From: Symmetrospora coprosmae
Lineage: Eukaryota; Basidiomycota; Cystobasidiomycetes; Symmetrosporaceae
Length of the DNA stretch: 64,000 nt
Assembly: GCA_008802785.1 (NCBI GenBank)
Contig: VUYT01000003.1
Span: 806,001-870,000 of the forward strand
Reading direction: 5' to 3'
Position numbers and translations under genes: made by a program. Below, piece by piece: positions 1 to 64,000 of this stretch. Position 1 is the first letter of the stretch. Every line of letters starts with the position of its first letter. The notes beneath the pieces were generated by a model that searched no databases, was not told where the DNA came from, and worked only from the letters and a program-made list of their open reading frames with translations.

Positions 1-1685
1 GATGACGCCAGGGTAAGCCGAAAGTTCTGCCATGCCATTGCATTGCCGAGCATCAGAGCCAACTTGTCAGTCAGTCGCCAATACGGCTATTGGAGACATC
101 TCAGGCTCGCACGCACCGGTCGGGCGGTCAAGCTTGAGCTCGCGACTCGCGTCGGCCCCGCGGTCCAGCTGCATGCGGCGCTCGACCCGCTGCCTGCTTC
201 CTGCGCTCGGTTGTCCGTCGGTCGGCGCTTTCGGATCTGCACTGGCCAGATATGCAGCGACTTCAGCGATCTGCACGATTCAGTATCGGAAATGTCAGCC
301 TTGCGCCCGCCACGCGGTGGCTGCGACTGCAGCAGATGCAGCTGGAGTGCCGGCAGCTTCCGAAGACACACCGTGCTCTCCGAAGAGACGGTCCCCTCCT
401 TCCCTTCCCGCCGCAAGCGCCAGCGACATTTCCCGTACCGTCCGTACCCGACCTCCCCAGGCGTGTTGGCATGCAGCACGATTTTGAGCACCTTGTGCGT
501 CTCTGCATGGAGAAAGAAATCAAGGCCGAGCGAGAAATAGTTGTAGAAATAGGAGTTGGGTCCCGAGCTTGCATTGAGGGGGTCTGAGGTGTGTGCAGAC
601 GTCGAGTGAATCGCCATGCGTTTCTGTGCGCGATGAACGCCTGGTCAGTCAGCCTGGTTACGGTGGATCGAGAGGGAGCATCGGCACACATCTTCAGCAT
701 AGAGGGTCCGCATAGGTGAACCTAGATCGCACAGCAGGTCCTCCGAAGTCGTTAAACCAATCGTGATGTTAACGGAGGTGCTCGAAAGCGTCTGCAAGGT
801 AAGAGTGCTGGATTCGTTGGAATCCCGGGCGAGCTGGTCCGAGAATCACGATTGAAGCATGTCAGACCAGGTTCGCGGCAGGCAAAGCGCTCTACCGCGA
901 ACGATAGACCATCTCACCGTGATGTCTGCAACGGGCGAATCGTCCGACACGTCTCTGCAAAGATCTGGAAACTCCAGAGGCCCGGCCTTTGCCGAACGCT
1001 CGTTGACGAGGACGCGATTCAGTGGGTACGCTTGCTTGTGCCTGTCAGTTCGCGGCTTGTCGGGATAGCCGAATGCGACACCATCGTAGAGCAGGACGCG
1101 CTCGTCTGGGAAGGCGGGATGTGGGTTGGGCGGGTAGGTTGGGCCGAAGCGGCTGTTTAGCAGCTTCTGAGGGTTGGCAGGCGGAGAGTCCGCGTCGTCG
1201 TTGTTGTCAAGCGTGTCCCAGCTGCTGCGCAGTATGAGCGGCTGCCCTTCCCAGAGGACGTGCTCGAGGGAAGGTGAGGTCAGCTCGCACGTCAGCAGGC
1301 GCTGCGTTGTGCCGGAGAAGAGGAGGCGGATGGAGGCGGACGGGGTGAGTGTGAGGAGGATGTGCGATCTGGAGGGAGACTGGTGCGGCACGGTACGAGT
1401 ACACCGACAATGAAGTGAGTGAGTCCTGACGCAGACACGTGAGGGTGGCGACCGGCGGACACGGAGACCATCCCGTCCCATCCGCGTTTCACACACCTGG
1501 TCGTCCCAGGTCAAGCTGGCTACGGTGTTTGAGGCCCGCAGGATGTTCATGCACTCCCACAGGCTCATCCCTGTAACCGTGCTGGAGCTACATCAGCAGC
1601 GGGGCCATCCCTTGAGGGCTACGGCTGCCAGCTGCCCCTCACCAAGCATGTATGGCCCGACGCCTCGACCGGGATGCAGCTCCAT
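1..1685 (-). CDS. PHAF1 / UPF0183 family protein, 3'-partial at window edge
   Basis: Minus-strand gene entering from the left edge; ATG at 1685. Exons I can support: 1685-1643, 1570-1497, 1379-918, 791-690, and one starting at 623. Splicing gives a MLG-MSLWECMNIL start, then SHILLTLTPSASIRLLF, a FGPTYPPNPHPAF segment, CDLGSPMRTLYAED joined to KRMAIH, and YFYNYFSLGLDFFLHAETHK with KIVLHANTPG. These follow the UPF0183 (human C16orf70/PHAF1) order closely. PHAF1 in animals binds phosphoinositides at autophagic membranes; the fungal role is inferred only from the family. The splicing downstream of about position 420 is unresolved. The first 30 bases still read as a family C-terminal segment (ELSAYPGVI), so the gene continues outside the window. 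Confidence 0.85.
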
Positions 1686-2006
1686 ATTGGAAAAGGCTGC
1701 GAACAGAGGCTGCGGTGATGAGCAAATGTGTTCTGTGACCGCCGCTGCTATCGCTGTTATAATGCTGTTGGTGGTTGTGGAGGTCCACTCTTCTCGAAAT
1801 GTTGGCCGTCCTCGCCTGTCCCTTCGTCGTCCTGTTCTCCTGCTCTCCTGCTGCCTGCCTGCTCGGGCTCTCACTGCTTGCACACTCACGCATCAGCCAG
1901 GGCATATCGAACCAGCAGAGGCCTCTCTCCTTCTCGCACGCACACAGCCAGATGGAATAGACAGATATTATACACACTCGCCCGCGTGCCGTCCTCCCCT
2001 GTCACA
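1686..2006. promoter_or_regulatory. Divergent PHAF1-TRA1 intergenic promoter
   Basis: These 321 bases separate two divergent start codons. They hold pyrimidine-rich runs before the TRA1 start and a CACA context directly before the TRA1 ATG. I see no clear TATA box and no further gene. Confidence 0.5.
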
Positions 2007-5000
2007 ATGGCGGGCAGTAGCGGCGAGGGAGGAGGAGTAGCTGGCGCTCCTCCAGGTGGTGCTGCAGGAGCTCCAGCACCAGCAGGAATCCAACGCGCAG
2101 GGAGCTCCACCTCGGGCGTCAGCAGGGAGGAGATATTCGCAGCAAGGCTGTCGGATCCCAACGTCGGTGCGTGCCATCATTCGACAGCCTTGCCTGCTGT
2201 CCCTGTCCTTGCCGCCCTGCTCATGCTGCGCGAGCTTCTTCCTCTTCCAACGCAGACATCAACCTCAAGCTCCGCTCTGCCCAGGACATCCGCGACGACG
2301 TCTCGCGCGAGTCGTACCAGGGCAACGTCGAGTACACGCGCTTCATCGACAATGTCCTCCCCGTCATCATGGCCGTCCTCAGCTCGACCCCGCCCGTGCA
2401 GTGGGTCGGGACTGCAGAGATCAGGCAGCGCCTGCAGCTCGAAGCCGCCTACAAGCAGCACCCGCACGGGTTGGAGGTGCTTCAGAACGGACTGCGCCAC
2501 CTCCTCCTCGAGACACTCCACCGCCTGCCCCAGCACGACCCGCTCAAGGCGCACGCCCAGGACCTCATGTCCTTGATGCTGCGCATCATGGAGACCGACA
2601 ACGAGGAGCACGCAGTCATTGCTCTCAAGATCGTCATCGAGCTCCACAGGAACTACAAGGACGCCATCGGAACCACAACCGCGGCTTTCCTCGACCTCGT
2701 AAAGAAGACGTACGGCAACATGCAGGAGGTCGTGGGAAAGACGTTTGGCGACGACGATGGAAAAGGCACATACGAAGATGAAGGAAGCTCGCCCAATGCA
2801 GGAGCCGGAGCTGGAGTAGTCAACGACATTGGCACTCCAGGCTCGTTGATCTCTGCACCGACACCGGGTCCCGGAAACACAACCCCAAGAAGCATGGCTT
2901 CGTCCTTCCAGCAGCAACAGCAATCGCAAGAATCTTCAATCCGCAAAATCCCACTGGGAATGAAGAGTCTCAAGCTCCTTGCCGAGTGCCCAATAGCCGT
3001 CGTCTTCCTGTTTCAGTCGTACAGGGACATTGTTCCGAACGAGCTGCGCGTCTTTGTCCCTCTGGTGTTCGGGGTGCGTTCGCGGGGCAACGAGGGTCTG
3101 ACGATGGACCGAAATGCAGCTGACATCTGTCTCCCTCTTGATGCAGTTCCTCGAGCTGCAAGCCGCACCTCAGAGCAAAGCGCACCGCGTCGCAGCGGAA
3201 AAGAGCGAGACATTCATCGGCATCACGCCACTCCTCCTCGGCAGACGTCAACAGTTCACAGACCTCATCGTGGCCCAAGTCAAGGTAGGCGCGGCCTCGC
3301 TGACTCGAACGTTTTCAGACTGCGGTTGCTGAGGCCACTCTGCCCCGGCCGCAAGACCATGTCCTTTGTCGCCTACTTTCTCCGGATATCAGCGACAGCC
3401 GTGCAGCAGTACCGCAACAACATCCCCGAGGTGGTCGTCCGGCTGCTCAAGGACTGCCCGGCCGAGGGCGCGTCGCATCGCAAAGAGCTGCTCATCGCCG
3501 CGCGGCACATCCTGCAGACGGACTTCCGGAACGCGTTTGTGCCGCACATTGACACGCTCGTCGACGACCGCGTCCTGATTGGGTTTGGCGTGACGTCGCA
3601 CGAGCAGCTGCGCCCGCTCGCGTACAGCATGATTGCGGACCTCGTGCACCATGTCCGGGAGGAGCTGAGCATTGTCACGCTCTCCCACGTCGTGCACATC
3701 TACTCGTGCAACCTGCACGACCCCACCCTCGCCCCGAGCATACAGACAATGTGCTCCAAGCTCCTGCTCAACCTCACGGAGAACGTCGTTAAGACCGACA
3801 GCGACGAGGCTGGCGCCGTCCTCGGCCGCAGCATGGAGGCCTTTGTCGGCAAGGTCGAAGCCGTCGCGAACGGCCGAGACGACTGGAAGCGCTGGGCCCG
3901 ACCTGCGGGCATGACGGCGCGGCAGATGCGCCAGGCTGAGCGCGAGAAGAAGCGCGCCAGGGAGAAGCAAAAGGCCGCTGAGCGCGAGAGAGAGCTCCTC
4001 GAGGAGCAAGGCCTCCTGCCGCTCAGGAAGTACGACAAAGGAAAAGGCAAGGAAGTTGTCAGCGATACGGCAGTCAAGAATGGCGATGTCGAGATGACGG
4101 CTTCGTCAGGCAAGGCGCAGGCGGCCGATGGCAAAACCGCCGAAGAGGAGGCACTGATAGCTGCCGAGAGACAGCAGGATGAGGCGGAGGAAGCGGACGA
4201 GTGTCCGATTGACGACGTGGACGTGGAACGTGGGAAACCAATAGCCCAGTTCACGGCGCTGACTGATACGACTACAGACTTGAATCGAGGTGGGGCGCTT
4301 GTCTTGTTTGTGACACGCCAACGCATCAAGTCTGACGGACCCGCACCTTTCATTGCAGATACACGCTTCCTTCTTCGAAACCTCATCTTCGCCATCAAGA
4401 CGACCATACACGGCCTGAAGCATGTTCGTGCACCCTTGCCGAACTCGGAGCTTGTCGGTCGCCTCTTCGTCGCCATCACAAAATGCATGGTCGTCTTTGA
4501 CTTGCGTTCCGAGAACATCAAGGAGCACCGCGAGGTCATGGAGAGCTTCAGCGCTATCCTCCTCGCTGTGGAACCGCTCGTCTTCCTCGAAGTCGTCGAG
4601 ACCAACATGCCTTTCTTCCTCGACGAGCTGCTCAAGAACCAGGAGCTCCTGGCCATCCCGCAGACGCTCCTCGCCGAGAGCAACATCTCGCAGATCTTTG
4701 TCGGAATCGCTTTCCGCTTTTTGGTGTCCAAGCTCGACGAGCTCGGACACGGCGATGCCGAATTTGACTCCATCATCCTGCGCCTCTTCAAGATGTCCTT
4801 CATGGCCGTTACCATCTTTCCCGAGCACAACGAGATTGTGCTGCAGCCGCACATCTCGCACATCATCATGCACTCGCTCAAGCTGGCGAGCAAGGCACCC
4901 GAGCCGGGGTGCTACTATCTTCTCCTGCGCGTCCTGTTCCGCAGCATCGGTGGCGGCCGCTTCGAGCTTCTCTACAAGGAGGTCATCCCGCTGCTGGAAG

Positions 5001-8000
5001 TGCTTCTCACCAACCTCAATCACCTCCTTCTTACTGCAAGCGATAAGGGCAAACGCGAGCTCTTTGTCGAGCTGTGCCTGACGGTCCCAGTCAGGTTGAG
5101 CGTTCTGCTGCCTTACTTGAACCATCTTATGCGGCCGCTTGTACTTTCGCTGCAAGCCAGCACAGACCTCGTCAGCCAGGGCCTGCGCACGCTCGAGCTT
5201 TGCGTCGATAACCTCACGCCAGAGTTCCTCAATCCCTTGCTGGCACCAATACAGCAGGAGATCAACTCAGCCCTGTGGCGACTGCTCAAGCCTCTTCCCT
5301 TCAACCACAATCATGCTCACACCACGGTCCGCATTCTCGGCAAGATCGGTGGACGAAATCGAAAATCGCTTGGTCCGCCCATGCTTGCGTGGAAGAACGT
5401 GACGGAGGAGGCCACAGCCACGCTCAGCTTCGACGGAAAGCCTCGCGAGGTCAGCATCTCGGCCATTGTCGAGCTCGCTCTCCGCATGATCCGCCGTGGC
5501 GATCTGCACTACAGGCGCAATGCGTACTCTGTGCTCAAGCACGCCTCGGTGGCTTTCCTGAAGGAGACGCTGGCGGCGGGCGAGCAGGAGATGACGTTTG
5601 GCCTCGTCCTGAAAGGTCTTGTCGAGGCATGCCGGATCGAAGAGTTCCAGGAGAATGCAGTGCAGTACCTGCGCAACTTTGCAGGTTACATCTTCACCAC
5701 CGAAATCTCGCGGCAACCGGCAGAAGATGCTGTCAACAAGCTTTCGCTACCACTGTCGTCAGCGCTCCTCGACGGCATGGTCGAGAGTCTGGCCTGCGTC
5801 CAGCACAGCGATACGCCTCGGCTGTCGAACCAGATTGTCGACATCATCCAGGATCTCGTCAAGTACTGCAAAGACCACCCTCCCAAGCGGGAAGATCTGC
5901 CCACGGCCCTCCTCCACCAGTTTTCGATGCGACTCGGCTCGCTGTGCTACGATCACTCGTGGCAGCGCAAGAGCGGTGGCGCCCTCGGCATCAGCCTGCT
6001 CGTCAAGCGCGTCGAGCTCGGTCAGCCCTGGCTAATCACGCACGAGTCCGAGTTCGTGCGGGCGCTCATCTTCATGCTCAAGGATATGCCCACCGATGCA
6101 CCAGGGAACGTGCAGGACGTCACCGACACGATCCTGCACATCATTCGCGCCTGCAACGACCCACAGGCGAACGACGAAAGGACGGCCGAAGACCGGGAGA
6201 AGCAGCAGAAGTACATTGTTGGCTTCCTCGTCGTCGAGTTGTCGAGCCAGATCGCGCTCGTTAGAACAGCCGCACAGGCGGCCCTGCGCCTCATCTCGGA
6301 GCTTACCCAGACCACCCTGTCCGACATCATCGGGCCAGTCCGGGGCAGACTGCTCAATCCTATATTCACAAAGCCGCTGCGGGCCCTAGCGTTCCCGATG
6401 CAGATTGGACACATGGACGCCATCACTTTCTGCATGACAACGCAGCCGCCCCTGCTCGAGCTGGACAGTGAACGGGAGCGGCCTGAAGGCGCGCCGGAGA
6501 AGGATCAGCGGGAACGCGAAAAGGAGAAGGAGATCGAAGTGTCCCTTGGTCGCCTCTTGACGGAAGCTCTGGGCATTGCAGACGCAGATGATCAGGCACT
6601 CGGAGGAGTAAAGCCCGGACACCACTCCAACACGACGCAGCTCACGCAGCTCCGCATCGTATGCGTCCGCCTTCTTTCGGCAGCCATGTCGTCTTCGGAC
6701 TTCCTCGCGCCCAAGCACCACCAGATGCGCAACAAGATCCTCCAGGTGTACTTCAAGCTCCTCTATGCCAAGTCGCCCGAGGTCGTCGCTGCGGCTTACG
6801 ACTGCCTCAAAGCGCCCGTGCAGCAGGGCAAGCTGCCAAAGGACTTGCTGCAAACCGGCCTGCGGCCTGTGCTCGTGAATCTCGGCGACCACAAACGCTT
6901 GACGGTCGACAGCTTGCAAGGCTTGGCAAGACTGCTCGAGCTCCTTCCCAACTACTTCAAGGTAGAGATTGGGCAGAAGATACTGGATCACTTCCGCGCT
7001 CTGGCGGATCCAGCCACGCTGCCCCTGGCTGCGCTAGCACCGCAGTCCGACAATGGCGCGATGAACGTCATGGCATCGATCATCAACGTCTTTCATCTTC
7101 TGCCGCATCCGGGCGCGGGCGGCTTCCTCCAGGACGTGTGTGCCATGGTCGTCGAAGTAGAGCGAAGACTTCGCAAGGCAACCACCAGCCCGTTCACGAA
7201 ACCGCTGGCAAAGTACGTCAGTCGCTACCCTGTCGAAGCTGCAGCCCTGTTCGGGTCTCAACTGCGCGACGAAGGCTGGTCGACCACACTTCAAGCCATC
7301 ATTTCGCATGAGGAAGGCAAGGGATTCCGCGAGCATGTGTCAAACAACGCCACCATGTTCTTTGCGCCCGCACTCACCGAGGAGGCGTCTCAGACAAAGG
7401 CCATGCTCCATGCGGCCAAGGTGATGCGAGCCATCATGAAGGTCACGCCTGAATGGGTGCTGCAGGCGAATGACATGATGAATCGGCTCGTCTCACGCTG
7501 GACATCTCCCTTACGGCGACAGCGTCTGCTCTCCGAGGGCGAGTCGCACCTTGCACAAGTCCGCGAGGATCTGGTCCTGCTGCAAATCTTCATTCCATAC
7601 CTTGAGCGCATCGAGACGCCCATGGGCATCGATCTCATTCTCCGCATCGTCGATGCCTTCACCTACCGTAGTCCAGCCGACCCGAGCTTCCTCGCGCGCT
7701 TCCTCTTCCGCCATGTCGCTGCAAGCAAGAGTGACACGCTCCGCCTCAACATACTCCGCCGCTTCATCGACTTCTTCGACAATGAGGGCATCAACCCCGC
7801 GCACAAGACCATGGCCCTGCGGTACATCATCAACCCGCTTCTGCTGGTCGCGTTCTCTCGCGGCGAAAAGGACAACGTCATTAGCGATCCAAGCTACATG
7901 AATCTTGTTCACACGAGGATCTGGGTGCCATGGCTGCGTGACGATAGCGCTGCGGGCATTTCGCAGGATGCACTCCGAATTGAGGGTCTGTACATGGCCA

Positions 8001-11000
8001 CTCTGATCGTGAAGAATCGATGGCAGGTCATGCTTGATTGCAGGAAGGACGTCATCAAGCTTGGTTGGTCCTACATCAAGACACCCGATCCGACGACAAA
8101 GACAGCCGCGCACTACCTCATTGCGCAGTTCTTGGCCGTGTACGATTCCAAGCCAAAGATCTTGATGCCCATTTACACCACCCTACTCCGATCTCATCAA
8201 GTTGAGGCACGCAATCTCGTCAAAGAGGCCCTTAATGTGCTGGTGCCAGAGCTGCCCAACCGCTGCCCGGGCCTGGAAGGCGGTGTCCACCCGTGGATTC
8301 GGGCTGCACGGCACATCATGACGGAGGATGGACACGCAAACACTTCGCAACTTCAGCACATCTACAACATCATCATCCGCTTCCCGGATGTCTTCTACGA
8401 GAGACGGGACCTCTTCATCCCAAACATGGTCACTTCGCTGCCCAAGTTGTGCCTGCTCAGCACGGCGACACCAGAATCTCGCTCCATGTGCATCGATCTC
8501 ATTGAGCTCATGATGAACTGGGACAAGCAGAGGCTGAGGCTTGCCAAGGAAGAGGAGGCGGCCAAGATGGACACGGATGCACCGACTGCAACAGACGAGA
8601 CCATCACCACTGCTGCGGACCTACCGCCCAAGCCGCACGCTTCGCCAAAAAGACTGTCGTCCATTGCTCCGTCAACCACAAGCCAGTCCTCCGGCGCCCA
8701 TGGCTACACCGTCCCCCTGCCTCTCCGGGACAACATCCTGAATGGCGCGCTCATTCGCTTCATAGCCAGCACGCCGGAGCCAGTAGCCCGCGGAGGCATC
8801 GTCAAGCGTTCGCTCGAGCTCCTTCGCCAGCTTTTCGAAGTTTGGCCGGACGTCAACATCAAGTTTGCGTTCCTGCAGAGAGTGCTCGCCGATACCGATC
8901 CTTCGGATCAGAACCACCTCATCATGATCTGCAACACGGTCGATGTCCTCAGCACAGTCATTTCGCTCAAGCAGGATGATTGGATCAGGGAGAACATTGC
9001 CGCCCTGCACAAGGTTACCGAGCGTGGTATGGCGCAGCAGGATGCTCGCCTGCACCTGGCTTACAAGTATGTGCTTGCTATTTGTTGCGTATCAGAATGA
9101 AGGGCGTACCATAGCTGATGCACCCCGGAATGTTCCTTAGACCCGTCGTTCAGCGAATCCTATCTGTCCTGCCATCATCGGCCGAGAGAGACCTCCCACT
9201 AACCGAAGGCACGAAGACAGCATTGCGGGCGGTGGAGGAATGGGCGACCTCCACGATCAATGATGGCATCAGGTCGCTTACCAACCTGCACGGCACAATC
9301 ACCATGATGGAGGCGTGGGCCGCAGTCAGTCCCAACAGCGTCGATCAGTTTATGAGCTCGCTTGTCCGGCTCGTCACCACGCTGTCGAAGGAGCACATCA
9401 ACACCGCCACGCCCAACGCGACCCATGAAGTACACCTCCGACTCCTCAAGAGCTGTCTCGAGCTTTGTCGAACCCGCATGGCTCACACCGGGGACGGCCG
9501 ACGATGGGTCCTGAGTGCCCTCTGCACTCTGGTGGAGAAGTCGCCGAACCTCGACCTCTGTCAATTCATCCTCGACATGGCGGCCAAGTGGGTTTTGGAA
9601 GATCACCGCGAGGCCTTCCCGACCAACAAGGAGAAGGCGACACTTCTCGGCAAGATGATGGTGTTCGAGAAGAGGCCAGACGAGTCCCTCCTCCGGGACT
9701 TCCTGCAAACCATCCTGGCAGTCTACTCGGACCCGCAGCTAGCACGATCAGAGTACACCGTCCGCCTGGAACAGCCCTTCCTGCTGGGTTGTCGGAACCG
9801 CGACCCGCTTCTGCGCTGCAAATTCATGGATCTCTTCGATGAGGCCATCACACACGGCCTGCACGGACGTCTGAACTACATCTTTGGCATACAGAGCTGG
9901 GAATCACTTGCCGACACCTACTGGATGCACCAAGCGCTGGACCTCCTGTTGGGTGCCGTAGAGCGGGAGACTCGTCTAATGCCTGCTGGAGATGCCGCAG
10001 GTGGGGGTGAAGCAGTTAATGCTGCGTTCGTGCAGGAGCTTCAGGCCTATAATTCTGGAGACTTTGTCGACGCTACGCGCAAGCTGCTCTACTCGGATGC
10101 CGACGCGAGCTTCACCGTCTGGGTCAGCCTATTCAAGCAGGCATGGTCTTGCCTGCCCCGGAATCAGCAGATTGACACATCAAGGTACCTCATTACGCTT
10201 CTTACGAAAGAGTACCATCTGCAGAATGTGGACCGCAGACCAAACGTCATCCAGACCCTACTCGCTGGCGCTCTCGCCTGTGCACCAGCGCTTCCATTGC
10301 CGCCACACCTCGTCCGGTATCTCGGCAAAACGTACAATGCCCACCATGTAGCAATTGAGCTGCTGCACAACGTCATTGACGACCATCGAGACGAGGATAC
10401 CATTCGCGAGTCTGGCCTCGACGCCCTGGCGGAGACATACGCCGAGCTGGCCGAGAGCGACGCTCTCTACGGTCTCTGGCGTCGTCGCGCTCAATTCTCG
10501 GAAAGCAATATTTCAATCACTTACGAGCAGGCTGGAATTTGGGGTCAAGCGCAACAGATGGTGAGTCCTGCTGTCCGCGAGCCCGTGTGTAGCTTCGTAT
10601 GACTGACATCACCTCGGACATTTCCAGTACGAGGCCGCGCAGCTCAAAGCTCGTTCCGGCGCTCTGCCATTCACCGAGTCAGAGTACAATCTTTGGGAGG
10701 ATCATTGGATCGCCTGCGCCGAGAAGCTGCAGCAGTGGGATATCCTGACGGACCTCGCAAAGGCCGAAGGCAATAACGAGCTGCTCCTTGAGTGTGCCTG
10801 GAGGCTTCAAGACTGGGCGCAGGACAAGACGGCCGTCCAAGAGACCATCTCCAACATGATCCCGGCGCCAACGCCGCGGAAGCGGGTCTTTGAAGCCCTC
10901 ATGCTTCTCATTCGCTCGCAGACCGGCGAGACTATCAATCCGGCCGACTTCCAACGGGTATGCGACGAGGGCATCCAGTACAGTCTGCGCAAGTGGTACC

Positions 11001-14000
11001 ACCTTCCGGACATCATCGGAGATTCGCATATCCCGCTCCTCCACATCTACCAGCAGTGGGTCGAGCTGCAGGAGGCTGCGAAGCAAATTTTCGTCTCGCT
11101 CGCCAGCACGGACAGCAGCAATCTGGATGTGAGATCGACGGAGATGAAGCAGACATTGCAGACGTGGAGAGACCGCCTTCCCAACATCTGGGACGACGTC
11201 AATATCTGGAGTGACTTGGTTGCCTGGCGACAGCACATCTTCCAAGCCATCAACCGTGCCTACATGCCGCTGGTACCGCAAACGGGTCCCAACCAGGCAG
11301 CAGCCAGTGCCAACTCGCACGCCTACCGAGGCTACCACGAGATGGCTTGGATCATCAATCGCTTCGCGCACGTGGCTCGCAAACATCACCTATCGGACGT
11401 CTGCAGCCAATCCCTCACAAAGATCTACACTCTTCCAAATATTGAGATCCAGGAGGCTTTCTTGAAGCTGCGGGAGCAGGCAAAGAGTCACTACGGGAAC
11501 CCGCTCGAGCACAGCACTGGTCTAGAGGTCATCAACAACACGAACCTCGCCTACTTCAATCCGATGCAAAAGAGCGAATTCTTCACTATCAAGGCCATGT
11601 TCCTGTCGAAGCTCAACCTGCCAGAGGAAGCCAATCAGGTCTTCACGCAGGCTGTTGGCCTCGACATGAGCTTCCCCAAGGCCTGGGCCGAGTTCGGCCG
11701 CTACCACGACCGCCTCTTCAAGGCGGATCCGACCGACCTCACCCGAGCGAGCAACGCCGTCTCCTGCTACCTCCAGGCTGCAAGCTTGTACAAGAGTGGC
11801 AAAGTCCGCAAGCTGCTCGTGCGCATTCTCTGGCTTCTGAGCTTGGACGATGCGAACGGCACCGTCGCAAAGGCATTTGATGCCTACCCGGGCGATCTCC
11901 CCGTCTGGTACTGGATCACCTTCGCGCCGCAGCTCATCACAGCGCTTGGTAACCGCGAGTCGAAGTATGCACGTATCATACTCTTGCAGATCGCCAAGAA
12001 GTATCCGCAGGGTCTGTTCTTCCATCTCCGCACAGCTCGCGAGGAGCTCAATGGCATTCAGAAGCAACAGGCGGATCTGGAGCAGCGGGCGAAAGCGGCT
12101 GCCGCTTCCGCTGCCGCTGCTCGAGGGGAGACGCAGCCCGCTGTAGCCAACGGTGCAGCTCAGAGTCCGAGTTCCAGTGCACCCAATCAAGCTAGCGCTA
12201 TGGACGTCGATGGCTCCCAGTCACAATCGCAGGGCGACCAGGCGAATGATGGTGATGCCTCGTCGCAGGCGACGGTTGCGCCAAAGGAAAGGACCGCTCT
12301 CGAGCACGTCGAAGACATTGCTTCGCAGCTCAAAACGGCCTTCCCTCTCCTGGCACTTTCGGTCGAGCTGGTTTGCGATCAGATCGCATCACGCTTCAAA
12401 GCTGTGCCGGATGAGGACATCTTCCGTCTTATCAGCGCCCTGCTCCAGGACGGTCTGCAGGTACGTGCTGAGCAAACATGCATGGCCAGTCGTTACATGA
12501 CTGACATCTTCATCGTCCCTCGGACTGGCAGCAATACATTGTTCGAACGCCCAACCCGGACGACACTGGCCTGCTCGCGCAGCCAACTCAGCTCAACATC
12601 AATCGCTTCGCTGGCAATCTGCCCAAGCACCTTCAGGTGCGCCTGCAGCCTGCTCGTTGACGATACATCTGAGCTGACCACATCCCCTCTCTGCTGCTCC
12701 AGGAATCCTTCAAACAAGATTTCGTCATCTCGAAGCCGAACTTGCGCCAGTATGTGCAGCGACTGCAGGTCTGGCGAGACCGCTACGAGCGCATTCTCGA
12801 TCGCAAGCCAAAGAAGCACCCTCTCGAGACGCTGAGCCACTGGCTTGTCGAGTACAAGTACCAGACCTTTGACGACATCGAAGTTCCTGGACAGTACCTG
12901 AAGGCAGAGGACAACAACCGGTCGTTCGTCAAGATCAGCTACTTTGCGCCCAAGGTTGAGGTCGGCAGATTTGGGGGCGCTTTCGCTCGCCGCCTCAGCA
13001 TGATCGGCCATGATGGCAGCTCCCATACGTTCAATGTGCAGATTCCGCTGCCCAGAGGGTCGAGGAGAGAGGAGAAGATTTCGCAGTTCTTCAGGATGCT
13101 CAACGGGTATGTCAAGATGCGCGTCAGCTAGGACCCTGCAGAGAATGCTCCCTTGCTGACGATGTTTCACAGGCCACTCGCCAACCACGTCGAGACACGC
13201 AAGCGATCTCTACAATTCCACCTACCAGCGATCGTCCATGTCGGGCAGATGTGCCGGCTGATCGACTCGGACTCGTCTGTCACCACCTTGCAAGATGTCT
13301 ACGAGAGACACTGCGCAGACTCTGGCGTGAGCAAGGACGATCCCATCATGGCATATACGGAGAAACTGCGAGAGATTGTCACGGCTAGCCGGGGTAACCC
13401 AGCGTTCGTGCAGTCTGCCGCCAAGCTCGATGTCTACATCGAGATCGCCACAAAGCTCTTCCCAGACACAATTCTCCGAGACTATTTCACCCGCTCATCA
13501 AGCTCCGCCAGCGACCTCTGGCACACCCGCAAGCAGATCACGCTCCATCTAGCGGCCTTCATGTTCCAGACGTACCTCTTTAGCATTGGACGCCGTCTCC
13601 CGGCCAAGCTGCTCATCACGCGATCAGGCGGTCAAATGCACACAGCCGAGCTCGTACCGGATCACCAATCCAGCAAGCCAGAGTTTTCAAACAACGAGCC
13701 CATTCCCTTCCGCCTCACCCCAAACATTCAGACTTTCCTCACGCCAATTGGCATCGAGGGTGTTCTCGTCACAGCCCTTACATCCATTGCCAGGTGTTTA
13801 ACGGAAAGCGAGGTGAGCTGCTGCGAACATTCCACTGCAGTTCGCATCGTCTGACGCCTTCCCTCTCTCGTTGCAGTACGATCTCGAGCATCGGCTGGCA
13901 ATCTTCGTTTCCGAGGAGATGCAGTTCTGGCACTCGAGCCGCAAGCTTGCAAAGCCTTCGGACACGCGCCTGCGAGACTTGACAGTGACAAATGTCGATG

Positions 14001-14235
14001 CCGTTGTCCGACGAGCCGAGCTGCTTGCCTGCAAGATGGACCGAGAGAAGGTGGGTGCCGCTCGGAGCGTGACAGGCTCTGCTTTGCGACCGTGCTGAGT
14101 CAAGCTCTGTCTCGACATCTGCAGCAACCCATCGGCTCCGTCCCCATCAATGAGACCGTCATCGGTCTCATCCTTCACGCTACCAACCCTCTGCGGCTCG
14201 CCAGTCTCGATGTGGCTGCCCTGCCTTGGCTATAA
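2007..14235 (+). CDS. TRA1: Tra1/TRRAP, PIKK-like pseudokinase scaffold of SAGA and NuA4
   Basis: Exons: 2007-2166, 2256-3073, 3147-3284, 3356-4289, 4359-9066, 9141-10560, 10628-12460, 12532-12636, 12703-13106, 13173-13812, 13877-14050, 14125-14235. The spliced CDS is 11,445 nt (3,814 aa), close to yeast Tra1 (3,744 aa). HEAT-repeat helices fill most of the protein (for example KTMSFVAYFLR and the ARHIL repeat). The FAT region lies at about residues 2,740-3,180. A Ser/Gln-rich acidic insert sits near 3,220. A PI3K-like domain follows at about 3,450-3,760, and the protein ends in a FATC motif finishing PWL. The usual catalytic HxxD and DFG signatures are absent from the kinase-like part, as expected for this pseudokinase. 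It recruits SAGA and NuA4 to activators in the nucleus. The third intron appears to use an AAG acceptor. Confidence 0.97.
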
Positions 14236-14543
14236 CGGCGGACCATGCAAGCAATTCAGTACCTATTCGCACTGCAGCTTCTCCTCCGTTCCCAGTCCTC
14301 GGTTGTATAGCTTTCTTTCGCGAGATCAGTGCAAGATGTTGTGAGACTAGGTGTGATATAACGATGGGAAGTAGGCCAATTACGCAAAGCAATTCCGGGT
14401 GCAATGCAGAAGATTGAACAACAACGCGGTACCCGCCGCATGAAGCCAAATACCTACTACTGATCAGAGAGGGTGAGCAGTCAAGAGCCAGGCGAGGTGC
14501 GGAACTGGGACGAGCGAGAAGAGCGAAAGTGGGGTATGGAGTC
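14236..14543. other. Convergent TRA1-RFX intergenic spacer
   Basis: About 308 bases between two facing stop codons. No coding signal survives inspection; it must hold both 3' UTRs and poly(A) sites. I cannot place a specific terminator. Confidence 0.5.
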
Positions 14544-17500
14544 CTAGCGGAAGATGTTGTGCGCGTTGCGAGGGCTTGGGCAGGGCAATTGGAGGTCGTC
14601 AAAGCCCATGCCCGCATTACCCATGCCCAATTGACCGAGCGAGCGCAACCCAGGAGACCGCTGCATGCCCATCGTTGTCGACGATGGGGTCTGCGGCTGC
14701 AGATGGCCAAAGTTGAAGGACATGGGAGTCCTACCGGTCGCGCTGGCAGGTCCAAACTCGCCGAAAAGGGCACGCGTATTCGGCGAGAACTTGGCGCCAA
14801 AGTTGAGGGCAAAGCCCGGAAGCTGAGCGAACTGGCCCTGCTGAGACATGGCGGAAGGGTGCGAGGCGCTGGTGGCCGTCCCAGGTCGAGCGCTGCGCGG
14901 GACATCCGGGTAGTGGAAGCCAGCACCATTGGGCGACACCAGATAAGCAGCAGAGTCCGGGAGGAGATGCATGTGGCGACTGCCGAGCTCGTCGACGTGA
15001 ACAGAGGCTGCAATGGCGTGAGGCTGCAGTGCGACTGTCTTGAGTACACGGAAGGCGAGCCATTCTCTGCGAGTGCGGTGGGACAATGTCAGCTTTAATG
15101 CCAGAAGCGGCATCCCGATGCTTAGCTGGACAGGCCCACTGTATGAAGAGGGAGAGAACCTGGAATGGTCCAAAGTGCAAGCTGCTCTTGATGACAAGCT
15201 CTTTCAAAATTTGAGAAGTGATATAGCCCCACTTCAGGAGGAGGGCCTTGGCTTCGGTGTCCCTTGATTGATGGGCGGGGACGTTGGCGAGGGAAAACTC
15301 AAGCGCAGCATCCGCAAACTCGGCTAGGGCTTTGACACGAGCCTCTGCTGTGTTTGGCTGTACAGAGCCATTCGATGTACCGCCACTGGTCTTGGTGCTG
15401 CTGATGGACAGCATAACGCGCTTGAAGTCGTCCAAGTAGTATGACACGGCTAGCTGGGTGCAATTGGTGACGAGTGCGGCCTGATTGCTGATTGTGTCAA
15501 AGTCGAGCTGAGACCAGGCAGCAAGCATCTCATCAACGCTCTCTGGGCGCTCGAAGATGCCGCTCGTTGCACTGGCCTGGGCGGCAAATGGGCAGAACCC
15601 CACATCAGTCGACGCAATGAACGTTAATAGGGACAAGGTGGAGTCAGCTCACGAGATCCACGACGTCGAGATGCTTGAGCACGAGGTGGGCAGTACGAGA
15701 CGCCAGCTCGACGCGCAGACCAGCGAATGTCGGGGAAAATGCCGACAGCGCCGTCGTGACCCAGTTCTCGAGGTTGCGGGCGATATAGAGCAGCCTGTCC
15801 TTGGCATGTGGTGTAGGCTTGACAAAAGCTTGTCCCTTGAGCAGCTCGAGTATCGCATCGTAGGTCGCAGCATCGGCCGTGTGCATAGCCTGAGCCAGGA
15901 TTGGGTTGCGAACGGTACGTCGCTGATCTGCATCGAGACGGCCCCAGAAGGCAGATAAGGTCGCTTCGAACTAGAAAGGAGCAGACGGAGTCAGCAGGAG
16001 CGTCCAATCAACTATGATCTGGACGCGCGGCAGCAACAAGATAGAGGACTCACCTCATCGTAGCGACCCTCGCCGATGAGCTTGACCAGATCGCGACAGC
16101 GCTCGCCCTTGTATGACGCCCACAGATACAGTCCAGCGTCCTTGTCCAGACTACTCAGGAACTTCTGCGGCGCGTGCTGCATGATTTCTTCGAATGTTGG
16201 CAGGTTCAGGTTGATCTGGTCAGGCATGATGAAGCCCTGATACGCTCCTCCAGTGCTGCCAGCTGCAGACTGCGAAACCTGTGTGCTCTCGGTCTGAGCC
16301 GCCCGCTCCGACTGCGGGGCGGCTGCGCCAGTACCATCAACTGTCTCGGCCTCGGTGTGAGCGGGCGCACTCGACTCTGCGATCGAGCCCATCTGCGGAG
16401 CTGCTGACGCTGGCGAAGAGTGTAGAGGCGGAATGGTGATCTGAAGATTTGGAAAGGTCGCACGTCTGCCCTTGTCTCTGTAGGCAGAGGTCTCTGCTTC
16501 AGTAGGCAGGGTTGCAGAGTAGGTATGGGCCTGGGCGGCGGCACTCCCGCTGAGGTGGTCTGGGGCGTTCGCCGCGGTGTTGCTGTTCGACATGGCAAAT
16601 TGCTGCATGAACTGATGCGCAGTAGGCGTCTTCAGGTCTGGGAAGTGGAAGTCCGCGAGTACTGGTCCACGGCTGATTGCGCCGCACACGGGAATAGACG
16701 CGCTGCCCGACTGCTCGTTCACGCTCGCACTGGGGCCCATCTCGCTCCCTGTCTGCGCCGTCTCCCTTGCCGTAAAAGTCTGCTTGTTGGGCGACGCAGA
16801 CGTAAGAGCAGGCGCCGAGACCTGTCGGCTAAGGGGCGGCGGCATGCTGAACTGGTTCTGATCCTCCTCTCCGCTCGCAGGAAGCTCAACTTCGATGTCG
16901 ACCGGGTACGGGTCCATTGATGTGTCGTGCGGACTGTCAGTGTACTGCTGATGGTCTTCAGCTGGGTACGACGACGAAGCTCGGCTGTCGTGTGTCTGAG
17001 ACTGCTCCGGAGAAGGGCGGGCACCGGAGCCTGGCGTGTCCGTCTGTGCGGCCAAGGTGGAGTGCCGAGAGCCTGCTGGTGAGGCTATTCGATTAGCGTA
17101 CGCCGAAGCCGCGGCGGATGCGGTGAGTGTAACAGGGAGGAGGAGAGGTATCGCAGCAGCGAAGCCATTTGCGGCGCCATCGGCCACGCCGGTACCTGAC
17201 GAGCTGGACGATTCGTTGCTTGACGAAGCACGCCTGCTGCCGTTGACGCTGGCGTTGGCCAGTGCGAGCGCCTGGTTGTACGCGTTCTGAGCTGCGCTGT
17301 AGCCCCCGCCCACCGGTGGGCCGATTCCCAGCGTGTCGGCATTGGCGAGATCAACCAGCTGCTGCATCTGAGGAGAAGACGGCTTGATGCCGCAATAGTG
17401 GTAGCGCGAGGCACCTCTAACGCCGAGTCGGCGTGTCCGGATGCCAGGCCAGGTCGAGCGGACTGCCTTGCCGTAGGAAGCGGCGTCTGCAGAGGGATCA

Positions 17501-18843
17501 TCAAGAAGTGAGCTTCGAGTGCGCCATGACCATAACTAGAAAGGCGATACGCACTGATCGGAGGGATGCCATTCTGCGAGCACACGTGTATGTAGGAGCC
17601 ATAGATGGCCTGTCGCGATACGTTGCCTTCTGGGCTGAGGTGGAACGACTGGAGCAGCCTGTGAGCGACAATGCCAGCTGTCAGCCGGCATGAAAGTGCG
17701 CGATGCAGTTAGGTAGCGTGTACCGCACCATGAGTGTGTGAAAGCCAGCTTGAGCTTCTCAACGTGGGCAACTGTCCCGGTATGGTTGAGGATGGCATCG
17801 ACCAGAAGAGCGAGCTGAGCGGGTGTGCCTTCGAGCTCTGGGATGACGGGGATCTGCGGTTCGCCCGATGCTGCATGCGACGAAGTGTTCATGGTGCCCA
17901 CAGCGTGATTCTGCTGGTATGATGTTGCTGGAGCAAAAGTCGAGCCCGAGACGGACATCTGGGCGAAAGGATTGTAGATGGCGCCCGGGTTGGTCGGGTC
18001 GCCGGGGTACAGCGGGCCTACGACGCCGTTGCTCTGCTGCATCCACTGCTGCTGCATGGGCTGCTGCTGCTGCGGTAGCTGAGAGTCATGCATGCCTGCC
18101 TGATATTGCTGGAGGTGCGGGTACGGCTGATGTGGATTCGGGTACATGTACTGCTGCGACAGCTGCGGGTACTGCTGGGACTGCTGGACGTGGTCCTGGT
18201 AGAAGGCGGGCGGGGTAGCGTGCGAGAACTGACTCTGCCCAAGCTGCATCTGCTTCTCTGTACCGTCGCCGTTTCCATACTGCTGTGTGAATGCTGCGGG
18301 CAGCTCCTGCGCCACCCGGGTGCCTGTACCCATGTCGACATCATTCCAGGATGAAGATGCGGTGAGTGTGGACGAGGCAACCGATGCTATGGACGAGAAG
18401 GAGGAGCTTCTCGAGTGGGCATTGATGCTGTGGTCATCGTACGCCCGGGTCCACTGTGGACCCAAGCTGGACGAGGAGGAGGAGGAGACGAGGGAGGCAC
18501 CGGAAGAGGAGGCCGCAAGGTTGGGAACAGTCCCACGGCGCTGCATGTTCGCTTCGGGCGATGCAGAGGCTGAAGTGACGGCATTGCTTGCTCCTCTGAG
18601 GTCGTTCCCTGAAGCGGTTGAGCGCAGCGCATACGGATTCGCCGCGGTTCGCGAGGTCCTCCGCCTGTCCGCCAGGGACGGGCGTCGAAAGTTGTTGCTC
18701 AGGCTAGAGACGCCCGCATCATCGCCGTTCGTCGCATCCGACTCATTGTCTAGTGCAATGGCAGCAGCGGCGGCAGCTGCAGCAGCTCGCAGGGGCAATG
18801 GTCGGATCCCGCTGCCGGCAGGGATGCCCGCCGTCGAAGACAT
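14544..18843 (-). CDS. RFX-family winged-helix transcription factor (Sak1/Crt1/RFX type)
   Basis: Exons: 18843-17729, 17658-17555, 17486-16054, 15970-15653, 15576-15140, 15066-14544; spliced length 3,930 nt (1,309 aa). The N-terminal 350 residues are Ser/Ala/Gln-rich and disordered-looking. The RFX DNA-binding domain (about residues 375-450) is assembled across three exons: SPEGNVSRQAIYGSYIHVC, then INAASYGKAVRSTW, then GIRTRRLGVRGASRYHYCGI, the diagnostic RFX core. After a long Ser/Ala-rich linker, the RFX B/C and dimerisation regions follow (FEATLSAFWGRL, ARNLENWVTTALS, QLDFDTISNQAALV, LKWGYITSQILKEL, ending LSLFIQ joined to EWLAF). RFX proteins bind X-boxes; in yeasts they repress DNA-damage genes (Crt1) or control cell-cycle exit (Sak1). 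Which role applies here is not visible. Confidence 0.93.
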
Positions 18844-19677
18844 GTCCGGGTTTGCTGTCGTCGTCGTCGACGACGTCGTCGAGTCGCAACGATTGCGTTG
18901 ATGAGGACGGTACCGGTATCACTGCAATGAGTCGTAAAGGTGACTGGTGTGGAAGTGCGAGGAGATGGAAGAAGGGAAAATGGGTCGCAAACTTTCCCTC
19001 GCCATCGTTGCCGCGCTCATTGCGGTCGCGCCGCTTTCTGCCCTCTCAAGACCCCCTCCGCCCTCCGCTTCTGCATCTCGCGGCGTTGCCATGTCGACGG
19101 CGGGATACCCGGATCGGAAAAGGGGGCTCGGGCAGACGGAGAGGGACCGAGCGAGCTCGAGGTCAGCATGTGCGACCGGGTCAGACGGAGACATCGTGCA
19201 TCAGGTGCGGACGGTTGCGGCGTGTTCAGCCGTGTTCACCATGCAGCGCTTCGTGATGCTGCACTCTATGCCGCGGTTCGACCAAGTCAGTGAGGGTCCG
19301 GCGGCCTGGCCTGCGCATGGTCATGTGTTGCATGCGGATCTGGCATCATGGTCCATTCACGGCAGCAGCGGGACTCCAGCAAGGGACTCTTCCCACAGCG
19401 GACGCTGGAGCTCATCTCGGTAATGGACCAAACCGCGATGGCGTTCTTGTCTTCTGCTGTGCATTTGGCAATCGTCATCATGCAGGCCCAGTGACGATCC
19501 CTTCGCACGTGCACCGACCGGCAAGTCCGTGCTGCCGCCCCATTACATACCCCGTCGATCCGGGATCAGCAAAGGCTTTCCCGCATCGAGAGCGCGAGCA
19601 AGCTGCTCGGCCACCTCCTTCGTCTCTCTGCAGTCTTCCCTTCTTTTCCTCCACACACACACTCTGCCACCACTAAC
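18844..19677. promoter_or_regulatory. Divergent promoter between RFX gene and haem-oxygenase-like gene
   Basis: This 834-base spacer separates two start codons. It holds two GTTGCC half-X-boxes (19007-19012 and 19085-19090, the latter continuing as ATG) and a pyrimidine-rich leader before 19678. Reading frames here have no family similarity I can recognise. One (18998-19060 on +) gives a short hydrophobic, signal-like stretch but no plausible continuation. Confidence 0.45.
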
Positions 19678-22569
19678 ATGCTCCGCTACGTCTCCTGGCT
19701 GCTGAAGGACGGGCCAGCCGTGCCATCCGGTGGCGGCGTGAACGGATCGACGACATCTCCACTCGACGTCGATCCGGCCAGCGACACTTCAAGCATCAAG
19801 CAGCTGCAGCCAAGACAGACACGCTCGCGCACCCGAGCACGGACCGACGCATCCCGCTCCTCCTCCACCTCGTCCGAGCGCACCCTCGTGGACGCCTCCA
19901 TCGGCCCGCAGTTCGCCAAGCTCGGCCTCGTCCTCGAGGAGAGCCCTATCGCACAGGAGGAAGCCGACCGCATCTCCATCCCCGAGCTCTACTACCGCTG
20001 CCACAATGCATCGCACTTCCCCAGCGCACCGCCCATGGCCCGCCGCTTCCTCCTGCGCTTCCTTTCCGACCTCGTCAATCCCACCACGGAGCAAGACCTC
20101 CGGAAGGATCCAGACTGCATCCTCTCGCTTTCGCCTAGGTTCGACAGCGCCGAGCTCGATGTATGGCTCGACAAGCAGTACAGGCGGACAACCGACCGCT
20201 TCGAGGCGTACCTGCAGCGGAGAAAGGCTGGCGGCGAGAGGGAAATGTTCAAAGACCGCAGCGATGCTGTGAGATGGTGTCGCCAGTCGGCTGTGGGTGT
20301 CTCTCTTCTATTCTACGGTCAGCGCAACCCCTGCTGATCCCTCTGTTGGCAACGCAGGTCGTCAAGTACGTCGACGGATCCTGGCTGCAGAGCACGCTGC
20401 AGACCACGAGCGGCCTCGAGATTCCGAGAGCGATGCAAAAGTACACGGTCGCATCTGCACGCCGGGCCGCACGCGTGAGCTGGCAGGTGCTGTCCGAAGA
20501 GCTCGGCGACGGCGACATCGAGAAGGAGCACTGCGCCGTCTTTGAGCGTCTCATGGACAGCCTGGCCGAGAGCGAGACGGACGACAAGGGAGCGGGCTTT
20601 GGTCCAGCCCCGGAAGGCGACGAAGAGGATTTCGCCAGCTGGAACACCGACCCTGAGACGGGAGAATTTCTCAACAAGCAGCCGTACATCGCGGCGATGC
20701 TGCAGCTGGCAATGTGTGTCAGCCCGAACGAGTTTCTCCCCGAAATACTGGGCTTCAACGTGAGCTCGCATATCACCCACTTACATCGAAGAGTAGTTGC
20801 TGACCCTACTTCGACGCAGCTATCCTATGAAGGACTACCGCTCCATCTCCTCATCACGGCACACGAGCTGCGCCAGCTCAAGATCGACCCTTACTATTTT
20901 GTCCTTCACATCTCCATCGACAACTCCGACTCTGGCCACTCGGCCATGGCCAAGCAGGCCGTCGAGGATTTCCTGCACGCTGCAGCTAAGGAGCATGGTC
21001 CAGAGGCAGCCGACAAGCTATGGAGGCGCGTGCAAGCCGGTTTCATCATGGCCGATTCTGTTCGAACGACGCCGAGAACGTACCGCGAGCTGGCTCAAGG
21101 CCCGCCAGACACGCCAAAGTACTGGACCGAAGGCATCCCGCTCGCTCGAGACGATATGTCGCCGATTGTCGCTCACGGTGCCGACCGAGACGTCCTGGAG
21201 GCGCAGCTGCTCGACGTCTTCCGCGCAAAAGCCTACGCGGCGAACGGCTTGCACTGCACTGCGCCTGCGCGGATCGGCGGCAAGCGTATTGGGGAATGGC
21301 TCACGCCAGAGAGCCTTGCCGGCGAGTCTGGCGAGGAGTTCATGCGTGCCTTGGCACTCAGCCGAGCGTGGGTCAGGCCCGGCCCGAACTCGCACAACAG
21401 CCGCCTCATCAACGAGTGCGAGTGGGGTGGCCGCATGTTTGGCGCGTTCACCAACACGCAGGTCGCACTCATGAAGGAGTGGGCGGCCGCCCTGCCTGAT
21501 CCGGAAGACGACGGAGAGGAGGGCTGTGGAGCGGGCTGGAACAGCAACCCCTTGCCCTCGAGCGAGGAGCTTAGGCAAAACCTGGTCAGGCCGTACCTCC
21601 AGTACCTCTCCGGCAAATTAGCAGGAGTGGACGAGGAGGACCTACAGGCTAGCGCGTACTACAGCCGCGCCATCCTGCCCATCGACTTCAGCTCGTCTTT
21701 GCGCAACGTCACGAGCTTCCCTCAGTGGAGACGCGCCGCGCCGCGCGTGTACCAGACAATCCTCGAGCACCCGCACGGCGTACGCGGAGTGTTCCGCTTT
21801 GAAAATGTTGCGGCATTCCTGCTGGACCTCCTCCCCGCCAGCACGTCCTTCGCTGTATGCGCTTCGCTGAGTTTTGTCGAGACGCTCGTGCAGACGGAGG
21901 CGCCTGCTCTGCGATCGACGCAGCTCGACGCCCTCCTCCCTGCGCTCTTCACATCGCCCGCGCTGCTCGAGTGGATGCCTGCTGCGGGCCCCAGCAAGCT
22001 CGCTGGTCCGCTAGGCATGGCTGTCATCAAGATCCAGCGGAGCTTGTATGGCTTTTCGAGCGAGGAGAGCGCCGACACGGTCGGATGCGCAGGAATGGAT
22101 GACGTGCACAGCGTCGTCAAGGGCGTGTGGGATCTTGCTTGCGATCTGAGAGAGGACGGCGAGAGCACTCTCGACGATTTCCGAGATGGAAAGGGTGAGG
22201 AATTGGCTCTGCCGGCCCTGATTCTTCTTTTGAACAGCCAGCCCAGTGAGTTTAGCTACAGATGCTCCCTCTGACCTATGTTCTCCCGCTGACGTCGCAC
22301 TTCCCTCAGCCCTTCATCTCCCAATCCTCCTTGGCCTGCAGCTCGGGCTCAACGTCTTCCTGCACGAGCCGCTCAGCGTGGCCGTCTGGACGCCCTCGCC
22401 GATCTGGCGCGAGCGGATGGCTGAGATTGTGCACGACAGCCGCAACTGGATCATGGACTGCATTGTGATTGGTTCCAGCGAGAACACGCAGAGAGGGTGG
22501 GAAGGCGACGGAGACTGGAACGAGAACGTCCTGCTTGGGTTCCTGCTTGCAAAGAGGTGCTTGTGCTAG
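19678..22569 (+). CDS. Haem-oxygenase-like (iron-containing redox enzyme type) protein
   Basis: Exons: 19678-20292, 20358-20759, 20820-22245, 22310-22569; 2,703 nt, 900 aa. I recognise the all-helical haem-oxygenase-like fold family annotated as iron-containing redox enzymes by GLPLHLLITAHELRQLKIDP followed by the acidic/His cluster HISIDNSDSGHSAMA and a long helix AVEDFLHAAAKEHG. Members may bind a di-iron centre rather than haem; the substrate is unknown. The first 80 residues are Ser/Thr/Arg-rich without an obvious targeting peptide. The C-terminal part (residues 430-900) has several more helical segments, including MFGAFTNTQVALMKEW, that I cannot assign. It shares a divergent promoter with the RFX gene. 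Function beyond the fold is not claimed. Confidence 0.75.
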
Positions 22570-22837
22570 TGAGTCGATATGGAGTGGTTGGTCGAGTGAC
22601 ATCAAGTAGCAGCTGGAGTGCAGTAGTATACGAATGCGGTCCGTGTAGCTCTAGCCGACTCAGTCATGTATGTAGTGGTGGACAAGGGTAGAATGGAGGA
22701 GCCGAAGGTCAGCCTCTCTCGAGCTTGCAGATTTGCCACCATCCGACAGACCTGTGCCTGAGATCCGCCTCGAGCACTTCTACCTCTTCTGCCCACTTTC
22801 CATGCACCTGCGCCTTCTCGCATCTCATTTCACGGAT

Positions 22838-24087
22838 ATGACAAATCCACCAGCATCCTCTCGCAAGGTCGTCGTCGTCGGAGGCGGCATCATTGGCTGT
22901 TCGACGGCGTACCAGCTGAAGCAGCGAGGCGCCGACGTCACCATCCTCGAGGCGAGCTCCATCGCTGCAGGCGCGTCAGGGAAGGCCGGCGGGTTCCTCG
23001 CGTACGACTGGTGCGATGGCCAGGCGACGGAATCGCTCACGCACCTCGGCTTCAAGATGCACCGGCAGTTTGCAGACCTGTTCGGCGCGGACAGCACGGG
23101 ATACCGCGCGCTCGAGACGGCCTCTGTCGCCTTCGACGTCGCGGGCAAGGGCAGAGGCAAGAAGGTGCCCGGCGCCGACTGGATCAACGACAGCGCGGTC
23201 CGGCAGAGCGCAAAGCTCGGCGGAACGGACACGACCGCGCAGGTGCATCCGCGCTTGCTCACGGAGCGGCTGGCCAAGGAGGTCGGAAGCACGGTCATTG
23301 CGCAGGCAGAAGGGATCGAATACGGCACGGACGGGCGGCCAGTCGCGGTCCTTGCGCGCGAGCGGGATGCCAGCGAGCAGATCAGGCTCGACTGCACGGA
23401 TGTCGTGCTCGCAGCGGGGCCGTGGTCCGGTAAGCTTGTGAACAAGCTCTTCAAGGACGACCCAGCTATCGATACATCGGACTACAACGTCGTCGGATCG
23501 CGTGCACACTCCATTGTCCTGAAGTCGTCCGAGCCGCTCTCGGCCGTTGCGCTCTTCACATCCATCCGGACGGGCAAGAAGAGCTCGGAACCGGAGCTCT
23601 ACTGCAGACCCGATGGAACAGGCTACCTCTGCGGACCTACAGGTGCGCGCCTCTGTGACCAGAGCCGACGTCAGCTGCGCTAACAGGCTTACGTCGATAT
23701 AGACAATGAGCCGCTTCCTGAGCGGGCCGACCAGGTCACCGTCGATCCAAGCGCAATCGACACCCTAAAGGCCGAAGCCACCATCATAGCTCCCAATGCA
23801 CTGGGAGAGAAGGCAGAAACAGTAGCCGAGCAGGCTTGCTTCCTGCCTATATCGCGGTCGACGGGCAGCCCGATGCTGACCGAGATGCGCAAGGGTGTCT
23901 TTTTCGCTGCGGGGCGTGAGTCGTGCTTTCGCTCGACAGAACATGGGGAGTCCTGGCTGATCCCAGTGCCATGTCCCTAGATTCGTGCTGGGGTATCTTG
24001 CAAAGCGGAGCGACTGGCCTCGCCATGTCCGAGCTTATCTTGGACGGGAGGGTCTCGTGCTGCGATATCTCGGACCTCCGGCCTTGA
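22838..24087 (+). CDS. FAD-dependent oxidoreductase, DAO family, TDA3-like
   Basis: Exons: 22838-23642, 23703-23915, 23981-24087; 1,125 nt, 374 aa. The start is the ATG giving MTNPPASSRKVVVVGGGIIG; the GGGIIG Rossmann motif binds the FAD ADP moiety at residues 14-19, and TILEASSIAAGASGKAGGF follows in DAO style. DVVLAAGPWSG is the second conserved nucleotide-site strand, and the C-terminal HSCWGILQSGATGLAMSELI helix closes the fold. Length and order match the fungal TDA3 group (a D-amino-acid-oxidase-like protein implicated in late endosome/retrograde traffic in yeast). The substrate is unknown. A 268-base spacer separates it from the upstream gene on the same strand; it is convergent with the CSM1-like gene. 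Confidence 0.85.
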
Positions 24088-24257
24088 GCGAGATTGATAA
24101 CGTAGTGGTTCAGCAACAAGGCAACCTGTAGCGATTCGTAAATTGCCGTGCTCTGCACCCTGCATGTTCTGTGGTTTGATACATGCATGCTTTCCCCCTC
24201 TCCTCCGGACACTTGCACGCTCACATTGCACAAACCCGGTTGGTGCCCCGCTGCTGC

Positions 24258-26205
24258 CTACAGACCATTCATACTGCGGTAGAGCTGCGACAGAGGGTCG
24301 TTGTTAGCTCAGTGCCATTGCGCAAGGTCACCACCGAGCTAAGTGCATGCGACTCACCCTTCTGAAGAAGCTCGGCAGGACGGGATCTGCAAACTGGATC
24401 TTGTTGAGCAGGCTCGCATCCAGGCACAGCTTGACAGCATCATCTCTGCCCTGCATGAACTCCGGCGTGAACGTGTACATGCCCTCTGGCGCGCCCGGAT
24501 CCGTCAGCGCTGATGGGCTGGCGGGCTTCTCAAATTTGAAGTGGAGCGTCTTCCGCTTCTTGAAGTCGGTCAGGAGGAAGTCGTACACGGTCCCCAGCGT
24601 GCTCGTCACGCGATGGCTGACGAGCGTGAGGCCGATGAGGTCGAGGAGAAGCGTGTTGAGCGTGAGAACGTGCTGCGGGGCCGTCAAGGCTTGTATCGCG
24701 GCTAAGGGCGCAGTGGGCAGGGCGGCCGCGAGCTGTGCCTGTGCCTGTGCCTGACTTTGCAACTGCAACTGCGACTGTGACTGTGTCGATGCAGGCGGGG
24801 CAGCCTGGAACTTCTTCCTCGACTGCTCCATCTCGAACGCGAGCTCCTTCTCGTACTGCGCCGCCTTTGCTCTCGCGTCCTTGACCTGCTCGCGCAGAGC
24901 CTCCGCCTCGAGCCGATGCTTCGCCTCTGCGTCGCCCAGCGCGCGCTTGTGCACCTCGTCCGCCTCCTTGCGCTGCGCTCTCCGCTGCTTCTCGCCGTCC
25001 CGCAACCGCTCGCGCAGGTCAGTGTTCTCAGCCTGCAGCTCGGCAATCTGCGCATGAAGGGGCGCCTCGACGTCGGCGCGGGTGAACGAGGGCGAGCGGC
25101 GCCGTGCTTTCGCAGCAGGTGATTGGCCCTGAGCCTGGCCCGTGCGACGGTGCCCGTCTGGGAACTGCGTCTCGGCGACAAAGGTCGTTGCGTCCCCTTC
25201 TCCTGCTCCTTCTTCGGGCTCGCTGCCGGCCATGCTCTCGTCCCCTCCTTGTCCCGCCTGCCCCTCTTCTTGCTCTTGCTGCTGCAATGCCACCGCGCGC
25301 AGATCGTCAATCTCGCCCTTGAGGCGCTTGACATCCTGCCGTAGCTCCTCGGTCTCTGCGGCGTAGGCGTTGACCTGCTGTCTCGAAGCTGTGAGGGGAG
25401 GCCGCAAACGAGCGATTCAGCTTTCTGCGAGAGCGACGAGCTGCACATCGACAACAAGGGCGCCGCACCCTCTGCGCGCGCGTTGCTCGAGCTCGTGAGC
25501 TCCTCTATGCGGCTCTCGGCTTCGGTGTGCCGGAGGTCGCGCAGCTCGTCAAACTGCTCCTGCAGCTTCTGGTAGGCCGTCAGGTTCTGCGGATGGGGAG
25601 GTATGACGGTGTCAGCGTACTCTCAGAGACGTGTTCACCACGCCCAGAGAAGGACGTCGCACCGTCTCTAGCTGGCCGCGCAGCTTTGCCACCTCGCGCT
25701 CTGCACGCTTGACCTCGTGCGCTGCAGCTGCTTGCCTCGCGGCGGGAGAGGCAGACGCGTCGCCCGCCAGCAGGTCGTCGACGATGTTTGGCATGGGTGC
25801 TGCTGCTGCTGTGCCGTTCCTCCCGCTGCTGCTCGCGCCTGACGCTGTGCGCATCAAGCTCGCACTCGCACTCGTGCTGCTCTTGTTGACCCTCGCAGCC
25901 GGGGCTGCAGCGACGGCGTTCACCTTTGCGATCTTGCGAGCGGGCTTGGCTGCGTCCATGTCTTCATCCTGCACCTCAGCTTCTCCCTCGTCGTCGTCCT
26001 CGCTTTCGTCTTCGTCTTCTTCCTGAACTGCCTGCTGTCGCCGCTTGTTGTTTGCGGGTCGCGTGCCCTTGCCCTTGCCCTTGCCCTTGTCCTCTGCGTA
26101 TGCTGCTTCTCCAGCCTTACTCTCCTCCTCCCCAGCAGGAGCAGGAGCTGCACTCGCCGTGCGTCCGCGCTTCTTGCTTGTCCCCGTCCCACCCGCTGCG
26201 GGCAT
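24258..26205 (-). CDS. Monopolin-type chromosome segregation protein Csm1/Pcs1
   Basis: Exons: 26205-25663, 25586-25469, 25388-24358, 24284-24258; 1,719 nt, 572 aa. The N-terminal third is Lys/Ala/acid-rich (KGKGKGKGTRPANNKRRQQA, then acidic runs). Long coiled coils cover about residues 155-390 (for example AEREVAKLRGQLE, ETEELRQDVKRLKGEIDDL). The C-terminal globular Csm1/Pcs1 domain (about 455-572) includes LLDLIGLTLVSHRV, TVYDFLL, LHFKFE, YTFTPEFMQGRDDAV and ends LPSFFRRLYRSMNGL; the last eight residues come from a 27-nt terminal exon that restores the family's ending. Csm1/Pcs1 clamps microtubule sites at kinetochores and acts in rDNA silencing. It is longer than yeast Csm1 (190 aa) because of the disordered head and extended coil. 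Confidence 0.88.
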
Positions 26206-26750
26206 CCTCCTCTCTGCTGCGTGTGTGCGCAGGACAGAAAGCTGGACTGGCCTACATGACGCGAGAGGTCAGTCAATGCAGGGCAAGGAGGGAGTAACTT
26301 AGCGCAGGACAAGAGCATGAGAGGACGGGCGACAGGAGGATTCCCAGGGCAAGCAGAGAAGGACGAGGAGAGCAGTATCGATGGACATGGCCCGCAGTCG
26401 CGTTTCTTCTCTATAATGGCCACAGCGCAGTCGTCTGGACGTCACGAGTGTGCGCCTTTGGGACTGCTGAAGAGGTGCAGGGGAGAATGAGACCCGCTAC
26501 GAGGCCCTGTACAAGCAGCAGCTGCTGCTGGACACTCCCGCTGCACTGAACAGTGGTACTTGCCAGCTGTGAAAGCATGATGCTGCCGTTATGGTGCCGG
26601 CCCTCGCCGTCGCCCAGTCCAGGTGCTAGCCCGCCCGCCGGCTCGCCACTTCCAGGTGCAGCGACCCTTCTCCTCTCTCCTTCTGCATCGCAATCAGCGA
26701 CCCCACCTCGCTAGATCCCAGTCTTCAGCGTAGTACTTGAGATCAGTACG
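26206..26750. promoter_or_regulatory. Divergent promoter between CSM1-like and Tag1-like genes
   Basis: About 545 bases between opposite starts. A TATAAT-like sequence lies near 26411 within a pyrimidine-rich stretch, and CAGCAGCTGCTGCTG-type short repeats lie near 26517. I see no gene here. Confidence 0.4.
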
Positions 26751-29169
26751 ATGGCCCCTGCCAGCGACAACAAGAAGGGCAAGGTCAGGGCAAAGGAGGA
26801 GGACCGGGAAGGCGACTCGGACGGTGATGACGACGCACCAGAGACAGCCCCCCTGCTCCGTCCCACATCATCGACGGCGACTGCAGGAGATGCACGAGGA
26901 GGAGGAGTAGCAGCGCCGGCATCGCGTCCTGCCTCGGCCATCTTGCGGCACGGGCGCGGCTTGCTGAGCGAGGACGAAGGCGGGAGCCAGCGGCGGCGGA
27001 GCACGGCGTTCGCCGGTGCGAACGGCAATGCAGACACAGGCGGCCACGCGGGAGACTCGGACGGCGACGATGACGACGACGATGATGATGATGAAGAAGG
27101 CGCAGGGTTGCTCGGCTGGCGCAGGCGACGCTCCTCGTCCAGCTCCCGCCGCCGCCGCTGCCGGCCAGGTTGGAAGGGCGTCCTCTGCTACGTCTTCCTC
27201 GCGCTGCTCGCGGTCGCCTTTGTCGCATTCGCCATCATGCACCTCTGGATCGGCCGCTTCGTCTCGGAGCAGATGGCGGACAACGCATCGCGCCTCCGGG
27301 CGCGCGCGCGGGACGCCCTCATCTACCGCGGGCCGGACAGCATGAAGATCCTCAGCATGGACAGCATTACAACGACGGTGCAGGTTCAGATGCGCATGGG
27401 CATTGACGTGCGCACGGTGTTTGGCTGGAACGAGACACATCTTTCGGAAGTCGTGGCTGCGCAAGGGGAGCCGCCCAAGCAGCGGCAGCGGGCCCGCCTG
27501 CCGCTTAGTAGGCGCCTGGAGCGCAAGATTGTCGGCTGGGCCACGCGCAGGATCGGCGTGACGACCATGGACCTCCCTGAGCCTGTCCTCATCTCGCCGC
27601 TGTCCGACAAGAACCACACGATGCTCCAGCTTGCCCTCCTGCATCCTGTGTCTCTGCCCCTCTACTTCCCCAAGGCCGACTCGTACAACGTTTCGGACCT
27701 GTCCTGGCTCCGCAACGTCACCCTCACCGTGCCTCTCGAGGTCCTAGACGCGGAGCTCATGGCTGACTTTGTGAATCGCACAATGGAGACCAACGAGGCT
27801 CGCGTGCACGTCAAGGTGCAGAAGGCGCACGTCACGCTCGGTCGCGAAGGGGACAGGAGCTGGTTGACGAGGCAGGTGCAGCGGAATGGCGCCCAGACCA
27901 TCGAGGGTATCGAGCTGGACCAGGTCGTGGATGGTGAGTTTCAACTGTCGCTGATCTCGTATGCCCTAGCTGCCGGATGCTGATGATGGATCTTACCTCG
28001 CTCATGCAGTCCCCGAGCAGCCCGAACTGCCGCAAGATCCGCAAGAGCTGGTGCAGCTGCAGAGCTATGCGCTCGTACCTGTTCCGCACAACAGCACACA
28101 CGGGAACCACTCGCATGTCTCGGAAACGCTCAGCGTGCAGGCGACCGCTCGGGTGCTCAACCCAGGGTACAAGCAGCTTCGCCGATTCGGGCTAGATCTC
28201 GACATCCCCTTCTCATGGCCGTACAAGATCTTCCTGCCATCCGCCTCGACAGCAGGAAAGGGCAGCAACGGCTCTGACGACCGGATACTGCTCGCTCGCG
28301 GCGTCATCAAGCCGTTCACGATCCCATCGAACGAGAAGCACTTCAACGTGTCCATCGTCGGCGATGTCGAGTCGACCGCGAACGACTCGACGCCTCTGTC
28401 ACACTCGCTATCGCACTTTGTGACGCGCTTCCTCGGCGGACGAGCAAACACCGTCTATGTCCAATTCGACCCTTCGTCCCCCTTTGCGCGTCAGATCCCG
28501 TCGTTCCTCATCCCGCTGCTGCGCGGCAAGGAGGTGTCGAACGAGGTGCCTGGCCTGCCGCAAGAGCAGCGGGATCTGTTGAAGGACCTGCAGATGGAGC
28601 ACTTGAAGGTGCACGGTGCCGAGGGCGGGCAGGGCGGGTTTGAGTGCGACGGCGAGATGGTGGGCGAGATTGTGCTGCCCCCTGGGCTGGAGAGCCTCGA
28701 CCACGCCATCAACATCACGAGCATCTGGCCCGACATCCTCCTCTACGACGGCTTGCCCCCCACGGGCGTCGATAAAGTTGTCCCGCCGACTCCACTCCCG
28801 CCCAACGCCTTTGCGCGCTTCCGCCCGCGCGCGTGGTCCCCCGCGACAACGTACGTCAACGAGCGCAACGCCACCATCATGCAGGCGACAGTGACCAACG
28901 TACCGCTCGAGATCCTGCGCCCGGACGTTCTGCGCCGCTGGATTGCCAAACTCGTCTTTAGCGGCGGTGCGGGCGTAAAGACGGGCGTTAAAGGGCTGAC
29001 AAAGGCCCGTGCGAACGTCCGCGCGTTCGGCGACGTCGAGCTCGACAAGCTCCCTGTTTGGGGCACCTTCTACGCGCAGAAGCCGAGCGTGCTGCAGTTG
29101 ACGGGGCTGCAGGACTTGCTTTCATTGCGCGAGGAGGAGGGCGCAGGGTGGCGTCCATCTATAGAATGA
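26751..29169 (+). CDS. Single-pass membrane protein, Tag1-like (vacuolar, DUF3712-type)
   Basis: Exons: 26751-27933 and 28010-29169; 2,343 nt, 780 aa. The N-terminal 140 residues are charged, with an acidic run and basic RRRR stretches; one hydrophobic helix at about 143-168 (LCYVFLALLAVAFVAFAIM) is followed by a roughly 610-residue domain. That domain has many N-glycosylation sequons (NET, NHT, NVS, NVT, NRT, NST, NDS, NIT, NAT), so it is probably lumenal. It contains repeated beta-rich segments with NVTLTVPLEVLDAELMADFV and ATVTNVPLEILRPDVLRRWI, suggesting internal duplication of an LEA/Ig-like domain. Topology, length and repeats match yeast Tag1 (Ylr173w), a vacuolar membrane protein that ends autophagy; the orthology is my inference and less certain than the membrane topology. 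Confidence 0.65.
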
Positions 29170-29408
29170 CCGTCTCACGCAGCAGTCCATTTCGATTCCG
29201 CTTTCGCTTCCGCCTTTCGCATTGCTGTGTATCTGTAGCGCACTTCTCTTAGCTTCTAAACCTAACACGGCGAACCAATACACATTCTTTCGAAGCTTTC
29301 GTTGCATCCTTTCTCTTTGCGAGTCGGCGCGTGCCCGCTGTCGGCTAGACGTCGTCACGCCCTTCCTGCTACCCATCAAGCCAAAACGGCAGCAGACAAG
29401 CAGCCATC

Positions 29409-31827
29409 ATGTGAGAATCATGCAGCAGCACCGTTCTGCGATTGGTATCTACGCACGGTCCAGCTGGCTGACATTGTCACCCTCCACGCAGGTCCGCCAT
29501 CAACACGCTCAACCCGCGGGCAGAGGCAATCAGCCGGACCCAGGCGTTCCAAGTCAATGTGACGGGCGCAATGGGCCTCGCCAACGTCGTCAAGAGCAAT
29601 CTGGGTGGGCACATATATTCGCATGAGCGAGGTCGTGCTGCCTGTGCCTTGTGTGCTGACGCCTCTGTCGACCGCGCCCGGCCTTGCTTGCAATGCAGGC
29701 CCGCGAGGAACAATCAAGATGCTGGTCGACGGTGCAGGGAACCTCAAGATGACAAAGGTGCGTCTGCAGTGCATTGCATCGCATCGCGTCGCTGGTGCTG
29801 GTTCACGCCCTCGAACCTGCAGAGGTAGCGGCGGAAGTTGCGCGGACCTCGAAGCTGACGGCAACATCTGGCAAATTCGCGTGTACCTGGCACCTCGCGC
29901 GTATGCCCGGCTGCACACTCTCAGGACGGGAAGGTGCTCCTCTCCGAGATGCAGATCCAGGTGGGTCTCGTTTCTGGGATGCTGCCGTGCCCGCAGAGCT
30001 GCCCGCGCCGTATGCTGACAGGTCTCCTCTCGCTCGGTACCTCGGCCCAGAACCCGACCGCCTCGATGATTGCACGGACAGCAGTAGCGCAAGATGATCA
30101 GACTGGTGACGGCACGACATCCGTTGTCCTGCTCGTCGGAGAGCTGCTCAAGCAGTCCGAGCGCTACACGAGCGAAGGCGTGCACCCGCGAGTCCTGTCG
30201 GAAGGCATCGAGGTGGCCCAGAAGGAGGCGCTGGCGGTGAGTCGTGCGGCGCGTTCGGCGCCCCTGCTTGGGCATGCCTGTTCACATGCATGCTAACGCG
30301 TGTCAACACGGACGCACGGCAGTTCCTCGACAGCTACAAGGTGCCCATGCCGTCGGCCGAGCCGGACCTCGAGGTGCTCACGAGCGTGGTCCACACGTCG
30401 CTCGCGACAAAGCTGCACGCGCGCCTGGCAAAAGGGCTCGCAAAGCCGATTGTGGACGCGACGCTCGCAATTCGGCAGCCCGCGAGCAGCGCGTCGACCT
30501 CGGGCAGCAAGCGTGCGTTCGAGCCGATCGACCTGCACATGGTCGAGATCATGAAGATGCAGCACAAGAGCGACACCGACACACGCCTCGTCAAGGGCCT
30601 CGTCCTCGACCATGGCACGCGCCACCCGGACATGCCAAAGCGCCTCGAAGACTGCTTCATCCTCACGCTCAACGTCAGCTTGGAGTACGAAAAGACGTGG
30701 GTCTAATTCTTGCGCGGGCGGAGTATTGCGAGCAGACGGCTGATGACCCGATGCTATTATACATGTCCGCAGTGAGGTCAACTCTGGCTTCTTCTACTCG
30801 AATGCCGAGCAGCGCGAAAAGCTCGTCGAGTCGGAGCGGCGGTTCATCGATGCACGTCTGAAGAAGATTGTCGAGCTCAAGAACCACGTCTGCGACCAGA
30901 AGGTCGACGCGGTCGAAGGGATTCAGGGCAAGAGCAAAGGGTTCGTCATCATCAATCAGAAGGGTATCGACCCGCTCTCGCTCGATGTCCTCGCAAAGAA
31001 CGGCATCATGGCGCTCCGCCGGGCCAAGCGGCGCAACATGGAGCGACTTCAGCTCGTCTGTGGTGGAACGGCACAGAACTCGGTTGATGAGCTCTCGCCT
31101 GATGTTCTCGGGCATGCGGGTCTCGTCTACGAGCACACGCTCGGAGAGGAAAAGTACACGTTCGTCGAGGAGGTCAAGGATCCCAAGTCCGTCACGCTGC
31201 TGGTCAAGGGTGGGTGACTGCTCCTCGCTTGCAGTCTCAGCAACCTAAACTGACGCCCTTCTCACGACTGCGAACCTCGCCAGGCCCCAACGCATACACC
31301 ATCAGCCAGATCCAGGACGCGATCCGCGACGGCCTGCGCGCTGTCAAGAATGCCGTCGAAGACGAGTGCCTCGTGCCGGGCGCAGGGGCGTTCGAGATTG
31401 CATGCGCAGCGCACCTCAGCAACGTCGTCAAGCCGAAAGCGAAAGGGCGGAGCAAGCTCGGCATCCAGGCGTTCGCGGACGCCCTGCTCGTCATCCCGAA
31501 GACGCTCGCTGTGAACGGCGGGTACGATGTGCAGGATGTCATTGCGTCGCTTCAGGTGGGTCCGCAGTATCCTCCAGTCTGTCGAGCACTTTGCTAATCT
31601 TGTAGGCCCACTCGCAGGACGAACAAGCCGAGGGCGGCATTGTCGGACTGGACCTCCGGACTGGCGAGCCCATGGATCCCGTCACGGAGGGTGTGTTTGA
31701 CAACTACAGGGTTAAGCGCCATCTGCTGCACAGCTGCGGCGTCATTGCCGTCAACCTGCTGTCGTGCGATGAGATCCTGCGCGCGGGGCGGTCGAGCTTG
31801 AAGAATGAAGGGCCGCCGGGGCAGTAG
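29409..31827 (+). CDS. CCT6: T-complex protein 1 subunit zeta (CCT6)
   Basis: Exons: 29409-29410, 29492-29604, 29699-29757, 29925-29960, 30051-30236, 30323-30696, 30773-31209, 31284-31555, 31606-31827; 1,701 nt, 566 aa. Only splicing AT at 29409-29410 to G at 29492 yields a start codon, giving [20 protein letters not shown], which aligns with yeast Cct6 from its first residues. Nucleotide-site motifs are [26 protein letters not shown] and the C-terminal PGAGAFE. It is one of eight subunits of the cytosolic chaperonin TRiC/CCT that folds actin and tubulin. Length matches the family. The first exon therefore contributes just two coding bases. Confidence 0.95.
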
Positions 31828-32279
31828 AGCGGTAGCGTTGTCTGAGATCAAGAGCATGCAAAGCAAGACAAGCCTGAATCGGCCAGCGTCTACGTCTTCC
31901 TGAGTCTGCCCCTGTTCCGAAGCACAAACTTGCCCCTTGCGACAGCGTTTGCCATGTTCATCGGAAATGTTGTGGCAACGTGATTGGCCGCAACGGATCT
32001 CCGCAACGGACAACCGAGGTGGGCTCTGCTCTGTTCCAACCAAACGCAGATACGCACAATTGAGATCGAGAATGCACGAGCTGTAGTCACTGCAGAGAGT
32101 CAGCGAGTGAGTATTCGACGCTACGGCCAAGGTCTCTCCAGCTCAGACGTCGTTGTCGCATACTCAGACATCCGGCCGGCCTGCCCTTTCGACGCTTTGG
32201 ACACCTTCGACTGCAAAGCCCTGCGACAATACCGACATCCTTCATCCAAACCACACGCTCTCCCTTTCGCCTCACTGCA
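31828..32279. promoter_or_regulatory. Spacer with promoter of F-box-like gene
   Basis: A 452-base tandem spacer. It holds the CCT6 3' UTR and, on +, an inverted CCAAT box (ATTGG at about 31983). The sequence becomes C-rich just before the ATG at 32280. No additional gene is apparent. Confidence 0.35.
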
Positions 32280-33506
32280 ATGTCCTCTCACCACGATAGC
32301 ACGGCGCCTTCAGCAGTCCAACGCGTCTTCGACGTCGAAGAGCTGCGCGAGATGATCTTCGAGAGCGTGGGCGACGGATTGTTCGCAGACCTCTTGCGAT
32401 ACATGCGGGTCACTCGCAGCTGGTACCATTACTTCAGTCGCCTCTTCTACGCCACCCTCGACCTCTCGGGTCATTACAACAGCTGGCAGCGGTGGTGTGA
32501 CCGCGCTCAAATCGACCTGCTCACGCGAAGGCCGGACCTGGCACAGCTGGTCAAATGGATCTACAGTGGAGATGACCTGCCGTACCACCTCCTCGACTTA
32601 GTGCTCAAGATTTGCGTACATGCGCAGAGCCTCGTGTTCCACAGGAGCTCCGAGCGGCTTCCCTTTTCTTACCGGCGCGCAACTCCCATACCACCTCTCG
32701 TCGGCACCCAAATCACAGATCTCACGCTCGACCTTGATCGCAAGCCATCTGACGGCATCGAACTCCTCCTTGCGCCGCTCCCCAATGTCTCCATCCTTCG
32801 ACTCGATGGCCCGTCCGACATGCAGGATGTTCTGGCGATCTTGAAGGCTCTCGGATCCAGAGTGCAGGAACTAGACCTGGAGACTCCGTTTATCGCATCT
32901 GTGGACGACAGCGAGGACAACGCTGCAAATTGGACAAAGCTGCTCCTCACTTTGCCGTCACTAGTGTCGCTCAGCATCACCGGGCGGGCAGTAGGCTTTG
33001 CAGGCGCCGGCTCGGCCGCGTCTACCACACTTGCGAAGTTGTCGTTGTCGAATGCGCTCCCATGCGACTACGCTCCCTTGGTGGAAAGCTTCGAAGATCC
33101 GTCCTGGTGCTCGGGCCTTACCAGCCTGCCTAAGCTCACCTTGATTGAGGCCGAAGAAGTCGAGAGCTGGGAATGGGATGGAGAAATGTATTTGCGAGCG
33201 GCCAGAGATACGCCGACCGAAGAAGACTACATGGCTTTGGTGGATATTGGAGTTTCTGCCTTGAGGCAAAGGCCGGGCATGGTGATCGACCAAGAGGCGG
33301 AGGCAACTTTGGCGACGCTGGCGAAGAGAGGATGGGAGCTTTACAAGGACCTTGTGCGCCATAAGGACGATGTCGATCACCATCTTCTGACGGAATTTGC
33401 GGAGGAGTTTCCCCAGGCCTTCGAGCTAGACTCATCGTCTTCGGTGGCAAGTATCGCAAGTGAGGCGTCAGGAAGTCTGGGATTCAACGCATCAGATGCT
33501 AGCTGA
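32280..33506 (+). CDS. F-box-like hypothetical protein
   Basis: Single-exon reading frame of 408 aa starting at an ATG in ACTGCAATG context. Residues 12-65 have the F-box-like pattern of many basidiomycete proteins: VFDVEELREMIFESV, a hydrophobic LLRYMRVTRSWYHYF helix, then LFYATLDLSG. The rest has loose leucine-rich segments (LVGTQITDLTLDLDRK, LPNVSILRLDG, RVQELDLET, LPSLVSLSITG) typical of the LRR-like C-terminal part of such proteins. If real, it would couple an SCF ubiquitin ligase to a substrate, but the F-box is divergent and no partner can be named. The acidic, Ser-rich tail looks disordered. Confidence 0.7.
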   Translation: MSSHHDSTAPSAVQRVFDVEELREMIFESVGDGLFADLLRYMRVTRSWYHYFSRLFYATLDLSGHYNSWQRWCDRAQIDLLTRRPDLAQLVKWIYSGDDLPYHLLDLVLKICVHAQSLVFHRSSERLPFSYRRATPIPPLVGTQITDLTLDLDRKPSDGIELLLAPLPNVSILRLDGPSDMQDVLAILKALGSRVQELDLETPFIASVDDSEDNAANWTKLLLTLPSLVSLSITGRAVGFAGAGSAASTTLAKLSLSNALPCDYAPLVESFEDPSWCSGLTSLPKLTLIEAEEVESWEWDGEMYLRAARDTPTEEDYMALVDIGVSALRQRPGMVIDQEAEATLATLAKRGWELYKDLVRHKDDVDHHLLTEFAEEFPQAFELDSSSSVASIASEASGSLGFNASDAS

Positions 33507-33846
33507 GAAGGCTTCCGGAGTACAGCTGGCGTCGGTACAGCTCGTCCAGACAGCTCTTGCCGTCAAGGCACCAGCAGCCCAGTTCGGGCTTGGACAGGTT
33601 TCGTGTGCGCAGGCAGGAGGCATGTTTGATTTGTCGTGTTCAGAGGAGGACAACGCGTATACGGAGATCAGACAGGCATGGATCTGGGAAGCAAAGTTGT
33701 GGCTCAGATTGACGGCAGGAAGCAGCAGAGGTTCTCATTGTATATGGTACATGTCCGCTCGGACAGCTCAGAAGGGACTACGAGCAGTGCGGTGCGGTGC
33801 GAGCTATGTTGTACTACAGGAACGACGAGATTACGATACATGCAAA
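33507..33846. other. Convergent spacer between F-box-like and RING-H2 genes
   Basis: About 340 bases between two facing stops. It should carry both 3' ends. A TATATGGTACATG stretch near 33739 is AT-richer than its surroundings and could belong to a poly(A) region. No gene is supported. Confidence 0.4.
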
Positions 33847-36800
33847 TTACTCTGCTGGTGCGACTACCGAGACTGCCGGCACCGCTGCTGCTGCCTCCTT
33901 CTTGACTCCGGCGGTGCGGCACGCCGGACAGGTATTGGCGCCCTGCGAAAGCCACCGATCGACACAGGGTTGATGGAACGAGTGCTTGCAGGCGAGAATT
34001 CTGACGTCCTCGTCCGCTTCGTAGTCTTCGAGGCAGACTGTCACAAAGAGACGGTATCAGCTGATGCGCATCTTACGCGCGAACGAAGCCAACTCACCCA
34101 GGCATCGATCTGCCGTAATGCTGAGGATCTTCTCTTCTTCGAGATACTGCCCGACTTGGCCACCCTTGATGACCTGTAGATCCGACATTGCGATCTCGTC
34201 TGTCGTAGCGGTGGGCTGCTTGTGCGAGCCGAGCACTTCTGCGAGGCGCAACATGTCCTCGTACGACAGGACGTCATCGGATAAAAGGTTGGGCGCAATG
34301 ACGAGGGGATGGTTCGAAGGGTAGAGCCCGCCCATGATCCATAGGACGAATCCTTGCGAGACGGAAGGTGGAGTGACGGACTGCGCGCGCGGCAGTGTCG
34401 ACGGAGCGGGAGCAGGGGAGCTACTCGGGCGGCTGGCCGACGCGATGCTTTCGAGCTCATCGATATCATCGTCGTCGTCTGCTTCGGCGTCGATATCCTC
34501 GTCGTCATCGCTCGGCAGGGGTATGTCTGCCGGATCGGTGGGAGAAGGATTGGCTGCGGGAGCTGGAGGTGCCGTCTCGCCGACTGAAGAAGCAGCGGTT
34601 GCGCCGGATCCAGCATCCGCAAGCTCGTCCGCCAGCGGGCGCGTCATGCTCCGCACGCCGACGAGGAGTAACGGCACAACTTCCGCATTGGTCGGGACTT
34701 GCAGTGGGCCGAACATGCTGGGCGGAGACGGGGGCGTTGCAGCTGTGGCTGCGGCATGAGGCGATCTAATGTTACCTGTCGGTGTATCCGTTGCCGCGGT
34801 CGTGCCTGACGTGTCGCCAACTTCTGCATCTTCCGACTCTGCCGAGAACGAGCCAGGCATGACCGGCGAGGTCGGACGGGCAGACTCGGCTGGGGCCGCG
34901 GGCGTTGCATTCTCGGCGGCAGCAGCTTCGGGGACGAGCGAGGCGACCGGTCGTGCCGGAAAACGATAGCTCCGGAAGAAGGTGAAGCGAGCTGGAGTTG
35001 TGTTTGCTGCAGTTGCCGGCGAGCGAGGCGTTGCATCTGATCGCAGTGCATCTGCTGCCGCAGCAGAGTCGCGGGCCTCCCCGGGGGCCTCAGACAAGAG
35101 AGGCTGTGTCTCTTCGATAGTAGTCGAAGAGCTGCTGGGGCTGGCGTTGTCGCTCTCCTCACTCCCTTCTTCACTTCCAGCCGGCGCAAGTGCCGCCGAT
35201 GCCAGACTCGCATCCTCGTCTTGCTGAAACCGTAGAATGGAGGTCGCGATACTGGGGAGGAAACACAGAGATCAGCGGGGGTTTACCTCAGCTTGCAAGC
35301 AGTAGAAGGGCTCACTCTGTCTGCATATCCGCAAGGAAGCGCTCGAAAGTCCCGACCGGCTGAGCCCGACCGTGTGCGAGGGTAGGATCGAGGTGGAGCG
35401 CAGTGATCGGCACCGCTAGCGGAGATGGCCTGCTGGTTGAAGGAGCCGCGCTCATTGCCGCCGGTGACGACGGTACTGCATCAGAGACAGGCGATGTGGA
35501 GGCGTCTTCCGACAACGGCAAGGCTGCAGCTGATATGGCGGGCGTTGCGGACTGCTCGGTTGCAGTACCATCCCTTGACGTGCTGAGCGGCGAAGGCGAG
35601 GCGAGAGGTGGCGTGACGGCCTCGCTCTGTGCGAGTGAAGGAGATGCGGGCGGTGAAGCTGGGGGTGTCCTGAATGCAGCAGCTAGCGCGTTGCGTAGAA
35701 TATCCTGCAGGGATCCGCTATTCTGGCCACGTGTCGGACCGGGTGACGAGAGGGGCGCGGAGCGAGTAGCAGTAGACGGCACTGGCACCGAGTTGCTGCG
35801 CGACCGACTGGTTGTCTGCTCACTCGCCGGTGCCGAAGCTGCGGAGGGTGTTGCACTAGATGCAGCGGTTTGCGCACTGCTCGCGGAAGAAGCTCCAGCG
35901 CCAGTGAGCATACCGCCGTCGCTGTCGTCGAAGCCAGAGATCGTCTGGCCGTTCATGGTAATGGCGCCCGGCAGCAGCGTTGCAGCAGTAGCGGCAGCCG
36001 CAATGCTGAGCAGGCGGCCAATGAGGGCGCCTTGCTGCGTCCTACTGTCTGAATCATCTGGTGTCTCCACGTCGGCCACTGGAGTTGACGCGCCGGTCGT
36101 CGCACCATCGCTGAACGCGGTCGACCTCCTGCCTGACCGGCTATCCTCTGTCGGCAGCGCAAGGAGCTCGGCCACTGCATCCTCCCACATTGATCCCTCA
36201 GGCGACGTTATCCGTCCCTGATCTGGCGAATCAGAGTCTGGACCAACGTCTTCAAGGACAGCCTCTGCACCCGGGAGCTCGCTCCAGAAGCCGCTATCGC
36301 TCGCACGCGCATCGTTTTCATCGGATGTAGATCCGATGCGAGGCGAAGAAGTGGAGGGCGTGCGCAGCGGAGAGGCACGTCGAGGGAACGGGGCAGTCCG
36401 GCGGCTGGGAGGAGTACGTGTCACGGGTGGCGTACGTGCGACCGGCGGCGTCCGCGCAGGGGCGCGAGCGACAATGCCTTGCACCAAGATGCGCCGCGGA
36501 ATCGTCACCTGTGGTGTGCCGGTCGGCGTGGGCGCTGGCGGACTGGTAGCTTGCGATGCCGGCTGTAGCGGCCTTGTAGCGGGCTCGGAATGCGTCACGG
36601 TCTCGCTCGGGGCCACGACAGGCTGTACGGGCTCGGAGATCGAGACAGGCCGCCCTCCCGCTGAGGAGCTTCCCTCGCCGTCAAAACCCGCCAAGTCACT
36701 CCCCGTTGCTGCCTGAACCGCGCCTCCTGGAATGGCCGGCTCGGGCTCGCTCGCTGCTAACGGAGCTGATAGAGCCGCGACGCCCGGAAGCATGGCCCGT

Positions 36801-37816
36801 GGCGTATCTGCGTCTTCTGGAGTATCGGGCGATCTGGCCAATTCTTGCAGGAGGTCAGGCTCGTTGTCTGCCGCGTCGGAGTCTGGGCTGTTTGGGAAGG
36901 CCGACGTCGTGGGGCTCGCCGTGATGGGTATGACGCATTCCGGCGGTTCCAAGGCATCGTCTTCGTTGGGTGCGCGTATCACTATCTCCTGCGATGAAGG
37001 CGTGTGGGGCGAAGAGAACGTCTGGCGTTCTGGGCTGCGAGAGACCTGGTGCGCATCGGCTGCATCCGAGTCAGACTCCGGGATGCGATCTTGGCTGAAC
37101 GAGTCGGAGAAGGCTCGGTGCAACGAGGGCGGCAACGGCACACTTGGAGCATCATCGTGGCGCAAGCCGTCCGCAGAGCGTTCGCCACCGGTCCGCCTGC
37201 TCCCGGCGCTTCTGAGCTTGTCCATGAAGCTCCTGCGTCGCGGGAGGGGTGATAGAACAGGAATTGAGTCTACGGGGACTCTGTCGTTGCTGCCTGTATC
37301 CTTCCCTGCCGCGCTGGCGCTCGCGGTCGACCATGTCGGGCTCCTGAGCGTCGCCACCGACCTGTCTGACGAGGTGCGCGAGTGTCGAGGCGAGTCACGG
37401 TAGCTGGATGCGCGGATGGTGCCGATGCTCGACGACTTTGAATGCATTCTCCTCGCTGCCAGGCTGGGCCGCGATGCTGTCTTGCCGTGGTATGGCTGCT
37501 GTTGCTGCTGCTGCTGCAGCTGCTGCTGCATCGTCCCCGTCATGCCGTCATCGCCGCCTCGACTCGACGATGGCAACGGCGACGGCGACGAGCTCTCCTG
37601 TCCAGCATCGCTGCGGATGCTCATCACACTGCTCGTCCTGGAGCGCAGTGCCCGCTTCTGGTCCATCGTCGTCCTTGCTGCTGACGCTGCCATCTCCGCC
37701 GTGTCGCCGTCAGTAGCAGCAGCTGCTGACGAGGTGTCCAGGGATGCCCGTCGCCTCTCCCTTGCTGCTTCTCCTGCAGAGCCTCCCAGCCCAAGGTGCG
37801 ATGCGACTTGGCCCAT
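33847..37816 (-). CDS. RING-H2 E3 ubiquitin ligase with N-myristoylation signal
   Basis: Exons: 37816-35316, 35251-34098, 34037-33847; 3,846 nt, 1,281 aa. The protein starts MGQVASHLG, with Gly2 and Ser6 as in N-myristoylation sites. A very long Ser/Pro/Ala-rich disordered region (about 1-1,190) contains polyQ near residue 100, a Thr-Pro/Arg-rich segment PPVARTPPVTRTPPSRRTAP, and one conserved-looking helical patch GTFERFLADMQTDIATSILR at the first exon junction. The RING-H2 is formed only after the last splice: CLVCLEDYEADEDV, then CKHSFHQPCVDRWL and CPACR, giving the C-x2-C...C-x-H-x2-H-x2-C...C-x2-C pattern. It probably ubiquitinates targets at a membrane; substrate unknown. Confidence 0.85.
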
Positions 37817-38319
37817 CTCTGCAGGCAGTCTGCTATTATACGTTGTCCCTTGTTGTGCTGTGGTTGGACCGGACGGGGACCGCGCACAGTCGCGTCCGGG
37901 CCGTCACTTGGGGCGCGGGCGATGAGATCAACAACGTCGCGGTGCGGTGCGGCTGCTGCCTTGTGCGATGATGACTGTCAATGATGCACTTCACGCAGAC
38001 GTCGAGACGATTGACAGTAGAGCCGAGGTGTTTGCGCGTAAAGAGCGGGCTGACCGAGCAGCCTCATCAAGACACACACCGCCACAGAGAGGCACAACCT
38101 TCTGCAGTGGCATTAACGTAGCAGCAGATCAACTATAGGAGACAAATGTAAGGAAAGAGTACCGATATACTATGCAGGGTATCGTCGCGCGTGTGTATGC
38201 GAGTCGCAATGATGGAGGGGAAAGAAGGCCTTGCTGAAGTTGCTGTTGCCCCGGAAACTTACTCTACAACAGCCCTTATTGCTCTGCTCGTATCGTCTCG
38301 CTCTTACAGATCTTCACGC
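37817..38319. promoter_or_regulatory. Spacer with RING-H2 gene promoter and PDK1-like gene 3' region
   Basis: Tandem spacer of 503 bases, both neighbours on the minus strand. A TTATAC-type AT-rich patch near 37835 is the only promoter-like element I noticed. No gene is supported. Confidence 0.35.
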
Positions 38320-41300
38320 TCACGATGCTTGAGTGTCCGTTGACGCCTTCCGCCTGCCCGTCGCCGGCGCCTTCACTCTCTGCAGAGCATTCTTAGGCAT
38401 GGTGAGGAACTTGAGCCTGCACACGGGGGTATCAGCGATTGAGCCATACACCACAAAAGGCAGACTGGGAGATGGTCAACGCACCACTTGCTCGTACTCG
38501 CACCCCGCGGCCTGCCGCCCTCGCTGCTATCCTTCGATTCTGATCGCGCAGAATCCGTGCGCATGGCAGCGGACCCACCGCCGCTCCCGCCGGCCGAGGT
38601 AGGGCTGAGGTTCCTGCCCCACGCGCCATTCGACCCATTCGTGCTCGCCGTCCCCGGTCTTCCATCGCGCTGCGACTCTGCCCTGTTGGAGCTCCGGCTC
38701 GAGCGAAAGCTGGCGTTCCCGCCTCGAACGGTGCCAGCAGTGAATGGCGCATCGCCGGCGCCTCCAATGGGCGACTTGCCGTTCGTATGCGCCTGCGCCC
38801 TCGGCCACGGCACGTCGCCTCTCGCTGCCGTTGCGCTGCGCGGCGAGGCTGGAGGCAGCATCTCAAGCTGCTGAGGCGGGATCTGCAAGGGCGCCAGAAC
38901 CGACGGCGAGGCCATGCCGTTCGGAGTCGTAGGGGCTTCGGCCCCTTCTTCATCGCCCGCAAACAGGCTCTCTTCTGCATCTCCATCCTCTCCGCTGACG
39001 CTGTCGTCAATGCTGCTCTCCGACAGCGCCAGCATGTGCTTGGGAAAGACGGTCGGCGCCGTCATGCCCGTCTCCATCTGCGGCGGGTCGACCGTCCAGA
39101 TGGTGTCAAAGTCCACGGCCGAAAAGAACGGGTGCTCCTTGATCTCGTCCACGCCCCGCTTGCTGCCTAGCCGCTCCAGCGGGTCCAGCACGAGCAGCTT
39201 CGACACCAGATCCCTCGCGTCGTCTGGGAACTCTGGCGGAAAGTCGTAGTCGAGGCGTGTAATCTTCTGAAAGATGAGATACTCGTTCGGCGCCCGGAAC
39301 GGGGTGCGCCCGCAGATGAACTGGTAGAGGACGCAGCCGAACGCCCAGAAGTCTGCTGCGTGGGGCGGAGGGAGCGTCCGCGCAACCGCGGCCGGGTCCT
39401 TGCTGAGGTCTGGTAGCGGCTTTGCTGTCAATAGTTCCGGCGAGACGTATTGAGCGGTCCCGACAAAGGAGTTCGACCGTGACTGAAGGTGATCCTCTGA
39501 CGACATTGACTGACATTAGCAATGTCGAAGCAGGGAGTGGGCGGGCAGGTCCTCACTCACCAGCCGACACGTTCTCGACTGATCCATTCGGGCTCAACAG
39601 CTTGGCCGTGCCGAAATCAGCCAGCTTGATGCGCATCTTTTCATCGAGAAGCATGCTGCGAACGGAGGAGCATATGCATTAGATGCTGTACGAGCACACG
39701 AGATGGGTTAATGATGGCTTGTCTCACTTCTCAGGCTTCAGGTCCCGGTGCACCACCCCTCGCTTGTGCATGTGCTCCACGGCAGAGATGACTTGTGCAG
39801 CGTAGAAGCGAGCGACATTGACCTCGAACGAGCCGTAGTCCTTGATGAATTTGAGGATCTCGCCGTTACTTGCCAGCTCAAGGACAAAGTAGAGGGAGCG
39901 CTCGTCGTGGAACGTCCAGTACAGGCGAATGATGCCCGGGTGCCGATCCAGTCGAGCGAGCGTCTCCTTCTCGACGTTGACGTACTTGACTTTGCGTTCC
40001 TGGAAGCAAGCGAAACATGACCGTCAGTTTGTGGCCGCTCTGTCAGACCGGTCCACATCGGGACTCACCTTGATGATGTGCTTCTTGTCGAGCACCTTCA
40101 GAGCATACTGGCGATGTGGCGGAAACTTGTCCGTCGCCAAAAAGACGGTGGAATAGCTACCTTCGCCCAGAATCTCGCCAAGGTCAAAGTCTGATGCCTT
40201 CTTGTGGAAGTTGTTGCCGATGCTCGCGCTGCTGTTCGTGCGCGAACCGAGGCCCGGCCGCACGCTGGACAGCGGGCGCAACATGCCATTGGGTGTCGCG
40301 GTCCCATGCGGACCCGCAGCGAGCATGAGCTCTGCCCCAGGTGTTGTAGGAGGTCGGAGCATGGCGTATGAGCTGCTCCCGTTCTGCTGTAGAAGCGGGA
40401 ATCCTTGTGGCGCTTGCTGTTGAGCTGTTTCGGCGGGTCCCCCGTTGCTGGCAAATATGCTTCCTGCAACGGGAAGCGCGATGATTGCGGGACGTGGGGT
40501 GCGCCCACTTCCTATTGTGTTGGCGTGGAAGCTGCCATTGGCAGCTGCAGATGCAGCCGTTGCTTCAGCCGCGTAGAGAGCGGCTGCTGAGGGCCCTATC
40601 GTCGCATTGGAGCCGGATGCGCGGTGCCCGCTCAGGCCTACATTCGAGGGCGCCGAGCGCAGGGATGCTTCATCGACAATGAGGGGCAGCAGCTTTGGCT
40701 CGATGGCCGCCACGGGGACGACGTGCACCCCCGGAGCGACTGGCAGGGCGCCGCGAGGGACCGGGTTCGAAAAGCTGTTCCTGGCTGTCGTGTATCCGCG
40801 CGTGCCACTACCGCCAAAGCGGGGGGGCAGCAGAGTGGGAAAGTACGATGTCCGTCCTTCTCCCGATGTAGAACCCGCGCGCGAGTTGCCTCCCGCCGGC
40901 GTCCGAAAAGGCGTCATGCGGAACGGCGTGGCGTACACGGAGCTGCTCGACGATGCGCGCGAGAGGCCCGACACGCTCGAGTCGCTCGAGGTGCTGTCCC
41001 CTCGTTGCAGCGCGACGGTCACATTCTTGTTGAGTGGGCGGTTGTCCGAGTCTGGGTCAGGTGACGATGCAGCCGAGATGTCGGCCGCGTCTGCGTGGCC
41101 TTCCTCTGCCTGTGCGGGAAGCAATGCATGCTGCGCGCCAACGTCTTCTTCTGCGTTGTTGCCTGGGTGTGCCTGCTGGTGCTGCGATGACTGTTCGCGC
41201 GTAAGTCGCCGCGCATGCGGGTGCGCGACTGGCAGCGCCGCTTCCTCGAGGTCGCGGTCGCTCGAAGGCGCGCTCACGCTGTCCCCTGGCTCGAGGGAAG

Positions 41301-41739
41301 AGGTGGACAGGTCTAAGCTGAGGGCGGCGTAGGGTACACTGCTGCCATTGCTGTTGTTGACGGGCGAGCCATCGTCTATTTCTGCTGCTGGGAACGAGCT
41401 GGCGCTGCCGTCGCCGACAGCTGCGGCGTCGTCGCGGCTTGCCTGTCGCTTTGGGCGCGTAGGCGTACGCGGGTCTTCCTCCTCGCTGAAGCCAATGCCG
41501 CCTGCCATGCCATCCCCTCCCGCTGCTGCTGCACCTCCCGGCTGCACGACAAACATGGATGTCGAGGCAGATGCAGACGCAGAGGCGGGCGTAGTCAGGC
41601 CAGACTGCTGCAGGCTGGTCAGACCCAGCGAGTCGCGCCGCCGCTCTCCGAGGCTGCTGCCACTGCTGTAGTCGTGGTGGTAGTGCTGCCGTCCAAATGC
41701 ATCCCCGCTGCCTCCCCTTGCGTCCACCAGCATGTCCAT
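38320..41739 (-). CDS. PDK1/Pkh-type serine/threonine protein kinase
   Basis: Exons: 41739-40069, 39999-39728, 39655-39561, 39496-38485, 38416-38320; 3,147 nt, 1,048 aa. The N-terminal 515 residues are Ser/Gly/Ala-rich and disordered. The kinase domain (about 517-811) shows GEGSYSTV, ALKVL (ATP-binding Lys), HRDLKPENMLLDEK restored across an intron, LADFGTAK, and the PDK1-typical activation loop SRSNSFVGTAQYVSPELL, then DFWAFGCVLYQFICGRTPF. PDK1/Pkh kinases phosphorylate the activation loops of AGC kinases such as Ypk1, Sch9 and Pkc1, downstream of sphingolipid signals in yeast. The tail ends soon after KWLKFLTMPKNALQR with no PH domain. The start is the first in-frame ATG; upstream open frame lacks a Met and overlaps the neighbouring gene's last exon. 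Confidence 0.92.
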
Positions 41740-42064
41740 GGTCTCGCCAGATCTGCCCTCGATTCCGTAGAACTCCGCCCGCGAGCGAGCGAGCGAGGCA
41801 GAGTTGGCGCCGGGACCAGCGCTCAGCTGTAGCCGTGGTGCTGGTAGTGCTGCTCGGTCGTCAGATCTAGCTGGAAGAAGGTCATTGGTACATGCGAATG
41901 CGACGTGATGGTGCTGGGCGGTTGATCTGATGCTGATACATAGCGATGGAAGGAGTGACAGGCGAGAGTCTAGACCGAAAGAACAGAGCTTGCAGAGCAG
42001 ACTACAAAGGTCCCAAAGAGCAGGCGCACAGCAAGCACAGCACTCGCATCCACATAGGAAGAGC
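41740..42064. promoter_or_regulatory. Promoter/5' leader of PDK1-like gene
   Basis: 325 bases between the dioxygenase stop and the kinase ATG, both on the minus strand. The kinase reading frame stays open through here but codes an implausible Cys-rich stretch without Met, so I treat it as leader and promoter. No TATA box stands out. Confidence 0.45.
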
Positions 42065-43857
42065 TCAAAGCCCAAATGCGACCGTCGTGGCTCCGTAGAG
42101 TCCAGAGAGGAGCTTCGTCTCGCCGCCTTCGCCTGTTTGGGAGCCAAGGGTCCATCAGCACAGACCTCTATTTCACACAAGCTTGCTCCGAGCGCTCACC
42201 TGCTCCTTGAGCAACATAGATAGGGACAAAGTGTTCCTGTTGAGAGCATCCATCCATGAGCAACCTGCTGCGCACCGTCCCGGAAGAACGGCCATTCAGC
42301 CTACCTCGCGCGGATGTGCGAGTCTGAACTCTGGCTCTTTCGTCAGGTTGAACAGAGCCTCCTTGCGCTCGCTTGTCTAGAATAGGCGCCACATCTCGGT
42401 GTCAGCTTCTTGGTCGCGCCCGGCTGCTGTCCAACATGCCAATGCCTCGCGCTCACCGTTCCCTTGGCCCGCACAGCAGCCACGACCTTGTCATTCCAAC
42501 CATGGTAGAGCTAAAGCCAAACATCGGTCTCAGCAGAGGATACATGGGAACGCGTGAAGGCAACCGCTGCTCACTGGCTGAGCCGTCTTCTCGTTGAAGG
42601 AGGACATGTCCTCGAAGCTGTGCACTGTCAGTCCGCCAGACAGGATGAGGATACCCTCATCTCTGCATGAGGTCAGGAGCCAAAGTGAGCTCGAGTCCTC
42701 TCACGTTGCTGCTCATCTACAGGGGGATGAGCGCCATCCCACCTCAGGGCTTTGATTGCCTTCCCAATCTGGTATTCCGTCTCCGGACGCAAGTCAGACG
42801 AGATCGAGACCTCGACAACGGGAACGTCGAACGGTCCTTGCGTATCTGGGAACATGATCTTGAAGGGGATGAAGACGCCTTCGTGGTTGAGACATCCAGC
42901 TCAGTCGTTGTGGCCCAGCAAAGGTCGAATCTGGTTGGCGTGGGCTTACCATGGTCGAAACCGCTGGATACCAGCGGTCTTTTCTCCCTTCTCCCGTCGC
43001 GGCCTCTACTTTCCGATGCAGGAGAAGTCCGCGCATGCATGCCGTTCTTGGTGAATTCCTGAGCCACACGCTGGGACAGCTGAGACGAACCGCGAGAGCG
43101 CCAGGCGATGTCGTACAGCTTCTGAGGGAAGCCGTAGTACTGGCAGAGGAGACAGCGTCAGTCAAATCGGCCTGGGAGCTGTAGCGTAGAGGGTATCACG
43201 AACGTCGTAAAGCAGCGGGTTTTCGGCGCCATAGTCGGACACTGCGCGACGACCGGAGCGTCAGAAGGCGGACTGGACTGGTTCCAGGACATTATGCGCA
43301 CCAAGCCTTTCTCCGCCCGTCTCCCAGTGCGCAGAGAACACCACAATACCCTTGGGGCGATACCTGCGCATGCCGGAGGGTCAGCTCGCGGAGGCATGTT
43401 GGAATGGCCGGAATCTTGCACACTTCTCGAGCAAGACCTTGCCAAAGTCTTTCAGAAAGCCACACAGTAGGCCATCGGGCTTCGAGATCTCGCCGAACTG
43501 AGGCCAATGCGCGGGATGACCAGCATCAACAGTGTATCAGCACCGGACTATCGTGCTGCCAACGGCGTGGGGACTGACCAGGTCCGCCCGCGGGTTGGGC
43601 ACGTCCTTGGGCCAGAGCAGCGTAGGGTGGCCGTGCGCAAAGAAGAAGGAGGGGATGCGTCCCTTGGTCGCTGCGAGGTCTGGGAGCTCGTTCAGTGCAG
43701 CCTGCCATTCTGCGCGAGATGCAAGGACTCCAAGCTGATTGCGGGCCATTCTGGGCGACTGAGAGCTGCGAAGTGACAGAGGGGCAGACGTGTGGTACCA
43801 GGCGAGAGCTGCGAGGATAAGAGCGGCTGTGGAGGATGAGAGGAAGAGGGTGTGCAT
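42065..43857 (-). CDS. LigB-family extradiol ring-cleavage dioxygenase (4,5-DOPA dioxygenase type)
   Basis: Eleven exons: 43857-43579, 43497-43424, 43363-43302, 43241-43204, 43139-42950, 42878-42743, 42662-42575, 42510-42457, 42376-42305, 42236-42200, 42132-42065; 1,098 nt, 365 aa. Diagnostic segments: PSFFFAHGHPTLLWPKD (metal His), FGEISKPDG, PKGIVVFSAHWE (metal His), DYGAENPLLYDYYGFP, GFDHGVFIPFKIMFP (catalytic His), ILSGGLTVHSFEDM, and HPREEHFVPIYVAQGAGEGG. This is the class III, non-haem Fe(II) or Zn-dependent dioxygenase fold of plant DODA and bacterial YgiD; the fungal substrate is unknown (catechols, possibly DOPA). The N-terminus has a hydrophobic stretch LFLSSSTAALILAALAW that may be a signal anchor; an alternative in-frame ATG (MARNQLG) lies at 43749. 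One donor is GTTCGT and one acceptor AAG. Confidence 0.9.
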
Positions 43858-45162
43858 GAAATATGAGCTGAAGAGACTGAGGTCAAGCTGAATCAGCTCC
43901 TCGCGAGCTCTACGGTACTCCCCTCTACGGTAGGCCCTGGTCAGCTCGTGATCACGTGCTTCGCCGCAGCTTGGTCAGCTTCGCGTCTGTCAGCCATTAC
44001 GAGGGCGCGTTGACCATGAAGGGGTTGAATGAGGTGAGCGACTGAGCGGGCGTGTGCATGGATGTATCAGCCGCTTGGTATCACCTCTGTTGTCAGGGAG
44101 GTCTGGCGAGCTGTCATGTGGGATCAGCTGTAAAGAGTGCGGGCCTGACGATCCCAAGCAGGCAATGCTGTGGCTGGATGGTCAGCAATAGCAGCAGCAT
44201 CTACAAGGGCAGCCCACACTTCTGCATGACAGCATTGGACACCTCTATGATGGAGAGCAGAGAATTCGCAAGGCCGTGTGTGCCTATAGGCACTGTAGGC
44301 CAACGAGCCGACGCGCTCCTGAGAATCCGCCACTCAGGGCGATGAGGCTCGAGCGGCCTCCACAGCAAGGTCGGCTGTGATATAGCGTATGGATAGGATA
44401 CTGTGCCCAGTACAAAGCATATCAACACGACTTGCAAGAGCTGTTCGAGCTTTGTGCCCAGCAAGAGTGGATGCGAGCTCGAGGACCCGGAGCAGCGACA
44501 GCCGGAAAACCCCGGGTCGCAAATTGGAAGAAGCCGCGGCCGGTTCCATGGGAACGGCGCTGTGCAGAAAAGCGGAAGCTCTGCGTTTGCAAGACGGTCT
44601 GGCAACCAGCTTGCACTGCAACCCATACACTCTCCACACACGCGCACGTCTGGCCCTTGCTGCTGCTTGGACTCTGCACCCGCACTACCTGCAAGGTGAG
44701 CTGAGCTGCTCTGTGCCTGAAGCGGATGCGCGTGTCGCTCGCCCTTGTGGCGGATCCGTTTCACGCCGGACCTGATTGGGCGCGTCGAGACGAAGGCGAC
44801 GGAGCTTCCTTCGGCAGGATGTGCAGCAACAGTTGCGGTACGAATTAGCAGGCTGATGCACACTTCATCCCCCTTGCTGTCCTCCTTGCTGTGCTATGTG
44901 CTGTGTTGGCGTACGCTTCCCCTGCCGTTCTTTGTCGGCGCTCTCTTTGGCCGCCGCCCCGCTCTGTCGCTGCCGCTGCCCCTGCTGTCCTGCTGCCTGG
45001 GCTGCCCTGTCGCTTCCCCCTTCTCCCTTCTCTCCCCGCAGAGCTTCCTCCCCCCATCTCGGACAACGTCAACGACTGTTTCGCCTGCACAGCAGCACAA
45101 GGGAGGTGATATCGTAGCATAGCAGTCGAGCCCCCCGCCCGGTCAACCCGCCCTCCTTCACC
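43858..45162. other. Long divergent spacer between dioxygenase and aconitase genes
   Basis: 1,305 bases without a gene I can support. Several open frames exist on both strands (for example 44201-44863 on minus), but none starts with ATG and none resembles a family; one minus-strand frame near 44560 has an Arg/Ser-rich stretch that resembles a mitochondrial presequence. The last 250 bases before 45163 are a pyrimidine-rich leader of the aconitase gene. Confidence 0.4.
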
Positions 45163-48100
45163 ATGTTCGCGCGCTCCCTCCAGCAGCGGGCGCCGGCCCT
45201 GCGAAACTCGGTTGCGCGCAACTACGCCCAGGCAGCCTCGCGCATTGGAGACACAAAGGTACCGATGAGCCCGCTCAACCCGGATGCCTACATCAACTAC
45301 CGTGGGTGGTCTGCCGTATGCCCGCTTTGCACGCTGATGTTGACGGTGATCGCCCTGCTCTCGGCCTGTACCGGCCCGCTCTGCCTGCTTGCCCCTGGAC
45401 ACACGCACTACAGAGCGCATCGAGGACAACGTGAGTACAATTGCCATAGTCTGGCCGCAGACGGTATTGCAAGCAATGCACATGCGCTGATGCCATCACT
45501 CTTCTCGTCTCGCCTGCCAGCTTGCCGTCGTCCGTCAGCGGTGAGTTCCGGCGCTCCGAGTTCCCAAGTCAGCCTCATATCCCGTAGAGCTCGCACTGAT
45601 GTCGCTATCGTACCCTGCCCAGACTTAACCGCCCTCTCGCAACGTCCGAGAAGATCCTTTACGGCCATCTCGACAACCCTCACGAGGCCGACATCCGCAG
45701 GGGTGCTTCCTACCTCAAGCTGCGACCTGACGTACGTCCTCACATATTGTTGCCGTCAGCAAGTCTGGTTCTGCTCTGCTGATGCACGTCTTCTCAACAG
45801 CGAGTTGCTTGCCAGGATGCCACCGCTCAGATGGCCCTCCTCCAGTTCATGACCGCCGGCCTTCCCACCGCGGCCGTCCCTACGAGCGTGCGTACAATCA
45901 GCGTGGCTTTCCGCAATCGAGCAGAAGCTGACCCATTCTTCGCTTTTAGGTCCACTGCGACCACCTGATCGAGGCCCAGACCGGAGGCAAGGAGGATCTT
46001 GCCCGCGCCATCAACCTCAACAAGGAGGTCTACGACTTCCTCGCTACCTGCACTGCAAAGTACGGCATTGGCTTCTGGAAGCCCGGATCTGGCATTATCC
46101 ACCAGATCATCCTCGAGAACTACGCTTTCCCCGGTGGTCTCATGATCGGTACAGACTCGCACACCCCGAACGCCGGTGGTCTCGGCATGATTGCCGTCGG
46201 TGTCGGTGGTGCCGATGCCGTCGATGTCATGGCCGACCTGCCGTGGGAGCTCAAGTGCCCCAAGACCATCGGTGTCAAGCTCACTGGAAAGATCGGAGGA
46301 TGGACCACGCCAAAGGGTGAGTGAATCCGCTTGACCAATGGAGGCGGAGAAGGAAACCCGCTAACATCATCGTCTCCCCTGCCTTGCAGACGTCATCCTC
46401 AAGGTCGCAGGCATCCTCACCGTCAAGGGAGGAACCGGCGCTATCGTCGAGTACATTGGCGAGGGTGTCAACTCGCTCTCGTGCACCGGAATGGCCACCA
46501 TCTGCAACATGGGTGCCGAGATTGGCGCCACCACCTCCCTCTTCCCATACAACAGCCGAATGGGCGACTACCTGAACGCGACGAACCGAGGCGACATTGC
46601 AAAGTACGCTGAGCGATTCGCACACAACCTCCGAGAGGACGAGGGCGTCGAGTACGACGAGGTCATCGAGATCAACCTCTCCGAGCTCGAGCCGCACATC
46701 AACGGCCCCTTCACCCCGGATCTTGCCACCCCTCTGTCCAAGTTTGCCGCTGCCGTCAAGGAGAACAACTGGCCTGAAGAGCTCAAGGTTGCGCTCATTG
46801 GCTCGTGCACCAACTCGTCGTACGAGGACATGGGCCGTTCCGCCTCGATTGCCAAGGAGGCGCTCGACCACGGCCTCGAGTGCAAGTCCAAGTTCACCAT
46901 CACGCCTGGATCCGAGCAGGTCCGCGCAACCATCTCGCGCGACGGCCTGATGGAGACGCTCGAGAAGGCCGGAGGTGTCGTGCTCGCCAACGCGTGCGGG
47001 CCGTGCATTGGACAGTGGGACCGCACGGATGTCCCGAAAGGCACAAAGAACTCGATCATCACGTCGTACAACCGTAACTTTACCGGACGAAACGACGCCA
47101 ACCCGGCCACACACGCCTTTGTCGCCTCGCCCGATCTCGTCACCGCCATGGCATTCGCCGGCTCTCTTACCTTTAACCCCGTCACGGACTCGCTCAAGGG
47201 CGCCGACGGCAAGGAGTTCAAGTTCTCGGACCCGACCGGCAAGGACCTCCCTCCTCGCGGCTACGACCCAGGAGAGAACACGTACCAGGCCCCTCCCGAG
47301 GACCGGGCATCCGTCAACGTCGCCGTTGACCCCAAGTCGGACCGTCTCCAGCTCCTGACGCCCTTCAAGGCATGGAATGGAAAGGACTTTAAGGAGATGC
47401 CAGTCCTGATCAAGGCTGTTGGCAAGTGCACAACTGACCACAGTGGGTGTTGTCGTCTTGCTTTGCGGAGTCGGAGCTTGTGCTGACGCCATCGAGTGTG
47501 CAGTCTCGGCTGGTGGACCATGGCTCAAGTACCGAGGACACTTGGAGAACATCTCACAGAACTGCCTCATCGGCGCCATCAACGCCGCCAACGGCAACGC
47601 CAACGAGATCCAGAACCTGCTGACTGGCGAGTGGGGAGCGGTCCCCAAGGTCGCTGCCGAGTACCGTGACCAGAACCGCCCATGGGTCGTCATTGGTGAC
47701 TGGAACTACGGAGAGGGATCATCGCGAGAGCACGCCGCTCTCGAGCCGCGCTTCCTCGGAGGACAGGCCATCATCACGAGGTCGTTCGCACGTATCCACG
47801 AGACTGTGGGTGGCCAATCCTTTGCGTTCCCGGCTCTTTACGCCCTTGCTGATCATTCTGTCATGCCTGTGCCACCCGCAGAACCTCAAGAAGCAGGGCA
47901 TGCTTCCCTTGAACTTTGCCAACCCAGAGGACTACGACAAGGTTCAGCCTACCGACTTTGTCGACCTCGTCGGCATTGAGAAGCTCGCGCCCGCGTCGGA
48001 AGTCACGATGCGACTCACGCACAAGGACGGCAGCAAGGAGGAGATCAAGCTCACGCACACGTTCAACGAGGGACAGGTGCGCTCACTTTCTGTGGTTGTC

Positions 48101-48212
48101 TAGTTATGTGGACTTGCTGACGCAGACCGCTTGTCCTTACCCACAGATTGAATGGTTCAAGGCCGGATCCGCGCTCAACAAGATGGGTCAGGACAAGAAG
48201 AGCAAGGCATAA
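45163..48212 (+). CDS. ACO1: Aconitate hydratase, mitochondrial
   Basis: Exons: 45163-45301, 45414-45430, 45521-45540, 45623-45731, 45801-45887, 45950-46316, 46390-47442, 47504-47805, 47882-48076, 48147-48212; 2,355 nt, 784 aa (yeast Aco1 is 778). The N-terminus [20 protein letters not shown] is an Arg/Ser-rich mitochondrial presequence. The 4Fe-4S cluster cysteines are in [12 protein letters not shown] and [13 protein letters not shown]. Other signatures: [56 protein letters not shown]. It isomerises citrate to isocitrate in the TCA cycle and may help maintain mtDNA as in yeast. Exons 2 and 3 are only 17 and 20 nt and code QRIEDN and LAVVRQR. Confidence 0.98.
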
Positions 48213-48899
48213 GCCGGCCACGCTAGCTCTGCCAAATATTCACCCAATCTCATCGTCTCCGGCTTTCTCCCCCGGCCGAAAGACCGACTCCTCCGCATGG
48301 CTGTGTGAACACTGTAAACGTAATGATGTGACTCCAAGCGTACAGGTATTTCGGGGCTGCGTGTTCCATTGCAATTTCTCGTTCTCTCTCTCGTCACCGC
48401 GCCTCTTTGCTTCTTCCTCCTCCTTTCTGTCCGTTCCGCCTCGCCCTGCTGCTCACGCACCTTCCTCGCTTTTGCACAGCCGCTAGGACGACACATGACG
48501 CAACGGCGGCACGGCCTGCCCAAGCCATACACTGACGTCAATCGCTGACGTGTCGCCTGTCTTGTCCCCAACCTCGCAGGCTGAACGATCAGCTCCCGAA
48601 AGCGCAGGCTCGCTAAGCCGTCAAGGCGCAGGCGCTTGCACAAGCTAGGCAACTGTGACTCATGGTCCTCCACGCAGCTGGAAGATCACAGTCTATAAAA
48701 GCGCTGCTCGTCTCCTGCCTCTTCTCTTTCCTTTCCTTCCTTTCTTCAGCCGCAAAGCCTGGATCGTGCTGATCCCTCCAGCGGCTCTCTACCTCTACCT
48801 CCGCCTCGACCTCGTCCGGGATCGTAGCTGTTCCCGGTACAGGCTCGAAGGTCCTGATCGCTACCCTGGCCGCTAGGCCTGCGCTCCAAGTGTGCCCAA
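48213..48899. promoter_or_regulatory. Spacer with TATA-box promoter for the orphan coiled-coil gene
   Basis: 687 bases after the aconitase stop. A clean TATAAAA lies at 48694-48700 and is followed by a C/T-rich leader, which suggests transcription to the right starting near 48725. This is the clearest TATA box in the window. No coding exon is secure before 48900. Confidence 0.5.
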
Positions 48900-50388
48900 A
48901 TGCCCCGTCAGGCAGCCCAAGCATCGCCGCGTCGATGCAGTGGCCCTGCAGCCTGGCGTTCATAGGACGACGGTCGGACGACGAACCCTCCAAGACAGGA
49001 TAGACGATGTCCTGGAGGGCGTCGTCGTCGGCAGGGCACCGCCCACGACGCACTTCACAGCGGCTGCTCTGTCGGAGCAGCTGCAGCAGGCCAACACCGG
49101 CTACGGCCAGCTGCGAGATGCGGCAAACCAGTGCGCCAACGACCTAGCGACGACCCGGGCCGACGTCGCCCGGACCGACGCCGCCATCGGCGCAGTGCGC
49201 ACGAAGACCGACCCCTGCATCCAGCGGGTCAACGACTTCGAGGAGCGCCTGCGGGGTGTCGAGGACCGCCCCGCGCCGGTGCAGGCGGTCCAGCCGGCGC
49301 CGGTCTCGCGCGATGAGTACCGGAAGCTGCGCGAGCGGCTCGGGACTCTTCAGCAGGAGCGCGAGACATTCGCGCAGCGCGTAGCTGCCTTGGAGCAGTA
49401 CAAGGCAGGCGCAGAACAAGCTGCCGCTACTGCCGCCGCTGCTGCCGCTTGCCAACATCTCGGTGTGCGTCATTGGCGACAGTATCCTGCCGAAGCTACC
49501 AGGTAGTATCAGCCACTGGTTCGCCGACTTGGAGGCCATCGGCCTCGGACAGGCCAAAATGCGAGGCAGGAGGGAGATGCGCGAGTGGTTTGAGAAGCGG
49601 GTCACAAGGCTTGCGCCACAGGGCAAAGGGCGGGACCTCATCGACTTCCTGATGGAGGAGAAGAAGCAGGATGTCTTCGACGAAAGCTGGCACCGTGACG
49701 CACTACGCGAGTTCGATATCGCCGTCGACTCTGATATGTCATCCTTCCTCGAGATCTTCCGCGCGAACTTCCACTCTCTGCCTCTCACCGCGGAAGTCGT
49801 GTCGCTTCAGGACTGCTTCGACGACGCTGCGACGCAGATGAGCGCACTAGTGCCTCTCTTCGGCAAGCTCGGCCGGAACTTCGTGGTGGTGAGTCGCAAG
49901 GCGCTCCCATAGCTAGCGTTGGACTCACTGACATGGCTCCCCGCGTAGAACATGTCGCCATTCTTCATCACCTTCGATTACTACCACGAGAGAGACACAA
50001 GCCTCGCATTGTTCGAGACTGCTTGCTGATCCTTGGCCCTGACAGCCCGCTCAAGGACGATAAAGGCCGACCTGTTCTGCCGACAAATGAGGCCGACTGG
50101 ATCCTCGACGAGCTTCTGAAGCCCGACGTCTTCTTTGGCGTCTTCTCACGCGTCAAAGGTGGCACAGCGTGGAATCAGCTCGTTGCTGGCGGCGCGTTCC
50201 TGCCGCACGTCCGCGTCCGCCTCTGCCTGATTGTCAAGTCGTTCCTCGATTACGAGGTATGGTACCAGAGGAGCCTGCGCATCAAAGCAGAGACGTACGA
50301 TACCTCGGTACGTGTCGCCTCGCAATACGTCGAACGAAGCGCTGATCAGGCAGCACGATGCACGACCACCCTCAAGGCTCTTCGTTAG
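48900..50388 (+). CDS. Orphan protein with coiled-coil N-terminus (tentative gene model)
   Basis: I do not recognise this gene. Tentative exons: 48900-48906, 48941-49380, 49415-49888, 49949-50010, 50046-50388 (the last may hide a 42-nt, in-frame intron at 50309-50350). The two introns at 48907-48940 and 49381-49414 would each be only 34 nt; alternatively, the second is a frameshift at an Ala-repeat. The first half has coiled-coil character (ALSEQLQQANTGYGQLRDAA, RDEYRKLRERLGTLQQERET). The second half is globular-looking: ISVCVIGDSILPKLPG, HWFADLEAIGLGQAKMRGRR, ILDELLKPDVFFGVFSRVKG. GDSI recalls SGNH-hydrolase block I, but no other block follows. The start and first exon are weakly supported. 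A TATA box lies about 200 bases upstream. Confidence 0.5.
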
Positions 50389-50590
50389 GAGCATCAGGCT
50401 AAGAGTGAGTGTCAGTCTTCGTTCGGCGAGTCAGTGATGATTGCTGACGTATAGCTTGTGTGCCATGCCCCTCGAACGATGCCCTGCTATGGTCGCATCT
50501 CCGCGAGGGACCAAATCGCCAAGACTCGAGAGCAAGAGAAGGAGTCGAAGGAATTGCAGTCGAGCATGTGTAGTCGTTACAAGCAGGAGA

Positions 50591-52034
50591 CTAGCGGAGA
50601 GGGCTGAAGGGAAGTGGGCTGAGGATCTGTGCGCTCATGTGGTCTGTGAGCTTGACGGTCTGTGCAGAGTGAAGCAGGAAGCAATAGAGACACATCAGCT
50701 TTGGAGCGAGCGAGCGAGTGCAAGAGAGGGCCGGACCTTTGCCACCGTGTTGCTCCAGGTGTCAATCTCCCACGCGCGCTGCCGCATCTGCTTTCGGGAT
50801 TCCATGCTGTCGTAGTGCCACATGTGGATGACCTGGTGCAGCTCGCCGACCTGGGCGAAGAAGGCAGCGATTGGCTCGACGAACTGCTTGCGCGCCTCGA
50901 GGCCGACGCGCCTGTGTGAATGTGCAAGCATGTCAGCGATGCGGAGCGCAGGGCGGCCTTGACGGGACGCACCACTCCTGCTCCCATTCGAGCAGTGATC
51001 CAGGTTTCTGTGAGGGCGAGCCGTTTGATCAGCTCGCGAAGAGCTCTCGAGGCGCGCGCATCCACTCACGAGCGAGTAAGTGCGCATCTCGTAGATGCCG
51101 CCGAGGACTTTCGGCGGGGAGGACGGCCAGAACGAGAACTCCTGGATGAGCTGCGAGCTGCGGCTGACGAGTGTCGGCGCAAGACGAGCAGCAAAGTCTT
51201 GGTACTCCTGTATGGATAGGGAGGAGTAGTGTCAGAATGACGAGCTGCGCGCTCGCTTGCGCCCGCAACGACCGACGCTCACCTTGCTCGCAGCCATCTT
51301 TGGCACGACCTCGTCGTAGCCGTGGAACCCGCTGTGCTCCCACTGCGAAGCATACGAGAGCAAGCGTCAGCGGATAGCCCTGCCTGCAAGGGTGGAGACG
51401 CCTTCGGGCGATCGCCTTACGACGTGGTCTGAAGGCGCAAAGGGCAACGAGAGGGCGTCAGCGGACGCTAGTATGCTAGTTTAGGCGCATGGATACGCAC
51501 AGAAGGTGTCGAGCTCGCCGACGATGACCTCCCAGGATCCCGTGAGCTTGATGTCAACGTCTGGGTTCTTTGCGAGGCTGTCGTAGAACTGCGCGACGAG
51601 GCTCTTGTACTCGTCGACCCTGTCCGGCTTTACCCTGTGCTTGTACAGTTCGTGGATGTACTTTCCCCTCCCGAGCACCTTGGAGTATCCTCGGTTGCCG
51701 CCCTGGCTGCCTGCTGCCTGCGCGCCGCCTTCGCCTTCGCCGTCCACCGTGGGGGCCTCGGCCTTTGCCTTGTCGGAGCCATACAGCACGGACTTGGTGG
51801 AGGGCAGCAGCAGCAGCAGCAGCAGCGGCACGTCAGCTGGCAGAGAATATCTCCTTGCAGCGCTGCTGCCTGTCTGCTATGCCTCACCTTGAGCAGTCCG
51901 CCCTTCTTCTCGTCTGCGAACTGACGGCTCGACGTTGACAGCCAGGCCCGCGAGGATGACGCTACAGGCGCGGATGTGCCGCAGCGAGCAGCTGCTCTGC
52001 CACTGATGAGAGACCGTCGGAGCGCAGTCTGCAT
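50591..52034 (-). CDS. NIPSNAP family protein, mitochondrial
   Basis: Eight exons: 52034-51888, 51792-51501, 51428-51421, 51342-51283, 51207-51070, 51007-50973, 50911-50737, 50659-50591; 924 nt, 307 aa. The N-terminus (MQTALRRSLISGRAAARCG, then SSRAWLSTSSRQF) is a mitochondrial presequence. Two NIPSNAP ferredoxin-like halves follow: KYIHELYKHRVKPDRVDEY with GSWEVIVGELDTFYHVWEH and GYDEVVPKM; then LIQEFSFWPSSPPKV, GIYEMRTYSLKPGSLLEWEQ, and GELHQVIHMWHYDSMESRKQ. NIPSNAPs are mitochondrial matrix/outer-face proteins linked to mitophagy signalling in animals; the fungal role is unknown. The third exon has only 8 nt (ACCACGTC), and joining it is needed to read DTFYHVWEHSG. Confidence 0.92.
51805..51825. 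repeat. (CAG)7 microsatellite
   Basis: Seven perfect CAG units on +, lying (as CTG) just upstream of the NIPSNAP exon 2 acceptor on the minus strand. Confidence 0.9.
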
Positions 52035-52261
52035 TCTGTGCTCGTTGCTATGCTGCTGCTGCTGATGTTGTGCTTGTGCTGGCGTGACGGAGACCTCGAA
52101 TGCGCGACGACAGCGGATGCGGGGCGCCGTCATCAGGCTCGAGGGATAGAGCTCCACATCAGCCAGGCAGGCACAGAGCCAGGACATCGCAAGAACAGCA
52201 TGTTGGTCGTACCGTAATTCTTACAGGCATACACGACTGCGGATAACATGGTCAAGGATCC
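52035..52261. other. Short spacer between NIPSNAP and repeat-protein genes
   Basis: 227 bases, both flanking genes on minus. It contains the NIPSNAP 5' leader, including CAG/CTG-rich sequence near 52050-52075, and the 3' end of the repeat-protein gene. No gene. Confidence 0.4.
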
Positions 52262-55200
52262 CTACATGCCCATCCTCAGCCGCTGCAACCGCTGCTCCTC
52301 GTTCATCTGCACCATCTGGTTTGTCCGCCTGTCATTGTCCATCTCTCGCAGAATCTGCCTCTTCTGCTCGGTCGCATTGAGCTTCTCTGTAGGCGGGACA
52401 ACGTTGCGCAATAGTCAGCTCTGACGGCCTCATGACGCTCGACCAAGGGACTGCACTCACGAGCCTGCGAGAGACCGGGCATCTGCTCCGTCTTCTGCGC
52501 GATGCTCAACCTGATCCTGTTGGCCAGATCCCTAGTAGGGTCGGGACCAGCGAGAGACCTCGACAAGCTGCTCGTTGCCAGCTCCGGCTGTCTGGCCATC
52601 CTAGCGGCAAGAGCCAGGTTCGGCTGGCGCTGCAGGACAGGCGCGAAGCGGGATTGGAGACCGGGCGGGAGCTGCGTTCGGAGAGTAGGAAGGGCCACTC
52701 GCGGAGGTGGGAGAGCGCGCGTGCCGTTCATGAGCAGCGGTGCGCTGTATCGCCTGCCGAAGAAGGACGACAGACCGAGGCCTGACAGATGCGGCGCAAG
52801 CAGCGTCAGCGCATTTCCCGGTCGCGCTCGCATCATCTCGCAAGCTCACCCAGCATCCGTCGCTCCGCCTCCTGCATCTGGTAAAACTTGAGCCGCCTCT
52901 GCCTCTCATTGAGCTCCTGCCATCTAACGCGCGCCCTCCACCTCCGCAGCTTGACCTCGTCACGCAGCCTCCGATCCGCTCGAAGCGCATTTTCGAAACT
53001 GACGAGATCCGCAAAGGCAATGGCGCTCTCCTGACCCTGTCGCAGCGCCTGAGTGAAGTAGTTCTTGCTTTGATATGGCTTGAACATACTCGCCAGAGTG
53101 CTCGAGACCGGGTACGACATGGGTCGAAGCGCGCGCGGGTCGTAAAGATCGATGAGGCCGAGTCGTGAGTCCCACTAAAGTGCGAGCAGCCTGTGTCAGT
53201 GTTGTTTCGCGCTCGATTGAATGCAGGCCCCGCACTCACGTAGCCTCCCGTGAGACCGAGCGACGTCCTGTCGGTGTACGACATCTGCCCCCACCTCGTG
53301 CGCCGCTCGAGCTCGTCCAGCTGCTCAAACTCCAGCCTCCGCCTCCATCTCGCCAGTCGCTCGCTCTCCTGCAGGTTCCGGTCGTACTTGAGCGCGTTGC
53401 TCCACGCGAGCAGATCCGAGTATCGCGCGTAGCCGGAGTCCATGTACGAGCACGTGTTGAGGCCGCTGCTTCCGCTCATGTACGGCGAGTAGACGCTGCG
53501 GAGCGTCGAGGGAAGCTCGTACGGCAGCGACATGCCCTGGAAGTTGGCCGACGAGGCGGCGTACAGCGGACCCTGCCAGGAGCCAATGAGACCCAGACCG
53601 AGGCGCTGCGGCATAAGGAGCGATAGTAAAGTCAGCGAATTCATCTTCGAACTGCCATTTATACCGGTACGCTCACCTCCCTCTCCGTCTCTGGCATCTG
53701 CTGCCACCGAAGCCTCCTGGCATCCGCGTCGAGCTGCTGCCACTCCATACGCTGCTGCCAGCGCGCCATCCTCTCAGCCTCTCCAAGCGCCTTGTCGTTC
53801 ATCAGAGTCTGCTGATAGTATGCGAGGTCCGCAGCCTCCCTGAATCGCGAGTCGTCTGAGAAGTATGGCAGTCCGCCGAGCGAGCTGGCGCCCGAACCGT
53901 AGAAGTCGGAGTAGCGGCTGCGCAGGCTGCCAGTCAAGCCGTGCGGCATGCTGGAGTATGATTTCAGGTAGTAGTTGGGATTGCCGTACCCGAGCGAGTA
54001 ATCACTGCCGTAATAGGATCCTGCGCAAGGGTGAGAGTGTCAGTCTGAGCACAGGAGCGCAATGCGCGGGCTGACTCACCAGGGTTGGAGTAGTAGCCGA
54101 AGGCAGAGTATGCAGGGTCGTAGCTTACGCCTCTGCCGTACTGGCTGCCGTAGTAGCCCGTGTCCAGACCAAGCCGGCTTCGATAGCCGGGTGAGTAGGA
54201 GTTCCAGGTGGATGCTCGGGCAGCATCGTCGAGCGCATCAAAGGCGAGCCTGTCGCGCATGATGCTGTCTCGCTCGCTCTGCGCGATAGCATTGTTAGTG
54301 TAGAGGCGGTTCTCAAAGTTGGCGAGATCAGCGTATTGCAGGCCCTGCGGTGGTGTGGTGAATACGTCAGTCTACACCGAGAAGCGCATGCAGAGGCGCG
54401 ATACTCACAGCCGAGCCGAGTCCGGAGCCAGCGCCAAGACCATCGTACGCGCCATAGCCGTACGAGGTGTGCCCGAGCAGGCCGAGGTCTCGGTCGTAAT
54501 GCGAGTCGCCATAGAGGCTGCTCGACAAGCCGCTGCCGAGCCCGCCGTAGCCACCGCCTACGAGAGAAGCATCGCCGTATCCGAGGCCCCGGTCCAGCGA
54601 GTGGCCCGCACCGTATCCGCCCAAGGTCGAGCTGCCATATCCGCCGAGACCGCTGCTGCCTGCATACATGCCCGCTCCTGCTCCCAGAGCTGCTCCTCCT
54701 AGTCCGAGCGCGCTCGCTCCCAGCACGTCGGAACCATCCAGGCGTCCGAGATTGTCGAGGCCAGTGTCGTACGTTGACCAGCCAGAGTTGCCGAGCCCGG
54801 CGAAACCGGCATCGTAGCCTGCCGCACCGAGACCGAGACCGGAGCTGCCCAAGCTGCTAGAGCCGAGAGTATCGAAGCCAGCGTTGTAGTCGGAGAAATG
54901 GGCGCTCTCGAGCGGGGACGCAGCAGCGGCCAGACCGCCGTAGCCCACCGTATCGAGCCCGCTCCCCATTGCGCCCACGCCTCCGAATGAGCCGTAGCCG
55001 TCCACCCCTGAGGAGTAGGCGCCGAGGCCGCTGTCGTATGAGCGCGAGAGGCCGTCGAGGCCAGCGTCGAGACCGCTGTCGAGCGCACGAGACCCGCCAA
55101 GACCGCTCATATCGAAGCTCGAGGCGCCCAGCGAGTCCAGCCCGCCGCCCAATGCCTGCCCGTAGCCCGCATCGTACTGGCCGCCGCCTTCAACGCCCGA

Positions 55201-55656
55201 GAGGAACGGGTCTGACAGACTCGAGCTGCCGAGAGTGTCGAGCGCACTCCCTCCGCCGATGCCGCCGAGCCCGCTGGAAAGGTCGAAGTTGTCAAAGTCG
55301 CGAGCTTCGGGGATGTTGAACGCGCCAGGCAAGCTGCCAGCCCCTCCTCCGCCGCATTCGTACGGGTCGCTGAAGCCTCCTCCTCCGGCGCCGACGCCTC
55401 CGCCGTCCGCTCCGTAAGCGTCCAGTCCTGACGTGTTGAAGGACGATCCAGCGAGGCCGCCGCCGCCATAGGTGTCGTCCAGCCCGGCTCCGAGCGTGTC
55501 AAATCCGCTGTCGTACTGCTGGCCGCCGGACAGAGCGAGCCCGTCATCGCCCAGACCGTAGAGCTGGTTTTGCAGGCCAGACCCGATGCCCGCATCTCCG
55601 TCGTAGGACCGATAGCGCCCTCCGCCGAGGGTGTCGTCACCGTCGTAGTAGGCCAT
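52262..55656 (-). CDS. Gly/Ser/Tyr-rich protein with four tandem helical modules, unrecognised
   Basis: Seven exons: 55656-54409, 54344-54080, 54020-53677, 53605-53240, 53174-52850, 52781-52461, 52386-52262; 2,994 nt, 997 aa. An upstream ATG exon (55950-55941) spliced to 55667 would add seven residues. Residues 1-416 are low complexity (Gly, Ser, Leu, Tyr, Asp; units like GLGGYGSSTLGGYG and YDTGLDNLGRLDG). Then four copies of an approximately 50-residue charged helix follow, with a consensus like ADLxxFxNxLxxDxxLxExxR-xARWxxRxEWQxLDxxxRRxRWxQM: YADLANFENRLYTNNAIAQS, AADLAYYQQTLMNDKALGEA, YSDLLAWSNALKYDRNLQES, FADLVSFENALRADRRLRDE. Linkers begin LGL and are Tyr/Ser/Pro-rich. No signal peptide or membrane segment. 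I know no family with this layout. Confidence 0.8.
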
Positions 55657-56186
55657 CTTGTGCGCGCCTGACCGTCTGCCTACCGTCAAGAAGGCAGAGA
55701 CAGGCACGACAAGAGTGTTTCGAGTTGGCGGAACGGCAAAAGCCTCGAGAGCTGTCGCGCATGTCTGTCCAGTCGCAAAGCGCGACGACGCGGAGGTGAC
55801 GCCGGCGCTCGACCGACCGAGCGGAGCGGCGGGGATGCATCAAGCTTGCGGCAGCTCTCGCGGCAGCGTCTCCAGCGTGGCTGTGGAGGACATGCGCGTC
55901 AGGCTTCAGATCTAGGTCGACAACACTGGATCGCACTCACGTCCTGCCATTGTGTCTGCCTAGAGTATCAATGTGATGCAATGCAGAAAGGTCCTTCGCT
56001 GCTGATCCAGTTCGTCCACAAAGGGCGGAGGAGAGGGCAGGGCAAGCTCGAGTCCAGACAAGGCGTCCTCCCTCCGGAGCTCCACCTCATGCATACATAG
56101 ACTATGCAGTGAACAGATCTCGACAGCAGCGTACTGCCAGTCGACGCGACCACCGTACCCCTTACGAGCAACCCTGCGCCTGCGCC
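55657..56186. promoter_or_regulatory. Divergent promoter between repeat-protein and transporter genes
   Basis: 530 bases. On the minus strand it includes a possible first exon at 55950-55941 (ATGGCAGGAC followed by a GTGAGTGCG donor, in CACAATGGC context like the TRA1 start). The remainder has no supported gene. Confidence 0.4.
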
Positions 56187-57893
56187 ATGTCCGCCTCGCC
56201 ATCGCACTCACCAAGGCGGTCCGTCAGTCTCTCACGTGCATCCGAGCCGACGCCATCTCCGCAAGTCCTGGCCTTTCGTTACGCGTGGATAGCTGCTCTG
56301 AGCTTCCAGTATGGCTACCACATCGCGTCGCTCAATGGTCTTCTCAACGTGCTCAGTCCCGACTTCCACCACATGACGGTGCGGCCGGGTCGCGCTCAGC
56401 CAGGGCGTTGCGTCGCCAAAGCTGACCAGGGAAACACGTCTACAGCGCTACCAGTTCGGCCTGCTCACATCTATCTACGCGCCTGGGGGTCTCCTCGGAA
56501 GTCTCGTAGCTGGAACGCTCGCAGACCAGCTGGGTCGGAAGCGGGCGTCGCTGACCGCATCAGCCGCGGTCGGCGTCGGGTCCCTCATGATGGCCTTTGC
56601 GGCACCGCATCTCTGGATCCTCCTGCTCGGCAGGTGAGCTGGTACACCGCTCAGTTTATACTGTCTGCTTCTCACAAGCTGTCCTGCAGGTTCGCGATTG
56701 GCACTGGGTGCGGCATTGTTGTGGTTGTCGTGCCAAACTACCTCTCCGAGATCGCTCCGGCAGACAAGCGGGGCAGCGTGGGCGTCCTCAACCAGCTCGG
56801 AATCGTCACGGGCATCTTCGTCGGCCAGGCCGTCTCCATTGCACTTGCCTCTGCGTCACTATGGAGATTCGTACCCATCGTCAGCGCATGCGTCGCAGCA
56901 GCTCAAGGTATCCTGAGCCCGAAGATGGTGGAGAGCCCGGTCTGGCTAGCTGGGCAAGCAGGCGGGGATGCAGCTCAGACTGACGAGAGTGAGTGTAAGC
57001 ATCTTCCTTCTCAATCCGGCTGAACGGAAGCAGCTGACATGTCTGTGGCGACAGCATCTCGCCTGCTGGCGGATGGCACGCTCCGTGGAGACGAAGAGAG
57101 TATCGCCCCGGCTCAATCAACGAGCAAGGCGCCCCCGCGAACGATCCGAGGCGTCCTCACCTCGCCCCTGACAAGGAAAGGGCTGCGTATCGTGCTCATC
57201 ACGCAGATCTTCCAGCAGATCTCTGGTGGGTGCGCGTAGCCCGGGCAGTACCGCGATCTCGCTAACGCCAAACACGATGACCAGGCATCAACGCTGTGCT
57301 ATACTACAGCTCGGACATCATGAAGCACGTCTTCCCGACCAAAGCGGGCTACATCGCCCTCTTGATCACTGGCGTCAACTTCCTGATGGTGAGCATCCCT
57401 CATGAGCGTCTGTAGGCATGGCTAACCCAAGCTCGTATGCAGACCTTCCCTCCACTCTACCTCATTGACGTGAGTATCATTCGACACAAGCGCGAGACCG
57501 GCCCTAGCTGACTTTGAACTGGCTTGGCAGCGCGTGGGCCGCCGCCCTCTGCTCCTGGCGTCCATAGGCCTCATGAGCTTGTTCTCGCTAGGCCTCTCAT
57601 TCAGCATCACCTCGCATGCCATCCTCTCGAGCTTCTTCATCATGGCCTTTGTCGCAGCCTTCAGCATCGGCAACGGACCCATCCCCTTCATCCTTATTCC
57701 AGAGGTCGTTCCGCCCGCCAGCGCACCTTCAGTCGGGTCGATAGGGCTGTCTGTGAACTGGATCGCCAACTTCATCGTTGGGGCAGCCTTCATACCGCTT
57801 GCTACGGCACTGGGGACTCAAGGCGTCATGCTCATGTTTGCGGCTATTTCGGCAGTAGGCTGCCTGGCTGTCGGGCGCGTGTACCAGCCATGA
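56187..57893 (+). CDS. MFS transporter, sugar-porter type
   Basis: Seven exons: 56187-56378, 56446-56633, 56690-56988, 57055-57225, 57285-57388, 57443-57469, 57531-57893; 1,344 nt, 447 aa. Signatures of the sugar porter family: FQYGYHIASLNGLLNV in helix 1, GSLVAGTLADQLGRKRASL (the G-x3-D-x2-GRK loop 2-3 motif), FAIGTGCGIVVVVVPNYLSE (helix 4 with the SE of PxYLSE), GSVGVLNQLGIVTGIF, QIFQQISGINAVLYYSSDIM, and a second loop DRVGRRPLLL. About 12 membrane helices can be drawn. The protein is shorter than most fungal hexose transporters (500+ aa), with short tails. It probably moves a hexose or related polyol across the plasma membrane by facilitated diffusion or proton symport; the substrate is not readable. 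The sixth exon is only 27 nt. Confidence 0.88.
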
Positions 57894-57988
57894 GCAGCAG
57901 TTTAGTGCAACGTATTGCTACACTGATGGATCGGATAATTTGCTAGATTGACTCCACTTGTGCCATGGCTACACGGCGTACGTGCGCT

Positions 57989-60430
57989 CTACTGACTGGC
58001 ATGCTCGGCACAGGGACCGTCCTTCTCGCAGGCCGGGCAGGGCAGCGCCTCGACAATGGGCTCATTGACCTCCTCCATCTTCATGTCCTCGATGTTCTGC
58101 GCCTCGGCCGGCTCGGCTCTGACCTGCTTCTCCACTTCCTCCTTCTTGGCAGCATCGTCGGCCTGAGCCTTCTTGCTTGATCGCGGCTTGCGCGCTGGCG
58201 TCTTCTTTCCGTCCTCTTCCAGAGCAGCAGCAGCATCATCATCGGCGGCGCCCTTCTTTGCGCGAGGCTTGCGCGGCGTGCGCGCCTTCTTCTCCGGCTT
58301 GTCGATGGGATCTCTGGGAGCCGCGACCTCCGCGCCATTGATGTCAACAAGCTCATTCGCAGGGTCGGGCTTGCAGCACACCTCGCCGTCCTCGCCAGTG
58401 ACGTGCTCGTGCGGCTCGGTTTCGGGATCCTCTTCCCCTTCGTCCTCGGCGCCCTTCTTCTTCTTGTGCGACTTGCGCCCGTTGGTGCGGAGCGACTCCA
58501 CCTCGGCGGGAGGACGCAGACTCTTGTAGATTGTAGGCGCATAGTCGTACAGGCGGTGCAGGTGGAACACGGCTTGCTCTTTGTCTGCGGGTGTGGCAGT
58601 CTGTGAGTGAGGATCGACAACAAGCTGTGAGTGGCCTAGACCTACCCTTTGCCTCTATCATCAGGTCGATGCCGGCAGGCAGAGGCTCTGGCAGACGCTT
58701 GCATCGATCCGAGTGAGCGCGCCTCTCCATGACTGTGACTGCACCAGGGCGCTCTTCCGACAGATGGAACTTTGGTCGAATGCCCCTGGCAGAATCAAGC
58801 GCGTCAGCGTCACCCAAAGTCAAGCCCGGCAAGAAGCACCCACTTCTTGGTCCAGGTGGCCACTATGCGCGGCATGAGGTCCTCGAGCGAATGCTCGGCC
58901 GTCGGAAAGATGCTGTGATGGTGGTAGTCGAGCACCATGGGGATGTTCATCTCCTCGCACAGGGGCAAGAGGTCGTCTACATTGTAGCAGATCTCGTCAT
59001 TCTCGAGCACGACGCGCTTCTTGACATTCTCTGGCAAGCGGGCGTAGTTCTCCTTGATGCGCAGCAGGGTGGCCGCCTTGTCGCCAAACACGCCTCCGCC
59101 GTGGATTATCATGACGCTGTCCTGGTCCATGCCCATCCGGTCCAGCATCTCGCAGTGGTAGATGAGGTCCTTGAAGGCGTTGTCGACGACCTGCTTGCGC
59201 GGACTGCCGAGCTGCGTGAACTGCGGAGTGACACGGAGAGCGGTGTTCAGCACGGTCCTAACTCAGCTCGACACGCAGCGACGAGTGCGCACCTGTCCAG
59301 GATGAGTCGTCAAGCGGTGTCCGTACTTCTTGGCAAGGTCTCCAGCAGCCGTGAGCTCCTCTTGCGCGTACGACAGGTCGTACCCGTAGTCGCCGTGGCT
59401 CGCAAACGGGAACATCTCGGACGATAGGCGCATGAATCGGATATTGTTGTCCTCGTTCCACTGGATGAGCTCGAGGAGATCGCGCATGTTTTGTTTGCCG
59501 AGCTCTTTCAGGAAATCCATGCCGTTGAGCTTGATTGTGGCGATGCTGCGGGGACGCGCGAAAGCATCAGTACGCCGGCTTTATATACGAGTCTAAGATG
59601 GCTAGCACACACCGACACGTCCTCGAGCAAAAGACTGGCGGCTTCCTCGTTCGCAGAATGGTATTCAGGCAAGCGTAGCCGAGTCGGCCGTCGAAAGTCG
59701 GGTGAGGCGCCAGCTTCTCGACGTCGGGGATAACGTAGACCGGTTCGGGCTTTGGCTCTTTTGGCTTGCGCGGCTTCCTCTGCTTCTTCTTTGGCTTCTC
59801 CTCGAGCTCCTCGACCGCGGTCAAGGTGGAGCTGTCGGACGCGTTCCCGTCCTTGCCTTCTCCATCCTCGCCTGCGCCAGCGGCATAGTCCGTCGCCTGC
59901 ACTGCCGCCTTCTTTCCCTTTCCCTTGCCCTTCTTTGCAGTAGCAGCGGGCGCGGTCTTGGCCTTCTTTGACGCAGCCGTCTCTTCGCCATTCGCTCTCG
60001 CCTTTCGCTTTGCTGGAGTGCGCTTCTTCTTGAGTGTGTCGGATTCGCCCTCGCTCGTCTCGGTGTGCATTCCACCTCCGAGCATGGCGTCCTCGTCAAA
60101 GCTCTGCTCGTCCGTCTCACCCTGGCCGTCCGCGGCCACGGTGTCGCTGTAGCTGTCCTCGCCCTCGTCGTTGGTGAGCTCTGGCTCGGACGCGGCCGAC
60201 GCGGGCGAGTCTCCGCCGTCGGTGTTTTCGCCATCCGCGGCCGTCTGCGTTTTGCTGGCGGACGCAGAGATGCTCGCTGCTGCTGCTGTCGCTGCGGAGC
60301 GCCTGGCTCGACCGGGTGTTGCGGATGCGGCGGCCATCCCAGGGAGACTGGCGGCTTGAAATGGAGCGGGAAAGGGCACGGAAGCGGACGAGGTAGTGAC
60401 ACGCAGGGGCGAAGTCGCAGCGTGAGCCAT
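57989..60430 (-). CDS. UVE1: UV damage endonuclease UvdE/Uve1
   Basis: Exons: 60430-59613, 59545-59293, 59220-58844, 58785-58646, 58584-57989; 2,184 nt, 727 aa. After a disordered acidic/basic head (about 1-235), the TIM-barrel UvdE domain (about 240-540) shows RLGYACLNTILR, FCSRTCRIATIKLNG, QWNEDNNIRFMRLSSEMFPF, HRLTTHPGQFTQLGSP, MIIHGGGVFGDKAATL, VVLENDEICYNVDDLL, MVLDYHHHSIFP and RRAHSDRC, containing the His, Glu and Asp metal ligands of the family. It nicks DNA 5' of UV photoproducts and other distortions, starting alternative excision repair in nucleus and mitochondria. The C-terminal 185 residues are Lys-rich and acidic, ending in a Cys/His cluster CPACEKDGPCAEH. Start is the first in-frame ATG (MAHAATSP). 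Its stop lies only 95 bases from the transporter's stop, so the 3' ends are convergent. Confidence 0.95.
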
Positions 60431-61381
60431 GTGAAAGCTGGCTATCCTGCTGCGCGCTGCTGCTGCTGCTGGAAGGGTTCGGGTGCTCCTCCGGATTGCA
60501 GCTGAGAGCGCGGGCGTCGGGCAGCGGAGGAAGGAGGAGAGGAGAATGGTGAGGGCGCTGCGGGAGTTGTGCGAGGGGATGGCCCTTGTTGCGGCGTCGT
60601 TGTTTACAGTCTGGCTATGGCGCTGAATGTGCGAATGTGTGTGAGAAGGAGCGCGACAGCGACGCGACGCGGACAAGGGCGACAGCAGAAGCCCGATGAG
60701 CGAAAGCTGCAGAGCTCCAAGGGGGCGCGATGACGCACCACCGCCACCGACCTTCAGACGCGTTCAGGACAGAAGCGGGGCGACGTTGGACTCGGGATTC
60801 CATGCAGCATACAAGCAATCTGCCCACGTAGATCAAGATGCGCCGACCCGTGTTCTGCTGGAACGCGGATGGAGGTGTTGCAGCATCGATGATTGCACGT
60901 GAGCGAGGACCCGCTCGCAGCTCCAGAACGACTGACCCTCTGAGCCCATCATCCAGCTGCTTTGCTATACCCAAAGCTAGAGAGACTTTTGTACATTCGT
61001 TGGACAGCTTACAAGTAGCTCGAGATGATCGTGCACCTCACTGCTGCAATACTTGCCTCGTCTGACCTGTGCAGACCGCCAAAGCCGCAGATTGCGTGCG
61101 AGTCTGCTGCGACGCCCACCGCGCCCCTCCAGGCAGGACAGGCAGTCGTAGATGGCTCAGGCTGCGCGGCAGAAGAAATGGCGAACGAATGAGAGAAGGA
61201 CCGGCGCAGGGTTGCCTCTCGACGATGCCAGCGCCAGACCGAGACAAACAGACGAAGAGACGGGCATAGACGCGACAAGGGCAGCACAGCAAACCACCAC
61301 ACGACACGCGATACGTCGCACAAGCGTCACGCGGCTCGCGTCAACGAGCTCCCTTCGACCCATCGCGGCCTTCCGCCCACC
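60431..61381. promoter_or_regulatory. Divergent promoter between UVE1 and HPC2-like genes
   Basis: 951 bases. The UVE1 frame remains open without ATG to about 60676 and would code an Arg/Ser/Ala-rich, presequence-like stretch. The part before 61382 is C/A-rich leader. No separate gene is supported. Confidence 0.45.
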
Positions 61382-64000
61382 ATGAACGACACGGGGATGG
61401 AGCTGGATGGCCTGACGCCCGTCATTGCAGCCGGTCCTCGAGGTGTTCAAGGCGGTCTGCTCGAGCGACTGGAGCGAGAGGCATTGGCAGAGGCTGCTCA
61501 AGCTACCGCTGCCGCTGCAGCTGCTGCCAGTGCCGCATCCGCTGGGCCGTCGCAGCCTGGAGCGTACGTCCCGGGCGCCGCTGCTAAAGTCAGAAAGCAG
61601 CAGCAGCAGCAGCAGGCCGGGCCGTCCTCCCCCTCCCCTTCCACGACCACTATCGGCAGCGCAGCACCTGCAGCAGCGACGACGACGACCTCAGCACAGC
61701 CGAATGGCGCGACCCAGGGTGAGTGTGTTGCTCTGCTTGCGATTGAGGAGGAGCCGAAGCCAGCCTGAACTGAACCGCGTCGCACCCGGCTGCGCTTTCG
61801 CCACAATCACCATATGCACCTCTTTGCCATATCTACGTGTATTCCCTCCACCACTCATCACCCTGCACGTCTAACGTACAATGTGACAGCCGCCGCTGGA
61901 CCCGCCGAACCCAAGATTAAGATCAAGCCCGAGCAGCCGACCATCCGACTCCAATTCCACTTCCGCCCTTACTCGCCAGAAGTCGTGCCCACAGCCAAGC
62001 AGGTCCCCATCTTCAACGTCCACGAGCTGTCTGAGAAAGCTGGCCTGCTCGTACACGTGTCCGAGGAAGAGGACGAGAGCGCTTCGTCGCAGGGCGGGTC
62101 GGATGACGACGATGACGGGGAAGCAGAGGGCGAAGAGACGGGTGCGGATGTGAGTTATTAGCTGCTGTCCCTCCTTGTGCTGCATCTCTGCTGAATGTTT
62201 CTCTCGCACAGACCACCGTCGAAGCGACGCACGAGAGTGCAGCCATGAAAGCCGCTCTAGCCATCGCCCGCGCAAAAGGCAACAAGGTCATCCAGAAGAA
62301 GCGCGTCCGCGACCGCGACGAAGGATACGACGTGAATGACGCGTTTGTCGACGACAGCGAGCTCGCCATCAACGAGCCAAAGTACTGCGCAAAGGCTGTC
62401 AAGGAGGGCTACTGCGTCGTGCAGGGCCTTGTCGACGTCGTAGCCGCGTCTGGCAGCGGAGCCAAGAAGGGCAGGCAGGCGGGGAGCCTCAACAAGCCCA
62501 AAGTGTCTGTAATGCAGCCGGATGGGAGCACAAAGATGGTCTCGGAGGCGGTCGCTGCGAGGGAGGAGAAGAAGAGCGCAAAGGCGAAGATGTCGCCTGC
62601 GGCTCCAGCTGTAGGCACGAGCGCCAGTGCCAGGGAGGAGGGAGACGCCGCCACTGCCAGCAGCAGCACCGCCAAGAAGCAGAAGATGAACGACGGCCAT
62701 GCTTCGGAATCGCCCGGCCCGTCAGTCCTCCTGCAGCGCGAGCCTCGCCCGTACGCTTCCGCCCCTCAGTCGTCCACGGCATCCGCGCAGAGGGCTCCAG
62801 ACTCGCCTGCCATCACCTCTCGACCTCCCGCATCGCACGACGGCACTCCAGGTACGCGTACCTCGCCCATTGCCCTCGGCGACAGCGATGATGAGGGCGA
62901 GAATGCCAAAGGAAAAGGAAAGGCTAGAAGCAGCGACATCCCCTCTTCGACCGCTCACGGGATGAAAACCGACTCGATGGACTATTCCTTCTCGAACTCG
63001 CCCGCACCGTCGTCAACAGCTGCCCCAGCTTCAACGAACGGTGCTGGCCCGCCGCACGAAGCGTCGCCCATTCCGCAGGCCTCGAACGTATTTTCGTTCA
63101 ATGCGAGCCCGGAGAAAGGAGGGAAGCGGGTCTACGACACGCAGCCTGTCAGTAAGGAGCTGGCAGCTACGCTCAGAGACCTCGAGATCCAGGTCAAGAA
63201 CAGTAGGTTATCTGGATGTCTGAGCAGACTCGTGGGGCTCACACAGCGACTGACCACTTATCCCGCGACGCAGCCTCCTTCCTACCCAACAAGAACAAGT
63301 TCCCGCCCTCACTCAAGCCGCCCCTCGTCCGAGCAGCCATGCTCGCCATGGACAAGGGCGAGTACAACGACAATTTCTTCAACTTCCTTCCCGGCATCTT
63401 CCCGTACAACCGCTTCACGATGGAAAAGCTCGTCAAGCGCGAAGTGTGCGGTCCGCGCGTCGATAAGCTCGAGGCCGACATTGCGGCTACGGCGACTGCA
63501 CTCAAGGCGCTCGTCGACCAGCAGATGCCCGCCATGATCCAGGCGTACGAGGCTAACGTCATGGCGTGGGAGGCGGAGGTGGCTGAGATCCAGAAGGGCA
63601 AAGGCACCTCTGCCGCGCCTGGGCACGAGAGCGCGTCCATGCAGCCGAATGAGAGCAGACAGAGCCTGACCCCTGTCGGATCCGATGGTGACGCGAGCAT
63701 GAGCGCACCTCCGCCGGCCTCTACAGCTGAAGGAGATGCACTGCGTGAGTTGCGGACGAACAAAGGCCTCGAGTGCGCATCAGAGCTGATGCTCATTGCC
63801 TTATCATGCCACATCGACAGCTCCCAAACCCCTAAAGAAGTTCAAATTCACCGAGCCGATGCGCATGTACCTGTACAGCATCATGACGTCGAGCGGACTC
63901 ATCAGCGAAGCCAAAATAGCCAAGGCGTGAGTCCTTGTGCGTCGCAGTAGACGACTCGAGGCCCCGCTGACAATGTGATGCACGCACAGTGAGATTGAGA
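61382..64000 (+). CDS. HPC2/ubinuclein family subunit of the HIR histone chaperone complex, 3'-partial
   Basis: Exons: 61382-61718, 61890-62149, 62212-63202, 63274-63744, 63821-63926, then from 63990 past the right edge. Residues 1-112 are Ala/Ser-rich with a six-Gln run (CAG repeat at 61598-61615). The second exon holds TIRLQFHFRPYSPE and an acidic run. The Hpc2-related domain is YDVNDAFVDDSELAINEPKY followed by KEGYCVVQG, where the paired acidic and aromatic residues bind Hir1/HIRA in the family. The ubinuclein middle domain starts after exon 3: PNKNKFPPSLKPPLVRAAML, YNDNFFNFLPGIFPYNRFTM, KLVKREV. A further segment FTEPMRMYLYSIMTSSGLIS follows. The complex deposits H3-H4 outside replication and represses histone genes. 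Confidence 0.9.

Follow-up and report, generated by a model that had tools for sequence, protein, structure and literature searches.

In a fungal stretch of DNA of 64,000 nucleotides (hereafter the window), we identified a gene specifying a predicted protein of 997 aa, in which a Gly-rich low-complexity head is followed by four homologous copies of a 57-residue module. This is a real gene that carries no name, and its repeat domain is unrecognised by the libraries searched; its function can only be inferred. The reading we favour, to which we give a probability of roughly 0.45, is that of an intracellular, multivalent fungal scaffold protein with four helical docking domains and a flexible head and linkers.

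Gene structure and genomic context

The window has a GC content of 0.607 and contains genes for Tra1, RFX, TCP1 zeta, aconitase, NIPSNAP, UvdE, a HUN-domain protein and a sugar transporter. The repeat gene runs on the minus strand from an ATG at 55656 to a stop at 52262, with NIPSNAP as its lower neighbour on the same strand and the sugar transporter, on the plus strand, as its upper neighbour. In order to define the exons computationally, splice sites were chosen by eye and nearby GT/AG options were then tested in 48 combinations. A single combination keeps the whole frame open, yielding the seven exons, the coordinates and the 997 aa that had been proposed from the letters of the DNA (Table 1). 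The six introns measure 64, 59, 71, 65, 68 and 74 nt, and every one has GTGAG at its start, AG at its end and CTGAC inside (read by eye). Coding potential was scored with a codon model trained on the other ORFs of the window, which were picked by score rather than by annotation, with the repeat gene left out. Using the full codon score, the true frame tops all six frames in each of the seven exons; when amino-acid content was removed and synonymous choice alone was scored, it was best in five of the seven, with exons 6 and 7 failing.

Several other observations were made in the window. The likely start of NIPSNAP, placed by eye, is at 52034, leaving a gap of ∼227 bases (52035-52261) to the stop codon of the repeat gene. 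The Tra1 gene (2021-13851, plus strand) encodes central and ring HEAT regions, FAT and the PI3/PI4-kinase region, and is spread over a few long open frames. Two open frames on the minus strand have no Pfam match at E 0.001: one of 863 aa (35315-37903), which includes a GCT repeat at 37495-37529, and one of 723 aa (40027-42195) with coding-like codon use.

Table 1. Exons, modules and predicted linker helices of the repeat gene (positions in the window)
Feature	Position	Strand	Content and support
Exon 1	54409..55656	-	Residues 1-416; Gly/Ser/Leu/Asp/Tyr-rich low-complexity head
Exon 2	54080..54344	-	Residues 417-504 plus the first base of codon 505; contains module 1
Exon 3	53677..54020	-	Residues 505-619; contains most of module 2
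Exon 4	53240..53605	-	Residues 620-741; final 5 residues of module 2, linker, module 3
Exon 5	52850..53174	-	Residues 742-849 plus the first base of codon 850; contains most of module 4
Exon 6	52461..52781	-	Remainder of codon 850 through residue 956; last part of module 4, Leu/Pro/Arg-rich tail
Exon 7	52262..52386	-	Arg/Gln/Met-rich C-terminus and stop; fifth module a trace at most
Module 1	54162..54332	-	Residues 421-477; shuffles, profile
Module 2	53591..53832	-	Residues 568-624; split by intron 3 (53676-53606)
Module 3	53249..53419	-	Residues 682-738; shuffles, profile, AlphaFold2
Module 4	52774..53012	-	Residues 796-852; split by intron 5 (52849-52782)
Predicted short helix, linker before module 2	53899..53931	-	Residues 535-545; pLDDT <50; sequence support weak
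Predicted short helix, linker before module 3	53477..53509	-	Residues 652-662; resembles linker before module 4

Four homologous modules

The modules, starting at residues 421, 568, 682 and 796, align over 57 aa without gaps. When module pairs were compared against shuffled sequences, the real score was reached by none of 2000 shuffles in all six pairs (z 7.3 to 16.8). Furthermore, leave-one-out profiles built from the other three copies recovered modules 1-4 in the same register, with i-E values of 5.5e-9, 4.4e-20, 2.7e-19 and 1.1e-13, respectively, for a search space of one sequence. Ungapped pairwise identities are 19, 20, 15, 27, 24 and 23 of 57, with 10 of the 57 columns invariant across the four copies and module 1 the most diverged. 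The sequence-only reading had described four diverged repeats that nevertheless keep their register, and both parts of that description are borne out. At identities of 15-27 of 57, a gapless register with invariant columns suggests selection on fold or surface, as judged from the alignment.

Start-to-start spacing is 147, 114 and 114 aa, such that a period previously given as every 110-130 aa describes the last two intervals and not the first. Similarly, the modules had been called exon-coded, which is true of modules 1 and 3, each lying within one exon, whilst modules 2 and 4 continue past the following intron for 5 and 2-3 residues, respectively. A short motif is common to the linkers that precede modules 3 and 4 (score reached by 2 of 2000 shuffles); for the linker before module 2 the resemblance is weak, at 29/2000 and 131/2000 against those leading into modules 3 and 4, respectively.

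Tandem duplication of an exon-sized unit had also been put forward, and here the evidence divides. In its favour, introns 3, 4 and 5 fall 52, 60 and 54 codons past a module start, and a Leu-Gly-Leu stretch is found at or near the start of exons 4, 5 and 6; exons 4 and 6 additionally have 11 identical bases near their starts, at a one-base offset. For random positions on a 114-codon unit, the chance of lying within 8 codons is 0.017 for three of three and 0.060 for some three of four. Against it, the phases of introns 3-5 are 0, 0 and 1, and intron 2 (phase 1) lies 84 codons past a module start. As the intron phases differ, duplication of an exon-sized unit is not shown, and a plausible course, from the sequence, is that the unit was duplicated along with its intron and that boundary shifts followed.

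We also searched for further copies. A six-frame module scan of the window gave no other copy above the inclusion threshold among the top matches listed; exon 7 ranked fifth, under that threshold (E 0.59). The real score of the tail against the module profile was reached by 61 of 2000 shuffles for residues 958-997, 289 for 931-997 and 1505 for 853-997, and a profile search of the exon 6 tail found no further module. Compared with single modules, the tail score was reached by 2 of 2000 shuffles for module 2, and by 69, 730 and 608 for modules 1, 3 and 4, respectively. A fifth module in the tail or exon 7 is not established: the longer tail segments and the comparisons with modules 3 and 4 fail the shuffle test.

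Search for relatives

No named family had been recognised in the protein from its sequence, and this stands for the libraries we searched. With HMMER filters on, Pfam returned no family for the whole protein or its repeat half at E values up to 10; pieces of exons 1-6 gave a single row, for DUF6518 (exon 2; E 0.16; 11.9 bits versus a curated cut-off of 25), which we set aside as chance. The same six pieces had no match in NCBIfam. Among PDB sequences there was no credible match (best E 0.51 and 1.8); the rows at E 0.51-1.6, including the ABL1 SH2 domain, and capsid and protease rows at E 1.8-2.4 were all dismissed as chance hits. Foldseek searches of PDB with two module models gave best E values of 5.1 and 7.7 at a threshold of E <0.001, and viral models, searched with copy 3, nothing below E 5, although a Foldseek miss is weak evidence for so small a domain. 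Four weak rows in PHROGs (best E 0.0064) were rejected: each module matches at most one, to a different family every time, consistent with Arg-rich helices resembling one another by chance. Searches of prokaryotic species genomes, one exon at a time, produced 40 and 32 pattern matches with none confirmed, and viral contigs produced 2, again with none confirmed; both outcomes are as expected for a fungal gene. A literature search by wording, covering titles and the starts of abstracts, found no description of the protein, which carries little weight since words cannot find a sequence.

Accordingly, the term 'unrecognised' is limited to the Pfam, NCBIfam, PDB-sequence and Foldseek libraries, none of which represents fungal proteomes. 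The lack of a relative in such libraries would also be expected of a dispensable gene that evolves fast and is specific to its lineage, its repeats retained by fold alone. We consider this unlikely, as the register is conserved across four copies and a coding signal is present in all seven exons.

Modelled fold of the module

The helical character earlier ascribed to the modules is upheld by AlphaFold2 models of copies 2 and 3. For exon 4 (copy 3), mean pLDDT is 73.3 and pTM 0.66, with module block means of 87-93; helices are predicted at residues 676-692, 699-713, 717-726 and 729-734, and in the linker at 652-662. Exon 3 (copy 2) was modelled at lower confidence (mean pLDDT 59.9, pTM 0.47, module block means 72-85) with the same helix order, in a model that stops at the end of the exon, before the final residues of module 2. 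Both were built on one alignment of the four copies and are not independent tests. From the copy 3 model, the module is predicted to be a compact domain of three to four helices. Tandem small helical domains also occur in staphylococcal protein A, which appeared in weak Foldseek rows (E 9.3, query TM 0.20-0.24) that give no evidence of a common fold.

A compact modelled module, and the even 114-residue spacing of modules 2-4, would suit a filament or structural protein whose modules stack end to end across neighbouring molecules. This appears improbable, however, as the Tyr/Ser/Gly/Pro linkers are at low model confidence over much of their length, the first spacing differs at 147 aa, and the longest helix across the two modelled exons spans 17-19 residues.

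Low-complexity head and charge

Residues 1-416 form a low-complexity region of the kind originally described, with 29.6% Gly, 13.5% Ser, 13.0% Leu, 9.9% Asp and 6.7% Tyr (28 Tyr residues). Basic-type residues are scarce (1.9% Arg, 1.0% His, 0% Lys), and 45 acidic residues against 8 basic give a net charge of -37. We tested 15 patterns, picked after the head had been read, against shuffled sequences, and nine are enriched (count reached by ≤2 of 1000 shuffles). Two of the 15, D-x-L-G (8 occurrences, shuffled mean 1.6) and S-G-L (11, shuffled mean 2.2), were reached by none of 1000. The six patterns without clear enrichment are LGS (72 of 1000 shuffles), YGG (450), RG (939), GR (713), [YF]G (249) and FxFG (1000). 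On account of the enriched patterns, the head has a loose motif beyond mere composition; Tandem Repeats Finder reported two weak 21-base arrays within it. The highest 19-residue mean hydropathy anywhere in the protein is 1.4, so neither a membrane span nor a leader is evident.

FUS-like RNA-binding low-complexity proteins combine SYGQ or RGG repeats with an RNA-binding domain. The present protein shares with them a low-complexity region that includes Gly, Ser and Tyr, and differs in that the head contains many Asp and Leu residues and neither SYGQ nor RGG, and in that no RNA-binding domain was matched. Nor does it resemble FG nucleoporins, which have many FG, GLFG or FxFG motifs: the head holds one FG and the whole protein three, with no GLFG or FxFG in either.

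We consider it quite unlikely that this is an RNA-binding or RNP-granule protein, in which Arg/Trp helices would touch RNA and the Gly/Tyr-rich head would bring it to granules. The Arg content of the modules (12, 14, 18 and 25%) and the basic charge of module 4 (net +7) and of both tail parts (+8 and +5) are consistent with such a role, whereas modules 1-3 carry little net charge (-2, -1 and +1), the head has no RGG and no RNA-binding family was matched in Pfam. RNA binding by module 4 and the tail is possible; it is less so for modules 1-3, given their near-neutral charge.

Negative charge is reported to be over-represented and positive charge depleted in fungal low-complexity regions at large (PMC11878562), a bias that the head follows, as a general trend rather than a mark of family. 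A role in a septal plug or the cortex had been guessed for this protein. In a study of the SPA and SPP septal-pore proteins (PMC10023807), 13 of 23 SPP proteins have sequences of high predicted disorder, disordered parts were needed, where this was tested, for the proteins to accumulate at septa, and the SPP/SPA disordered regions have a bias towards Arg and His and away from Lys and Gly relative to FG-nucleoporin, SR-factor and DisProt sets. The present protein is similar to those described there in having a long, probably disordered region next to an ordered one. A septal-pore plug or cortex component, with the head aggregating at the pore and the modules anchoring it, is nevertheless very unlikely: nothing found here points to the septum, and the Gly-rich, Arg- and His-poor head agrees with the reported SPP/SPA composition (PMC10023807) solely in its low Lys, although those proteins are from Pezizomycotina and the comparison is a weak test if this fungus belongs elsewhere.

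A possible scaffold protein

In the scaffold reading, each of the four module copies would offer a similar docking site, serving either a single partner or the other copies, and the acidic Gly/Tyr/Asp-rich head and the Tyr/Ser/Gly linkers would be flexible, permitting weak association at many points. Through such association, the molecules may collect into an assembly or condensate. Scaffolds commonly combine repeated domains on flexible linkers with an adjacent stretch of low complexity. We infer the intracellular location and the docking function from this layout, and condensation from composition by itself, for a head that is nearly Arg-free and has one FG and no RGG or SYGQ motif, which counts against the proposal. 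Also against it, module net charge ranges from -2 to +7, and the four sites may therefore differ in how they bind. A further, more doubtful proposal is that the 57-residue module is an undescribed domain confined to one fungal lineage, and that this protein is the scaffold on which an assembly specific to that lineage was founded.

Should relatives exist in other fungi, the module could be added to domain libraries as a new entry and would offer a testable handle on the putative scaffold. For now the protein is one among many unnamed fungal proteins, and stands out because its four modules are clearly homologous and one of them has a high-confidence model.
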